From assembly GCA_033220425.1 (NCBI GenBank), contig CM065649.1, positions 3,348,001-3,412,000 of the forward strand: DNA of 64,000 nt, read 5' to 3'. Below are positions 1-64,000 of the stretch, piece after piece. The stretch comes from Lepraria neglecta (lineage: Eukaryota; Ascomycota; Lecanoromycetes; Lecanorales; Stereocaulaceae). Numbering within the stretch: position 1 is the stretch's first letter; each line of letters begins with the position of its first letter. The notes below the pieces were generated by a model. The model saw nothing but the letters and a program-made list of their open reading frames with translations. It made no database searches and was not told where the DNA came from. The position numbers and the translations under genes were made by a program.

Positions 1-136
1 TCGCGCGAATCTTGGGCAATACATAATGAGTCTATCCAAAGGTAACGCACGTCTAAGCTAGGGATGATCTGCACAGCATCTTTGAATGATAAAGGAAGTT
101 CGCCAAATGGGACCCGCTTGAGCTGCTGTCCTAGGT

Positions 137-279
137 TGTTGCAATCCGTTGCTTGATTGCTTTCTATACGATTCTAGAAGCCTGTTGCTAGCCGTTCTTT
201 GTCTGTTTTGGGCATATATGGGGCCCTGGGGGCCCCCATTAGCTAGACATCCTTCCTAGCCTATTGCCACATTGCAACA
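137..279 (+). repeat. 5' LTR of the TRIM
   Basis: 143-bp direct repeat with TG...CA ends and short terminal inverted repeats (TGTTGCAAT/ATTGCAACA). It includes a GC-rich palindrome-like core around GGGGCCCTGGGGGCCCC. By eye it is identical to the copy at 1044-1186. Confidence 0.88.
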
Positions 280-291
280 GGTTATGAGCCC
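280..291 (+). other. Primer-binding site of the TRIM (initiator tRNA-Met anticodon arm)
   Basis: GGTTATGAGCCC starts at the first base after the LTR. It is the reverse complement of GGGCTCATAACC, the anticodon stem-loop of eukaryotic initiator tRNA-Met. Half-tRNA priming of this kind is established for Drosophila copia and yeast Ty5. Confidence 0.8.
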
Positions 292-420
292 GGACAGCGC
301 CTATTTCGCTGTACCTTTATGGGGAAGGTTCCCTCGCAGTACGGTGTCTGCGTTGTATACGTTCAGCCCTCGGATTTGCTTACCAATCCAGAACTCAGTA
401 GAGGTATCATGGAGGAATTC

Positions 421-965
421 GGCTCCCAGCCAGTTATTTCTGGGAGTATTTCGGTCCGGATACAGGGGAGATAAATTCTCAGGCCTACGACGACCACTCA
501 AGCCCTATATGGGCATAGCTCCTCAATCAGTTATATCTGGGAGCATTTCAGTCCGGATACAGGGGAGATAAATTCTCAGGCCTACGACGACTACTCAAGC
601 CCTATATGGGCATAGCTCCTCAATCAGTTATATCTGGGAGTATTTCAGTCTGGATACAGGGGAGATAAATTCTCAGGCCTACGACGACTACTCAAGCCCT
701 ATACGGGCATAGCTCCTCAATCAGTTATTTCTGGGAGTATTTCGGTCCGGATACAGGGGAGATAAATTCTCAGGCCTACGACGACTACTCAAGCCCTATA
801 CGGGCACAGCTCCTCAATCAGTTATTTCTGGGAGTATTGCGGTCCGGATACAGGGGAGACACATGGATTCTCAGGCCTACGACGACTACTTAAGCCCTAC
901 ACGGTTCTGTACGCACGGCTCCGGATACAGGGGAGACATATGGATTCTCAGGACTATCAACGACC
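421..965 (+). repeat. 97-bp tandem repeat inside the TRIM
   Basis: The marker GGATACAGGGGAGA starts at 458, 555, 652, 749 and 846, spaced exactly 97 bp apart, with a shortened last unit at 923 (77 bp). Each unit also holds TCAGTTAT.TCTGGGAG and TCTCAGGCCTACGACGAC. Units differ by only a few bases. The purine run in each unit resembles the element's own polypurine tract. Confidence 0.9.
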
Positions 966-1035
966 TCTCGGACGCCGACAAATGTTTTAGGTCCAGGATT
1001 GAGGGGAGCGCTAGCAGGGATATGTTTCTAGCATC

Positions 1036-1043
1036 GAGGGGAG
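1036..1043 (+). other. Polypurine tract of the TRIM
   Basis: GAGGGGAG lies immediately upstream of the 3' LTR, the position where plus-strand synthesis starts in LTR elements. Confidence 0.7.
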
Positions 1044-1186
1044 TGTTGCAATCCGTTGCTTGATTGCTTTCTATACGATTCTAGAAGCCTGTTGCTAGCC
1101 GTTCTTTGTCTGTTTTGGGCATATATGGGGCCCTGGGGGCCCCCATTAGCTAGACATCCTTCCTAGCCTATTGCCACATTGCAACA
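1044..1186 (+). repeat. 3' LTR of the TRIM
   Basis: 143-bp repeat, by eye identical to 137-279. It is followed by the TAGGT target duplication at 1187-1191. Confidence 0.88.
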
Positions 1187-1720
1187 TAGGTTTGCCGTGG
1201 TAGTTGTCACTGGGCGTTTCGAGAGTGGATCCCAGCAGTGGCTCAGCGTCATACATATTTGCTCCTCCTGGGTCACACCAGTCCCAGCGACAAGGACTAC
1301 ATCCCATGACTCGCCCAAAGCATCCAAGTCTAGGAGTCTGGTCGGCCGGAAAGGTTTAGCATCTGCAATGCAATTCAGATGACTCCCGGAGTCAATTCAT
1401 CGACATTTGTATCCAATTTAGCTCGTGGAAGTAGCTGATCCAGTATGAGGTCAGCACCATGCACTTCACCCCATCGCAATGACAGGTAGTGTACCGAATG
1501 AAGGCGGCACATAATAGAAGAATACATGATTCATATCATCGACCCCAATGCAAAGGTCAAAGCCTTGTTCAGGATTAATATTGGCTCTTTCCGACTGTAT
1601 GGGTTGGCAAGCACGAATTGCCGGAGAAAGAAGGTCATCTGCATAAGCCGATTCAATAATGCCGGCCGGCAAGGATCCTGCATAGTGGGCACCCTGAAAC
1701 CGCAGACTGACGAAGTGAGT

Positions 1721-2725
1721 CTATAGGGAGATGAAAGGGTCTCATCTTCATATCAGCTCCGAAGAAGGCTTCCGGTACATTTTGACAGAGTGCCATTGTT
1801 CAAGATCTCTGCTATTTGGCGTTACTCTTTCTGTTTGATAAAGAGAAGTAGGGAGACGATCTGAGCATATTCTCCAATGTAACAAATGCCAGCCTTACGA
1901 CTGCCTTAGGAAGACAGCTGGCACATTCAAGCTTAACGACCACTCACGTTGATAGCGCTCACACTCTCCTAAGCTGTCGGGTTACACCAACGCTGTATGT
2001 CATCGCACGTTCGATTAACAATTCAAATAGCCAATCTTCACAAACAAACGTCAACATTCGAAGATTTAAAAAAGCCAGAAAGCTTGGAGACTGTTCGGGG
2101 AGTACTAAAATGGCTGTCACGGAGAGAAGCCGAAGGCTGCTAGCAATACAGACGAGCATATACAAACATTAGCCAAGTGGCCTTATCCTCCACCAAAGGA
2201 GTCCTTGGCTTCAAGCCTTCAAGCCTTGGCTGCCAGTTGAAGAGGCACACCACCAAGTCCATGCTCAGATCTCCCCCAAAGAAACAGAACAAACGCTAGC
2301 AGCTATGGGAGAAGACTACGAGAAAGGTCTTTCGCATATTGATATTGCCAACAAAGGGCCTTAAAATGAGGACGAGCCAAGTAATGTACAAAGCGTGCTA
2401 GGCTAATACTCACTTTCTGGCAAGCATCTCTACAATATGAAACGATAACCCCCAAAACAGGCTGAAAACTCCGATCTTAGATGAGAAAGTTCTCCTCCTA
2501 AGACGAGCTTGCTGTTCCGTATATTAATTCTCGTAACTAGAAGTGCGCATAGCGGACACCCAGAAGCGACTGACCTGCTGCCGTATGAGCTGGGATGTAA
2601 GCGAGTGATACATCACTTTGTATTAGGATGATATCTTTCGGCATGCTCTCAAGCTTGGAATAGCCTCACCCTCTGGATGGAGCTGCTCACCCGAATGCCT
2701 TGGAGCTGGTATTGAAGTTGTATAA
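1721..2725. other. No recognisable gene
   Basis: This stretch has only short open frames without family resemblance and no repeat that I can see. It may include the 5' region of the HET gene. Confidence 0.5.
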
Positions 2726-2868
2726 TGTTGCAATGTGGCAATAAGCTGGGAAGGATATCTAGCTAATGGGGGCCCCCAGGGCCCCATATATGCCCAAAAC
2801 AGACAAAGAACGGCTAGCAACAGGCTTCTGGAATCGCATAGAAAGCAATCAAGCAACGGATTGCAACA
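2726..2868 (-). mobile_element. Solo LTR of the same TRIM family
   Basis: 143 bp, reverse orientation, TGTTGCAAT...ATTGCAACA ends, flanked by a perfect 5-bp duplication TATAA (2721-2725 and 2869-2873). It differs from the 137-279 LTR at a handful of positions, mostly transitions, so it is older. Lack of any interior indicates LTR-LTR recombination. Confidence 0.88.
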
Positions 2869-3218
2869 TATAACACCAAGAAAGTCCCCTCCGATAGAGT
2901 GAAAGTGCGGTTGGAGCAAGCTTTTTCCGTGAACGGAAGCCTAGACTGGAGAATGCTTGTATACCTGGTAGGTTAATCTTACAGCGGAATGAACCTTACT
3001 TAGCCAGAGCATCAGGTATTTTAACAATCCCTGTCCGGGCGTGTTGAATGTTGTAGTTGAATAGACATGGAAGATAGGATACGATCGTCGTTCATTAATT
3101 TCATCATCCTATTGTACAAGCACTTGCAAGTAGTTCATAATGTAGCCTCTCAACCGGCCTTCATAAAAACCCATTCTGAAACAGAACAAACTGCCTCCCA
3201 CATTTCCCCACGCTTCTA

Positions 3219-5851
3219 CTACCACTGCGTAGGTCCAAAGAACCTCCCCGGAGCCGAAGGATTCGGATTCGGATACCTAACCGCCGTATCCAAATTATCA
3301 GCATTATTATTCGCAGCACTCACACCCCACCAACTTGGCATATGGGTATTGGTCAAATTGACCGCTAGGATAATGACAATAGTGCAGATAGCCAATCCTA
3401 CATCCAAACCCGCGGATGTAATGTAATTGAAGCGCATCCACCAGCCTCGGTACTTGTTCCTGATGTGTTTGTTGAAGACATAGCCCACGATACCCCAGGA
3501 GAGGTAGTTCAATGGCGTGGCAGGCGGGATCTGACCGCTACCACCGAAGATGAGTGGCGCGGACAGGTACTTGAATGGCAGGCGGGGGAACATGCGGGCA
3601 AGAACGTAGAACAGGATTGGGGTCAGAATGCCCGCGAGCCAGAAGTACTGGAGGTTGGCGTACAGACTTCCGGGTGAGAAGATGCGTTGGGGACCGATGA
3701 GACCCCAGATGACGGAGGCGTTGAAGAAGACACGGCCATTGGGGCAGTTGAATTTGTTGGCTTGATGCTCGGTGCAAATGTCTGCGATGGCGCCTCCGAG
3801 GGCCCATTCCAGGACTCCGACTTGCACGATGCAGGCCCAGACGGTGGCGATTGTTTGGGCCATGAACATGGATCGCGGCGGGATTTTCATATATTGGCCT
3901 AGTTTGAGATCTTGGGTGAAGTAGAGCCCTTGGGCCATGGTGATGTAGCCGTATGTTTTGAATAACATCATGGCGATTGGGCGCCCTGGTTGAATATACC
4001 CAGTGATGAATTCGCTTGATGGAGGTCAGTCTCCTTGTCTTTCGGGAATTTCGCATAGTTAGACTTACGTGAAAACATTGAGACCAATCTGGACACTGGT
4101 CATGCCTTGAATCATGCCGATGGGGACAAACCAAACTGTGGAAATTATCAGAGCAACAAAGAAACCCCACCAATGCATCAGAGTCGGGTATCCGAGGCAG
4201 ACTCCTAGAGATATGGCGAGCATGGCCATGAATAAGGATAGGTACCACCACTGAGGCACGTCTTTGTATTTGCGCATCATTCGATAGTGGACATCTTCTT
4301 CATCCGTTCGCATGCTTCGAATCCTCTTCCATAGATCGGGACCATGGAAGATGGCTGTTTGCACTATGACCGCTGAAATAGTGGCAAAGGAAAGACCGTA
4401 GGTCAAAGCGAATGTAGTAGAGAGGAACAGAGGTGAGTAGGCTTCGTAGGCGGCCAAATCCAGGGTGAAATCTGAATTTAAGATGTTGGTCACATTGTAG
4501 AGGTTGCCGGTGTTGTCATAGCTCTGAGAGTCGCTGATTGGTAAGAAATTTGAATACCAAGTATTGGTGTAGTGAACGCCGATGGAAGTAAACCAGAAGA
4601 AGATGACCATTCCGATCAGAGTGTTCGCAATGGCGTGCCAAGGCGGAATCAGTGGGCTGTATGCGTATGCAGTGATCTGAGTCCAGTCGAAAGTAATTGG
4701 CAAGAGCGAGATCCCGGTCCAGCCACCAAAGAGTTGGTTGATAACAACATTGTTGGGTCGTATCCAGCAGGCGAAGCAGAAGACGCTCAGGAATGGCGCA
4801 ATAAAGCCTGGAAACCAGTACCAGCAAAACGAGCCTGCGAAGACAATGAAGAAGTATCTGTATCGCGAGATAGACCAGCCGTTGGTCTTGGCTGGATCGG
4901 TTCTCGACTGGTCGTGGAGGCCGTAGAAGAGGGCGGTGTTGATAAGACTTGTGGGCCAAATCATGGCAGCTGCATCCGTTCAGTAAAGCACGGAAAAATC
5001 AAAGTAGACTTCTCACCTGGCCAAACGAGTACCTTGCGGAATATGCCAGCCAATCCATAGCCAATCATCTGGGTAGATATGCACAGCAGTATGTTGAAGC
5101 CCCAACCAAAGTTTTGGTGATAGAATCCTCTCTGCGCTGTAAGAGTATCCGTAGCGTATGCCACACCTCCAGCCACATTGACGTTCGCCATAACCACAAT
5201 GATTGTATGCTCTTTCATATTGAAGGGGCAAGGGTTCAAGCTGAACGATCTTCCAAACAGGCGGAATTGGCGCGAGGGCATGGCGCGGTGCCAGGCGACT
5301 CCGAGAGGGTATGCGACCAACTGGACGGTCAAGGAGGTGATTGTGATGGCCGGTTGGCGCAAGGCGAACAACGCGTTCAGGCCTGATGCGATGGTTGTCA
5401 AGAGTATGCCAAGCACCCAGGCTCGAACAGTGTTAATCGGCATATCCTCGTCGTACTGCGAAAAATGCTCAGTCTAACTCAAGAATGGGGATAAAGGCCT
5501 ATTCACGTTGCGGACAGCTGCGCGCACTTCTGGGTAGGGCGAGTTTTCCACAAGCTCGTCAACAAGACGGAGCTCTCCAGCAAGATTGTGCTCATCTGTA
5601 GCTTCTTCAATGCCCTCCTCCAGTTCCTCTGGGAGGTTGGGGTCCCATCGATGCTTCTTCTTAATCTGCCTCAGTTGTGTATTGGCCTCGACTTCAGAGA
5701 AGTGCCTGCCATCTGCGCCTGTTGTAACGGCTGAGGTGTCCTTCTCTTTAATATCCTTCACATCCTCCGTGGAAGCTGACTCGGGGCTTAGATTAGCTGC
5801 ATTGGCTGGAGGCTTCTGACCGAAGCCGAATCGCTTCGCAAAGGACGACAT
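3219..5851 (-). CDS. Oligopeptide transporter, OPT family
   Basis: Plasma-membrane proton-coupled oligopeptide transporter (OPT, PF03169). There are four exons: 5851-5507, 5455-5017, 4969-4069 and 4014-3219. The three introns (51, 47 and 54 bp) have GT and AG ends, and phases close to an 826-residue product, a normal length for fungal OPTs. Residues 1-100 are hydrophilic. The family signature ENSPYPEVRAAV comes just before the first membrane segment (NTVRAWVLG), with AGIFRKVLVWP, TEFITGYIQPGRP and a long C-terminal hydrophobic series following. The start is the ATG of MSSFAKRFGFG at 5851. No disruption is seen, and base composition is normal although the gene lies 5 kb from a RIP-mutated nest. 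Substrate (tetra/pentapeptides, glutathione or metal chelates) cannot be told from sequence. Confidence 0.93.
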
Positions 5852-7630
5852 TGTGGAGGGCGAAGGTGATGGTGGAAGTGTGAAACTCTACATAGGCGGC
5901 ATTCTAGTCTGTTAAGTAGCTGGTCAATACTGTAGATACGGGCGCCCCCCTTCCAATTGGTCTTATCTTCCATGCACACCACCTGCCTAGGCATGGGCCT
6001 TCCTTCACCTCATGGGACCGATCTTGCGCGCGTCACACTAACAAACACGGACGATGCATTTCTCCCAGCCAATGGCCATTCGCCAAGGATCCGATTGCTG
6101 TTCCCATCGGGGCAAACGGAAGATATGCATCCCGGAAATGATACGCAAACCGAGCGATAAGATAAACGCGCGTCCAATAGATAGTCTGCATAGTGCAGAG
6201 ATGGTCGTGCAAACGAGGCAAAGTCGATTGCGGGGGGAGTAGGATCAGCATCATCAGCGCTGCTGCTAGTAAAAGTCGCCCGTATTCGAGCGATAATGCC
6301 AAATTGCACGGCCTCAAAGAACGGTGACACCTTCCTCATCAGGCAACTCGGCATTTGATATCCAACCCCTTTCTTTTGCGACCAACAAGTCATTATCATC
6401 CCAAAGGCAAACGGCTATCCCAAAGCGCTTCCTTGATAAGTGCGACCCGTCGCCTTGCTATGGGGCAATGCCATGAGGAAAGCAGTTCGTGATTTTTATA
6501 GCACCTTATCCTTACGATCGCGATTGCAGGCACTATATTCGATGACGCTGAGAACCGCTCTGCGTAGGGGCCCTCATTAGGGGGTAAGCCCCGACAATTG
6601 TCTCGGGCCCGTCGACCATGAGGATCTCAATGCCCAGGCTTTAGTAGCGAGCCACCGGCGTCCAGACTGTCTCAGAAGGGGACATAGGGATCCAAAGCCA
6701 AAGGGCTCAGATAACCGACATGGTAAGGGCCTCGGAAGCAGAGAGATTCAACACGGAGGGAATGCCTAAGCACTCGTAATTAATTGGACAGACCCCCAGG
6801 GCGGCGCCGAAGAAGCGATTTGGGGAGGATCCGCCGGGCAGCCTCGGTAGGCTTGCTGCTGCTCCCTTGCGCGCTGCACTGCTGCCTCAGTAGTTGCGCT
6901 CCGTGCGCGACGAATCTGCTGTGAGTTCAGGGAAGTGAATGGAGGACGTGTATCGCGATGTCCGATTGGCGCGGCTGCATCAAGCACCGACGGCCTCGGC
7001 TCTTTCATACTGCAGGAGGCATCCCTTTCTGCATAAGTCCTTTTGAGTGGCTTGCAAAATTGCATACTGGTCGTGTAAGAGACGGGGAAGATGAGAGATC
7101 TGAGTATCACTTGAGTTCTTAAGTACCTTTTTTGGCATACCTAACGATTAGGCAGCCACTTTGTGTACTTCCGATAGATCCGACTCGATATTGATTAATC
7201 TATAGATTCTCAATCATGCCAAGTATTAGCATCAACCGCGTCGGTGTGATTGTCGAAAGCTTTCTTTGCTCCATACGCGAGCGCGTTCACCCCTTCGCTC
7301 AATAATGAGGAGTCGGCCTGCATTCACTCGCATGCCGCGAGACGGCAATCAAAGATCCCTAGATCGTTGGATTATTAATATTGGGTATCAGGCCGTGCAA
7401 CAGCTCCTGTGAAAAAATAACAAGGGCTATTCTGGAGATTAATATATGTTTCCCTTCAAAAATGCCGCACTGTGACTCATTTCCTACCCTCCTATCACCT
7501 TCCTATTCCGGCAGTGTAAGCAAAAGTGGGTGAAGAAAGTAATTATCATGTCCACCTAAAGGGCTGGACAGGAGCTCATGGTAATGTGAAATCCTGTATA
7601 TAGTAATCCGTTCTATTAAGACTAATTCTT
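5852..7630. other. Intergenic, no supported gene
   Basis: About 1.8 kb upstream of the OPT gene. It has short open frames only. The longest, minus strand 6766-7110, gives a 114-residue low-complexity product without recognised motifs. Promoter elements of the OPT gene must lie at the left end, but none can be named. Confidence 0.5.
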
Positions 7631-7639
7631 AAAGAGAGA

Positions 7640-8130
7640 AGAAGGGAAAAGGGCAAGCAGGCCTTTTTCCTCTTCGGATAACCGGGACTGCCGGAGCCGA
7701 GAAATGCCAAGCCACGACTGAAGCGCAGGCTACCCGCATTTGTCAACCTATCATGACAGCAATAACCCTTCAGGTATTGTGAAGGGACCAGTTTGTCATT
7801 CTAAAATATTTGGTTCGACGCCCCTTTCTATTGAAGAGTTTGCACTGGTAGAAATCTACCTGCCAAGAGAACCCCTAAAGCTATGCCTAAATAGGACTAG
7901 CGCGATATCAGAAAAGGTAGTGGAAGCACGGGTTCTGGTTCCAGGTTGATACTTAATGGTATTAGGTTCGATTCCTAATGGCGCTGGTACAACGGTGTTG
8001 CTGTTTTGCGTTCTTCTTTGGTTCCGGTATAGTTGGCATTCTGATTTACTTTTGCCAATCTCGGCAGACCTCCCTTCCCTATATCAGAAAAGGGATGATG
8101 GACTGTAGCAGCCACTTATGTCATTCAAGC
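7640..8130. other. Possible nuclear insertion of mitochondrial DNA
   Basis: This segment has a tRNA-like fold (next entry), a GC-rich hairpin-like cluster near 7680 (CCGGGACTGCCGGAGCC) and no nuclear gene character. That mixture resembles intergenic mitochondrial DNA of some ascomycetes. This is an impression, not a match. Confidence 0.2.
7899..7985 (+). tRNA. tRNA-like sequence, possibly a mitochondrial type II tRNA relic
   Basis: The acceptor halves AGCGCGA and TGGCGCT pair at six of seven positions. A canonical T arm TTAGG-TTCGATT-CCTAA sits directly before the 3' half, and a small variable arm TACC/GGTA precedes it. The D arm and anticodon stem do not fold convincingly, so no anticodon is assigned. 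It is either a decayed or organellar tRNA copy or a chance T-arm-like motif. Confidence 0.22.
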
Positions 8131-8496
8131 TTCAAATGATCACTCAAGAGAACTTCGTACGGAGGAGTTCTATTGACCCTCTACTCTCTACTATGTATGA
8201 TACTACCTAAAAGTGGGAGATTGGGCATGAAAACTCTGCTTGCTAAGGGCCTAACCCTATGCGGTTGGTGTCATGGTTCTACATGCATACCTCATGGGCG
8301 CATATCTCAGTCTACCATGCGGTACATCTCAGCACTAGCTTGGCGCATGCTTATATGCAGAATTTGCTCCATAGATTTCTCAACATCATATATATTTAAT
8401 ACATTATTCAAAACATCTGCATACAGAGCTCTTTTGCTTCTTTCTCCTGACAGTTGGCGCACTATCACGTGATCGCTACCCTTCTCTATATCCATT

Positions 8497-9101
8497 GGGT
8501 CTCACTACATTAACCCCCCACCCCCCAAATGCAGTTAGTAACTCTAGCCCTAACCGCACCCTGGAAGGCGCCCCCGGAGCAACTGCTCCCGGGGCAAGCT
8601 CCTGGGTCAAATGCTGACTAAGCCACCCCACCGTCCTACGTGCACCACCAAAACATCGACCTTCTCGTCCACCTCATCCACCACCTTACCCCCTATGCAG
8701 CTGCAACCCCCCTGACGGCCTACGAGCAGGCACTTGGGATGAGCTCTATCTCCTGATCAAGCAACATGTGGGCCCACAGGGCTATGTGGTCACCACCTAC
8801 CGAAGCAAAACAAATAAGCTTGGGATAAAAAGAAAAGTCAGGGTTATTTGTGATCGAGGGCGCCGCATACGTCAGACATAGTAACTTGCTAGGAAAATTA
8901 TGTACCTTTCCCAACGCAACCTCCACCGAAGTCTGCCGTGCAGTAACTGTTCTCCGGCATTTGGCCCCCGGAGCTTGCCCCGGGAGCAGTTGCCCCGGGG
9001 GCGCCTTCCAGGGTGCGGCAGGGCGGTTAGGGCTAGAGTTACTAACCGCATTTAGGAGGGAGGGTGTTAACGTGTCGAAAGGGGTTAATGTAGTGGGACC
9101 C
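8497..9101 (+). mobile_element. Non-autonomous TIR DNA transposon with 8-bp target duplication
   Basis: 605-bp element. The left end starts GGGTCTCACTACATTAACCCC and the right end, read inverted, starts GGGTCCCACTACATTAACCCC. Inverted similarity continues about 110-140 bp inward on both sides, including TTAGTAACTCTAGCCCTAACCG and CCCTGGAAGGCGCCCCCGG. Flanks are TATCCATT (8489-8496) and TATCTATT (9102-9109), an 8-bp duplication with one difference, as made by hAT-type transposases. The termini are not a textbook hAT end, so superfamily is uncertain. No transposase is encoded; the open frame crossing the right TIR is a by-product. Confidence 0.75.
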
Positions 9102-9344
9102 TATCTATTAGTGTACATATTTACCCCATTACAGTATCTTCTTACGTTGCAGTCATCGCATATCGACGCCAAGCAGCATACAGATTGTGACTCCATTACT
9201 CAGCCTAATCTGTCTCTTGTTGCTAGTGCATGCGTGCATATTGGACGTGGGGGCTGATGCGCCCCGCCGTCAGCCTCATTTATTACACTTCTTGTTGCCT
9301 GAGAGCACGACAAAAACCTTCAATTCTAGCATTCTCCTTCGGGA

Positions 9345-10795
9345 ACCCAAGCTATAACAGACCTACTTTCGGTCGTGGCCAGCGCGGCATCAATAGCAGG
9401 TCTTGCTGATTATCGCCTCACTAGCGCGCTATACTAGGCTTTTCGAGCTGTCAAAGAAGCGCCTGAGAGTATCAGAAGGCTCACAAAAGAGCTGCAGCAA
9501 CTGCATAGACTGTTCCAAGAAGTCGATAAACATGTCAAACGTTACCCAGCATCTCCGTTTGTCATAGAATATGGGTTGTCGATTGACACATTGCAAAAAT
9601 TACTACAAGGCTGCCAGTCGGAGCTTCGGGAGCTCGAGAGCGTCGCCGCGGGCTTCTAAAGCCAGAAGAGTAAAGTCAAGGATTTCGCAAGGAGGATCAA
9701 ATGGGTGGTTGATGAGAAGAAGATTCAGCGGCACTGTAGGACCCTAGAGAAGCTTGCACAGCACCTTCATACAGCGCTATCGGTGTCTGGAAAGCATGCT
9801 AGAATTCATGGGCCAAGAATGAGAAATGACCCTGCTGGACTAGGCAGAATGATATTGTTGCCTGCGAAAGGGACAATGCGTTACATGCGCGAGTCAACGA
9901 AATGTACGGCATGCTTTTAACCCATTCTCCTAACCAAAGTCAGCTGATTACCACCAGCCATGAAACCATTCAAGGTGACATTCAGCAAATGACGCTGGAC
10001 GTCGTGCGGACACAAGCCGCTGTGCAGGCGGAATGCAGCAGCCTCTCCAAACTCGCCAACGACCATCATGCAGCGCTAAGCCGTCAAGTCTTGCAGATCG
10101 GGAGGAGAACCGCCGGCCCTATGAAAGCTCTTAAGATGGACCACGGTGTACTTATGTAAGAGTCAATACTCGCACATCTTCCGCCGGCACATAGCAGCGT
10201 GAAGGACGTCTCCCAAACTCAGACGTTCAAGCAGTACCCTAACATCGAGGCAATGACATTTTCTCTGATGTTGCTCCAGCCCAACCTCCAAGATGCAGTG
10301 TCGCAAATGCTGTGGGATGCGGGGATCGGTATCTCAAACGAAGATATAGCCCTTCTGATTGAGGAATTTGATGGTCTTCTCGCCTTTGCCCAAGAAGCCT
10401 CTACGACTCTGGCTCGAAGAAGGATACGCAGATCCCAAAGCAAAGGTGCCGTTCAGGAAGGCTATCCAGACCTTACTACACAAAGCACAAGAATGTCCTT
10501 TAGGCCTTGATGACCGTTCACAATCAAATGCCAGGCACATGAAAACGCGCTGGTCAAAGAGTTTCCGCTTTGAGTCGGCCGGCCGCCTGATATTGAGATT
10601 TGGCAGAGAAGATGGGGGGAGAGCATCTTTCCCACCAAGTGCTATAAGGGCTAGCTTCACTTTCCTTCCTCACGACCACCTTTTGGGCATTGGTATCTCT
10701 GCATCCTCTTTCAAGGCGATGCAAAAGACGCGTGAACCTTCAATTGGCCGACAACTACGTGAAATCCGAGTAATTGACATCTTTGACGAAAGTTG
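9345..10795 (+). pseudogene. STAND/ankyrin-type fungal N-terminal domain gene, decayed
   Basis: The plus-strand reading from about 9363 has the pattern of the fungal N-terminal domain that precedes NACHT/STAND or ankyrin regions (PigL_N-like): AFRAVKEAPESIRRLTKELQ, then KRYPASPFVIEYGLSID, then RRIKWVVDEKKIQRHCRTLE. Further on in other frames come coiled segments (HETIQGDIQQMTLDVV at about 9950), WLEEGYADPKAKVPFRKAI (about 10400), and near 10740 the typical block TREPSIGRQLREIRVID. In-frame stops near 9445 and 9658 and several frame changes show it is broken. Coding similarity stops near 10795, where the AB repeat at 10809 begins. No NACHT or repeat domain follows, so the 3' part is lost or displaced. 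Confidence 0.68.
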
Positions 10796-10808
10796 CTCCC
10801 GTGTATAT

Positions 10809-11191
10809 TCGCTACAGTGGGACTGTGGGTTAGTGTGTCTCATGATCAGATGCGGTTTCAGCCATGCGCCATGACCATGGGCCATAGCGAGAGATCCGTG
10901 CTTCCTGAGAGCACTATTTGTATGAGCATCCCACCAGCAGTTGGCTCTTCAGTCGAGTTCATCTCTTTCAGAGCCATAGCAGTTCTTTCCCGCCCACCCG
11001 CACCTTATACATAGCCTATATATAGCCTATCTACACTCCAGGTCTATGCCGCCTAGGCATGGGAGTTTTCTAGCGCTGGGGCACCTGTTGTAGCCTTTCT
11101 AGGCCTGCTAGCCCTGGCGTTAGACCGCCCAAGCATCTATTTACATATCCACTTGTGCCGGTGTGTATAGCTTCAGGAGTGAGAACACTAA
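10809..11191 (+). repeat. Solitary AB terminal repeat of the Ngaro/DIRS-like family, inverted copy
   Basis: 383 bp starting TCGCTACAGTGGGACTG and ending GAGTGAGAACACTAA. It is the reverse complement of 11750-12132 (also 383 bp) with mostly RIP-type differences, and retains many TpG/CpA sites. It is contiguous A plus B with no coding part next to it. It could be a recombination remnant of a second element or one end of a deleted plus-strand element. Confidence 0.8.
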
Positions 11192-11749
11192 TGGGCCTGA
11201 ACATCTATTGAGTGCCTAAGTTGGCCAAGAAGACAGAAATCTGGCCCGAGCTGACCCTCAGTCGGGCATAGGGTGAGCGCCGCCTTACCGTCGCGCGACC
11301 GAGTAGGTGATTGCGCCTCCTTGGGGGTAAGCTACCTTTTATATTTCCCCCCTCATTCTTCTAGCCTCTCAGCGGCCTATCAGATGAGACACATACATGG
11401 GTTCAGTACCTACCTAATATCGAGAACCCAACAGCCAGACAGTTGAAGACTGTCCTGACCTCTGGGGTCTTCGATAGCGTTTGTGCGGCAACAACGAATG
11501 TGGAAGTCAACAAGGGTGCACCTTGTATCAAGGTGGCAAAGACCGTGGCTCGGATCTCTATCGCAAGGACGTCCAGAGCGAGTTCGGCATCTGTTGGCTA
11601 TGATTCCAATCCTCGTCAGTCTGCTTGGTTGGAGCTTGTCACTGACGTCAAGCGGTAATAGGATGCGGTGAGTAACATTATTACGCAGCGCAACCGTGAC
11701 AGGTACAAGTATGGTCGGTGGCAGGATGGTGGTGAATTCTATCAGGTAC
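11192..11749 (+). pseudogene. Degenerate coding remnant, left half of the disrupted host locus
   Basis: The plus strand has open stretches without recognised domain: one around 11443-11658, and RNRDRYKYGRWQDGGEFYQV ending at the element boundary (about 11688-11747). The right half after the element (29220 on) continues with similar coding character in the plus direction. I infer one old gene split by the 17.5-kb insertion. The family is not recognised. Confidence 0.35.
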
Positions 11750-11879
11750 TTAGTGTTCTTACTCCTGAAGCTATATACACCGGCACAAGTGGATATGTAA
11801 ATAGATGCTTGGGCGGTCTAACGCCAGGGCTAGCAGGCCTAGAAAGGCTATAAAAGGTGCCCCAGCGCTAGAAAACTCC
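11750..11879 (-). repeat. Split direct repeat B2
   Basis: 130 bp, same orientation and length as B1 (12133-12262). Together with A2 it forms the uninterrupted 3' terminus. A further 73 bp (11880-11952) joins B2 and A2. Confidence 0.78.
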
Positions 11880-11952
11880 TATACCTAGGCGGTATAGACC
11901 TGGAGTGTAGATAGGCTATATATAGACTATATATAAGGTGCGGGTAGACGGG

Positions 11953-12132
11953 AAAGAACTGCTATAGCTCTAAAAGAGATGAACTCGACTGAAGAGCTAA
12001 CTACTAGTAGGATGCTTATATAAATAGTGCTCTCAGGAAGTACGGATCTCTCGCTATAGCCTATAGTTATAGCGTATAGCTGAAACCGTATCTAATCATG
12101 AGATATACTAACCTATAGTCCTACTGTAGCGA
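11953..12132 (-). repeat. Split direct repeat A2
   Basis: 180 bp, matching A1 at 29040-29219 in length and orientation, ending CTGTAGCGA on the plus strand. It is more RIP-mutated than A1. Confidence 0.78.
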
Positions 12133-12262
12133 TTAGTGTTCTCACTCCTGAAGCTATATATATCGGCATAAGTGGATATGTAAATAGATGCTTAGGCGGT
12201 CTAATACTAGGGCTAGCAGGCCTAGAAAGGCTACAACAGGTGCCCCAGCGCTAGAAAACTCC
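12133..12262 (-). repeat. Split direct repeat B1
   Basis: 130 bp starting TTAGTGTTCTCACTCC on the plus strand and directly abutting A2. It ends where the recombinase-side sequence of the outer element begins. Confidence 0.78.
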
Positions 12263-13604
12263 CAAACAACACCCAAATGACGCCCCCGTAGAGGGTTTCC
12301 GAGGAAGGCCTCGCAGGGTAGCTCCTGGCGAGTATCGCCAGTACTAGCGCTACTGGTACCGATATAATACTATAAGTATTCGCTTAGGATAAGTGACTAT
12401 ATATAGACGATAGGAGTCCGACTTCTATCGCCCTAGTAGCTGGATTTCTTCGTCACTAAGGCCTACCTCTTATATAGAGGTAGCGGCCCCCCTACGGAAG
12501 GAGTATCCTAAATAATAACCTTCTACTTGAATAAATAGCGTAATACCTTAACTGCGTATACTCTATCACCGGAAGCTATAATAGTAAGGGTAATACCCTG
12601 CCTAAAAGGGTCCGTTTTTAATACTAGGAGGGTAAGCTCTAGATAGTTCTTATATAGCCTTACTGAGCGACGAGTTAGGAACTACTAGCTAAATTCGTGA
12701 TTATTATAATCTTTGCGGTATAGGTAAACTCCTCTATACGGAGGAATACGGCGAATATAAGGTAAAAGACCGTATATAATATTAAACTAGTCTCGTTATA
12801 CTAGTTAAAATAAGGGAGGATTTATAGGAGTAGATCTTTAGTAATAGAATATCTTTCTTTTATCCCGGCCTCGCCCTATAGGCGTTGTATACCCGCTATT
12901 ATATATTCTAATTATAGGTTATAAAATACTATAAGGCCCCTATAGCCTATATCTATATATATTAATCTAACGTCTATCAAATAGGCCTTAACTATCTTTA
13001 CCTTAACCCGTTTCGTACTAAGATCTACTATCTAACTAGCTAATAAGTTTACCGTCGCTAGAAAGGGAGGTATACTCCCCCTAAGTATATAATAGGTAAT
13101 ATATAACTGCGTTGGTATAGTATACGTTTTTCGGGTTTTTATTACTAACCCCTACTATAGGAGTCGAGCGGCTTCTCGTAGTAGTATAGTCTAACTATAC
13201 CAAGATTATAGTAGGTCCCGCCCTGACTTGGCGGGGATATAGCTAGGTAACCTAGCTAAGGGTATCTATTAGCGATTTTTCGATATCGGAATCGCGAGAG
13301 GTTATTAGCCAGTTGGTTGGCTCCTATTAGGATCTATTCCGGAACTAAATAGATGTTATATCTAGCCGTAAATATAGCTATATCCCTTAGTAGGGCTATA
13401 GCTGGTCCACGGATCGAGGATTTATATAGCCTATAGATATAGATATTATTATCGCAATAAAGGGTTAATTTTAATCCCCGGAGTCGTTCTAACTATAGCT
13501 ATATCGTATAAAGAACAGCCTTCATTTCTTTAAATCATATATCTTTACGATAATAGTATATAGTAACCGGTATACTAAAGACGTCCTAGACCGAGTATAA
13601 ATAG
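12263..13604 (-). mobile_element. Outer element, 3' coding part with tyrosine recombinase
   Basis: RIP-mutated minus-strand remnant. Between about 13150 and 12700 it keeps blocks typical of fungal tyrosine recombinases of DIRS/Ngaro elements, including the pattern around FLRIEEFTYTAK and the preceding GIQRL.GEA..KER region. RNase H, expected just upstream in these elements, would fall at about 13200-13604 but I cannot see it clearly. Confidence 0.65.
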
Positions 13605-13973
13605 TATTAGAACCATTGGTTCTAACAGGACTATCCTGTAGGACAAGGTGCTATAGATAGGACTAGTAGCTGAAGCGATAAGCGCGATGAGCGCCGTGCG
13701 CTCATAACGCTTATAGATTGCTTGGCAGGATTTCTTATATCTATATATACGGGGCCCTACCTACCGTTTGGAATAGTATATTCAACTTGGTTAATCTTCC
13801 TGGTAGTTCTTGTACTATACTTTACTAGTTATTAATATAGAACGTATTAATTACCTATATCGACGAAGACTACCATTCTACCTGAGTGACTCCTCTCCTA
13901 TAGAAGTATAAGACATACGAACCTATACGTGGCTATCGCACCATTAGATATATAACTACTATAGGTCGTAACA
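13605..13973 (+). repeat. 5' LTR, Gypsy copy 1
   Basis: 369 bp, ending GTCGTAACA. It is more RIP-mutated than its 3' partner. Confidence 0.88.
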
Positions 13974-16900
13974 CTTTGAATACCCTAAGGGATGAGTTCT
14001 TTAATAACTATAGGTAGAAACCCTACCCCAAGCACCTTAACGGTTACTGGCTAGAGACGCTATACTATAGACGAAGGATCTAGAAAAAGGATCAAGGTTA
14101 TAGTACTAGACCTATACTACGGAGATAGGGACAAGCTTAAGCCATAGCTCACGCAAGTATAACTATACCTACTATTCCAGGGAGACTTGCTCCTAGTAAC
14201 TAGATATACTACCTTCGCTATATTATACCTATGAGAATAGGCCTAGAAGTAGGTCGAACCTTTCCTAAAGAAGTATATAGAAGATAACGATAAGGATAGC
14301 GATATTAAATCTTAGATAGAAAGTATACCAAAGTTTATAGTCGAAATCCGCCGTATATTCAGACCTTCTAATAAGGTAAATATAGTAATATATATTATTT
14401 AGTATATAAAATAGAAGAAGTTAGCGTTAGAGTTCTTAACTTAGTTTCAAATATATACTACTAAGATAGACTAGGATAATAATACGCTAATAATAATATA
14501 TTATTATAGCCTTAAAGATAATATTAAAGATAAGCTTATAAGATTCGGAGGAGTAGTTAATACTCTAGATAGACTTATTAAAAATGCGATCGAGATTAAT
14601 AATAAGCTATTTAAATAATCTATAGAGAAGCGGTACGATAGAGGAGTTAGCAGAACCTAATACGAGAGATTCTTCTTAAAAATAAAGAATTACCGATAGG
14701 ACTACGGGGAATATAATACTTACTATAGTATAGTACTAATAGAGATTAACTTTATATAGATAGGAAAGAAGAAAGGAAACTTTAAAGGGAAAAAGTAGTA
14801 TAGAGGAAAGAAAGTAATTACTTACTATAGCTATAGTAAACTGGGCTATATAGCTAGAGACTACAGGTCGAAGAATATAGTATACCGACTATAGATTAAT
14901 ATAATAGAAGGAGGACCTCTAGATAACAAGGAAGACTCTAAAGAAATATAGTAACCCTACGATAAAGAAGAATTCGATTAGGATTCGGAAGATAATACCT
15001 TTGAATTAGAATTTAATAAAGAAGTATAGAGGTATTACTATAGGGATAGTAATAGATCTTAATAATATAAGACGGATTAGGAATAGCGGAAAGCTAGCCT
15101 AGAGAGACTAGCGTTAATACCCGAATCTAGATCTACTATATCCTAAGTAGAAGGAAAATTGCCGGAGATTAAGGAACCTTAGTCGGACGAAGATAAATAT
15201 AAACTCTTTAATAAAATTAAAAGTAAGGTATAAGGAATACTAAATAAGTAATTATCTATAAAACCCGGATAGGAAGAACCTATACGAGACTATTAATACG
15301 ATAGAGAATATTAGTAATATAGTAAAGTTCTATATACTGAGTATATATTACCTAATTACTTACTATATAGAGAGGAAAGGAACCGCCTAGTGAAAGAATA
15401 TATAATACCTCTACTAAAGAGAACCCCTTATAGAGAAATCTAGTAGTATAAGTATAAGGAAGATAGGTACTAGTAGTATCTTATAAGCAAGAGGAAGTAT
15501 TACTACTTTCTATACTTTATAGATAAGTAGGAAAAAGAAAGGAATAACTTACTTAAAGTCTTTAAGAAAGGAGCTTATAACTAAGTACTATAGTATAGCT
15601 ATCTATACGATAGATATACTCTATATAAGGCTATAAAGGAAATATACGGATTCCTACTATTATAGGGAAAAGAGTAATCCCTTATACTACGGGGAAGTAT
15701 AAGGAGATTAATATATTATTCCCTAAATAATAACTGTGTTCCGCTTAGTACTATACTTATATTATTATACTAGTAAATATTAATAGATAGCAGACCGTAG
15801 CGATAATAGATAGCGGAGCTACAGGAAATTTTATCTCAAGGAACTTAGTAGATTCAAGTAGCCTACCGACCCGAAAGAAGAAATTATTCTACGAACTTCG
15901 CCTGGCTAATAGGTTAGTATTCTTAATAGGAAAAGTAGAGGAGGAAACTTACTCCCTACTAGTAATAATTCAGTAATACTATAAGGAGATTATATTCGAT
16001 ATAGTTAGGATAGCTACTTATAATATTATTTTAGGAATATCTTAGTTAAATAAATATAACCTAGAAATTAACTAGAAGATAAAAGTACTTAAATTCGGAC
16101 GATCTAGAGATATTACTAGTATTAGACCTATTAGTTAATAGTAGACAATAATAGATAAGAGAAAGAACCGAAGACTAGTTAAAGTATATATTACTTTATT
16201 CTTAAATAATAAGAGCGGCTTCTAAGAGAGAAGGCTTGACTCCTTAGTTACTAGTAAAGGTTAGTAGGATACTAAAGAGAGAGCTATTAAAGGGAAAGAC
16301 GAACCTTCTATAACCTCTTAAGAATATAAATAGTAGATATACCTATTTAAGGAAGAGACGAGCGTAAAAGTATTACCTAAGTACTAACTATAGGATTATA
16401 AGATCGAACTCGAGCCTAGTAAGGCGCTAATATTTAGACCTATCTATATATTATTAGAAAAGGAACTTACTATACTTTATAGGTATATTAATAAGAACCT
16501 TAAGAAAGGATTTATTCGGGAATCTAAATTACTAGTAGGTTATCTAATCCTCTTCGCGCTAAAGAAGGACGGAAGTCTAAGGCTATATATCGACTATCGA
16601 AAGTTAAACGATATTACTATTAAGAATTATTACCCTTTACTAAATATTAGCGAGCTATAGGATCAGCTCGGTAAGGCAAAGATATTTACGAAACTAGACC
16701 TTAGGGGCGTATATAATCTAATTCGGATAAAGGAAGGCGAAGAATAGAAAACTACCTTCCGGACTAGATATAGCTACTACGAGTACCTAGTAATACCGTT
16801 TGGACTTACTAACGTACTAGTAACCTGTTAAGTACTTATTAATAATATTATACAAGTATACTTAGATCGAATAGCGATAGCGTACCTTAATAATATCTTA

Positions 16901-19164
16901 ATTTACTCTAAGAATAAGGAAGAATACGTTAAGTATATATAGGATATTATCGAATACCTGTCGTAAGCGGGACTTCTCCTTAAACCGGAAAAGTGTAAGT
17001 TTTATAGAGACTCTATTAAGTTCCTAGGATTTATAGTTAGTATAAAAGGTATTAGTATAAGCCTAGAAAAGATTAAAGCTATAGCGGAATAGCCTATACT
17101 ATAGGATATTAAAGTAGTATAAAGCTTCTTAGGATTCGCTAACTTTAATAGGAAGTTTATTAAAGGCTACTTAAAGAAAGCGCTTCTACTTACGGATATT
17201 ACTAAGAAAGATATCGGATTTATATAGGGATAAGAATAATAAAAGTCGTTCGAAACGTTAAAAAAGCATATATAGATCCTCTAGTACTCTATACCTTTTA
17301 AGCCAACGAACCGGCTCGTATCGAAATAGATACCTCGGATCTCGTAATAGGAGTATATCTTTATCAAATAAAGGACTAAAAGTAGTATCTAGTTACCTAC
17401 TTTTCACGGAAGATATTAGTGGTAGAATAAAACTATAATATATATAACAAAGAACTACTTACTATAGTATATATACTTTAAAATTAGAGAGTATACGTAG
17501 AAAGCTACTTAGACTTAACTATCTTTACGGATTATAAGAACCTTCTTAACTTTATAATAACGAAGGAGCTAAATAGAAGATAAGTTAGATAGTTAGAACT
17601 ACTTAGATAATATAAGTTCAAGATAATCTATACCCTAGGAAAGGATAATAGTCGAGTAGATACGCTTAGTAGGCGATCGGACTATATAGAAGAAAAGAAC
17701 GTTACAGAACGACTAATCCTAAAACAAGAGACCGACGGATTATTAGTACCGTACTAGGTATTAGTAATAACCCTTTATATATTAGGACCTAATATAACTA
17801 ATAAGATTGTAAAGGCCTATAATAACGATATATTCGCAACAAAACTACGACAGGATCAACTAGATTTAGTATTACTTAAATATTAGGATAAAACTTACTT
17901 GTCTAATATATACGTTAAAGAAGTAATTAGAGATTACCACGATAACCCTTTATAAGGTTACCCTAGAGTATCTAAGACTATAGAACTCCTAGGATGAGGA
18001 TACGTAGCGCCGAAACTTCGGACACGTATCGAATAATATATCAAGGAATATATCTAATACTAGTAGAATAAGTCTATACGATATGTAAAATACGGGCAAA
18101 TATAGTTTACCCCGGTACTAGAGTTACTATAGGATAATATTATAATAGACTTTATAGTTAAACTACTACCCTCGAAGGACCTAGCTATATAGGATACCTT
18201 TAATTCGATTATAGTCATTATAGATAAGCTTACGAAGTATATAATTATAATACTATTCAAGGAGATATATAAAGTAGATTAGTTAGCCTTTATACTACTC
18301 GATAAGCTAATAAGGGATTATAGTATACCTAAGTCGATAATATCCGATAGAGATAAGTTATTTACTTCTAATTATTAGAGAACACTAATTAGAGTAATTA
18401 GAACTAAACTTCGGATATTAACGGCGTACTATCTATAAACTAATAGATAAATAGAATATACAAACTAGATAATAGAAGTATACCTAAGATATTATATAAA
18501 CTAAAAATAGGATAACTAGGTTTTACTACTTCTAATAGTATAACTGGTATATAATAATAAAAAGTCAGATATAATAGGCCTGATACTATTCTTTAATAAC
18601 TACGGAAAGAATATAAATATATTTCTATAACCTAGGGAAGGGCCTAATATAGAAAAAGCCTTAGTTAAGGTAGAAGAGCTAAGATATTTATATAAGGATA
18701 TATAAAAGATAATTAAAAGCTTAAATAATAAGTTAAAGGAGTATATCGATAGTAAAAGGAAGAATATTCCTCAGCTTAAAGAGGGGGATAAAGTATACCT
18801 CCTAATAAAAAATATAAAGACGACAAGACTAAGTAAGAAACTGGACTACGTTAAGGTTAGACTATTCTTGATTAAGAAGGTAAAGGGGGCCGTTAACTAT
18901 AAACTCGAGCTTCTACCTGACGCTAAAGTATATCCGGTATTCTATATCTTACTCCTAGAGCTAGTAGACTTAAATATACTACTCTAAGAAACGTTCTATT
19001 ATAATATTAAGGAAGAAATAGAGTATAAGGTCGAGAGGATCCTGGATAGAAGGAATCAGTTCTATCTAGTTAAGTAGAAAGGGTATAATAAAACGGAAAG
19101 TACCTAGGAACCTCTTAGGAACCTTACCGGGAATTATAGGGAATACCTATAAGAGTTTTATTAG

Positions 19165-19690
19165 AGATAAGAGAGGACTAGTCAAAGCTCTCGGGGCCTT
19201 CCAAGCCGGCGGGGAGATCGAATTACTTAGAGCCGACGTTGAATATTAAACTATCGGGGTTACCGGAAGGGAGCTCCTTATCCCTCTCTAACTCCTTAAT
19301 ATTCTATAACTCGCGCTTAACCAGCCTTTTCTCTTTATCTTAGATATAATCAAATTATAATTAAAGGCGTATAAGTTTCGCCTGCGTTTCCTTTATTTCT
19401 AACTAAGTATTATTACGAACTTTCTTAATACGACGTATCTCGTCGACGGATATAACTAGGTCGCACTTCTTGCCTATAGTAACGTAGTTAGAATAATAGT
19501 CCGAACGAACGCCTACTAAGTATTACTTATTGCCCTTCGTATATAGAGTACAAGGATATATTACGAACCTGGATAATTCGCTAGAGAGTTCTTTACGACG
19601 GACGAGGGGATCTTTAGAACGGATATTTCGACGAGGAGGTATAAAGGATAGATAGTTTCTCGGGACGAGAAATCTGAAGGAGGGGGCTAG
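19165..19690 (-). other. Antisense coding-like segment between pol and 3' LTR, copy 1
   Basis: Downstream of the chromodomain, the minus strand carries a coding-like, charged, probably coiled-coil stretch ending near the 3' LTR. The same segment is present in copy 2 (27720-28214). An extra antisense gene at this position is known from some fungal Gypsy elements; the identity here is inference. Confidence 0.4.
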
Positions 19691-20059
19691 TATTAGAACT
19701 ATTGGTTCTGACAGGACTGTCCTATAGGACAAGGTGCTATAGACAGGACTAGTAGCTGAAGCGATAAGCGCGATGAGCGCCGTGCGCTCATAACGCTTAT
19801 AGATTGCTTGGCAGGATTTCTTATGTCTATATATACGGGGCCCTGCCTACCGTTTGGAACAGTGTGTTCAACTTGGTTAATCTTCCTGGTAGTCCTTGCA
19901 CTATGCTTTACTAGTTATCAATATAGAACGCATTGATTACCTACATCGACGAAGACTGCCATTCTACCTGAGTGACTCCTCTCCCACAGAAGCATAAGAC
20001 ACACGAACCCATACGTGGCTATCGCACCATTAGGTATACAACCACCGTGGGTCGTAACA
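19691..20059 (+). repeat. 3' LTR, Gypsy copy 1
   Basis: 369 bp, preceded by the purine tract and followed by AATAG. It keeps many TpG/CpA sites that are lost in the 5' LTR. Confidence 0.88.
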
Positions 20060-20064
20060 AATAG

Positions 20065-22082
20065 GCTAGGTGATTAAGAATGTAGCCCTCTATACTAAGC
20101 CTCCTAGAGGTATCAGTCTATATATACTACGATAGTCGACTAACGACGTGACGTAGTAGTTTAAGGCTATTCCAGTCCTTTAGGAAGATATACTACTATA
20201 GTAGATTAGCCTTTATGGCTGCGGTGATATATAGAATAGCTATTTACCTCCGAATTATATTAAAAAGTCGCCTTAAGAAGGCCCTTCCTAGAACTATAAT
20301 TTTAGTAGTAAATAACAGAAAACCGACTACTGACTCAAGCTTCGAATATAGGATTATAGGCCTTTTAAGGAGGTATTGCACTATATTTCTTACCCTATCT
20401 AGCTTATCTAGAGGGAGTCGTGCCTACACAAGGATACTATCGAATTTAATTCCTATAAAGTCGGCTTTTATACCTCTCGTATCCTTCGAATAGTTAACTA
20501 ACAGGCCTAATTCGTTATATACTTGATCGAATTAATAGCTGTATACGATAGCGTCGGCTTATAGTACTAGAATAGCGAAGAAATCGTCTAAGTAGTATAA
20601 TACTATAGCCTATAGTAACACTGCGATTATAATCTAGTTAACTACCTTTACAAACAGGTTAAAGAGGAACGGTACTATATGTAAACTAAAGGGTAGATAG
20701 CGTTCTTTCCAGTAGAAACTATTATAGTAGAAATCTAGTAGCTACTAGTCTAAAGTAGCTACTAGAATATAATAAAAGGCGTCTTTCAGGTCTCGCTTAA
20801 CGAATTAAGCCCCTAGACCTTGTTATAGCAGCGTATCTACGGCGTTATCGTACGTTATATACTCTAAGATACCCTAATCGTAAGGTATACTATTATTGAC
20901 TAAGCTGCTATATAGAAATAAGAGGTTATAAATACGTCTCTAGCCCCTATTATGCTTCGGGACCAAGCCTAGCGGCGAATAGATATACCGAGGCTCTGTC
21001 TAATAGTCTACTTGAGTTAACTAGTTATACTAAAGCTGTTTTTGAAGGTCCGTAGTTAATATATCTAGTGCTACACGTACTAATTAGTAGTTTTGACTGA
21101 GGTATTAGATATCTATACCTCTATACCCGATTTTTGCCCCCTTCCGAAGAATAGCCGCTAGGGTCTTGGCGAAGGTTTGATCGGGGTGATTCTTTAACTA
21201 TTTATACTAACTATTAACGCGTAACGGGCCCTAATAGGGTAGATCTAGATCGGATAGATCGACGAGTAAGTATAGAAAACCTTCTGCTACGCATAGTAGC
21301 GATATAGGTACCTACGGGTACTCTAGGAGTTATTCCGACTTAGAAATTCGATTTACTAGTAGTATTAAGTTAGCGTTATTCGAGGCCGAGTTAGCCCTTA
21401 AGTACGTATTCGCTAGGTAATTCTACTAATATATAGAATAGATATAAAGATACCTGCAGCGGTCGCGTAGATAGTAGCCGCTATTAAATAATCTATACGT
21501 GAATAGGCCTGAAGAGGAGGATTTTAAGGTACTACTATCTACGTATAATCTAGTATCGCCCTATACGGATATCCTTCGGACTAAGAGGTCTAAGTAGCGT
21601 CTATTATCGATCGACCAGGCTACTAGATTATCCTAGCTACTCAGGATACGTATAGTAACGAATACGTGATAGTATACGCGGATAGAGTTAAATTTATAGT
21701 ATATATATAGCTCCGTAAGGCGAAGGCGGTAGTCCGAAAGGGCTACCTGCAACCGTATACTTACTATAGGGTATATATAGTAATAAACGGCCTAGCTATA
21801 TACCTTAAAACACTGCAGGAGGTATACCAACCCGTTAGTCTCCTAGATTATATCGCTATCTATACGATTAGTATAGTTATAGGCTAGCTTTATAAGGTAT
21901 TCCGTTTTAAATATTCTAAAGAAGATTTACTTAAAATACTTAATATTAATAGTACGATAGCGCTTATAAAGACTAAGAAAGGGTTTCTTACCTTCGATAT
22001 ACCTAAAAGAGACTATTAGGCTATCCCTCTCCTCCGAGTCTATACTAGAAATAGATAAGTAGTAATAACGATAACGGCGACG
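20065..22082 (-). mobile_element. Outer element, central part with reverse transcriptase
   Basis: Minus-strand RIP-mutated remnant. The catalytic YLDDF box lies at about 20594-20580. Downstream come the LPLDKLDR and GRAFLRRLF blocks that distinguish DIRS/Ngaro reverse transcriptases from those of LTR elements. Upstream (about 21900-21000) the frame is recognisable as coding but unassigned. Confidence 0.7.
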
Positions 22083-22495
22083 TGTTAGAACTAGAGGGTT
22101 CTAACAGGACTGTCGCGAAGGACGTATAACTTCGGGCAGGACAGACAAGTAAAGCGATGATCGTAGTGATCGTAGTGCGAGTAATACTATCAGGAATGAT
22201 GATCGTAATAATCGCAGTACGAGCAATACTATCAAGAGTGCTTGGCAGGATTTCTTGTGTCTATATATACGGGGCTCTACCTACTATTTAGAATAGCGTG
22301 TTCAACTTGGTTAATCTTCCTGGTACTCCTTACACTATACTTTACTAGTTATTAATATAGAATATATTAATTACCTATAACTACAAAGACTACTATTCTA
22401 CCTGAGTAACTCCTCTCCTATAGAAGTATAAGACGTATATAACCTATACCTAGTTATCGTACCGTTAGGTAAACGACTAGACGTGGGTTATAACA
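22083..22495 (+). repeat. 5' LTR, Gypsy copy 2
   Basis: 413 bp, beginning TGTTAGAAC. It contains a short internal duplication around GATGATCGTAGTGATCG. Confidence 0.88.
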
Positions 22496-25400
22496 CTTTG
22501 AACACCCTAAGGGATAAGTTCTTTAATAACTTCAGGTAGAAACCCTACCCTAAGTACCTTAATAGTTACTAGCTAGAGATACTATACTATAGACGAAGGA
22601 TCTAGAAAAAGGATCAAGGTTATAGTACTAGACCTATACTATAGAGATAGGGACAAGCTTAAGCCATAGCTTACGCAAGTATAACTATACCTTCTATTCC
22701 AGGGAGACTTGCTCCTAGTAACTAGATATACTACCTTTACTATATTATACCTATAAGGACGGGCCTAAAAGTGGGTCGAACCTTTCCTAAAGAAGTATAT
22801 AGAAGATAACGATAAAGACGGCGACATTAAGTTATAGATAGAAAGTATACTAAAGTTTATAGTTAAAATCCGCCGTATATTCAGACCTTCTAATAAGGTA
22901 AACGTAGTAATACGTATTATCTAGTATATAAAGTAGAAGAAGTTAGCGTTAGAGTTTTCAACTTAGTTTTAAATATATACTACTAAAATAGGCTAGGATA
23001 ATAATACGCTAATAATAATATATCGTCGAGGCCTTAAAGATAATATTAAAGATAAGCTTATAAGATTCGGAGGAGTAATTAATACTCTAGACGGACTTAT
23101 TAAAAATACGATCGAGATTAATAATAAGCTATTCAAATAATCTATAGAGAAGCGGTATAACGGAGGAGTTAGCGGAACCCGATATAAGGGATTCTTTTCG
23201 AAAACAAGGAATTACTAATAGGACTATAGGGAACGAAATACTTACTATAGTATAGTACTAATAGAAATTAACTTTATATAGATAGGAAAGAAGAAAGGAA
23301 ACTTTAAAGGGAAAAAGTAGTACGGGGGAAAGAAAGTAATTACTTAATATAGCTATAGTAAACTAGGCTATATAGCTAGAGACTACAGGTCGAAGAATAT
23401 AGTATATCGACCGCAGATTAATATAATAGAAGGAGGACCTCTAGATAATAAGGAAGACTCCGAAGAAATATAGTAAATATATAATAAAGAGGAATTCAAT
23501 CAGGATTTAGAAGATAATACCTTTGAATCGGAATTTAATAAGGAAGTATAGAGATATTATTATAGGGATAGTAATAGATCTTAATAATATAAGACGGATT
23601 AGGAATAGCGGAAAGCTAGTCTAGAGAGACTAGTATCGATACCCGAACCTGGATCTACTATATCCCAAGTAGAAGGAAAATTACTAGAAACTAGAAAACC
23701 TTAATCGGATAAAGATAAATATAAACTTTTCGACGAAATTGAAGGGAAAGTATAAGGTATACTAAAAGAGTAATTATCTATAAAACCCGGATAGGAAGAA
23801 CCTATACGAGACTATCGATATAATAGGGAATATTAGTAATATAGCGAGATTCTATATACTGAATATATATTACCCGATTATTTAGTATATAGGGAAGAAA
23901 GAGGCCGTCTAGCGAAAGAATAAATAGTACCTCTACTAAAGAGGACTCCTTATAGAGAGACTTAGTAGTATAAGTATAAGGAAGATAGATACTAATAGTA
24001 TCTTATAAGTAAAAGGAAGTATTAATACTTCCTATACTTTATAGACAAGTAGGAAAAGGAAAGAAATAACTTACTTAGAGTCTTTAAGAGAGGAGCTTAT
24101 AATCAAGTACTATAGTATAGCTACTTATACAACGAATATATTCCGTATAAGGGTATAAAGGAAGTATATAGATTCCTACTATCGCAGGGAAAAGACTAAT
24201 CTCTTATACTACAGAGAAGTATAAGGAGATTAATACGTTATTCTCTAAACAACAATTGTGTTCCGCCTAGTACTACACTTATATTATTATACTAGTGAAT
24301 ATCGATAGATAGCGGACTATAGCGATAATAGATAGCGGAGCTACAGGAAATTTCATCTTAAGGAACTTAGTAGACTCAAGCGGCCTACCTACCCGAAAGA
24401 AGAAATTATCCTACGAGCTACGCCTAGCCGATAGGTTAGTATTCTTAATAGGAAAAGTAGAGGAGGAGATATACTCCCTACTAGTAATAATTTAGTAATA
24501 CTACAAGGAGATTATATTCGATATAGTTAGGATAGCTACTTATAATATTATTTTAGGAATACCTTAGTTAAATAAATATAACCTAGAAATTAACTAGAAG
24601 ATAAAAGTACTTAAATTCAGATAATCTAGAAATATTACTAGTATTAGACCTATTAGTTAATAGTAGACGATAATAGATAAGAGAAAGAACCGAAGACCGG
24701 TTAAAGTATATATTACTTTATTCTTAAATAGTAAGAGTAACTTCTAAGAGAGAAGGCTTAACTCCTTAGTTACTAGTAAGGGTTAGTAGGATACTAAAGA
24801 GAGAGCTATTAAAGGGAAAGACGAACCTTCTATAATCCCTCAGGAATATAAATAGTAGGTATACCTATTTAAGGAAGAGACGAGTATAAAAGCGTTACCT
24901 AAGTACTAACTATAGGATTATAAGATCGAACTCGAACCTAGTAAGGCGCTAATATTTAGACCTATCTATATATTATCGGAAAAGGAACTTACTATACTTC
25001 GTAGGTATATCGATAAGAACCTTAAGAAAGGATATATTCGGGAATCTAAATTACTAGTAGGTTATCTAATCCTCTTCGCGCTAAAGAAGGACAGAAGCTT
25101 AAGACTATATATCGACTATCGAAAGTTAAATGATATTACTATTAAAAATCGTTACCCTTTACTAAATATTAGCGAGCTATAGGATCGGCTTAGTAAGGCA
25201 AAGATATTTACAAAACTAGACCTTAGAGGCGTATATAATCTAATCTAGATAAAAGAAGGCGAAGAATAGAAAACTACCTTCCGGACCAGATATAGCTACT
25301 ATAAGTACCTAGTAATACCGTTTAGACTTACTAACGTACTAGTAACCTACTAAGTACTTATTAATAATATTATACGAGTATACTTAGATCGAATAGCGAT

Positions 25401-27719
25401 AGCGTACCTTAATAATATCTTAATTTACTCTAAGAATAAGGAAGAATATATTAAGTATATATAGGATATTATCGAATACCTATTATAAGCGGGACTTCTC
25501 CTTAAACTAGAAAAGTATAAGTTTTATAGGGACTCTATTAAGTTCCTAGGATTTATAGTTAGTATAAAAGGTATTAGTATAAGCCTAGAAAAGATTAAAG
25601 CTATAGCGGAATAGCCTATACTATAGAATATCAAAGTAGTATAAAGTTTCTTAGGATTTGCTAACTTTAATAGGAAATTTATCGAAGGCTACTTAAAGAA
25701 AGTACTTCTACTTATAGATATTACTAAAAAAGGATATAGGATTTATATAGGGATATAAATAATAGAAGTCGTTTAATACGTTAAAGAAAGTATATATAGA
25801 TCCTCTAGTACTCTATACCTTTTAAGCTAACGAACCGGCTTATATTAAAATAGATACCTCGGATCTTATAATAGGAGTATACCTTTATTAAATAAAGGAC
25901 TAAAAGTAGTATCTAGTTACCTACTTTTTAAGAAAGATATTAGTAGTAGAATAAAACTACGATATATACGATAAAGAACTACTTACTATAGTATATATAC
26001 TTTAAAATTAGAGAGTATATATAGAAAGCTACTCGGACTTAACTATCTTTATAGATTATAAGAATCTTCTTAATTTTATAATAATAAAAGAGTTAAATAG
26101 AAGATAAGTTAGATAGTTAGAACTACTTAGATAATATAAGTTTAAGATAACCTATACCCTAGGGAAAGATAATAGTCGAGTAGATATACTTAGTAGGCGG
26201 TCGGACTATATAGAAGAAAAGAATATTATAGAACGACTAATCCTAAAACGAGAAGCCGACGGATTATTAGTACTATATTAGGTATTAGTAATAACCCTTC
26301 GTATATCGGGACCCGATACGACTAATAGGATCGTAAAGGCCTACGATAACGATATATTCGCAACAAGACTACAATAGGATTAACTAGATTCGGTATTACT
26401 TAGATATTAGGAAAAAACTTACTTGCCTAATATATATATTAAAGAAGTAATTAGAGATTACTACGATAACCCTTTATAAGGTTACCCTAGAGTATCTAAG
26501 ACTATAGAACTCTTAGGACGAGGATACGCAGCGCCGAAACTTCGGATACATATCGAATAATATATTAAAGAATATATTTAATACTAGTAGAATAAGTCTA
26601 TATAATATACTAAGTACGGGCAAATATAGTTTGCCCTAGTACTAGAATTACTATAGGATAATATTATAATAGACTTTATAGTTAAACTACTACCTTTAAA
26701 GGACCCGGCTATATAGGATACCTTTGATTTAATTATAGTTATAGTAGATAAACTAATAAAGTATATAATTATAATACTATTCAAGGAGATATATAAAGCG
26801 GATTAATTAGCCTTTATATTACTCGATAAGTTAATAAGGGATTATAGTATACCTAAGTCGATAATATCCGATAGAGATAAGTTATTTACTTCTAACTATT
26901 AGAAAACGCTAATCGTAGTAATTAGAACTAAACTTCGGATATTAACTATATACTATCTATAGACTAATAGATAAACGGAATATATAAACTAAATAATAGA
27001 AGTATACCTAAGATACTATATAAACCTAAAATAAGATAACTAGGTTTTACTACTTCTAATAGTATAACTAGTATATAATAATAAGAGGTTAGATACGACA
27101 GGTCTAATACTATTCTTTACTAACTACGGAAAGAATATAAATATATTTCTATAACCTAGGGAAGGACCTAATATAGAAAAAGCCTTAGTTAAGGTAGAAG
27201 AGCTAAAGAATTTATATAAGGAGATATAAAGGACGATTAAAAGCTTAAATAATAAGTTAAAGGGGCAGGTTAATAATAAAAGAAAGAATATTCCTTAGCT
27301 TAAAGAGGGGGATAAAGTATACCTTCTAATAAAAAATATAAAGACGACGAGACTAAGTAAGAAACTAGATTATATTAAGATCGGACTATTCTTAATTAAG
27401 AAGGTAAAGGGGACTATTAACTATAAACTCGAGCTTCTACCTAATACTAAAGTATATCCGGTATTCTATATCTTACTTCTGGAGCTAGTAGACTTAAATA
27501 TACTACTCTAAGAAATATTCTATTATAATATTAAGGAAGAAATAGAGTATAAGGTTAAGAGGATCCTAGATAGAAGAAATTAGTTCTATCTGGTTAAATA
27601 GAGAGGGTATAACGAAACGGAAAGTACCTAGGAACCTCTTAGGAACCTTGCGGGGAACTATAGGGAACGCCTATAAGAGTTTTATCGGAGATAAGAGAAG
27701 ACTAGTCGAAGCTCTTAGG

Positions 27720-28214
27720 GACTTCTATCCTATCGGGGAGATCGAACTACTCAGACGAGACGTTGAATATCAAGTTACCAGGAGACTTAGGGGCGGTACG
27801 TTAGTCCTCCTCTAATTCCTTTATATTCTGTAGTTCTCGGTCTACTATATTCTTCTTCTCCTTCTCGACGGAATTTAACTATACCTGAAGGCGTACTAAT
27901 TTTATAAGCGCATCAGTGACTTCCTCGCGTAATTCGTTATATCGTTTTTTAACACGACGTATTTCAAGGGGCGACACTATAAGGTTATACTTCCGGCCAC
28001 TAGTAATATAACTCGAACATCTATCGGAATTAGTACCTATAAGATACTATTTGCTATTGGTAACGTATCGGGAGCAAGGTCGTATAACGAAGTCGGAAAG
28101 TTTACAGGCCAGCTCCTTCGAACGGATGGCTGGGTTAGATAATTATTTAGTACGAATAGGTGGTATAAAGGATGGATGGTTTCTCGGGACGAGAAATCTG
28201 GAGGGGGGAGTTAG
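27720..28214 (-). other. Antisense coding-like segment between pol and 3' LTR, copy 2
   Basis: Homologous in position and sequence to 19165-19690 of copy 1 and likewise less damaged than pol. It ends at a G-rich purine tract before the 3' LTR. Confidence 0.4.
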
Positions 28215-28627
28215 TGTTAGAACCAGAGGGTTCTGACAGGACTGTCGCGAAGGACGTATAACTTCGGGCAGGACAGGCAAGTAAAGCGATGATCGCAGTG
28301 ATCGCAGTGCAAGCAATACTATCAGGAATGATAATCGTAATGATCGCAGTGCGAGCAATACTATCAAGAGTGCTTGGCAGGATTTCTTGTATCTATATAT
28401 ACGGGGCTCTGCCCACTGTTTAGAACAGCGTGTTCAACTTGGTTAATCTTCCTGGTACTCCTTGCACTATACTTTACTAGTTATCAACATAGAACGCATT
28501 GATTACCTACAACCACGAAGACTGCCATTCTACCTGAGTGACTCCTCTCCTACAGAAGCATAAGACGCACGCAACCCATACCTGGTTATCGCACCGTTAG
28601 GTAAACGACCAGACGTGGGTCGTAACA
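28215..28627 (+). repeat. 3' LTR, Gypsy copy 2
   Basis: 413 bp, same length as the 5' LTR but with far fewer RIP-type changes. Confidence 0.88.
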
Positions 28628-28632
28628 CGACG

Positions 28633-29039
28633 GTGACTATATAACTTATAGACTTAATAGCGATCCTAGTAATCGCGCTGGTCCTTTAGCGCCGCTAGGC
28701 GGTATTCTAACTTGCGAATTTAATCATAGTAACTAGGAGGAGATATTTCGTCGATGAGGCTTAGGCTGATAGTTCCCGAAGAGGTAGCAGATACCTGTAA
28801 TTCGAGGGGGGGGGGTATAGTATCCCTCCGAGTAGCTGTTTTAGCTTATTTGCGGTTCTTGGAGGAGGTCTTAGGGGCCGTCTTGGAGGCTTTCTTAGAG
28901 GTAGCTAATTGACGTATAGCGACGGCTATAACTAGATAATACTGAGGTGTTTATACTTAGAAAGAGGGGGGAAGAATATAAGTATAGATGGGATAAAAGG
29001 ATAGATGGACTAATATATATATAGGCTTAATTACTGTAA
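28633..29039 (-). mobile_element. Outer element, 5' coding part
   Basis: Minus-strand remnant with a basic low-complexity stretch (KKASKTAPKTSSKNRK), an uninterrupted run of ten G (28806-28815) and proline-rich flanks. It probably starts the first open frame of the Ngaro-like element. Confidence 0.5.
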
Positions 29040-29219
29040 AAAGAACTACTATAGCTCTAAAAGAGATAAACTCGACTGAAGAGCTAACTGCTGGTGGGAT
29101 GCTTATATAAATAGTGCTCTCAGGAAGCACGGATCTCTCGCTATGGTCCATGGTCATAGCGTATGGCTGAAACCGCATCTGATCATGAGACACACTAACC
29201 CACAGTCCCACTGTAGCGA
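29040..29219 (-). repeat. Split direct repeat A1
   Basis: 180 bp at the right edge of the nest, the 5' terminus of the outer element. It matches A2 (11953-12132) and is much less RIP-mutated than A2. Confidence 0.78.
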
Positions 29220-30270
29220 GTTGTCTAGTCCTGGAAATTTCGATGGTAACGAGCAGAACTGAGGTACGTGGCGGATCATAGATAAACGTCTCTCCCAACT
29301 TTGACTTCAAGAGAGATCCAAATGGCTCTGAAGTTGCGTAAGCAAACGCAGAAAGAACTAGGAGAGCGGGTGTATATAGCTACTTCGTGGACGATCGTAT
29401 AATGAAGAGACATGGACAAGGCGGAGAGGGATTGACTGGCTCACCATGTGGGGAAGGCATAAATGTGCGGATCGTTGATCCTATTCACACAACTCTATAC
29501 ATTATATTTACATTCAGTCCTATGGCTCCCGAGGTACAAGTCTTGTTTGAAGTCAAGAGCAGTCGACAATCAACATAATTATTGAGCCAGGCATTTACGG
29601 CTCACTTTCTGCAATCTATCATTCGACAGCTGAAAGCGATGTTTTCTCTTTTGGGGAAAACGAGTTTGTTTTTGGCCCAAGCTAATACCTTTGTAGTCGG
29701 AGAGTAAACACCCGTAAATGTTCTCGACAGTCCGAATTCCATTGGATGGGCGAAGAGAACTTTCGGAGGCAAGAAAAATCTTCATCCTCGATGACGCAAG
29801 TGATATCTGCGATATTGACCTGAACATGGGAGCTTATTATTGAATACGTACTACCCTGTCGGTGATGAGCCTGGGTGAAAACATCTTTGAATCCCCTCGT
29901 AGTATGCTAGCGGTCAAGGCCGAGGAGGTTGTGCCGCTTCTCAATACGAGGTTTAATAGTAATTATGATGGTAGCGCAGTGGCACGAAACTGTGAGAGCT
30001 TGGGCCAGTAAGAGGGTAGATCTGAAGGAGTTGTTCTCATTTGCCGGTCACGCGACTCTGGAGAAAACGGCAAAGATCGTCAGGCCTTCAAACTTGACCG
30101 CCTCTTTCTATGTTGTTCGGCGGACTAAGTTCACTGCTTCATGTGACTACTACAGCCTCCAAGTGCTGTTTAACGGGGTGTTACTGCGTGTAAGATATTC
30201 CCAGATGTTTTGATGAGCGTCGGCTGGGTCGCCAGGGTAGAGATCGCAATCTTCACCCGGTTGGTGAACG
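29220..30270 (+). pseudogene. Degenerate coding remnant, right half of the disrupted host locus
   Basis: Plus-strand frames with coding character broken by stops and shifts: FDFKRDPNGSEVA (about 29307), MAPEVQVLFEVKSS (about 29523), ARKIFILDDASDICDIDLN (about 29772) and SMLAVKAEEVVPLLNTRFN (about 29903). Stops in the last frame (TGA in a YY.IR context, TAA in Q-like contexts) are what RIP makes from TGG and CAA. I do not recognise the family. It is best explained as the continuation of 11192-11749. Confidence 0.4.
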
Positions 30271-30880
30271 CAACTTATTTATTAATAATAATGGGCTTGG
30301 AGCCGGAGAGAAGCGTCGTGGTTTCCCCACTCTGCATCTTGGGTCGCTGGGCTAGTGCTCAATCTTCATCTCAGATCTGTCTTACACTGCTCTGTTATAG
30401 TCACTTTAGGCTAATCTCTTGACTGTTTAGCCTTCTTCTGTCAGCTTCTCTTGCGTGAGTCATTATTCGTTGTTGACTTTATTGGGCATAATGAGAGGAG
30501 GCTCGAAAGGTGCTTTAGTACCCAAATACTGATCATAATTCGTAAAGCATTCGCACACATGATATTCGTAAATCGCAGTTTTCCCCACTGGACATGGCCT
30601 CGATTTTGCAAACTTCACAGCCTCCCTACATACTCTAATCTGATCCAACCAGTTGAAATGGTGCCCCAGCCCGCCGATCAAAGTACGCTGTTACTCGATG
30701 GAACCATATCCGCTTCGGTTTCCGAGAAAGTTACAAGGATCGGAAGCCGTTACTCCGAGAACATGATTTTCAAGCTTTCCATGCGGCAGCTCTGCCTGTG
30801 GTGGATAGGAAGAAGGTAGCAATAACTCCAGATATTTTAAAGGCCGTTGTATCATTATAGCTTTCATGTAAGCACCAGAT
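30271..30880. other. No supported gene
   Basis: About 600 bp of short unassigned frames between the host-locus remnant and the transcription factor gene. Confidence 0.5.
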
Positions 30881-30885
30881 GTATT

Positions 30886-32883
30886 CTAGGAGGCCGTCTC
30901 TATTAGACCTGGGCACTCCCACTTTTCCTCATGCAGATGCAGACTGGGACAATCAGGATCGAAATATGGCAGTCGAGCGTCCAGCCCTCTTCTCTTTATC
31001 TCCTCCACTCTCCGCCAGAGCGACTTGCAAGCTGAATTCCTCAGCGCTTTCGCCCATCCTATTCTATACAGCAACTGCTCAACACCCTCCCATGTCTCCA
31101 GCCCAGAAGCCGCCATAGCCCGCGCGATGCGCTCTGCGAACCACGTCTCCTCCTGGCTGTTGAGAGATAATATCCCCCCATCATCAATACCCACACAAGC
31201 CGCGAAAGATGTAGCTTCGCGCCGAGATCGACACAAGTGTGCTCTGCCCCTTGTATCATTCCTATCAATTGTCCTTTCAGCGTTTTTAGAACGCCGATCT
31301 TGGGGCTGAATTCGCGCAGGACGCAGTTGATGAAGATGAGGGAGCCGAGGCGGCAGGCTTCGAATAGGCAGTCGGTGGAGATTTTCATGGGGTCGCGAAG
31401 GGGTAGCAGGGAAAGTAGGCGATGTTCGATTGATGTACGGGTTTTGCTGAAGTCCATTATCTCTGCTGCGTTGATCCGGTTAGATGTGTTGGATGGTAAT
31501 TTGGTGTTGTGGTACGTCACTTGGCCGGTGAGATTGCGCATCTCGTGCATGGATCCGTAGAGTAAGGTCCACTCATCAGGGGTGGCCTCTTCTTGGCTTT
31601 GCATGTCGTTTTTGACTGTGATGGTGCTGGTACTGGGGTAGAGTTGGATGCTTTTGAGGAGAGCGCAGCAGGGCGTTGGTTTGAAGAAGGGACGGGATGC
31701 TAACATGGCAGAACAGAGCATGTCTTTCCTGGTTGAGACGCTCGTTAGTCTTCAAGTCAATTACGAGTGGAGGTAGCGCGCACCATGAGATGAACATATG
31801 GAGAACGCCGCTCCATCCTAGGCTATCTAAACCTCCTCGAAGATTGACCATCTTCGTCAGAGCTTCCATGTGGATCCTTATTTCCGAAAGGTTGCCCGTC
31901 ATGGTCTGTCCAGCGGTATCTATCAGTAATGTGTGCTACCATTGACTAGACCATTTGGCTCACCTCTATTGCAGCCAGCATAGCTACTGCCCCAATAGTA
32001 GAGTCAGTCGTGGCTTGGTCTGGACATTGAAGCCTCAGGTTGACCATGTATATTGTCTTGGACTTCTCTGACAATGTCCTAGGTTGGTTCCGACGTCCTC
32101 TAATGAAATCAAGGTGGACGGCAGCAAAGTTGGTGGTAGCTTGGAAGAGCATTGGGTCGGTCATTATGAATGGGATAAGTACTGTCCGCAAAGGGTTATC
32201 GTCTTTGCCGTTATCGATTGGAAGACATTTGCGAGCCATGATCGAGGTGACTTTGTAGGAGCATGATGTTTAGTAATTGTGGAGCTCCCGGAGCCTGCGA
32301 GAATTATTTCAATTACTTACAATGATCCAGTAGTTCTGAACGTCTCGACCATCCTGACATTGGGTACATATCGAATGGGTCTTTGTTGCCACCTCCTAAT
32401 ATTGATATGGGGCTGACATTTACGCTTGTATGTCTTGGAGATCGCTTAGGGACGGAGGAGGCTGAAGCATCTCGATGCGAGTCCCTCTCTTGCTTCCCCG
32501 GTGCCCTTACCCTTCCCAAGGGGACCGAAATGGCTTGAAATTCGACCAATTCTTGCTCCAATTCTCCTGGCCAACCACTGAAAGCCTCATGAAGCAACGC
32601 ATCATCTGTGTCGTCCCCAGGCTGTACCTCCCGGGTACCCGCAGGCGGCTGTAGGACTGACGGAAATTGCGTTGTGGGTGTGTTGTGTGATGTATGGTCA
32701 GTAGGCCACGCTTTGCCTTTGCTTCTGTCTCCGACGGTAATCGCGCATTGCATTTACACGGACTAGCTTCCTAAGATCTGCATCCTTGCCTTGTCTTGAT
32801 TCGCTAAGATTTACAAATTGCCATCCATCTTGGACATGGGGGCTAGAACTAGCCTTGGCCGATGCCAAGCGAGTGCCTGGCAT
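30886..32883 (-). CDS. Fungal-specific transcription factor (Fungal_trans_2 type), one frameshift in last exon
   Basis: There are five exons: 32883-32710, 32648-32321, 32250-31964, 31905-31784 and 31728-30886. Introns of 61, 70, 58 and 55 bp have GT/AG ends and consistent phases. The N-terminus has FVNLSE... and RVNAMRDYRRRQKQRQ, a short basic leader seen in PF11951 proteins that lack a zinc cluster. The middle shows ISILGGGNKDPFDMYP, LLDHFTSIMA, FIMTDPMLFQATTNFAA and IRIHMEALTKMVNLRGGLD, the family core. In the last exon the frame must change at a run of six C (31174-31179): upstream LVWVLMMGG and downstream ILSLNSQEETWFAERIARAM are in different frames, and one extra base in that run would join them. 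This could be a sequencing slip or a real loss-of-function. Start chosen at MPGTRL; an upstream in-frame ATG at 32955 is possible. Confidence 0.78.
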
Positions 32884-32955
32884 TGTGGATATTTGGTCAC
32901 TTGTTGCTTCGCGGTACGACAATAACTCGATATTCAAGTGAGGAATTTGTCCCAA

Positions 32956-33480
32956 TCAAGTTCAACAAGGTAGACAGAACAGCACAACTATACTACTTCA
33001 AACGAACGATGACTGAGATACGCAGACGAGTGGCAATCAAGCAGATATATTTCTCTCCCTTCGGAGAGAGACCCTTAGGAAGCTGTTGCTTCCAAGCAAA
33101 ACGTGAAGAATACCAACACATGTCTAATACAGCTTTCCAAGTCTTCTTCTGTTTTGTGATCCTTTAATAAGCTGACTGTAGATTAGTTCCTGCGCTGTAA
33201 GATCTAAGCTGACCTGTTGTTGCTGTTTCTCGGCTGTATTGTCCCCAAACAGACAATGCTCTTAGCGTTGAAAGCCGCCAAGAGACGCGGAGATATGCTT
33301 ATCTCCGCACAGGGGAACTTTGATAGAGCTTACAGAAAGGGGACATATGATAAGAAATTCCCAGAGTTGGGTTCTGCAGAAGTGGTGCCAGGATCCATAT
33401 TCTAGTCGATGAACCCCCTCCTCGGCCCTTGCCGATGCCAAACAAAAATTTCCTCCTAAGCCGCCCACATATCGCCTGCA
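32956..33480. other. Intergenic, no supported gene
   Basis: Only short frames. It lies between the divergent/adjacent 5' ends of the transcription factor and the 3' side of the next gene. Confidence 0.45.
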
Positions 33481-33518
33481 CTGCTGTGTATGGTTTCTGG
33501 ATCCATTATATGCTTACC

Positions 33519-34075
33519 TGAAGGATAGGAGAAGCTCGAACTCGCACTCGGAGAACTCGGCGCGTAAAGACTCTTCCAGGTCTTGATACTTAGAGTGTTC
33601 CGTTGAGCTGGGCTATGTCCTCTTCGGTCGAAGGTGTCTGAAGGATACGGTAATAAAGACTGATCATTGGGCGCTTAAAGTCATCATATAAGGTGAGATC
33701 AATGTCGTGTCTGTGCTCTCTGCTCAACGGACTGAGCTTGAGAAGCTCTTTATTGATGATTCGTAAGGGGCCGATGAGGTCTGATTGTGGCGTACGTGAT
33801 AGATTTGCGTGACGTACTTCTAACTCTTCGCAGGTCGGGGTTCGAAACTGTGATCGCAGTGGAAGGCTACAAAGGCTTGGTAGGACTTGCTGGTTGACGG
33901 CTGGGTAGTTGATAGCAGATAGGTATGCAATGCTGATGATATTAAGAACGAGCACAATTCCGACAAGGTACCCTAGTAGATAAAAAAGTTTGCGATTAAA
34001 GAAGCGAAAAAGTTCTGAAATGTCGCTGCCAATAAGGGAATGAGTTCCGATAACGGGAACAGGTTCCTCTATCAC
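33519..34075 (-). CDS. Hypothetical single-pass membrane protein, possible frameshift near 3' end
   Basis: Starts MIEEPVPVIG at 34075. Residues about 30-54 form one membrane segment (FYLLGYLVGIVLVLNIISIA), followed by a polar domain with CEELEVRHANLSR and KLSPLSREHRHDIDL. This frame stops at 33590 after AQLNGTL. The next frame over continues at once with KYQDLEESLRAEFSECEFEL up to a GTAAGC donor at about 33518, so either a one-base shift occurs near 33595 or the 3' gene structure differs. Family not recognised. Confidence 0.45.
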
Positions 34076-35200
34076 CCGATTAGTAAAATATCATTAACTC
34101 GCATTTGAATTAATGATGAGTTAATTGTTTTGGTGAGACGCTTTGTAGCCTACCTGTTCAAACTCTGTTAGATGGCATTTCCTCGACAGTTCTACTCTCT
34201 TTATTTCCGAGTTTACTTCTGCGGGATATAGTAGCCGAGTTATTTGTTTTGCGTTATTCAGAATTATAGTAAAGTTACGTCAGGATATCCCTTTAATAAT
34301 CGGCTGTAGGATTCTTTCACCGAAAACTTCGCGATTATCGCAGTAGAAAGGTTGCCCGTATTTAGAGGAAGATTTAAGTGAACTCGGACAAAGAAGTATT
34401 AAGTTCTTGTATAAACAAGATGAGATAATGGAAATCGGTATAATTTTTATTAAATACGGCTATGATCTTGATATAAGAACAAAGATGTGGTCTTTCAAAC
34501 ACCCGAAAAACTTGGCTTATATATACAGCCATTGTCCTTCATAAAGAAGACTGAAACCCTGCCTATTAGGGAAACCTCACGACCACCGCCAATCTCTGTT
34601 AGATTGGCCGTGCCATATTAAACAAAGGGCAGCTTAATATGAGGTCACGGTCTAAGATAATTCGCAATTATAGACTGAGATCATTTCGCGTGTCCATAAG
34701 ATGGTCCAAGAGTATAAGCGATCCTCTTTCGCTCGAGGCAAAACTTTCAACAGTATTTTTCTTGAGCTACGAAAAACGACGCTTGCCTTATTTAAATACC
34801 TTTCCCATCGCCTTTTTCTCTCCCTAGCTTACTAGAATTGATCCTGCTTATAGAGAATACTAACCGCTCTGACTGTGTCTTCGAAACGAGTAGTCTCGAG
34901 CAAATATTGACCTCTGGTAGACTGCCTCTTCCCCAACTTGCCTAGGCTTCTGCGGCTCCTTAAAGAGCTTAACGGAGACTTCAAGTGTAAGCTGACTGTT
35001 GGGAAAGCGCCACGGGTGCTGCCAGAACTCCGAGAGAAATACCATACGACAACGTAGTACAAAAAGAAATAGGTGACCGAACCTGCGACGTTGATCAGTA
35101 ACCTTCTCCTTTGATGGATCAGCTCCGCGAAGTACTCACCCACAGACTAACCCTAAACCTAATCCAAACCCAGCCAAGATAACGGAGGAAGCACCGACTC
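34076..35200. other. Intergenic, no supported gene
   Basis: AT-rich in parts. It has no coding frame with family character. A short imperfect telomere-like CCTAA string occurs near 35148-35167, too short to call. Confidence 0.5.
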
Positions 35201-35217
35201 TCGACCCGTATCATTTC

Positions 35218-36616
35218 ATGTTCTATCCTCCTCAATATGTGGAGTTAACTCCCAGTACAGACTCGAAAGACTCGAAGCTCGCGGAACCATCAGGCTACGG
35301 AAACGCTCCATGGCTACTCAAACGAACATCCATCACCGTCGAGACCATGTCATGGCGAGACGAGGCATCCTCCGCTTATTCAGGCACACGGGCAGACGAG
35401 AAAGGCGCCATACGCAACCTAATCACGACAAGATTTGGGAACAAGGAATACGACGTGCTTGATGATGAGAAGAGCGTGGAGAACCCGCCATACCATTCTG
35501 TGCAATTTGGGACTATCGTTTCAATTGAAGCATCGCATCCACTACAACAGCGGCATGAGATGAAATGGCTAGCTGCGAGCATAAAGAGATGGATCGGCAA
35601 CGGGAGACCAGCAGAAGTGTGGGGCAAGCTGATCAAGGTGAACTCCATCTGAGAATATCAAATACTCTGGTTAGAGCGCTCATATATCCAGGATCCCGAG
35701 CTCTGGGACCCCGCAGGAGACACGCTCGTCTATTCCGGTTATCAACGTTCGCAAGCTTCATTTCGAGTCAATTAGTCTGTGCTGGAAGACGCAAAGTCCG
35801 AATACCTTCTCTCGAAGTTACAGCAAGGCCAACGCACCGCAAAGGTGTCAAGCTCACGCCCTCCCACCAACATCTCTTCGTTGCGTGGGCTCAAGAACCT
35901 AGCGTTTGGCAATGGTTCCACTCGATCTCTGTCTTCGTTTCCAGAGACTGGCACTTCTGTCAGCGAGGCTCTAGTTCAATATGAGATCTATCTTCCACCA
36001 CCCGAGGATGCCTCCAACATGGTGATATTACGGCATCATATCACGACCCGCAATTTCCTAGCCCTGCTACTCAACAAGCCACTCGTCGGCCTAACGTTTT
36101 ATCAAGCACTCGTAGACCTCGAAGGCCGTCTCCAAATATACATGCCCAAGGGCACCGACTGCACTCAGCTTCTCATCAATTACCTGATTAAGAATCACCT
36201 TCACAATGTTTCCAACGATCCCGCAGCGGCAGCTGGCCTTCTTGCCTGGAGTGAAGACCCCGAAGTACACTGGCAAGAGGGATGGCGAGAAGGCTTCGTT
36301 CATTGCTGTGGAACGTATACAAATCTACAAAGTCTCCCTGAACTCCGCGATGTCAGCGTATCCTTCATGTGCACTTCTGGAACGCTCAGTTCTCGAATTA
36401 AAAATAAGAATCGAGGAGGCCGAGGAGAGGTTGGCACGGTTCAATTTCGACGACATGTGGCCCGAGTATACGGAACAGCCATGTACTGGCCGCGCCAATT
36501 ACCACCACTGCGGACAATTCTGGTGCTCCAAGGATCTGAATCAGCAAACTTTTATAGACTTTAGATCGCCTGGAGCCGGGATAAGTCATCCATCCGGACA
36601 GCTCTCATCTCCATGA
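35218..36616 (+). pseudogene. DUF8004-like conserved fungal gene, broken
   Basis: One frame runs from 35218 to about 36360. It gives WGKLIKVNSI, DPELWDPAGDTLVY, then VQYEIYLPPPEDASNM, TTRNFLALLLNKPLVGLTFY, AAAGLLAWSEDPEVHWQEGW and REGFVHCCGTY, the pattern of a fungal family of unknown function annotated as DUF8004. It is interrupted by TGA at 35650-35652 and TAG at 35773-35775, both explicable as single C-to-T or G-to-A changes. Near 36360 the reading must move one frame to continue as CALLERSVLELKIRIEEAEE and RFNFDDMWP, ending at 36616. The last 56 bp overlap the end of the convergent pseudogene. Family assignment is from memory of the motif pattern. Confidence 0.68.
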
Positions 36617-39486
36617 TAGGCTCAAATTGATCTTGCAGGAGCTCGCGCAGTTTATCAATTCCAATCTCCTCCAGACTCTTGACAGCAATTCCACATCTCT
36701 GCTTCCATGCCACTAAGTCGTGTTCCAACTCTATCGAGGTCTTCGACACCACTAGAGTATGTGGCGAGGCCGTCTTCTCAGTACTCAAATTGCAATGGCT
36801 CCCGGCCAACTGCTGCTCCAGGTGCTGCCGGATTTTGATGACCGAGGGAAATCGACCAACAGACTGCCTCGAATTGGTCAGAAACTTGTCGAGTTTTGAG
36901 CTGTCATTGCAACCACAGCCTCTCCGCTGGGGTTTCCAAGTACCTAGGGCAGGGGGCTCTTTCTGGACATATTGATCAATGTATGCTCCGAGCACTGTTC
37001 GAAAGAGGTTTTTATAGTGGTGCTTGTTCAAGGGAGTACCTGCTGGCTCAAGCGTAAGTGGGAGTAACTCTAGCAACGGCAATATAAGAATCTCGAATGC
37101 GGCAGTATCAACAACGTTCACTCCATCTTCTACGACTTCAAGAATTTCATCAATCTCACCACGGAGCTCGAGCTTCTCGCAGTGATATGCTAGAGTCGTA
37201 AGTTACTCGGCTGTCATCAAGTCAGGATCCTTGAAGTGTATATTCCTAGACTCATAGCCTTTATAGTCGAATCGGCTTCGCCTCGGATAATCAAGCTCGC
37301 AGACCTTGGTTCGATCTGGTAGTAATAGACCTTTAAATCAGGTATGATGTCGCTGAGAATGTCTTTGAAAAGGTTGCCCACAAGCTCAACACGGATAGTT
37401 TTCTTATCAGCTACCTCAGACAGCTATGCCAAGAATGTGATGGCGAAAGCGATCTCGGAGACTCTATTCTTCACAAATGGCACAACGTGTTGGAAAGCGT
37501 ATTTCTCGCCATGCTGCATAATGAGTTCGATCAAAGCACTTGAGTAGGATTCGGTAACCTCGATGTCGCCACTGACGGATTGAAAGAGGCACTGAGCCAT
37601 AGATCTTTCCATCTCCGCGGGGATTTTATCCGTATCAATAAGACTTTCGTAGGCTTCCATTCGCAGAGAGAAGGCTAGTATCAGAGAGATGGCAGCATTG
37701 AAACTGACACATGGTCAGCAATCGAAACCTCAATTGGGATGAGTCCTACCATTTCTGCCACCGACTGATGTCCCCTCCTGCAATATTGCAGCGTAACTCA
37801 TTCAATGCATCAGTAGTGAAGCCACTCTGGCGGCATCCTCTAGAATGCTCGGGCGATTAAGCTTGAGCGCTGCCATGACTACTGAGCCCAGATACTTATC
37901 AGCAACGCGTGCAATGCCCTTTTCGTTGTGAAATGTCCCTTTCACCTCTTCTTGATGCTGCGATGCGGCTTTCGATTCCTGAGGTTGTCTACGTACAACT
38001 ATGATGTTATTGTCATCAGGCAAAGCTCCCTTGTTTTTTTGGCTGTTTCTCCGAGGAGTGTTTGTGGTGATGATCTGCGAGCAAAGCTTCTCAAGTTCCT
38101 CCTTAGAGGTGCTGCGTGTGGGTTCTTCCCCCATCTCCTGGATCAGCATATCGATCCAAGTCGTGATATTGGCCTTTCCTTCATTGGCAGCCTCCTCCAG
38201 GAACTCAAACCGGCACGCTCTTGGCATAAGCACAAGGCAGCTTCTGTGGTAGAAGTGTGTCGTATTAGCTCCTTCATTGCGAGCCCATCCTTCATACTCC
38301 TCATCATCCGGCTCAGCATTATCGAAGAGATCGGCCTGAACAGCATCTTCCTCATTCACAGCCATATTTTCAGCTAGTTGCGTGCCATCAGAGGTAAACA
38401 CGATGGTTAGTTCCCACTTGTAGTCGTCCACGTCATATATTTCGTGGTAAGATGATGCGTGGACGAGGTTGTATTCGTCTTCGTCACAGCGACCCCACTT
38501 ACAATGCTGGAAATGCGCAAGGAAAGACTGAACCCTTGATCCGGACACGCTTCCGCCAAGTACTGTGCTCGTAGTTTATCCTTGCCTTTCAAGTAATCTA
38601 GACAGATGTTCGCTTCCGAGTGCTCGTGTTCGAGGATGTAAACCAGGCTCATATGCGTGCCGTAATCCACTTGTCTAATTGACCTGCCCAGAACTTCAGA
38701 ATCTTGTCCAGATTGAGCTTGTGATCATCTAAATTCGACGCCTTACGGCTTGAGCTTGATGTAGTATGCATCAAGTTGTAGGTCAGGACAAGCCGACAGC
38801 CAGACTCGACGGGCTTCACCAAATGATTGACATCGGCATACCAGCCTAGATAAGAGTAGCTGAATTCCGAATGCACAGATGTCTTCAGCGCCTGCTCCAG
38901 ATCTCCAAGCTGAGCAATGACTTCTCCACCTGTATGCTCCGAGGGCAATGCGATCACAAGGGCGGCAAACATCCCAGGAGCTTCCTCTGTACTGCATTCG
39001 GTAAGAATATGGCTCAGGTATTGGGAGAGCGTGCATTTACTCTCGATGTTTGTCGAAGAAGGCACCTGGCTCGTATAGCAACAACTTATGCAGCTCAGCT
39101 TGGATGCTTTCCGCTCCTTCGAGGACTCCAAGCTCCTTTGCTACCTTCCCAACTGCATCTTGGAGGGTCGACTGCCAGGATGGATTGCGCAATTGGAATT
39201 GAGACGGGTTCAGCTCCCAAGTCTTCCTGACAGTTGTATCGACGAAAGTCTTGGTACCTTTGCCAAATGGAAATTCATGGCTTATCCGACAGATCTCTGG
39301 CGCGTCTATTTTTGATAAAGGAAGCCCAATCTTTCCAAGGTCTTCGACGAATATTCCTGGATTGGCTGCATTGGATAGAGTCCTAGATGCCGCGAAGGAG
39401 CCATTGCTGATGACCTCGAGATAATCCTTGAGGTGCTCTTTGATGTGTACAGCGTCGAGCTCATCATCATCTGTATGGGCTGCCAC
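36561..39486 (-). pseudogene. Large 2OG-Fe(II) oxygenase-like protein gene, several frame breaks
   Basis: Starts MAAHTDDDELDAVHIKEHL at 39486. Exon 1 runs to 39041, where a 49-bp intron (39040-38992) restores the iron-binding HxD in LLLYEPGAFFDKHRDTE and leads into APGMFAALVIALPSEHTGGE and WYADVNHLVKPVESGCRLVL, with the distal His and Arg. The long C-terminal region typical of these fungal proteins (about 1,000+ residues) follows: VYILEHEHSEANICLDYLKG, PDDEEYEGWARNEGANTTHF, MRAVRMDD near the end. Between these, the frame changes near 38690, 38520 and 37815 without usable introns, so the gene looks broken by at least three small indels. The catalytic part itself is intact. The substrate of this family is unknown. 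Confidence 0.72.
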
Positions 39487-40021
39487 ATTCTATGACCGTC
39501 AAGCAGCCTGGGTAGAATAGGTCTAGGACATCAATGTTACCCGAGAAAAAGCTCACGAAGTGCAGGCAGAAGGAGGCTCAGCTAACATCAACGCCTTTCT
39601 GTATGTCAAAATTGTTGATTTGCTATTTCTTACAACGCGGAGAAAATCCGAAAATACTCAAGGTAGAATGTGCAGCCGACGGTGAAGGTTCGCGTAAACA
39701 AATTCCTTCGCGTGATGTCAATGTCGGATTTAGCGCGCTTTTCATCGTATCATTATTGCCCCACCAGCAGGCAAGCAGTCCAAATGAATGGAAGTTGTGA
39801 ATACTTCATGGGCAGCATCCTTGTCAGAAGGTTCTTGTTTCATCCGGCTCATCCTCCATGTCGGTGCATAGAATGAAATGAACCATGACAGCGCCAAGTC
39901 TGGTTGAAAAAAAATCCTGTTACCATTACAGTTCAAGCCGTTAGAACAATTTGAAGCAGTAATCAACATTACATGGTAATGATACAAGTCATCATAAGCT
40001 CATAAGACCCAACAAGCCACC
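39487..40021. other. Intergenic, no supported gene
   Basis: 535 bp between the oxygenase-like start and the 3' end of the transporter gene. Nothing recognised. Confidence 0.5.
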
Positions 40022-42386
40022 TCAATTCCGTTTACGCCTTGAAACTTCCCTGTCTCGCTCCCTACGCTCCTCTTCCTTCCTGAATCTCTTCCCTTTCGCC
40101 AAATCCTCCAATTTACGGCCTTTGCCATCAATATCGCAAGTTTCTGGCGTCACATACCGCGTAAGCAAAGCACCGACCAACATCACCACTACGAACCTAG
40201 AGTAAGTAAGCAGCGGAATTCAGGCGGGATATCTAGGTACCTCTCACGTGATCAGTGTAACACCCAGGCTCCTGTTGCTTGTGACCTTTGTCACCACAAT
40301 CTGTCCCAGCACTGATCCAAGTTTACCGCAGGCAGCGGAGATGCCATAGCAGGTACATCGATACCGGGTTGGGAATGCTTCAGCGGCTATCTACTCTCTG
40401 TCAGCGGCGTCCCGGACGTGCAGTCCCCAGCAGCCCAAAACTCACGATGAAGGTGGTCGTGTTTGGACCTAGAGAAGTCAAATGGTCAGCTTTTGCAGTT
40501 CGCACCTTCTTTTACATGACTACTCACCAAGGTTGTAGAACAGCTGACAAATCCCATAAAGAACCACGATTGCCGCATGGGCATTTGTGCTGGGCAGTGT
40601 TACATACAAAGCACCAACTATAATGAAAAGGCCTCCCAGGACCGCAAAACCGCCCATTTGGATCTTCTTCTGGCTGTAATGGTGCATGACAAATATCGCA
40701 ATACAGCTGCCAAGTAAAGCACCAATGGATGTTGCCTCCATTATGTGTCGTTCACCACTAATGAGCTTTGCGTAGGGTGGCTGACCTGGGCCACTCCCCT
40801 CGCCGAACATTGTCGGTACGAAGCTCGAGCTATTAACTCCCAATAGATAGAAGGTAAAGTCCAGCAACATCCAAGCAGCGGATGTGGCAAAGAGATCGGT
40901 CCAGTTGCCGTCTTCGAACATGTATTTCATGAAGTCCGCGCGAGAAGCTAGAACTTGATGAGGATCTTCGAGTGCTTCCACCACTCCTCCGCCGGTTTGG
41001 ATGGTATATTCCTCAATGGAATTGTGCGAAAAATGGTGATCATGTCCAAGCATTGGCTGAGGTCGATGTACGCCTGGATCATGTTGCAACTTTCCGATAT
41101 ACCCAGTTCCCGATCCGCTTTTGACAAGCGCTTGTTTTGGCGCAAATTCACGTTCGTCCATTTGTGTCGAGTCCCCGTTGTCAGTCATGGGAGAGTGGGG
41201 GTTATCACTGGAGCCGAAGTATCCCTTGGCATACATGGCTTCGTTGCTGTCGTTTTGAATGTCAAGCATGTAATAGATCTATATCATAAACAGTCAATGA
41301 CCCAAGACTCTGTGAAACTCTTGAGGGAGGGCAGAAAAAGTTCACCCACCGACTCTGGTATAGTAAGCCGAAATACTATTGCTACTGCTGCTGGCACGGC
41401 ACCAAGGCCAGCGACCAGTCGCCACATTCTGTCCACTGTTCGAGCACATTCCATTCCCGCAAGATCAGTAGCATTGACAGAGCAAGATACGGCGCCGGTG
41501 GCTGTTGAGACATAAGATTTGAAGCCCGCTGTTACGGCGAACGCCATCAATACAGCGATTAGTTGCCCCAATGGTTGGCATATGAATACAGCCGCCAACA
41601 TCCGGGCCCTGTACTTTGTGGGAGCGAACCTGACACAGATCAAATCCGATACATCAAAATGTGCAAGGTGTACCTACTCGGCAGTAATGACAGCACTTAG
41701 TGGGTCTAGTGGTTCAGTAAGTTGTTTTGCATCTCCAAGATTGGAAGATGTGTAGTTTAAGTGCATCTCAAGAGATGACTAGCTGGGGAAACTACTCACA
41801 ATCTGCCCCTATGCCTACACCCATGACCAACCTCCAGAAGATAAGTAGAGCAATGATTGACATAGATCCATTGACTCCTGTGGCTGCCGTTGCGAGGCCC
41901 AAGGAGGCGGTGATTGTGACGATAAGCTCCAGACCATACATTTTTCTTCGGCCATACCGATCGGCCAAAAGACCGAAAACGACTTGCCCGATCATGGAAC
42001 CAATCAGAGTGGCAGTATTCATCCCAAGCTGATATCTTGTCGGGAATTTGCCTTCCCAGTAGATGATAGAGAGCATGGGAATAACGGTATTGATGGAGAA
42101 GATCTAGCGCAATCTTTCTGAGCTTCATGTCTTTTTCTGAACGAGAGGACATTTAGAGACAGACATACATCGTAAGCATCAGTCAGGAAGCCAATCCCTG
42201 CCACAAGAACAATCCACCACCCGAAGCCGGATTTCTCCACAGAGTAGAGAACCAGATTCCGCCTTTCTTGCCATGTCTACACAACGATTAGGACTTGGGA
42301 TCTTCTCTTGCGCCAGCGCATCGTACCAGATAGTAATTGAAGCCTTTTGAATGATCGACCCAAAAGCGCGGCCACGAGAAGTGCAT
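40022..42386 (-). CDS. MFS inorganic phosphate transporter, PHO84-like
   Basis: A proton-coupled phosphate transporter of the plasma membrane by family. There are nine exons: 42386-42327, 42276-42169, 42103-41800, 41705-41678, 41629-41350, 41278-40528, 40468-40446, 40390-40248 and 40196-40022. All phases close to 623 residues. Motifs: KSGFGWWIVLVAGIGFLTDAYD in TM1, GLLADRYGRRKMYG (MFS motif A), GADYPLSAVITAEFAPTKYR across three exons, GPNTTTFI, and AEAFPTRYRCTCYGISAACGK. A long hydrophilic loop lies between TM6 and TM7 (about residues 265-340) and the tail is strongly charged (RKEEERRERDREVSRRKR). Exons of 28 and 23 nt are unusually small but needed for the conserved motifs. The start at 42386 depends on a predicted 50-bp first intron. 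Confidence 0.88.
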
Positions 42387-42971
42387 TTATTCGATCTCGG
42401 TTATCTCAATCAGCTCGGGAGAGCTAAGATTTCTGGGATTTTGCGAAGCAGTTGATTTTCGCGATCGAATAGAAAGACTGTACAGGAGTTGAAAGTTGCA
42501 GGTTACGTGGGTCTAATGTATGTCATCTTCAGACCACAGGGTGGGATCTGGACCCATGTTGATGGGATGGCGCCGAGAGGCTTGCTCGTGCCACACCCGT
42601 GGGGGAGCGGGATGAGGATTAATGGTGTTTGATAGGATACCCTGCTAGCGAGGCACGTGTTAGGCGCGCAGATCTCCATTCGCTCTGCGCCCATACCAGA
42701 ACTGGTTCTGGCTGACACCTTGCTAGTACGTTGCATAGCTCCGGATTGTCATCTGCTTTTTCTGAGCCCAATCCTTATCCTCTCTTCTGGGCTTCTGGGC
42801 TTCTGGGCTTCTGGGCAGTTCTTTGCACTCCCACAGCCAATAGCCACAACTCGTTGGTAGTGAATCACACAGGGCAATGGACGTAGGCCTCGCCAGCCAT
42901 GTCCGCTTGTCCCATCTTCTGTTCTTCAATTGCTTCAAACTCAACGGCGGGCAGAGCCTTCGTTGCAAACC
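42387..42971. other. Bidirectional intergenic region with 8-bp tandem repeat
   Basis: Separates two divergent genes, so promoters of both lie here. CTTCTGGG is repeated four times in tandem at 42784-42815. No other element named. Confidence 0.55.
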
Positions 42972-45295
42972 ATGGTCCTCCCCGGGTGGAACGTTTCCGA
43001 ACCAATCGAGCTTGCCTTCAAACTTTATAAAGTTATCGAATCCCTGAAAAGCGCACCCGAAGAGGCCAAGGCATTTGTTTCGAAGATCAACAACTTCAGT
43101 CGCTCTCTCAGGGAGCTCCAAAAGACCATCGAAAATGACATCGCTACTCGTTCATCCGCTCAGGATCTCGACCATTTACGCGAGACCCTTGAGGAATGTC
43201 AGGATTGCGTCAAACGCTGTGAAGAGTTCGGCGAAAGATTCGGAAACATAACAAGAGATGGAGCAGCGAGTCTCAGGGGCGCTCGAGAGGCCACTCTTTT
43301 CGTATGGCAGGACAAGAAAGTTGCAAGACTGAGGAAGGAAATCGACGAACAGATGAATAGCATCGGATTGAGTCTCATGATCAAGACTTTGTGAGTCGAC
43401 ATGGATACAGCTTCCCCGATACGGTTCGCCTAGCTTCGACGACTGACCTCGGACAGTACCGATAGCCGGAGTAGGCGGGGTTCAGAGTCACCAGCAATTG
43501 CAGGTCTGAATCCTCCTCGCCGCACCGAAACCTACGCCAGCTTGCCCCCGTACTCACCTCCACAACAGAATTGGGAACAAGAAGAAGATGTTCAACCACG
43601 AGCCAAAACCCCGGCGGACATTCTAGGGATGAAAGTGGAACACGAAGGAGAAAAATCTGACACCAAACTCAAATCCGAAAAATCGAGGGCTTTATTAGAG
43701 TCGGATGACATTGGTCCGTCCAAGATCTTTGCATCGCCACAATCCAGCCCAAATTCGCTCCGACCGATACGAAGCTCGTCCGATCTGGACAAAGCTGGGG
43801 CTTTGAGACCATTGGAGTCTCGCCGGAATACGGAGACAGAAGTTGCAAGCCCTCCAGACGCCCTTGGGATCTTCAACAGCTATTCGACATCCCCAAGTCT
43901 ATCTCGAATCTTTACCAGCCCATCAGGCCTCTCCATCGCGCCATCTCGACAACCATCATTAGGGGAACCTACCAGCCCGATCTTGCGACAAGACTCGTTC
44001 TTCTCACTAGACTCTGCGGTGCCAGAGGTGACGATGAGCAATCTAAGTGGAGTTAAGATGTGCGTTCCCTGAAATCCTATACCTAATTGAAATCGAGACG
44101 CAGGCTGATTGGTACTTCCAGATCCTATTATAAATCCAAGAGCCGAATATCATACCCAGTGACGAGCATCGAGTCTTTCCGTGACAATCAGACGGGACGA
44201 CGCTTCATCGTCATCACTCCACCACTCAGCTCCAAGATCAAGCTATATCTGTGTATGTCTAGCCTCTCGACCTCTTCGTCAGCCCAGGGCTGACTTCATT
44301 TCTGCCCGCAGTTCCGCCAAGCGAGCGACTCATTCCGCACAGCGAGCACCCCGAAGCATACGGCTCCACGAGTAAATACAGAGTCAAATTCATCGAACCA
44401 TACCTCTTGAGCTCGCGAAGACTCTCAGCGCCACGCAAGCCCTCCGATGGGGCCCTAAACATGATGACTCCTCTTACGGTTGCGTCTTCTGAAACCAGTG
44501 GCTCTAGTTATCCAAGCTTGGGTTCGCCGACAATGACAAGCAAAGACAGCAACTTGAAGAACGAGTCACAACACCAAGAATATGACTTTGAGATAGGAGA
44601 TGGTGCGTTCTAGATTTTGAACATCGACCGCTGCAGATGCTGAGCCAATTCAGATTACCGAACATTCCAGGAGTTGCTGATGGGGCCGGACACCAAATTG
44701 AACCTTCAAGTGCCCATCCAGCTCATTACTTCCAAACGCTATGGGGAGAGCAAGGCATCAAAACAGAGCGAATTGCAGTACTTGCGGCTTTGGCAGTGCG
44801 GCCGCTACCAATACCTCATGTTCTTTGCAAATGTCTCATCCGCCAAGTACAAAGAGTACAAGAGTGCGTCAGTCAAGGCAATAAGTTGTTTCTGGCTTAC
44901 TTTTGAAGCTAACATTTCGCAGTGGAGTATTTCCGCCCCGTGGATGCCAAATCAAAGACACTTGTCAAATTGGATGTCCACATGCCTGGGACGATCCGGC
45001 GAGGTTCCAAATCCAAGAGTCCAATCGTCATATCAGAGCAGCCACCGGAGACGGGGCTGATTGGAGGGACTGACTTTGAAGACTTGAAAGGTTTAGACTG
45101 CCTCTCAATTGAGTTCAGCAACGCCGAAGGTATGTTTCATATCCGAGGGAGACCAGTAGTTTGAGTAGTCAGCTAAAGATGGTGGTGCTCTTAGACAAGA
45201 TAGCTTTCTTGCACAAGGCGAGATTCCACAGCTTGGCTGAGGACCACATTACCATCGCACCCTTTACCTTCCAGTCGCGTGCTTCGACGGCTTGA
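42972..45295 (+). CDS. Conserved fungal protein with N-terminal coiled coil, function unknown
   Basis: There are seven exons: 42972-43390, 43457-44059, 44104-44252, 44312-44602, 44645-44863, 44923-45129 and 45195-45295. Introns are 42-66 bp and phases close to 662 residues. Residues 1-140 (EPIELAFKLYKVIESLKSAP...) form a helical coiled-coil region like the N-terminal domain found in fungal signalling and STAND proteins. Residues 140-340 are Ser/Pro-rich and disordered. The C-terminal half has a beta-rich region (RRFIVITPPLSSKIKLYLF, EAYGSTSKYRVKFIEPYLL, KSKTLVKLDVHMPGTIRRG). The fourth intron uses an acceptor at 44644, chosen because it keeps the frame into TFQELLMGPDTKLNLQVP. Family not named; looks intact. 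Confidence 0.75.
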
Positions 45296-45946
45296 ACACG
45301 CCGCTAGGGATGTCGAATACGCTTGCGGTATCTTCGGCATGTGGGAGGAGGTAAAGGTGCTGCCAGGCATGACTCAGTTCGTCTCACGGTTGTAGGACGA
45401 GTGGTGGCTCTGCAGCTCGAAGGTCTTGAGCGATATAGAACAGCGATTGTATTAACCCCTTCAGATCCCAAGATCAAGTCCTTAGATAAGACGCCGGCAG
45501 ATCTGTTGTGAAGGTGGTGTTGCAAGGAGTCTGCCGATGGGGGAAGAAGCGGAGTGTGTTACGCCGCCGTGGCAGATGGGCTGCGGCCGTTGGAGAGAAG
45601 GTCATTCCAGGAACGAGCTTGTTCACAGAAGTGTGTGGTGACGGAGCTGAGTATGGGAGTGCGTATGAGCTATGGCTCATTGGATGAGACGAATATCTCA
45701 GCATCCTGTGCACCGTGTGGTTAATACTCCAATAAGTATGCAGAGAGATCGAATGCGGAAGGAACGAATTAAAGACTTGGCGTATGGGCAACTTTTTGCA
45801 GCCCGTAGTGGTGTAATGCGATCATGGCGCCGCCCCATAGGGCTGACGCTTAACGCTAGGCTCTTGGCATTCTAAGGCTAAACCGAAACAAAATTGTGGA
45901 TACAGCTTTCTAGTTCCTCTTTAGACTGTATCGCTACAGGCCAGAT
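45296..45946. other. Unassigned, coding-like scraps
   Basis: Plus-strand frames such as RRLEHAARDVEYACGIFGMW (about 45276) and VGEKVIPGTSLFTEVCGDG (about 45590) have a coding look but no continuous gene. They could be an alternative 3' end of the upstream gene or a relic. Confidence 0.3.
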
Positions 45947-47084
45947 ATGGCCACAGTGTCACGTCAAAGTGCCTCCTGGGCCGTCATTGCTCTAGGACTG
46001 AACACCTTCGTCCAACCAGGCGGGGAGGTACTTGGATTCCCGGCAGATTATTCTCGAGCCCTTCGACTATCTCCCATCGTCTGCCTCGTTGATTCACTAG
46101 GCATTCAGCTCTCAATTGTCTACTTCTACCACAAGACTCGTTCATTTGAGGTCAGCATTGGGCTCGCAGCCCGCTATCGGGTCCTGGCTGAGGAATCTTC
46201 CCTGGAGCCAAAGCTGGAGCGGACATGATACATGATGGTTCCGCTTCTCAGTCTTCGCTTTTGGTGCGTTGCCGCAGGCTTTGAAAATCATGGCTATGAG
46301 GGGCATACCGTTGACGCAAATGTGGGGAATGACGTATTTACCGTCTTTTTTGATGCTTGAAGGTCTTGATCTGCTTACGCCGCGAAAGGAGAGAGACAAT
46401 GCGAGTTCCAAGAAGTACTGCGAAACGTTTTCGAATTCTTCAGTGGCCTTATTTCTCGGTCGTGTTGCCATCGTTAGTCAGATTATGTTCTTCTTATGGG
46501 AGCTCAGCGGCATTTTTCCAGAATCGGTGTTCAGAAACGAAAGACAAGGTAACCAAATTGACAGGGCTCACATCAACCTTGCTAGTACCATGGATAACTA
46601 TTGCGTTGTTATCGTGTATAGTCATACCTTGCGGCCTCGCCACATTGTTCTACAAACTCACCATTCCAACAAATAGCCCCCTCGGCTCGGTTCTTCGCCC
46701 AACTCTCCAACCATTCGTGGGGGATTTTACAAAAGTGATTCAGATAGGCATACTCGCGCCGCTTGCAAATTGCCTCGCTTGCAGTAGTATACCCACTCTT
46801 CAACGCTCTCAACCTTTTTACATTGAAATTCCTTGCCAGCTTGGACGGCTGGACTCCAGCCATCTTCATAGTCTTCCCAATCACCTAGATCTGTGTTGGC
46901 TGCCAAACCTTACTTTTCTGAATTCGACGGCTACGAGAGCTTTTCGGCTTCGATGTTTCGGAGATGAATCTTCTGTATTCGCAGTTTGCAACAGCAAGCC
47001 TTGCGGGAATCTTCCTCTACTACGTGCGCATCTATGATCCGTCTGGCACGTACAAGCCACCATGGACCGAGTCTCTTGGTTAGC
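45947..47084 (+). CDS. Hypothetical multi-pass membrane protein
   Basis: Begins MATVSRQSASWAVIALGLN at 45947. The last exon ends ...YYVRIYDPSGTYKPPWTESLG with a stop at about 47084. Between them are several hydrophobic blocks (ALRLSPIVCLVDSLGIQLSI, VFAFGALPQALKIMAM, ALFLGRVAIVSQIMFFLWEL, ITIALLSCIVIPCGLATLFY, NLLYSQFATASLAGIFLYY) in changing frames, consistent with three or more short introns, one probably ending at the acceptor near 46252. I could not fix all splice sites. The family is a fungus-specific membrane protein I cannot name. Confidence 0.5.
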
Positions 47085-47324
47085 AGTGGTTCGGCCTTCA
47101 ATGTCACACGCTTCCGGTGATCTCATGTTGGTATTCGATGCTCGAGAGATCCTAAGGACGTTCAAGCAAACAGCTGTATTCAGGCATGCACGCAAGCTCG
47201 CGGGGGACATAGAAAGCCGGAATGGGGTTCTCTCAACCCAGTGTTTTCGCTGAAAGGAAACTCGGTGATCCAGGCTTAATGGCCTTTTCGCTACCTCTTT
47301 GAGCTGGAAGTGCTCCATTTTTTA

Positions 47325-49626
47325 TTATATCGGAGTTGGAGACATGGCATTTAATCCGCATATTTGAATTCGAGGCTGGCAAATTTGCGGTGCAATTCCG
47401 ACTTTTCTTGTCCTTCGCCCAACAAGCAAAGGTAGCTTTTGGATCATTGTTCGAATGAATACGCACAAGTTACGCAAAGGGATGAGACAGGATATTCGCG
47501 CCTCCTTCCATGCTCCAGCTCGCTTTCTTATACCTTCGCGAGGTACTCCCCGCTCCGCAGCAGACCACTTATCCTCCTCCTTTCGATCGATCATCTCGTT
47601 ACTACTCTGATTCGTACCAGAGCTCTTGGTCTCTACGTCCTCGTCATTTTTGGCCTCTGGCATTCGCGATTTTCCGCCCAAACTGGCTAGCACGACCTCG
47701 TTATCAGCAGTCGGCGCGTCCATGATGCGGAGCTCTTTGGCGGTGAACACCATGGGCAAGATCTTCCAGCGAAGTGGGATAAGAGCAATGTTGAGTACGG
47801 GGAAGCCTGAAGTCCATCAACATGCATCCATAATCATGAAGTTAACTTTGCTATGGAAGTTTACCTATACCGGCGATCGTTTGAGACACGCCTACCGTGG
47901 CCGTGATCCCAAAGACTTGCCAAAAGAGGTAGAACAGAATCTTCTTCTTCGGGATTTGCAGGAGCAGTTCATCCGGTTGGACGAAGCGAGGTTCACGAAT
48001 GAGGTGGAGAATCTTTGCCATGATGCCGTTACCTTCCAGCCCGCCCCACTGCAAGGAGGGGTCAGTCATGTATCCACAAATACCTCTGAGGGACACTTAC
48101 CCCAACGACCAAGAAAACTCTACCGAAAAGTGCTCGAGGTATCAGATTGAGCACGACTAAAAGCGGTCCAGTCATCGTTCCGATGATGGCCAGTCCCATG
48201 AGGAAGTGAGAAACTCGCTGCTCCACGACACTTTCGGCAACGATCTCCTGACCATCCTCTGATTTGATGGTTTTAAATTTACTCTTGTACACCGTCAAGG
48301 AGTCGGTATGTACAGGAGCGTGCCCAATGTCAACTACATAGATCGGATATACTGATAATGGCCTTACCTGAGGCACCAGTTCATTTGGCAGTGGTATGTC
48401 AACGATCCCCGCAATGAAGCTAGTGCAACCAAACAGGAAGAAGTCCCAGTGGAAACCACCTGGTTTCTTGAGTGGAAAATGCCTTGCTTGTGCCGTGACA
48501 CTGCTTTGATTCAATCGAAACACGTCAGCATATCGACACTCACCCGCACCACAGATCAGATGAGCCACGTACGTGATCATAATAGAAGAGAAGCATCAAC
48601 AAGAAGCCAATCGGCAAAGCCACAAATATCCACTTGACTTCCAGATTCCAGAAATCGATAAGCCAGCTCCTGTCCACATTAGGATAAAATGCCCGAGTAT
48701 GAGGCAACTTGGAGACATTTGTCGCTCTCAATTGACCCGGAAAGTGCCCGAAGCCTGTCCAAAAAATGGTAGCGATCTGTTCCTCTTCAGCGCGAGCCCG
48801 GATCCACGACTGCAGCAATCGCATACCGGATACGCATAATCGCCTAAGAATTCACGAACCTCTAGTCAAAACCAGATGCCGTTACCCACCATCTCCAGAA
48901 CATATACCGTGGTGAAGAACATCAATGCAATTACCACACTCATGAATCCATCACTCGGTCCATAACTTTCGAATTCGCCAACGAGCAGCTCCACGCCCTT
49001 GACTACATACCAGGTCAGCTTCCCGTCGAATCATGAAAATGATTTTGTTGACATACTGCAGTATATAGTACCACGTACGCTCCAAAAGACTGGCTCGAAA
49101 AATCCGTCACATAGCGCATGTAATCATAGAAGTTGCAAATGGCAAAGATCCAATGAAATATAACCGCCCAGATCGCTACCCAAGCCATGAATTGAGGATA
49201 AAACGCAACATCATGCCGCTTTATCATGTCAAATATAGTGTAATTAAAGAGGGAGATAAGACCCGTGATGCCAACGAGTGTGAGCGGTTGAGCACCTACA
49301 GTGCTGAAGACCATGCATGCGAGAGCGGAGGAAAAGAGAGCTTCGTTGACGCCGTAGAAACCGCCTGTGCGGCGGTTCATATCTTTTCCTACGAATGCGA
49401 GGCACCAGTATCAGAATTACATGTTGGGGAGATGCTGGAAGGCGAAATAGATTCGGACGGTGCCAGCAAATGTTCTATACGTCCATGCTTCTGTGATATC
49501 GCCCTGGTAGTAAGGCAGGCGTCTCTTAACATCGCGATACATGTCCCACCCCTGGCGGAGAACTCGGTAACTCCGCCAGCCTCGCTGGTTGTCAAAGTCG
49601 TAGGGATCATCTTTTACCGTCTCCAT
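47325..49626 (-). CDS. Bicarbonate/boron transporter family protein (BOR1-like)
   Basis: SLC4-type HCO3- transporter family (PF00955). The fungal member BOR1 exports borate at the plasma membrane. It starts METVKDDPYDFDNQ at 49626. The signature run is present: MYRDVKRRLPYYQGDITEAW, MNRRTGGFYGVNEALFSSAL, QPLTLVGITGLISLFNYTI, GVELLVGEFESYGPSDGFMS, TIFWTGFGHFPG, DRSWLIDFWNLEVKWIFVAL, SVTAQARHFPLKKPGGFHWD, VEQRVSHFLMGLAIIGTMTG, and IALIPLRWKILPMVFTAKEL near the end. It has about eight exons. Two points are odd. Between RIYFAFQHLPNM and LAFVGKDM (about 49390-49405) the frame meets two stops that no normal intron removes, and the segment before TIFWTGF does not match well. It may be partly decayed. 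The charged tail runs to the stop at 47325. Confidence 0.75.
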
Positions 49627-50266
49627 TTCGGCAGCATCAAATAGTCGGCTCTCTCTCCGTCTATATGCAAATGCAAGTATATATAACTGCACAAATACGA
49701 GACTACATGATGTCTATCATTGTTTGAATTCTTCGGATGGTGTCTTGGCGTGACGTTATCGACTAACAGCTTGGCAGTTCGGCGAGGCGGAAGTACGGCG
49801 ACGATGACGAGATACATCTTTGCGTTGTGAATGGTATCAAAAGAACAGGTTGGTTGACATTGTACCAAGGTGTTCATCATCTAGAAGGTAATAAAGGCTA
49901 GAGCCCATGGCACTCTTACTCACCTTGTTTAGCCTTCCAACGCGCTATTTCTACATTACGTACGGTCGAGGATGTTGAATTGAAAAGCCAGATACTCTGC
50001 TCATGGAAGCTTCTGAGAGACGTGACAAAACTACACTCAGGACCAATCTCATACTTCTGAACGGCGATCTAAGCACCTATGTGCACTACACTAGGTATCC
50101 ATGCCTTGCTGCCTGCTGAAGGATTTGGAATCCTAAGGTAACCCTTCGTGGGCTTGGTGAGTCATGGGGTGAGAGCGCTACAATCAAGTCAGTCAAATGC
50201 TAATAGAACCTCTTGGAACCCACATGCAAAACGCACAATTTCGAACCTTGCAGAGCACGGTTCAGA
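49627..50266. other. Bidirectional intergenic region, no supported gene
   Basis: 640 bp between divergent genes. Nothing recognised. Confidence 0.5.
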
Positions 50267-51650
50267 ATGTCGGGTACTGCATCGAACCTTTCGCCTCAAG
50301 CACCTGGGATAGATGCAGAGAGTCGGGTGCCAGTACCCAGCTTGTCTAGTCTTCCCGTCGAACTCTGCGTCGAGATACTGAAAAGCAGCGACATAAAAGA
50401 CATTGCTAGCTCAAGTATGAACGCTAGCCTGACGCCACTGTTCGTGGCTCACAGTGTCTACCCTAGGTCAGACGTCGCATTGCATGCACAATATCTGCGT
50501 GCCGATCCTGTATCATGACGTGGACATCAGCCATCACAACGACGGCGGGCTGTGGGCTTCTATATGTCCAGGGGTCCAAGCCGAGTCGGACAACCCTGAC
50601 AGGTCGGTTGAAATAGAGGGGCCAGATCCGTGGCACACCGTCGATGAGCTGAAACGAAAGCAGCTTGCATTCATCCATACCTTAAGTACCCAACCGGCAT
50701 TATGGTGACTTGGTCAAACGCTTTACCTGGACATACCGGACTTGGGAGGACAGCATGGACAGGCATCAGGGCGAGGGCCCAATGTGGAAAGCATTCAGTA
50801 CCATGCGCAATGTAAGCCATCTTGGCTTCTGTTCTCTAGCATGGGAGCGTGAGATACACGCGCCACCTCCGTTATTTTTCTCAGCAAGATACATCCGCCT
50901 TGGTGGCCAGATGTCATATGCAATGGCAAAATCCATTCTCCACTCATATGATCCTACCAAGGTGTCACCTGTGGAGCTCAACAACCTCCAAGACTTCGGA
51001 CAGCTTTACGAAGGGAAAGACATGCCTCCTGTACCATATAGATGTATACCGAGAGACTGCGGATCGGAGACCAAGTATCCCAACGGCGATCCAAAGCTGA
51101 AATACCCCGGGCCAATCCGAGATCACCTTCGACGAATAACGGGCAGGTGCACTGCCCTAGAACATCTCATCCTACGAGGTGTAGGCCAAGAATGGCAGTG
51201 GCATAGGTCGGAACAGATGACTGGGTCAGCAGCCTGAGACGAGTTGCGCTATCAAGAGTGGGCAGACTTCATACAATCCCGTAGAACCCACATTTTAGAG
51301 CCTGGAATTTGAGCAAGGCTTGCCTCCAGAGGATCCAGCACAAGGTTGCTATACACCCCATCAATTTCCACGCCTTTGCCCTGGCCGATCTATGGATCAA
51401 AGGTTCATGAAGACTTTGTTGCCGGTGCTGATGAGTGGACCTTGGCCTAGACTAGAGAAGATGGTTATCAGAGATCTTGGTGGTCAAGTATGACGGTGTA
51501 ACGTGGCGAATTGTCCAGGTAGGGATTTTCGTGATTTGGAGCAAGCGGGCTCACTGATTGAGGCTGCTCTGGCGCCGACGGTGCTATCCGTGTGCGAACG
51601 CGAAGCTACGAGGACGTTCTTTATATGGCACCATAGATGGCAGTAGCGCC
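50267..51650 (+). pseudogene. F-box protein gene, broken
   Basis: Starts MSGTASNLSPQAPG at 50267, with the F-box helix LSSLPVELCVEILKSSDIKD at about residues 25-45. Typical fungal F-box protein blocks follow: ILYHDVDISHHND, LVKRFTWTYRTWEDSM, MWKAFSTMRNVSHLGFCSL, then RYQEWADFIQSRRTHI, and LEFEQGLPPEDPAQG to KTLLPVLMSGPWPRLEKMVI. The frame changes near 50480 and again near 51300, with in-frame TGA at about 51235 and 51490. The TGA codons fit RIP-type changes. F-box proteins recruit substrates to SCF ubiquitin ligases. This copy is unlikely to be functional. Confidence 0.68.
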
Positions 51651-52614
51651 TGGTATATCGTGGACAAGGTAGGATAGCAATAAGCGGTATCAAACCAAGA
51701 CAGATGCACACTATGTCTGCAATGTTCAACGCTGTTGCATGCTTATACCTGTATGGCATGGGCAGCTTGAGTACTAGGATATGAGGCCTTTTCAACACAG
51801 GGCCCAAAAATCTGAGGCGAAGCAAGGCTTGTGACAGTAGTTGTGAGTTGACTTGGATGGTATCTTGGAGCATGAGTCATAGTGATGAAAGATAATCCGA
51901 TTTTCTTGAAGTCCTTCTCTCATACCTTAATTCTCTTCGCTCAACCGTATCCTCACATACCACTACAAGTCAAGTTCTCTGTCAAGGCCAAGCCGTTATT
52001 CAACAATTCTTAGCTCCTTTCTGTAGTTCCTTCGCGCCTTGTTAAGCCACCAGCAACAAGTCAGATAAAGAAAATACACCATCCGCCAACCTCGCCAACC
52101 TCGCCGAAGCCTCCGAGTTTGCCGCGCCAAAATCCAAGACCTTCATGGTTTCTCAGTCCAATCCTCGCACAGACCAGCCCAGTAAAATGGCGGAAGGCAT
52201 CAAAGCAGAGTGTGACAGAATGACGGAAGTAGACTCAGAGGAATACGGTCTAAAGAGGTGGGGAACCAAGACACGTAAAGTGTTATCAATACAACCAGAT
52301 CATCTCAATATCTGAGCTCCATTAACTGCTTTTTCCGTATTTCGAGTTGATTGGATGGATTGGGGTCCGTACGATGACCAGGCGGACATAGAGTATGAGA
52401 ATTCAGAGAGCAATCATGACAACGATTATAGAAATCAACAAAGCCTACGTTTTCAACGTAATGCTTCGCAGTGACTTATCACGAGAAGGTTCGTAATCAA
52501 GAACAGCCGATCGCGTCTGAGGACTATATGGGAGTGTGTCTTTTAGTAACAGCTATGGTAAGTTATACCATCTCATGTCTGTCTCTCCCGCCATCCTCAA
52601 CTCTTTCTCGCTCT
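51651..52614. other. Intergenic; one small unassigned open frame
   Basis: A 55-residue plus-strand frame (MVSQSNPRTDQPSKMAEGIK..., 52147-52314) has no known relatives that I recognise. Nothing else is seen. Confidence 0.4.
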
Positions 52615-53229
52615 TCAAATCTTGCTCCCCTCATACCTCCCACTCCCACTCTCACTAACCAAACCCTCCCCACTCGCCGCATTACTCACATCCTCACCCA
52701 ACTCTTTCCCCCCAATCGTCACCTTCTGGCAATCCTGCAGCACAAAAAACATCCTCGCCCACTCCGTCTCGCTCGTATTCCTCCACCCATGATTCGTACC
52801 CCTCTGCACAGCCACATCCCCCCTCCTCATGGTCTTCACCACCCCATCATCTAGCACCATCTCCACCTCGCCCTCAATCACGATTCCATAGTCGAGTGAC
52901 TGTGTCCTATGCACCAGCGGCTCTGACCCAGGCGCGAAATCAACCATACGTGCAATAGTGCCATTGGGGTTCACGAGGCCGAGCTGGCCCTTGGCAAGGA
53001 TTTCGTCATGGGTTTTGATATCAGCGTTGTTGTTCAGTGAGACAGGGAATTCGGAGGTGGTGTAGACGACGTTGAAGCCAAGGGTGTTGTCGAGCAGGGT
53101 GCTCCAGTGAGCGGGGCGTGTGGACTCGACGATGGCGGAGCCGGAGGGGGAGTGGCCTGTTATGTGGTGCGTGAGGCCGGGGAGGTTGGTGGAGATTTGT
53201 GATTCGTTTTGGGGGCGGGTTGCTGCCAT
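52615..53229 (-). CDS. Cupin-domain protein
   Basis: An intronless 204-residue protein. The C-terminal two thirds form one cupin_2 barrel: HRTQSLDYGIVIEGEVEMVL (cupin motif 1 with the metal-type His) and GDVAVQRGTNHGWRN (motif 2 with the second His). The N-terminal half (HITGHSPSGSAIVES, WSTLLDNTLGFNVVYTTSEF) matches the common layout of small fungal cupins often found in secondary-metabolite or catabolic contexts. Enzymatic role unknown. It reads through without disruption and has normal codon use. Confidence 0.87.
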   Translation of the reverse strand: MAATRPQNESQISTNLPGLTHHITGHSPSGSAIVESTRPAHWSTLLDNTLGFNVVYTTSEFPVSLNNNADIKTHDEILAKGQLGLVNPNGTIARMVDFAPGSEPLVHRTQSLDYGIVIEGEVEMVLDDGVVKTMRRGDVAVQRGTNHGWRNTSETEWARMFFVLQDCQKVTIGGKELGEDVSNAASGEGLVSESGSGRYEGSKI

Positions 53230-54065
53230 TGCAGTTGAGAGATCGTCCGTATGAAGGGGGAGCTATAATAGCTTGGATTCTGGTCAAGCAAGTTTTCAAT
53301 CTGAGGCTTTCATCTGGCAATGCTCCTCATATGTAGGGTTCCCAACAGCTCTCCTTCGGGTTACACATTGATTCAAGAGCGGAATCCTCCAGGAGTGAAA
53401 GCAAGTGGAGGCCGGGCCATGCTTGCGATTGGCTATCCGTCGGTTTTAGCTGCATCATGCACGTCGATAACAACGCTGCACGGCTTCGTCATCGAGGAAC
53501 TAGGGTACTTCAAGGTGCTGATTGATCGATGGGTGATGAACAAAGTATAGTCTGCGGAAGCGCTCGAATACGATGACGCCGCTACCTTAGGAATTAGCGG
53601 GGAGGAGTATTCTAGCTTCTGCCCTAGATAGTGCCCCAAAAATGATCTTTCCAGCTCCCTACAGCCGGCCACTAAAGTGGGCACTTCAGGACGCTCGCTC
53701 TAGGGCCAGGGACGCTTAGGGAATGTACTCGGCTGGCAGGTAGCAAAATACTTCGGACGAGCGTCCACGAAATTTCTCTTTGGCAGCTCCAGCTATAGAA
53801 AGTAATTGCACAAACAGCTGGTCACTAAGTCCCAACTAAACAGTTTTTTCGGATTATACCCTAAATGAAAAGACAATCACTGTTACTTCCAATTTTTTGG
53901 CACGTTGAGTTGGCAATGTCCGAACTATGCTGCCACCCGCGAGCTTGGATCCTTCTCTTCGTCACTTTCTTATCCGTTACCAAGCGGCCAGATACCCTCC
54001 CATATGGTTCTCGTAAATGCTCCAATCATAATATACATATCTTCGTTACACTTCCATGATTTCAC
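53230..54065. other. Intergenic, no supported gene
   Basis: 836 bp with short frames only, between the cupin start and the 3' end of the thiolase gene. Confidence 0.5.
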
Positions 54066-55565
54066 TCAAAACCTCGCCTCGACTTTCTTCTCGGTATCCC
54101 CTAATGCCCACGCACTTCTCGATCTATTACTCCTCACTCTATCAACCTGCTCTTTTGTAAAACCCCTGGCTTCAACAGCGGGATTGTATCCAACCCACGT
54201 CTTAGACTTAATCTCCTGATCCTGTACAAGTTCATTTGTTTGCCCATCCACCCGTTTGTAAACCGTCACCACCGCCGCACCTCCAAGCCCAAGGTTATGT
54301 TGTAGGGCCACCTTCGCTCCCTCCACAAGCCGATTGTTTGCCCATCCCCGCAATTGCCATACCAATTCCGCACACTGAGCTATCCCACTCGCCCCCAACG
54401 GATGACCTTTCGAGATAAGTCCCCCGGAAGGATTAACAACGCATCTCCCCCCATAAGTGATATCCCCCGCCCTCACCATCTCATGCGCCTTCCCCGGCTC
54501 ACATAACCCAAGTGCATCAAGCGTGATCATCTCATTGGCTGAGAAGCAATCATGCAACTCGCACACTTTCACCTCTTTCGGATCCACCCCCGCTTCAGCC
54601 ATAGCAGTCCGCGCAGCATGCTGCGTCATGCCGAACCCCATGAGATTTATAGCCGAGCGATCGAATAGAGACACGTTATCAGTGGCGAGATGTTGTCCGG
54701 CTATTTGTATTGCTTGAGAACGGAGGTGTGGACGAGCAGCGAGGAAGGCTTCGGAGACTATGATTGCGGAGGCACCGCCGTCGGAGGTGGGACAGCATTG
54801 GAGTTTTGTGAGGGGGTCGTGGATCATTTGGGAATTGAGGATTTGGTCGAGGGTGTAGACGTCGCGGAATTGTGAGTAGGGGTTTTTGGCGGAATGGAGG
54901 TGGTTGACGCGTGCTATTTCTGCGAAGTCGGTGGGTGTGGCGCCGTATCTAGAGAGACGTTCTCATCAGCATGGAAGCCCAACCAGTCGGGGCAGACTGG
55001 AGCCGCAAGAGGAGGCCATACTTCTCCATATACTCCCTCCCCGCATTCCCAAACATCTGCGCCGCCCCAGGCGCGTTCGTGATTCCCCTCGTAGCCCTCA
55101 TCATCTCCCCCGTTGTGCCAGTCGGGTTCGTCCTATCTTGAAAGAAACTCTGAATGCTCCCTGGGAACATCTTCTCAAAGCCCACCACCATCACGCAATC
55201 TGCCACGCCATGGCTGACCATATTTCTTGCCATGTGTAGCCCAGTCGAGCCAGTAGAGCAGTTGTTGTTGACATTGTAGATGGGGATTTGTGTCATGCCG
55301 AATTGGTAGAAGACTCGTTGCCCGCAGGTGCTGTCGCCATAGCAGTAGCAGGCGATGCCTTGCTCGACATCGTCGTAGTTGATTTGGGCGTCGAGGAGAG
55401 CTTTTATGCCGGCTTCCAAGCCGAGTTCCGTGTAGTCGACTGCGGTACATAGGGTTAGAAGAGCTTGAGGATAGGGAGGGATAGCTTACCTTTGCCCCTA
55501 GGTTTGATAAACTTAGTCAGGCCTACGCCCAAAACGTAGGCTGGTGAGCTTGCTTTTTTCCCCAT
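54066..55565 (-). CDS. SCP-x-type thiolase (acetyl-CoA C-acyltransferase-like)
   Basis: There are three exons: 55565-55490, 55439-55023 with the donor at 55021, and 54948-54066. Introns of 50 and 73 bp give 458 residues. Motifs: nucleophile Cys in YNVNNNCSTGSTGLHMARN, the HDCF box in KVCELHDCFSANEMITLDAL, and the second active-site block GGLISKGHPLGASGIAQCAE. This is the sterol-carrier-protein-x thiolase subgroup, which cleaves 3-oxoacyl-CoA of branched or long chains in peroxisomes. The C-terminus (KKVEARF) lacks an SKL-type signal, and there is no fused SCP2 domain, so location is open. The start MGKKASSPAYVLGVGLTKF matches the family N-terminus. Confidence 0.92.
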
Positions 55566-55946
55566 CTTGCAACTCTCTTCAATATCTTATGGTGTTTTGA
55601 ACGAGAGCTCGAAGGAAGGACGACTGGATCTCGAAAAAGATATTGCGGGGAGCCGAGGCTAGACATAACCCTAACACTAATCCTGATTCTATAAATTTCC
55701 TTCAATTTGTTAGGATTAGTATGAGCGGTAGTGAGTAACGAGTTGGAGGGATACGGGAGAGGGTAGATGCTGCTTTTCTCAGTGTGCAAGATGATCAGAG
55801 CAAAGGGGGAAAATCTTTTGGTCCTCTCTATGTTTAGGCATTACCTAACGCTAAATACTGACATTTCAGCTTTTTCCTTCATCGTACACTATGTTCCTTC
55901 TCTAGTATTCACAAGAGCGGAGATGGACATATGTAGATTTGCTGCT
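55566..55946. other. Intergenic spacer
   Basis: 381 bp between the thiolase start and the GDH stop. Holds the thiolase promoter and the GDH 3' end. No motif named. Confidence 0.5.
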
Positions 55947-57551
<1,605 letters not shown>

Positions 57552-58161
57552 GATTGCTTTTTGGGTTGCGATACAGGGTTTGATTATTTGTTCGGAGGGG
57601 GGATTGCAGCTGGTTTAAAAGATGTCCGAGGTGGTGTGTGAATGGTGTGAATTGTAACAAGAGCTCAAATAGGGTATAGTCATGAGGTACTTATAGCTTC
57701 GTATGACATCGACACCATAGCTGTAAAAGCTAATCGTCCCAAGTGAAGGTGTTGGTGTGGAATCCTCCGGTTTACGGCCAGCAGGCCAGGCCAGAGAGCC
57801 ATTGGCTATCTCCAAGGCCACGGGAGCATGACTTCGCTTCGGGCGCTGTGAAAGGCACCTTTAGGCTAGGTTTACGGTGCCCCTTGGAGGTATAGGCCAG
57901 AGTTGACACGATGAAGTGACGTTTGGGGAGGAAATCTTTCCTTATCAGAGCTTCCCTATTGGCTCCCTAAACTCCCGCCGCTAAACAGCCTCCCCCACTT
58001 CGATATTTTGGCGGAATCTAGTTCGGCGACAAGGAGCTTTTAATTCGGGCAGGTACAAGAAACTTGTCAAGGCTGAAGAAAAAGTTTCTCATTAAACGCG
58101 CTGAGGGATATAATTTGTGGCTGCCATGTAAACGAAACGATTTTGATTGTTCTCGACGAGT
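57552..58161. other. Intergenic, GDH promoter side
   Basis: 610 bp with no gene seen. A pyrimidine/CAAT-like promoter region is plausible but nothing is assigned. Confidence 0.5.
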
Positions 58162-59428
58162 CTAATCACAGTCCACAGGGTCCCAGTCTGTCACGAGGTA
58201 CTCATCCAGACCATCCATTGTCTTCATGTCAGCGCTGTCAATCTCGAAACCTCCGACATCGCCGTTGGCAATAATTCGCTCTTTGGTGACACTCTTGGGT
58301 AGAGGTACAAAGCCGTGCTGCAAGCTCCATCTGATCATCAGCTGAGCTGGTGTACATGAATACTTCTTGGACAGCGAAGTGATGGTGGGGTGCTTCATTC
58401 GAAGAGCTCGAGCTAATGGAGCGTATGCTTCGACGACGATGTTGTGCTCTTGGCAGAAGGAGGTGAGTTGCGTTCGAGTGTTGAACGGGTGCACCTCGAT
58501 CTGGTTGACAGCCGGAACTATTCGAGGCTTCGACGCAAGAAGTTCTTGCAGCTGAATAGAAAATGCGTTAACCAGGTATCTCAGAGCTGAGAAAGGCCAG
58601 GCAAGCCGTCAAAGTTCCTCGCTTTAGAGATTCATAAGATGAAATTGCGAGGATAGCAGCACCAAAGAGCAGATCTTGGCCTTCATATTTTCTGCTGGAG
58701 CCATTGTTTTGCAGCAATCATTGACTCGTGCCACACGATGCCTGCCTTTCCCTGGACAAAATGGCTCTAGCGAATGATAGTGCTACTTTCACTGAGAGTT
58801 TGCCCGCCGTTCATGAAAAGAACTTACATGTTTGACCCCAAAATTGCTGACACCACCCGTCTTCACCTCTCCCTCCTCAATGGCATCTTCGACCGCCCTC
58901 CAGGATTCCAATCTCTTTGCTTTCCCTCCGTACGGGCTGTGCAGGAGGAAGAGGTCGATGTACCCTAGACCGCTTTGTTTTACCGATTGCTTGATAGACT
59001 TACGCGCAGCATCGTACGAGGTATTGGACGCGAGCTTCGATGTCAAATGGATGTCCTCCCGTTTCAGAGAAGCTGTGTTGCTTTGGCTCGAAATAAATGC
59101 CAAGATTGCTGATCCCACTTCGCGCTCATTGTGGTACATTTGAGCGGAGTCGACCCTGAATGTGTATTAGTCTTGTAGGCGTCTGAGACGTATACATCTC
59201 ATACGCTCGGTATCCATGCTAAAGACAAATTGTCAGTCAGGCGGTTGATTGAGCCGATAATGTAGTTCGTGCCTCTAGTGCCCATTGGACGGCATTAATA
59301 GTCTCTTTTCCAGACGTCAAGTAGACTCCGAGGTGTATCTGCGGCATGCTCAAGCCATTGGCAAGCTGGAGGGTGCCATCAGTGATTGATTGCCTAAGGG
59401 GGAGCGAGAACAACCTTGATGCGAGAGC
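58162..59428 (-). CDS. Aldo-keto reductase (5' end uncertain)
   Basis: NAD(P)H-dependent reductase of the AKR superfamily (PF00248). Exons: 59428-59273, 59218-59205, 59155-58828 and 58551-58162. The catalytic tetrad is visible: Asp and Tyr in [11 protein letters not shown], Lys in HLTSKLAS, His in [10 protein letters not shown]. The C-terminal half has [10 protein letters not shown] and [10 protein letters not shown] (cofactor-binding). The first intron starts with GC rather than GT (59272-59219), and the second exon is only 14 nt. Together they are needed to join ALE to HGYRAVDSAQ. The last intron (58827-58552) is unusually long at 276 bp. Upstream of MPQIHLG (ATG 59347) the frame stays open to an acceptor-like TTTTTAG ending at 59429, so a short first exon is probably missing from this call. 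Substrate not predictable. Confidence 0.82.
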
Positions 59429-60881
59429 CTAAAAAGAGTGATTTTCCCGCCATAATAATACTAACCTGAATGTGTAGATGATGATCTGGAACGGAAATAT
59501 ACTTCGCAAGCAACGATAGGAAAATTCGAAGGCTTTGCACCTCCGATGACGTATTTACCTCGGCCGAAAGTTGTTGCGAAAGGCGATAGTAGCGAAGCGA
59601 AAAGTGAGGCCATCCAAGGCCTAGAGAGCACAGACATGAACAGCATGCGAGATAGGGCGAACGAGCACGTTTCCTTGAACTCATGCAGGGACACCGTCCA
59701 TCCTAGTGAATGAATTGGAGAACACGGGTTCATGAATCATTAGGATATTACGGATGTAAGGACGTGCTTCCGTGTAGAAAGGCGAAAAGAGAAATCCGCG
59801 AGGCAGTAACATAGAGTATAATATTCAATGTGATATAAAAAATCGATGTTTGCCTTTCATCAGAATCTCGGTGTTTGGAAAACGCCAAGAGCGTCGGAAA
59901 TCGAGAATTGTTGAGAGTGACAATGATGGTTGAAATGATTAGTTCCGGCTCTTTCCCAACGTCCCAAGGCAACGGCTCCATTGCTCCATGGTCAATCCTG
60001 ATCGTCCCGATGTGTAGACATCGATGAGAACAAAACACAGCCCATCTGGTGCATCGAGTTCCTTCCAAACCCTTAGCGGCACAATTGTAGAAGCGCTCGT
60101 CGATAAGGCTTATGAGGCTTATGCAAGGCCGTTAGAAATTTGGAATTTATCACTCTTTTGGTTATAGGTGCAGTTGCTGGTAATCGAATAGAGCTGCCGG
60201 TAGCGAAATGGGGTCCACATGGGAACAGCCTCGTAGACTTATTTAGGGATACGGAGACGCATTGTAGCCCGCTTTAGAGAGCCGCCGCAGATCACCTGCA
60301 AAGCCGAACCTGTCCACGAATACGAGTGCAAAGATCTGCACTTTCTCCCACTTTTCCTATCGAATTTGTCTCGGTAAAGCTCGATGGCTCGATGGCACTG
60401 CTCCGGTCGATCAATGGCTTCTTTCGTGGCTGGCTGTAACCTTTCAACCGCCGAACTGGTTGGTGCTCAAGTGCTGACCCCTGGGGAGAAGCCGAAAGCA
60501 TTCTCAGCTTACCAGGAGGGACCCTCCGGTCCAACCCCCAGCTTCGATGCGGGTTATGCGGGTTCGATGCGGAGTCTGGACCCTGGCTTGGCCTCTTCGT
60601 CCCTTTATCGGCACTATCTCCTCTACATCTGCTATCTGCTTTTTCCTACATGACATCTTCCACTCATAATGTCTAGCCTGGTACTCGTTGCGAGGTCTGA
60701 CCTGAGGCATGGGATTTTCTCCGGCAACCACTATACGCGGCAGTGCTCACCGGTCCTCATCGAACCTTCTCCCACCCAATTGAACCCTGACGCCCCCGAG
60801 TGCGAGTACGCAGCCCACATTGTTAGGGTCGATTCCTTCCTTGCCACCTTAATATAAAGAGTCGCCACCCACTCGGACACA
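59429..60881. other. Intergenic, no supported gene
   Basis: About 1.45 kb. Short frames on both strands lack family character. The first exon of the aldo-keto reductase should lie near 59430-59700. Confidence 0.45.
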
Positions 60882-61750
60882 ATGAGTAGTGAAGGGAACG
60901 GTAAGACACTCTAGCTACAGCTCGCCATCCCGCAACCTGTATGACTTTCCACGAGGCTTACCAACGGTGAACAGACCCGATGATGGACTTTCCACGGGAC
61001 ACCGATGGAGAAGTCCAGCAACACTTTCAGCATGCTGCCTTCTCCAACCCTACACCTCGTAATCCCCCGGCCGAGCAAGCAAACACCAGGACAGATGACC
61101 CTCAGGTATCACCTCAGCAGCATGCCTTGGTCAATGACAACAATTGGTTGACATCCGGACAGTTCGATATCTTCGAATGGTACCCCAAATACCAATCCTG
61201 CCAGAAATACTTCGTCGATCATGCCCAGCAAAGTGGCCCCGTACAAGCCGTCGCTACCTTCGCCAACATCTGTCTCCCCTTCCAGCGTCACTCCAATCCC
61301 TTATCCGGCCCTGAACCACGCCTTTCTCCTGGCGGCTTCATGGGTCGTATGAATCCTCCGCCCCATCAATCCCACACCGCAGTCTCCCTCGTACCCTACC
61401 TCCGGCGTCTCGTCGTCACAGGCCTTGACTTTCCTGGCGTACTACATGGCTTCTTCGGTGACGACTGGGCAACTGGCGTCGGGCCACTACACGAGCAAGA
61501 ACGGAGAAACTATCTTTTTGCTGCTAAGAGTGGAGGCTGGGCGTCTGTGAAGAAAGACTATGACATACTGCCACTGGAGACGGTGCCCTTCATGCGGCCG
61601 TTGCAGAATCCCGTGAATGCGGAGATTGAGGCGGCCGAGAAGAGTTGGAGCGAATGGTTGGCCATGGAGGATTGGATGGTGGGGCCGAGGGCGCCGGAGA
61701 ATATGGGGCCTGGGGCCGAGCAATCACGGCAAAGGGGAGGTAGGGCTTGA
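60882..61750 (+). CDS. Conserved ascomycete protein of unknown function
   Basis: There are two exons: a 19-nt coding start at 60882-60900 (MSSEGN), a 74-bp intron, then 60975-61750, for 264 residues. The N-terminal 60 residues are polar and disordered. From about residue 62 the conserved core runs FDIFEWYPKYQSCQKYFVDH, PVQAVATFANICLPFQR, VSLVPYLRRLVVTGLDFPGV, LHGFFGDDWATGVGPLHEQE, RRNYLFAAKSGGWASVKKDY and EKSWSEWLAMEDWMVGPRAP. This family recurs in filamentous ascomycetes, often annotated from a weak hit as an apoptosis-inhibitor-like protein, but no BIR domain is present here. No membrane segment. Intact. Confidence 0.8.
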
Positions 61751-62902
61751 GGCATTGCGGCCAGTTTGACGATACACAATACACATAAAGGATCGAGGAG
61801 CGGACGAAGCAGGTATGTACGAGTAGAGCGAAGATGGGCAAGTTGGTATGTATTCGTCAGCGGACTCATGAGCATCAATCTTCATGGCTGCGTTATTTGC
61901 CTATTTTGTCTACATCATTACTTACTTGTTGCAATTCATGGTTCTTTGCTTAGGGTTTTGTGTAACTACTACTTTGCTGTATTCATAGAAAGACTTGCGT
62001 CTACTATGGGAGACTTCCTTGCTATTGGCCACTTTGAAGCAATGTTAGCCAGCCGCAGCTATTACCCTATATAATCAGCCACCTTGATCTTCTTGCAGTA
62101 CGCAGTCTATCTGAGGCTTCCAGGCGCGTTACCACGCTTGTCGGCCCTGTCAAATGTCATGACTCTCTGCAGTGGACGAAACATCACTGCCGGTCTATCG
62201 CCACTACATGCCTGGAGTTGCTGAGCTCTGTAGGCAATGCGTTGTGGATATGCTCAACAGAATCGGGTACGTACTTTAGATAAACACCCTAGGTCTGGCA
62301 CGACTGACAGGTAGTAGGAGCAGCATTCGTCACCAATAAGGGGGTATTTACCTTTGAAGTGGAAGGGTGGAGAAGGTTTTGAGCTAGGTAGTGGTAGCAG
62401 CTTTGGGTCTAGCGGCCTGTCGTCACTGTCTCTCCTGATCATTCTTACCAATACGCTGCTGCATGCTTGGTTGGATTGTGCACCTCTCTTTGACAAAGCT
62501 TTGCACCATCATGTTCGAAATTTACACTGATAATCTACTTTGGAGTGCTTGGATAGCCTTGGCTATGGCGGTGGAGCGCCTTCGATTGACCGTTAGAGAA
62601 CCATGTGCAATGGATAGGTTTCCGAATTTCTCACTCCTTGTGGGGCCATATAGAACTTACGGCCGTATGTAGCCCACTTTGTTACACGATGGATAAGGTC
62701 ATCTGGCGCCCTACGTTTTCGCATTTTCGAACCCCAAATCGCCACAAAAGCGGTCTATACCCAACGATTCGCCAGCTTATTCTCGGCAATTGCCATTCGC
62801 AAGATCATATGTCTTCGGCCAGAAGCTTCAAAAACTTCAAATGCTTCTGTGTGAAGTAAGTGGTATTTGAAAATATCATTTGGACGTCCAGATTCGGCAA
62901 CA
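61751..62902. other. Intergenic, no supported gene
   Basis: 1.15 kb of unassigned sequence with short frames only. Confidence 0.5.
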
Positions 62903-64000
62903 ATGCCAGGCGCAAAATCCGAGAAGAAACACCTCTTAGCGGGCGCTGGGAAAAAATTGCGGAGTCTTTGGCATTCCAGCACAGGGCACACTTTCTCCGA
63001 GACAAATTCTCCGGGAAGTCTAGGCTACACGGTACTGCCTGATGTTGTCACCAGTAAGTTCAACGATATTTTTCAATTAGATCTCCTTAACAGTCCGTAC
63101 AGACCACCAACCCAAATTTAGCTTCTGCGATTTGCCAGTAGAGATTAAGCTCATGATACTAAATCATGTCATTGCTCCCGGAGAAATCCACCTCGAACCA
63201 TACACCCAACGATTCGGCTTTGGTCACCTGACATTTCTAAGTGCACATCGGCCTCGTACCGCTACTCAGTACTTGATCGATCAATTACCGAAATGGCTCT
63301 ACAGAATTGAGAAAATGCACTTGAAATCTCCACCAAAACGTTTCCATACGGTTGGGGGGGAGTCCGAAAGTCCAGCAACCTGAATTTGGGCTCATGGCTA
63401 TGGGCAAATCCTTATATGAGGAAGGCTGCCCCATTTTCCATGGCAAGAATACATTTCGCCTGGCGCCGGGGCCTATCCCTATAACTTCTCAGTACTTCCT
63501 CTACCTGTAAGACAAGCACCGCAACATGATAAAGAAAATCGTCCTCACATTCACCGTAGCCGATCTCACGCCCGAAGGTTACTTCAATATCGAATCTCGA
63601 CAAGGAGACACGAGTTAAGATCCATGTCTAGAGAGGGACAAGTAAGACTCTGGGTCGAATCGAGCCTTGCGGCACTTCTATTCCTATGGGAATAGAAACT
63701 CGGCTGGCTCTTCTCGTTGCCGAATCTCAGTCACGTCACGTTAACGGGTCAGGAACGTGCGCAAAAGCTCGTCCTTGAAGGCGGGGAAATACAAAGGCGA
63801 TTGAACATTCCGGCGCCAAGTGATCCAGAATTTCAGGCTTTTATGAATGCGTTTAGGGTTTCTGCGCAGACGATATTGAGGAGGGAGTTTTGGAACAGAG
63901 ACAGATACAAAATTCCTACTCCGTCGTTCTTGAGGGATGATGTCGTTGATCCGATGTGGGTAATGGATGTGGACGGGGTGAAGGACTGGCTGAATGAATT
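62903..64000 (+). pseudogene. F-box-like gene, broken and cut by window edge
   Basis: Exon 1 at 62903-63053 (MPGAKSEKKHLLAGAGKKLR...) and a 40-bp intron lead to FCDLPVEIKLMILNHVIAPG, an F-box-like opening helix, at about 63122. A run of seven G at 63354-63360 coincides with a frame change. Then GLMAMGKSLYEEGCPIFHGK, KHRNMIKKIVLTFTVADLTP, PNLSHVTLTGQERAQKLVLE and FMNAFRVSAQTILRREFWNR continue to the edge. The reading meets TAA/TAG codons where Gln would fit (about 63508, 63616 and 63704), as RIP would produce from CAA/CAG. Same type of protein as the copy at 50267 but not closely similar. Confidence 0.6.

Follow-up and report, generated by a model that had tools for sequence, protein, structure and literature searches.

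A probable Ngaro-type tyrosine-recombinase retrotransposon beneath two Gypsy elements, and its short solo units, in Lepraria neglecta

Ngaro retrotransposons, which multiply by way of RNA but integrate with a phage-like recombinase, are thinly documented in Ascomycota. A 2013 survey of 177 fungal genomes recovered them from Basidiomycota and, as one truncated copy with no terminal repeats, from the ascomycete Neosartorya fischeri (Muszewska 2013, PMC3783388); a complete Ngaro-superfamily family is already known from another ascomycete, Zymoseptoria tritici (PMC4502367). Ngaro elements are laid out as A1-[ORFs]-B1A2B2, with reverse transcriptase-RNase H and recombinase domains and without a methyltransferase (PMC3783388; PMC8547959), and in Cafeteria they are accompanied by scattered solo AB repeats (PMC8547959). 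In Trypanosoma cruzi, SIRE consists of the A2-B2 region of VIPER plus a short internal piece of its own, and its mobility is stated as open (PMC6681497). DIRS1-like elements are proposed to pass through a circle intermediate and to insert at a short matching site without target duplication (PMC3266345); they have inverted terminal repeats, an internal complementary region and a methyltransferase.

We analysed a 64,000-nucleotide stretch of L. neglecta DNA (the window) that contains an element with the Ngaro layout, domains and solo repeats. One ribosomal protein, L3, most likely places the host among filamentous ascomycetes: its best solved relatives are chains 7r81, 8oo0 and 7olc, from Neurospora and Chaetomium, followed by yeasts, whereas a 5.8S rRNA search came back empty. 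Unlike the surveyed fungal Ngaro elements, its family has 50 B1|A2 joints, a spacer that separates A2 from B2, and a host genome subject to RIP. It is comparable, by description only, to the Z. tritici family in being a complete Ngaro-type family in an ascomycete; its short units recall SIRE, although host kingdom and element group differ; and its proposed circle and duplication-free insertion recall DIRS1-like elements, from which it differs in the three structural features listed above. The original prediction had also called the element DIRS-like. In the narrow sense that label does not hold, as inverted repeats are absent from the window element and a methyltransferase from the frames of its relative L033, a copy elsewhere in the genome.

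The element reads A1 - gag-like - reverse transcriptase (RT) - RNase H - recombinase - B1 A2 spacer B2 (Table 1). Both predicted repeat pairs were recovered at the expected coordinates and lengths in one orientation, and the terminal repeats are direct, not inverted. B1, A2 and B2 had been described as adjacent; B1 and A2 do abut, whereas the spacer splits A2 from B2. The B1|A2 joint, ACACTAA|TCGCTA, is equivalent to the two outer ends of the element joined together. Split direct repeats in the order A1-ORFs-B1A2B2, with the internal repeats downstream of the recombinase, are the Ngaro arrangement.

Table 1. Features of the window element, the nested Gypsy elements and the neighbouring solo unit (window coordinates)
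Feature	Coordinates	Strand	Description
A1	29040-29219	-	5' end, outer end 29219; 180 bp, 89% identical to A2
Gag-like, 5' part	28630-28950	-	tblastn with L033 359-aa frame: 74% identity, 4 stops
Ty3/Gypsy element 2	22083-28627	+	LTRs ~413 bp
Gag-like, 3' part	21333-22055	-	70% identity to L033 frame, 7 stops; Cys/His-cluster region in L033
Reverse transcriptase	20121-21329	-	72% to L033 RT frame over 403 aa, 24 stops
Ty3/Gypsy element 1	13605-20059	+	LTRs ~369 bp; inside RNase H part
RNase H	13148-13603	-	72% to L033 frame aa 19-170, 6 stops
Tyrosine recombinase	12347-13265	-	three pieces with 9, 3 and 3 stops
B1	12133-12262	-	130 bp, 92% identical to B2
A2	11953-12132	-	180 bp; B1|A2 joint at 12133/12132
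Spacer A2-B2	11880-11952	-	73 bp
B2	11750-11879	-	3' end of element, outer end 11750; ...ACACTAA at flank
Solo A-spacer-B unit	10809-11191	+	383 bp, exact A start and B end, separate from long element

The coding parts were identified through L033, whose frames of 359, 403, 170 and 342 aa correspond to gag-like protein, RT, RNase H and tyrosine recombinase. Mapped onto the minus strand of the window, they fall between A1 and B1, where RT and recombinase blocks had been predicted; stops interrupt every window frame, and the recombinase lacks about 96 bp near 12514-12526 relative to other copies. The L033 RT frame matches RVT_1 (E=2.6e-12) and contains YLDD. Its RNase H frame gives three RNase H-type matches (E=0.0096-0.037, all below Pfam cut-offs) and carries, as read by eye, what we take to be the acidic residues of the RNase H motif. 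The recombinase, which lies on the same strand 3' of RNase H, matches Phage_integrase below the Pfam cut-off (E=1.9e-5; 24.9 bits against 27.1), and R, K, HxxR, W and Y words at aa 176-325 are presumably the tyrosine-recombinase motifs. At E<=10 the four L033 frames matched neither a methyltransferase nor a DDE integrase, the other matches being weak and unrelated. A genome search with PF00589 returned only matches below the cut-off; one on C7 (L036) was rejected, since its frame resembles a portion of a DEAD-box helicase and no component of the element is seen there. No copy had every frame open among those whose frames were listed.

The family comprises dozens of long copies and roughly a hundred very short ones in this genome. 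Among 20 loci, ten uninterrupted copies outside the window, 4,569-4,573 bp long, show the same order of parts. The B2-spacer-A2-B1 block occurs at least 40 times (the best 40 of 198 candidates) at 92-100% identity, and a RIP-tolerant pattern found 50 B1|A2 joints genome-wide and none in reversed controls; the repeats are thus not chance similarities. A recognisable 3' coding boundary adjoins 41 of these 50 joints and is lacking beside the other nine. With counting restricted to matches that came close to the end and spanned at least 250 bases for A1 or 380 bases for B, A begins at the flank (TCGCTA) in 16/16 A1 ends and B ends at the flank in 25/25, one of which belongs to the window's solo unit. 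The possibility that the A and B repeats are unrelated to the borders of other copies is therefore contradicted: elsewhere they are the borders.

Where a clean empty site was found, for one long copy and one solo unit, insertion occurred without target duplication. The joined flanks of L022 align with an empty Gypsy site (window 14341-14540) over 200/200 ungapped columns at 91.5%, which leaves no room for a duplication, and those of solo L043 align with L012 over 100/100 ungapped columns at 86%. Spanning matches were found for 3/49 flank pairs, the third (L016) being gapped, with its first gap 3 bp from the joint. Flanks share at most 2 bp in 45/49 pairs; the remaining four share 3-4 bp, readable as short duplications, and two of these belong to a single host site that has been copied. 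Target sites show a tendency towards ACTAY|Y, which looks like the B end of the element itself, ACTAA|T. Of 48 sites (L060 was left out because its host site is also that of L049), 34 have A at -2 (p=5.5e-11), 28 have C at -4 (p=1.9e-7) and 39 have Y at +1 (p=2.5e-4 for that position), the p-values being uncorrected for 100 positions; within 50 bp, no position outside -6..+12 reached p<0.01.

Two Gypsy LTR elements interrupt the element where the original prediction had placed them. Element 1 is flanked by the 5-bp duplication AATAG (13600-13604 / 20060-20064) and contains a Tf2-1-like SH3 fragment (18706-18984, E=9.1e-8) and an aspartyl protease fragment below the Pfam cut-off (15791-15973, E=0.00023). 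Element 2 is flanked by CGACG (22078-22082 / 28628-28632) and contains a Tf2-1-like SH3 fragment (27299-27508, E=5.6e-9). These 5-bp duplications serve as an internal control. The original prediction took both elements for chromoviruses, a candidate identity that would call for a chromodomain.

Assigned by structure and domains, the window element is very probably a defunct Ngaro-type tyrosine-recombinase retrotransposon, lying in a genome with RIP. Repeat order, exact ends, the succession of RT, RNase H and recombinase, the lack of a detectable methyltransferase and insertion without duplication at empty sites all support the Ngaro identity originally proposed. The RT could raise the suspicion of an LTR retrotransposon or LINE remnant that happens to have repeats on either side, its best solved relatives, all weak matches (E=0.004 and up), being enzymes of the LTR/caulimovirus type. 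Such placement is uninformative, since 182 Ngaro instances were themselves reported to cluster with LTR elements (PMC4157794). A search of viral contigs for outgroup relatives found none. The A1...B1A2B2 order recurs with exact ends, a recombinase domain stands in place of a DDE integrase and the two clean empty sites lack a target duplication; matching long terminal repeats with short duplications belong here to the nested Gypsies, not to the element. We give an LTR or LINE origin almost no credence. A very unlikely alternative, with some precedent, is a PAT- or DIRS1-type member of the same order, Ngaro in form only after losing its methyltransferase: PAT elements too have split direct repeats, and methyltransferase loss, with a resulting Ngaro look, has been proposed for a Caenorhabditis briggsae PAT lineage (PMC4157794). 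Against it, the terminal repeats are direct rather than inverted as in DIRS1-like elements, and the methyltransferase that accompanies split direct repeats in PAT, and that DIRS1-like elements also carry, has no match in the four L033 frames. A DIRS1 or PAT identity was rejected on these grounds.

Beyond the Ngaro identity, the additional result is the existence of solo 383-bp A-spacer-B units, about 100 among the matches listed and mostly nearly free of RIP. We read 43 of these, each either among the first listed or selected by pattern; the window's solo unit is nearly RIP-free and differs from their majority at one position. RIP-type changes, counted against the solo majority in a way that somewhat favours the solos, number fewer than 15 in 40/43 solos (median 3), compared with a median of 26 in 24 long copies (fewer than 15 in 3/24) and 15-41 in five further joint-bearing copies. 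The truncated B end of solo L084 means that its difference count does not reflect RIP, and L075 was left out of the alignment. Short, long and double forms share the same ends.

Solo units could be remnants of recombination between A1 and A2 in long copies, as solo LTRs are of LTR elements, and we lean modestly towards this origin. Recombination is also the explanation given for the solo AB repeats of Cafeteria Ngaro (PMC8547959). In our data, five of 43 B segments with second-subfamily markers adjoin a B1|A2 joint by coordinates, and two of these five joint-bearing copies, L090 and L092, carry three of eight supposedly solo-only transversions, so that solos and joint-bearing copies share lineages. 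Shared transversions occur in 25/43 solos and 0/24 long copies, but we set aside the Fisher p-value (5e-7) because most of the long copies were drawn from the highest ranks of a list ordered by similarity to the window copy and because L090 and L092 carry those three. All five joint-bearing copies are among the nine joints without a 3' coding boundary, and none gains one even at 3 mismatches; the seven extra boundary places found at that tolerance mean nothing, given 12 matches in reversed controls. L089 (C2) has an A start ~4.2 kb upstream, as in a long copy, and the other four, L090 and L092 included, are either long copies or tandem short units. The missing boundaries therefore cut both ways and leave the odds on solo origin unchanged.

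Two observations weigh against recombinational remnants. The contrast between low RIP in solos and high RIP in long copies implies that most solos did not come from RIPped parents. Moreover, the distance from B1 to B2 is 383 bp and that from A1 to A2 ~4.2 kb, yet just three units ending at B without A2-B2 were found, against roughly 100 solos among the matches listed. A tentative second reading, which we hold with less than even confidence, takes the long element as two joined mobile units, A-ORFs-B and A-spacer-B, with a B|A recombinase site between them and the short unit dependent on a helper. Acting at the two B|A joints of a circle, the recombinase would split it into one long and one 383-bp product, both circular and able to insert, and the short unit would spread below the size that RIP detects. 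The RIP size threshold in Neurospora is about 400 bp. Such an arrangement may account for the shared ends of the short, long and double forms, the low RIP in 40/43 solos and a 13-locus subfamily of short units with T-to-G at site 152; the nine joints without a coding boundary could include the tandem short units it predicts. Site 152 is T in 24/24 long copies, with no change listed in the further five, and none of the 13 loci, found by a pattern that required G and so would miss RIP-changed copies, lies within 20 kb of the 50 joints. That absence would be unremarkable if joints occur in about one in nine copies of a subfamily, the rate found for the older one (5/43). The short units may move independently.

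We propose that a transcript running from A1 to B2 would be reverse transcribed, with the internal B1A2 segment supplying what the transcript ends lack and letting the cDNA close into a putative circle. The recombinase would then join the B|A joint of the circle to a genomic target resembling ACTAY|Y. RIP would subsequently destroy the reading frames, and the two Gypsy elements would insert later by DDE integrase, as their duplications suggest. Solo units would mostly have been made before RIP struck their parents, whether through A1 x A2 recombination or through recombinase action between B|A joints.

With 50 joints, exact borders, a self-like target motif and readable empty sites, this family offers a good data set on Ngaro insertion. 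Its 383-bp units bear on the question raised by SIRE and VIPER of whether A2-B2 units are mobile or remnants (PMC6681497). A genome with RIP suits that question, since its long copies bear the marks of RIP and most of the short ones seem to have escaped it.

Our analyses support the original prediction of an Ngaro/DIRS-like element with split A1-B1A2B2 repeats beneath two nested Gypsy elements. The Ngaro interpretation holds, based on the repeat order, exact ends in other copies, and reverse transcriptase (RT) and recombinase frames. Both repeat pairs, the 180-bp A1/A2 and the 130-bp B1/B2, lie exactly where the prediction had placed them, and on the minus strand this copy runs from A1 through coding remnants to B1, A2, a 73-bp spacer, and B2. 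Tested as element borders in other family copies, A1 starts at the flank with TCGCTA in 16/16 ends passing filters, and B terminates at the flank with ACTAA in 25/25. The internal B1/A2 joint of the window copy, ACACTAA/TCGCTA (slash, boundary), is a copy of the element's two ends put together, following the logic of Ngaro elements. GC content per 2-kb window is 0.45–0.53 outside 12001-30000 and 0.30–0.45 inside this stretch, which spans the Ngaro element and its Gypsy insertions, as repeat-induced point mutation (RIP) would give.

Frames of one family copy, L033, were read stop-to-stop and then searched against Pfam. Its recombinase frame matches Phage_integrase (E=1.9e-5, slightly below the Pfam cut-off), and this search gave no methyltransferase-like or DDE integrase-like match in the L033 frames. 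In another copy, L034, the RT end and RNase H share a single open frame of 373 aa. Among solved structures the RT comes closest to 8r0s, an enzymatic polyprotein (E=0.0038) that we take to be a caulimovirus RT, followed by Ty3 and retroviral-type RTs; the solved-structure search gave no credible relative for the RNase H-bearing frame or the recombinase. A Phage_integrase match at a further locus (L036 3423-4172, E=0.07) was rejected as a false positive, since by eye its frame resembles a piece of a DEAD-box helicase.

Coding frames, remnants, and unit forms of the Ngaro family (L handles, loci elsewhere in the genome), with other long frames in the window
Feature	Location	Strand	Details
Gag-like frame	L033		359 aa; cysteine/histidine cluster near its end
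RT frame	L033		403 aa; Pfam RVT_1 E=2.6e-12
RNase H frame	L033		170 aa; RVT_3, RT_RNaseH, RNase_H E=0.0096-0.037, all below cut-off
Recombinase frame	L033		342 aa; overlaps RNase H frame in a different reading frame
Gag-like remnant	window 28950-28630	minus	4 stops
Gag-like remnant, second piece	window 22055-21333	minus	7 stops
RT remnant	window 21329-20121	minus	24 stops
RNase H remnant	window 13603-13148	minus	6 stops
Recombinase remnant	window 13265-12347	minus	15 stops
Solo unit, 383 bp	window 10809-11191	opposite to large element	558 bp from large element
Complete long unit ending at B	L034 889-5079		lacks A2-spacer-B2
Complete long unit ending at B	L038 966-5155		lacks A2-spacer-B2
Long unit	L035 3682-5428		lacks A2-spacer-B2, A1, and inner stretch
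Split solo	L074 355-962		~600-bp insertion; B halves overlap by 3 bp
Long frame	window 3219-4979	minus	by eye like oligopeptide transporter
Long frame	window 40520-41278	minus	by eye like phosphate transporter
Long frame	window 54066-54962	minus	by eye like thiolase

The family is large in the 42.0-Mb genome (11 contigs, the window lying on contig C4), with at least 40 copies of the B2-spacer-A2-B1 block. Ribosomal protein L3 of this genome has PDB chains 7r81, 8oo0, and 7olc, from Sordariomycetes, as its nearest relatives, and by this one protein the host is probably a filamentous ascomycete. RIP-tolerant patterns recovered 50 B1/A2 joints, 200 B ends, and 191 A starts, and no match to the reversed controls of any of the three. 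Ten of 20 loci examined are insertion-free, at 4,569-4,573 bp. The double form consists of A-ORFs-B followed by A-spacer-B, and we estimate roughly 100 solo 383-bp A-spacer-B units, taking the B ends minus two for each joint and minus 3 long forms. The coding/B1 boundary adjoins 41/50 joints; the boundary pattern search found no recognizable coding boundary beside the other 9 (L088, L090, L091, and L092 among them), which may be old long copies, rearranged copies, or tandem short units.

Empty sites were sought as joined flanks of elements sitting inside known repeats, and spanning matches were obtained within the DNA compared for 3/49 flank pairs. The joined flanks of L022 align with Gypsy sequence in the window over 200/200 ungapped columns (91.5% identity), those of the solo L043 with L012 over 100/100 ungapped columns (86%), and those of L016 with L025 over 185 columns (81%), this last alignment opening three gaps, of which the first lies 3 bp away from the joint. 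At most 2 bp are common to the two ends in 45/49 flank pairs; larger overlaps occur at L038 (3 bp), L034 (4 bp), and L049 and L060 (4 bp, one host site copied). The latter two are RIPped solos whose flanks are identical left and right, so they probably lie inside another repeat whose copies arose by duplication once the solo had inserted. The nested Gypsies carry 5-bp duplications, AATAG and CGACG, as expected of a DDE integrase. Across 48 joined sites, the target consensus from -5 to +1 is A, C, T or A, A, Y/Y (23, 28, 37, 34, 36, and 39 of 48, respectively). A weaker T A preference at +9/+10 (23 and 25 of 48) may reflect the recombinase site's other arm, and beyond -6 to +12 no position within 50 bp of these sites reached an uncorrected p<0.01. 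Except at -1, the consensus resembles the element's own B end, ACTAA/T, which fits the mechanism we propose, in which the recombinase would connect a circular B/A joint to genomic sites of like sequence. Solos and long copies share this target preference (for A at -2, 24/33 and 10/15).

Measured against the solo majority sequence, 40 of the 43 solos examined carry fewer than 15 RIP-type changes (median 3); the median for long copies (n=24) is 26, with 3/24 under 15. One solo subfamily is distinguished by a T-to-G change at site 152 and occupies 13 loci. No B1/A2 joint lies within 20 kb of any of these, nor does any of the A1 matches listed lie within 7 kb. The eight of these 13 loci whose sequence was read are all A-spacer-B units, and B is truncated in one of them. 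An apparent general excess of solo-only transversions was at least partly an effect of long-copy sampling, and the joint-bearing copies that expose this effect are of ambiguous type, falling among the 9 boundary-less joints. For both reasons independent movement of the 383-bp unit is treated as a possibility. In largely open-access literature on Ngaro in connection with solo or split direct repeats, non-autonomous units, or RIP, judged mostly by title, no title concerned RIP escape by such units.

A 2013 survey found fungal Ngaro in Basidiomycota, the sole ascomycete instance being a truncated copy that lacks terminal repeats, from Neosartorya fischeri (PMC3783388). Zymoseptoria tritici was subsequently reported to carry a complete family (PMC4502367), although another paper's table gives 1 Ngaro for the reference strain of this species (PMC7181583). 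In repeat-annotation tables, 3/4 Sporothrix genomes have 98-126 Ngaro and the remaining one 0 (PMC9281073); two Hortaea columns show 12 apiece (PMC7601665). Given these records, the window family is not the first ascomycete Ngaro; it is a further one in a host group where Ngaro is thinly documented. Solo AB repeats also occur with the Cafeteria Ngaro, where they are ascribed to possible recombination (PMC8547959), and SIRE of Trypanosoma cruzi corresponds to the A2-B2 region of VIPER, its mobility left open by the source (PMC6681497). The solo units are the part of this family most worth following.
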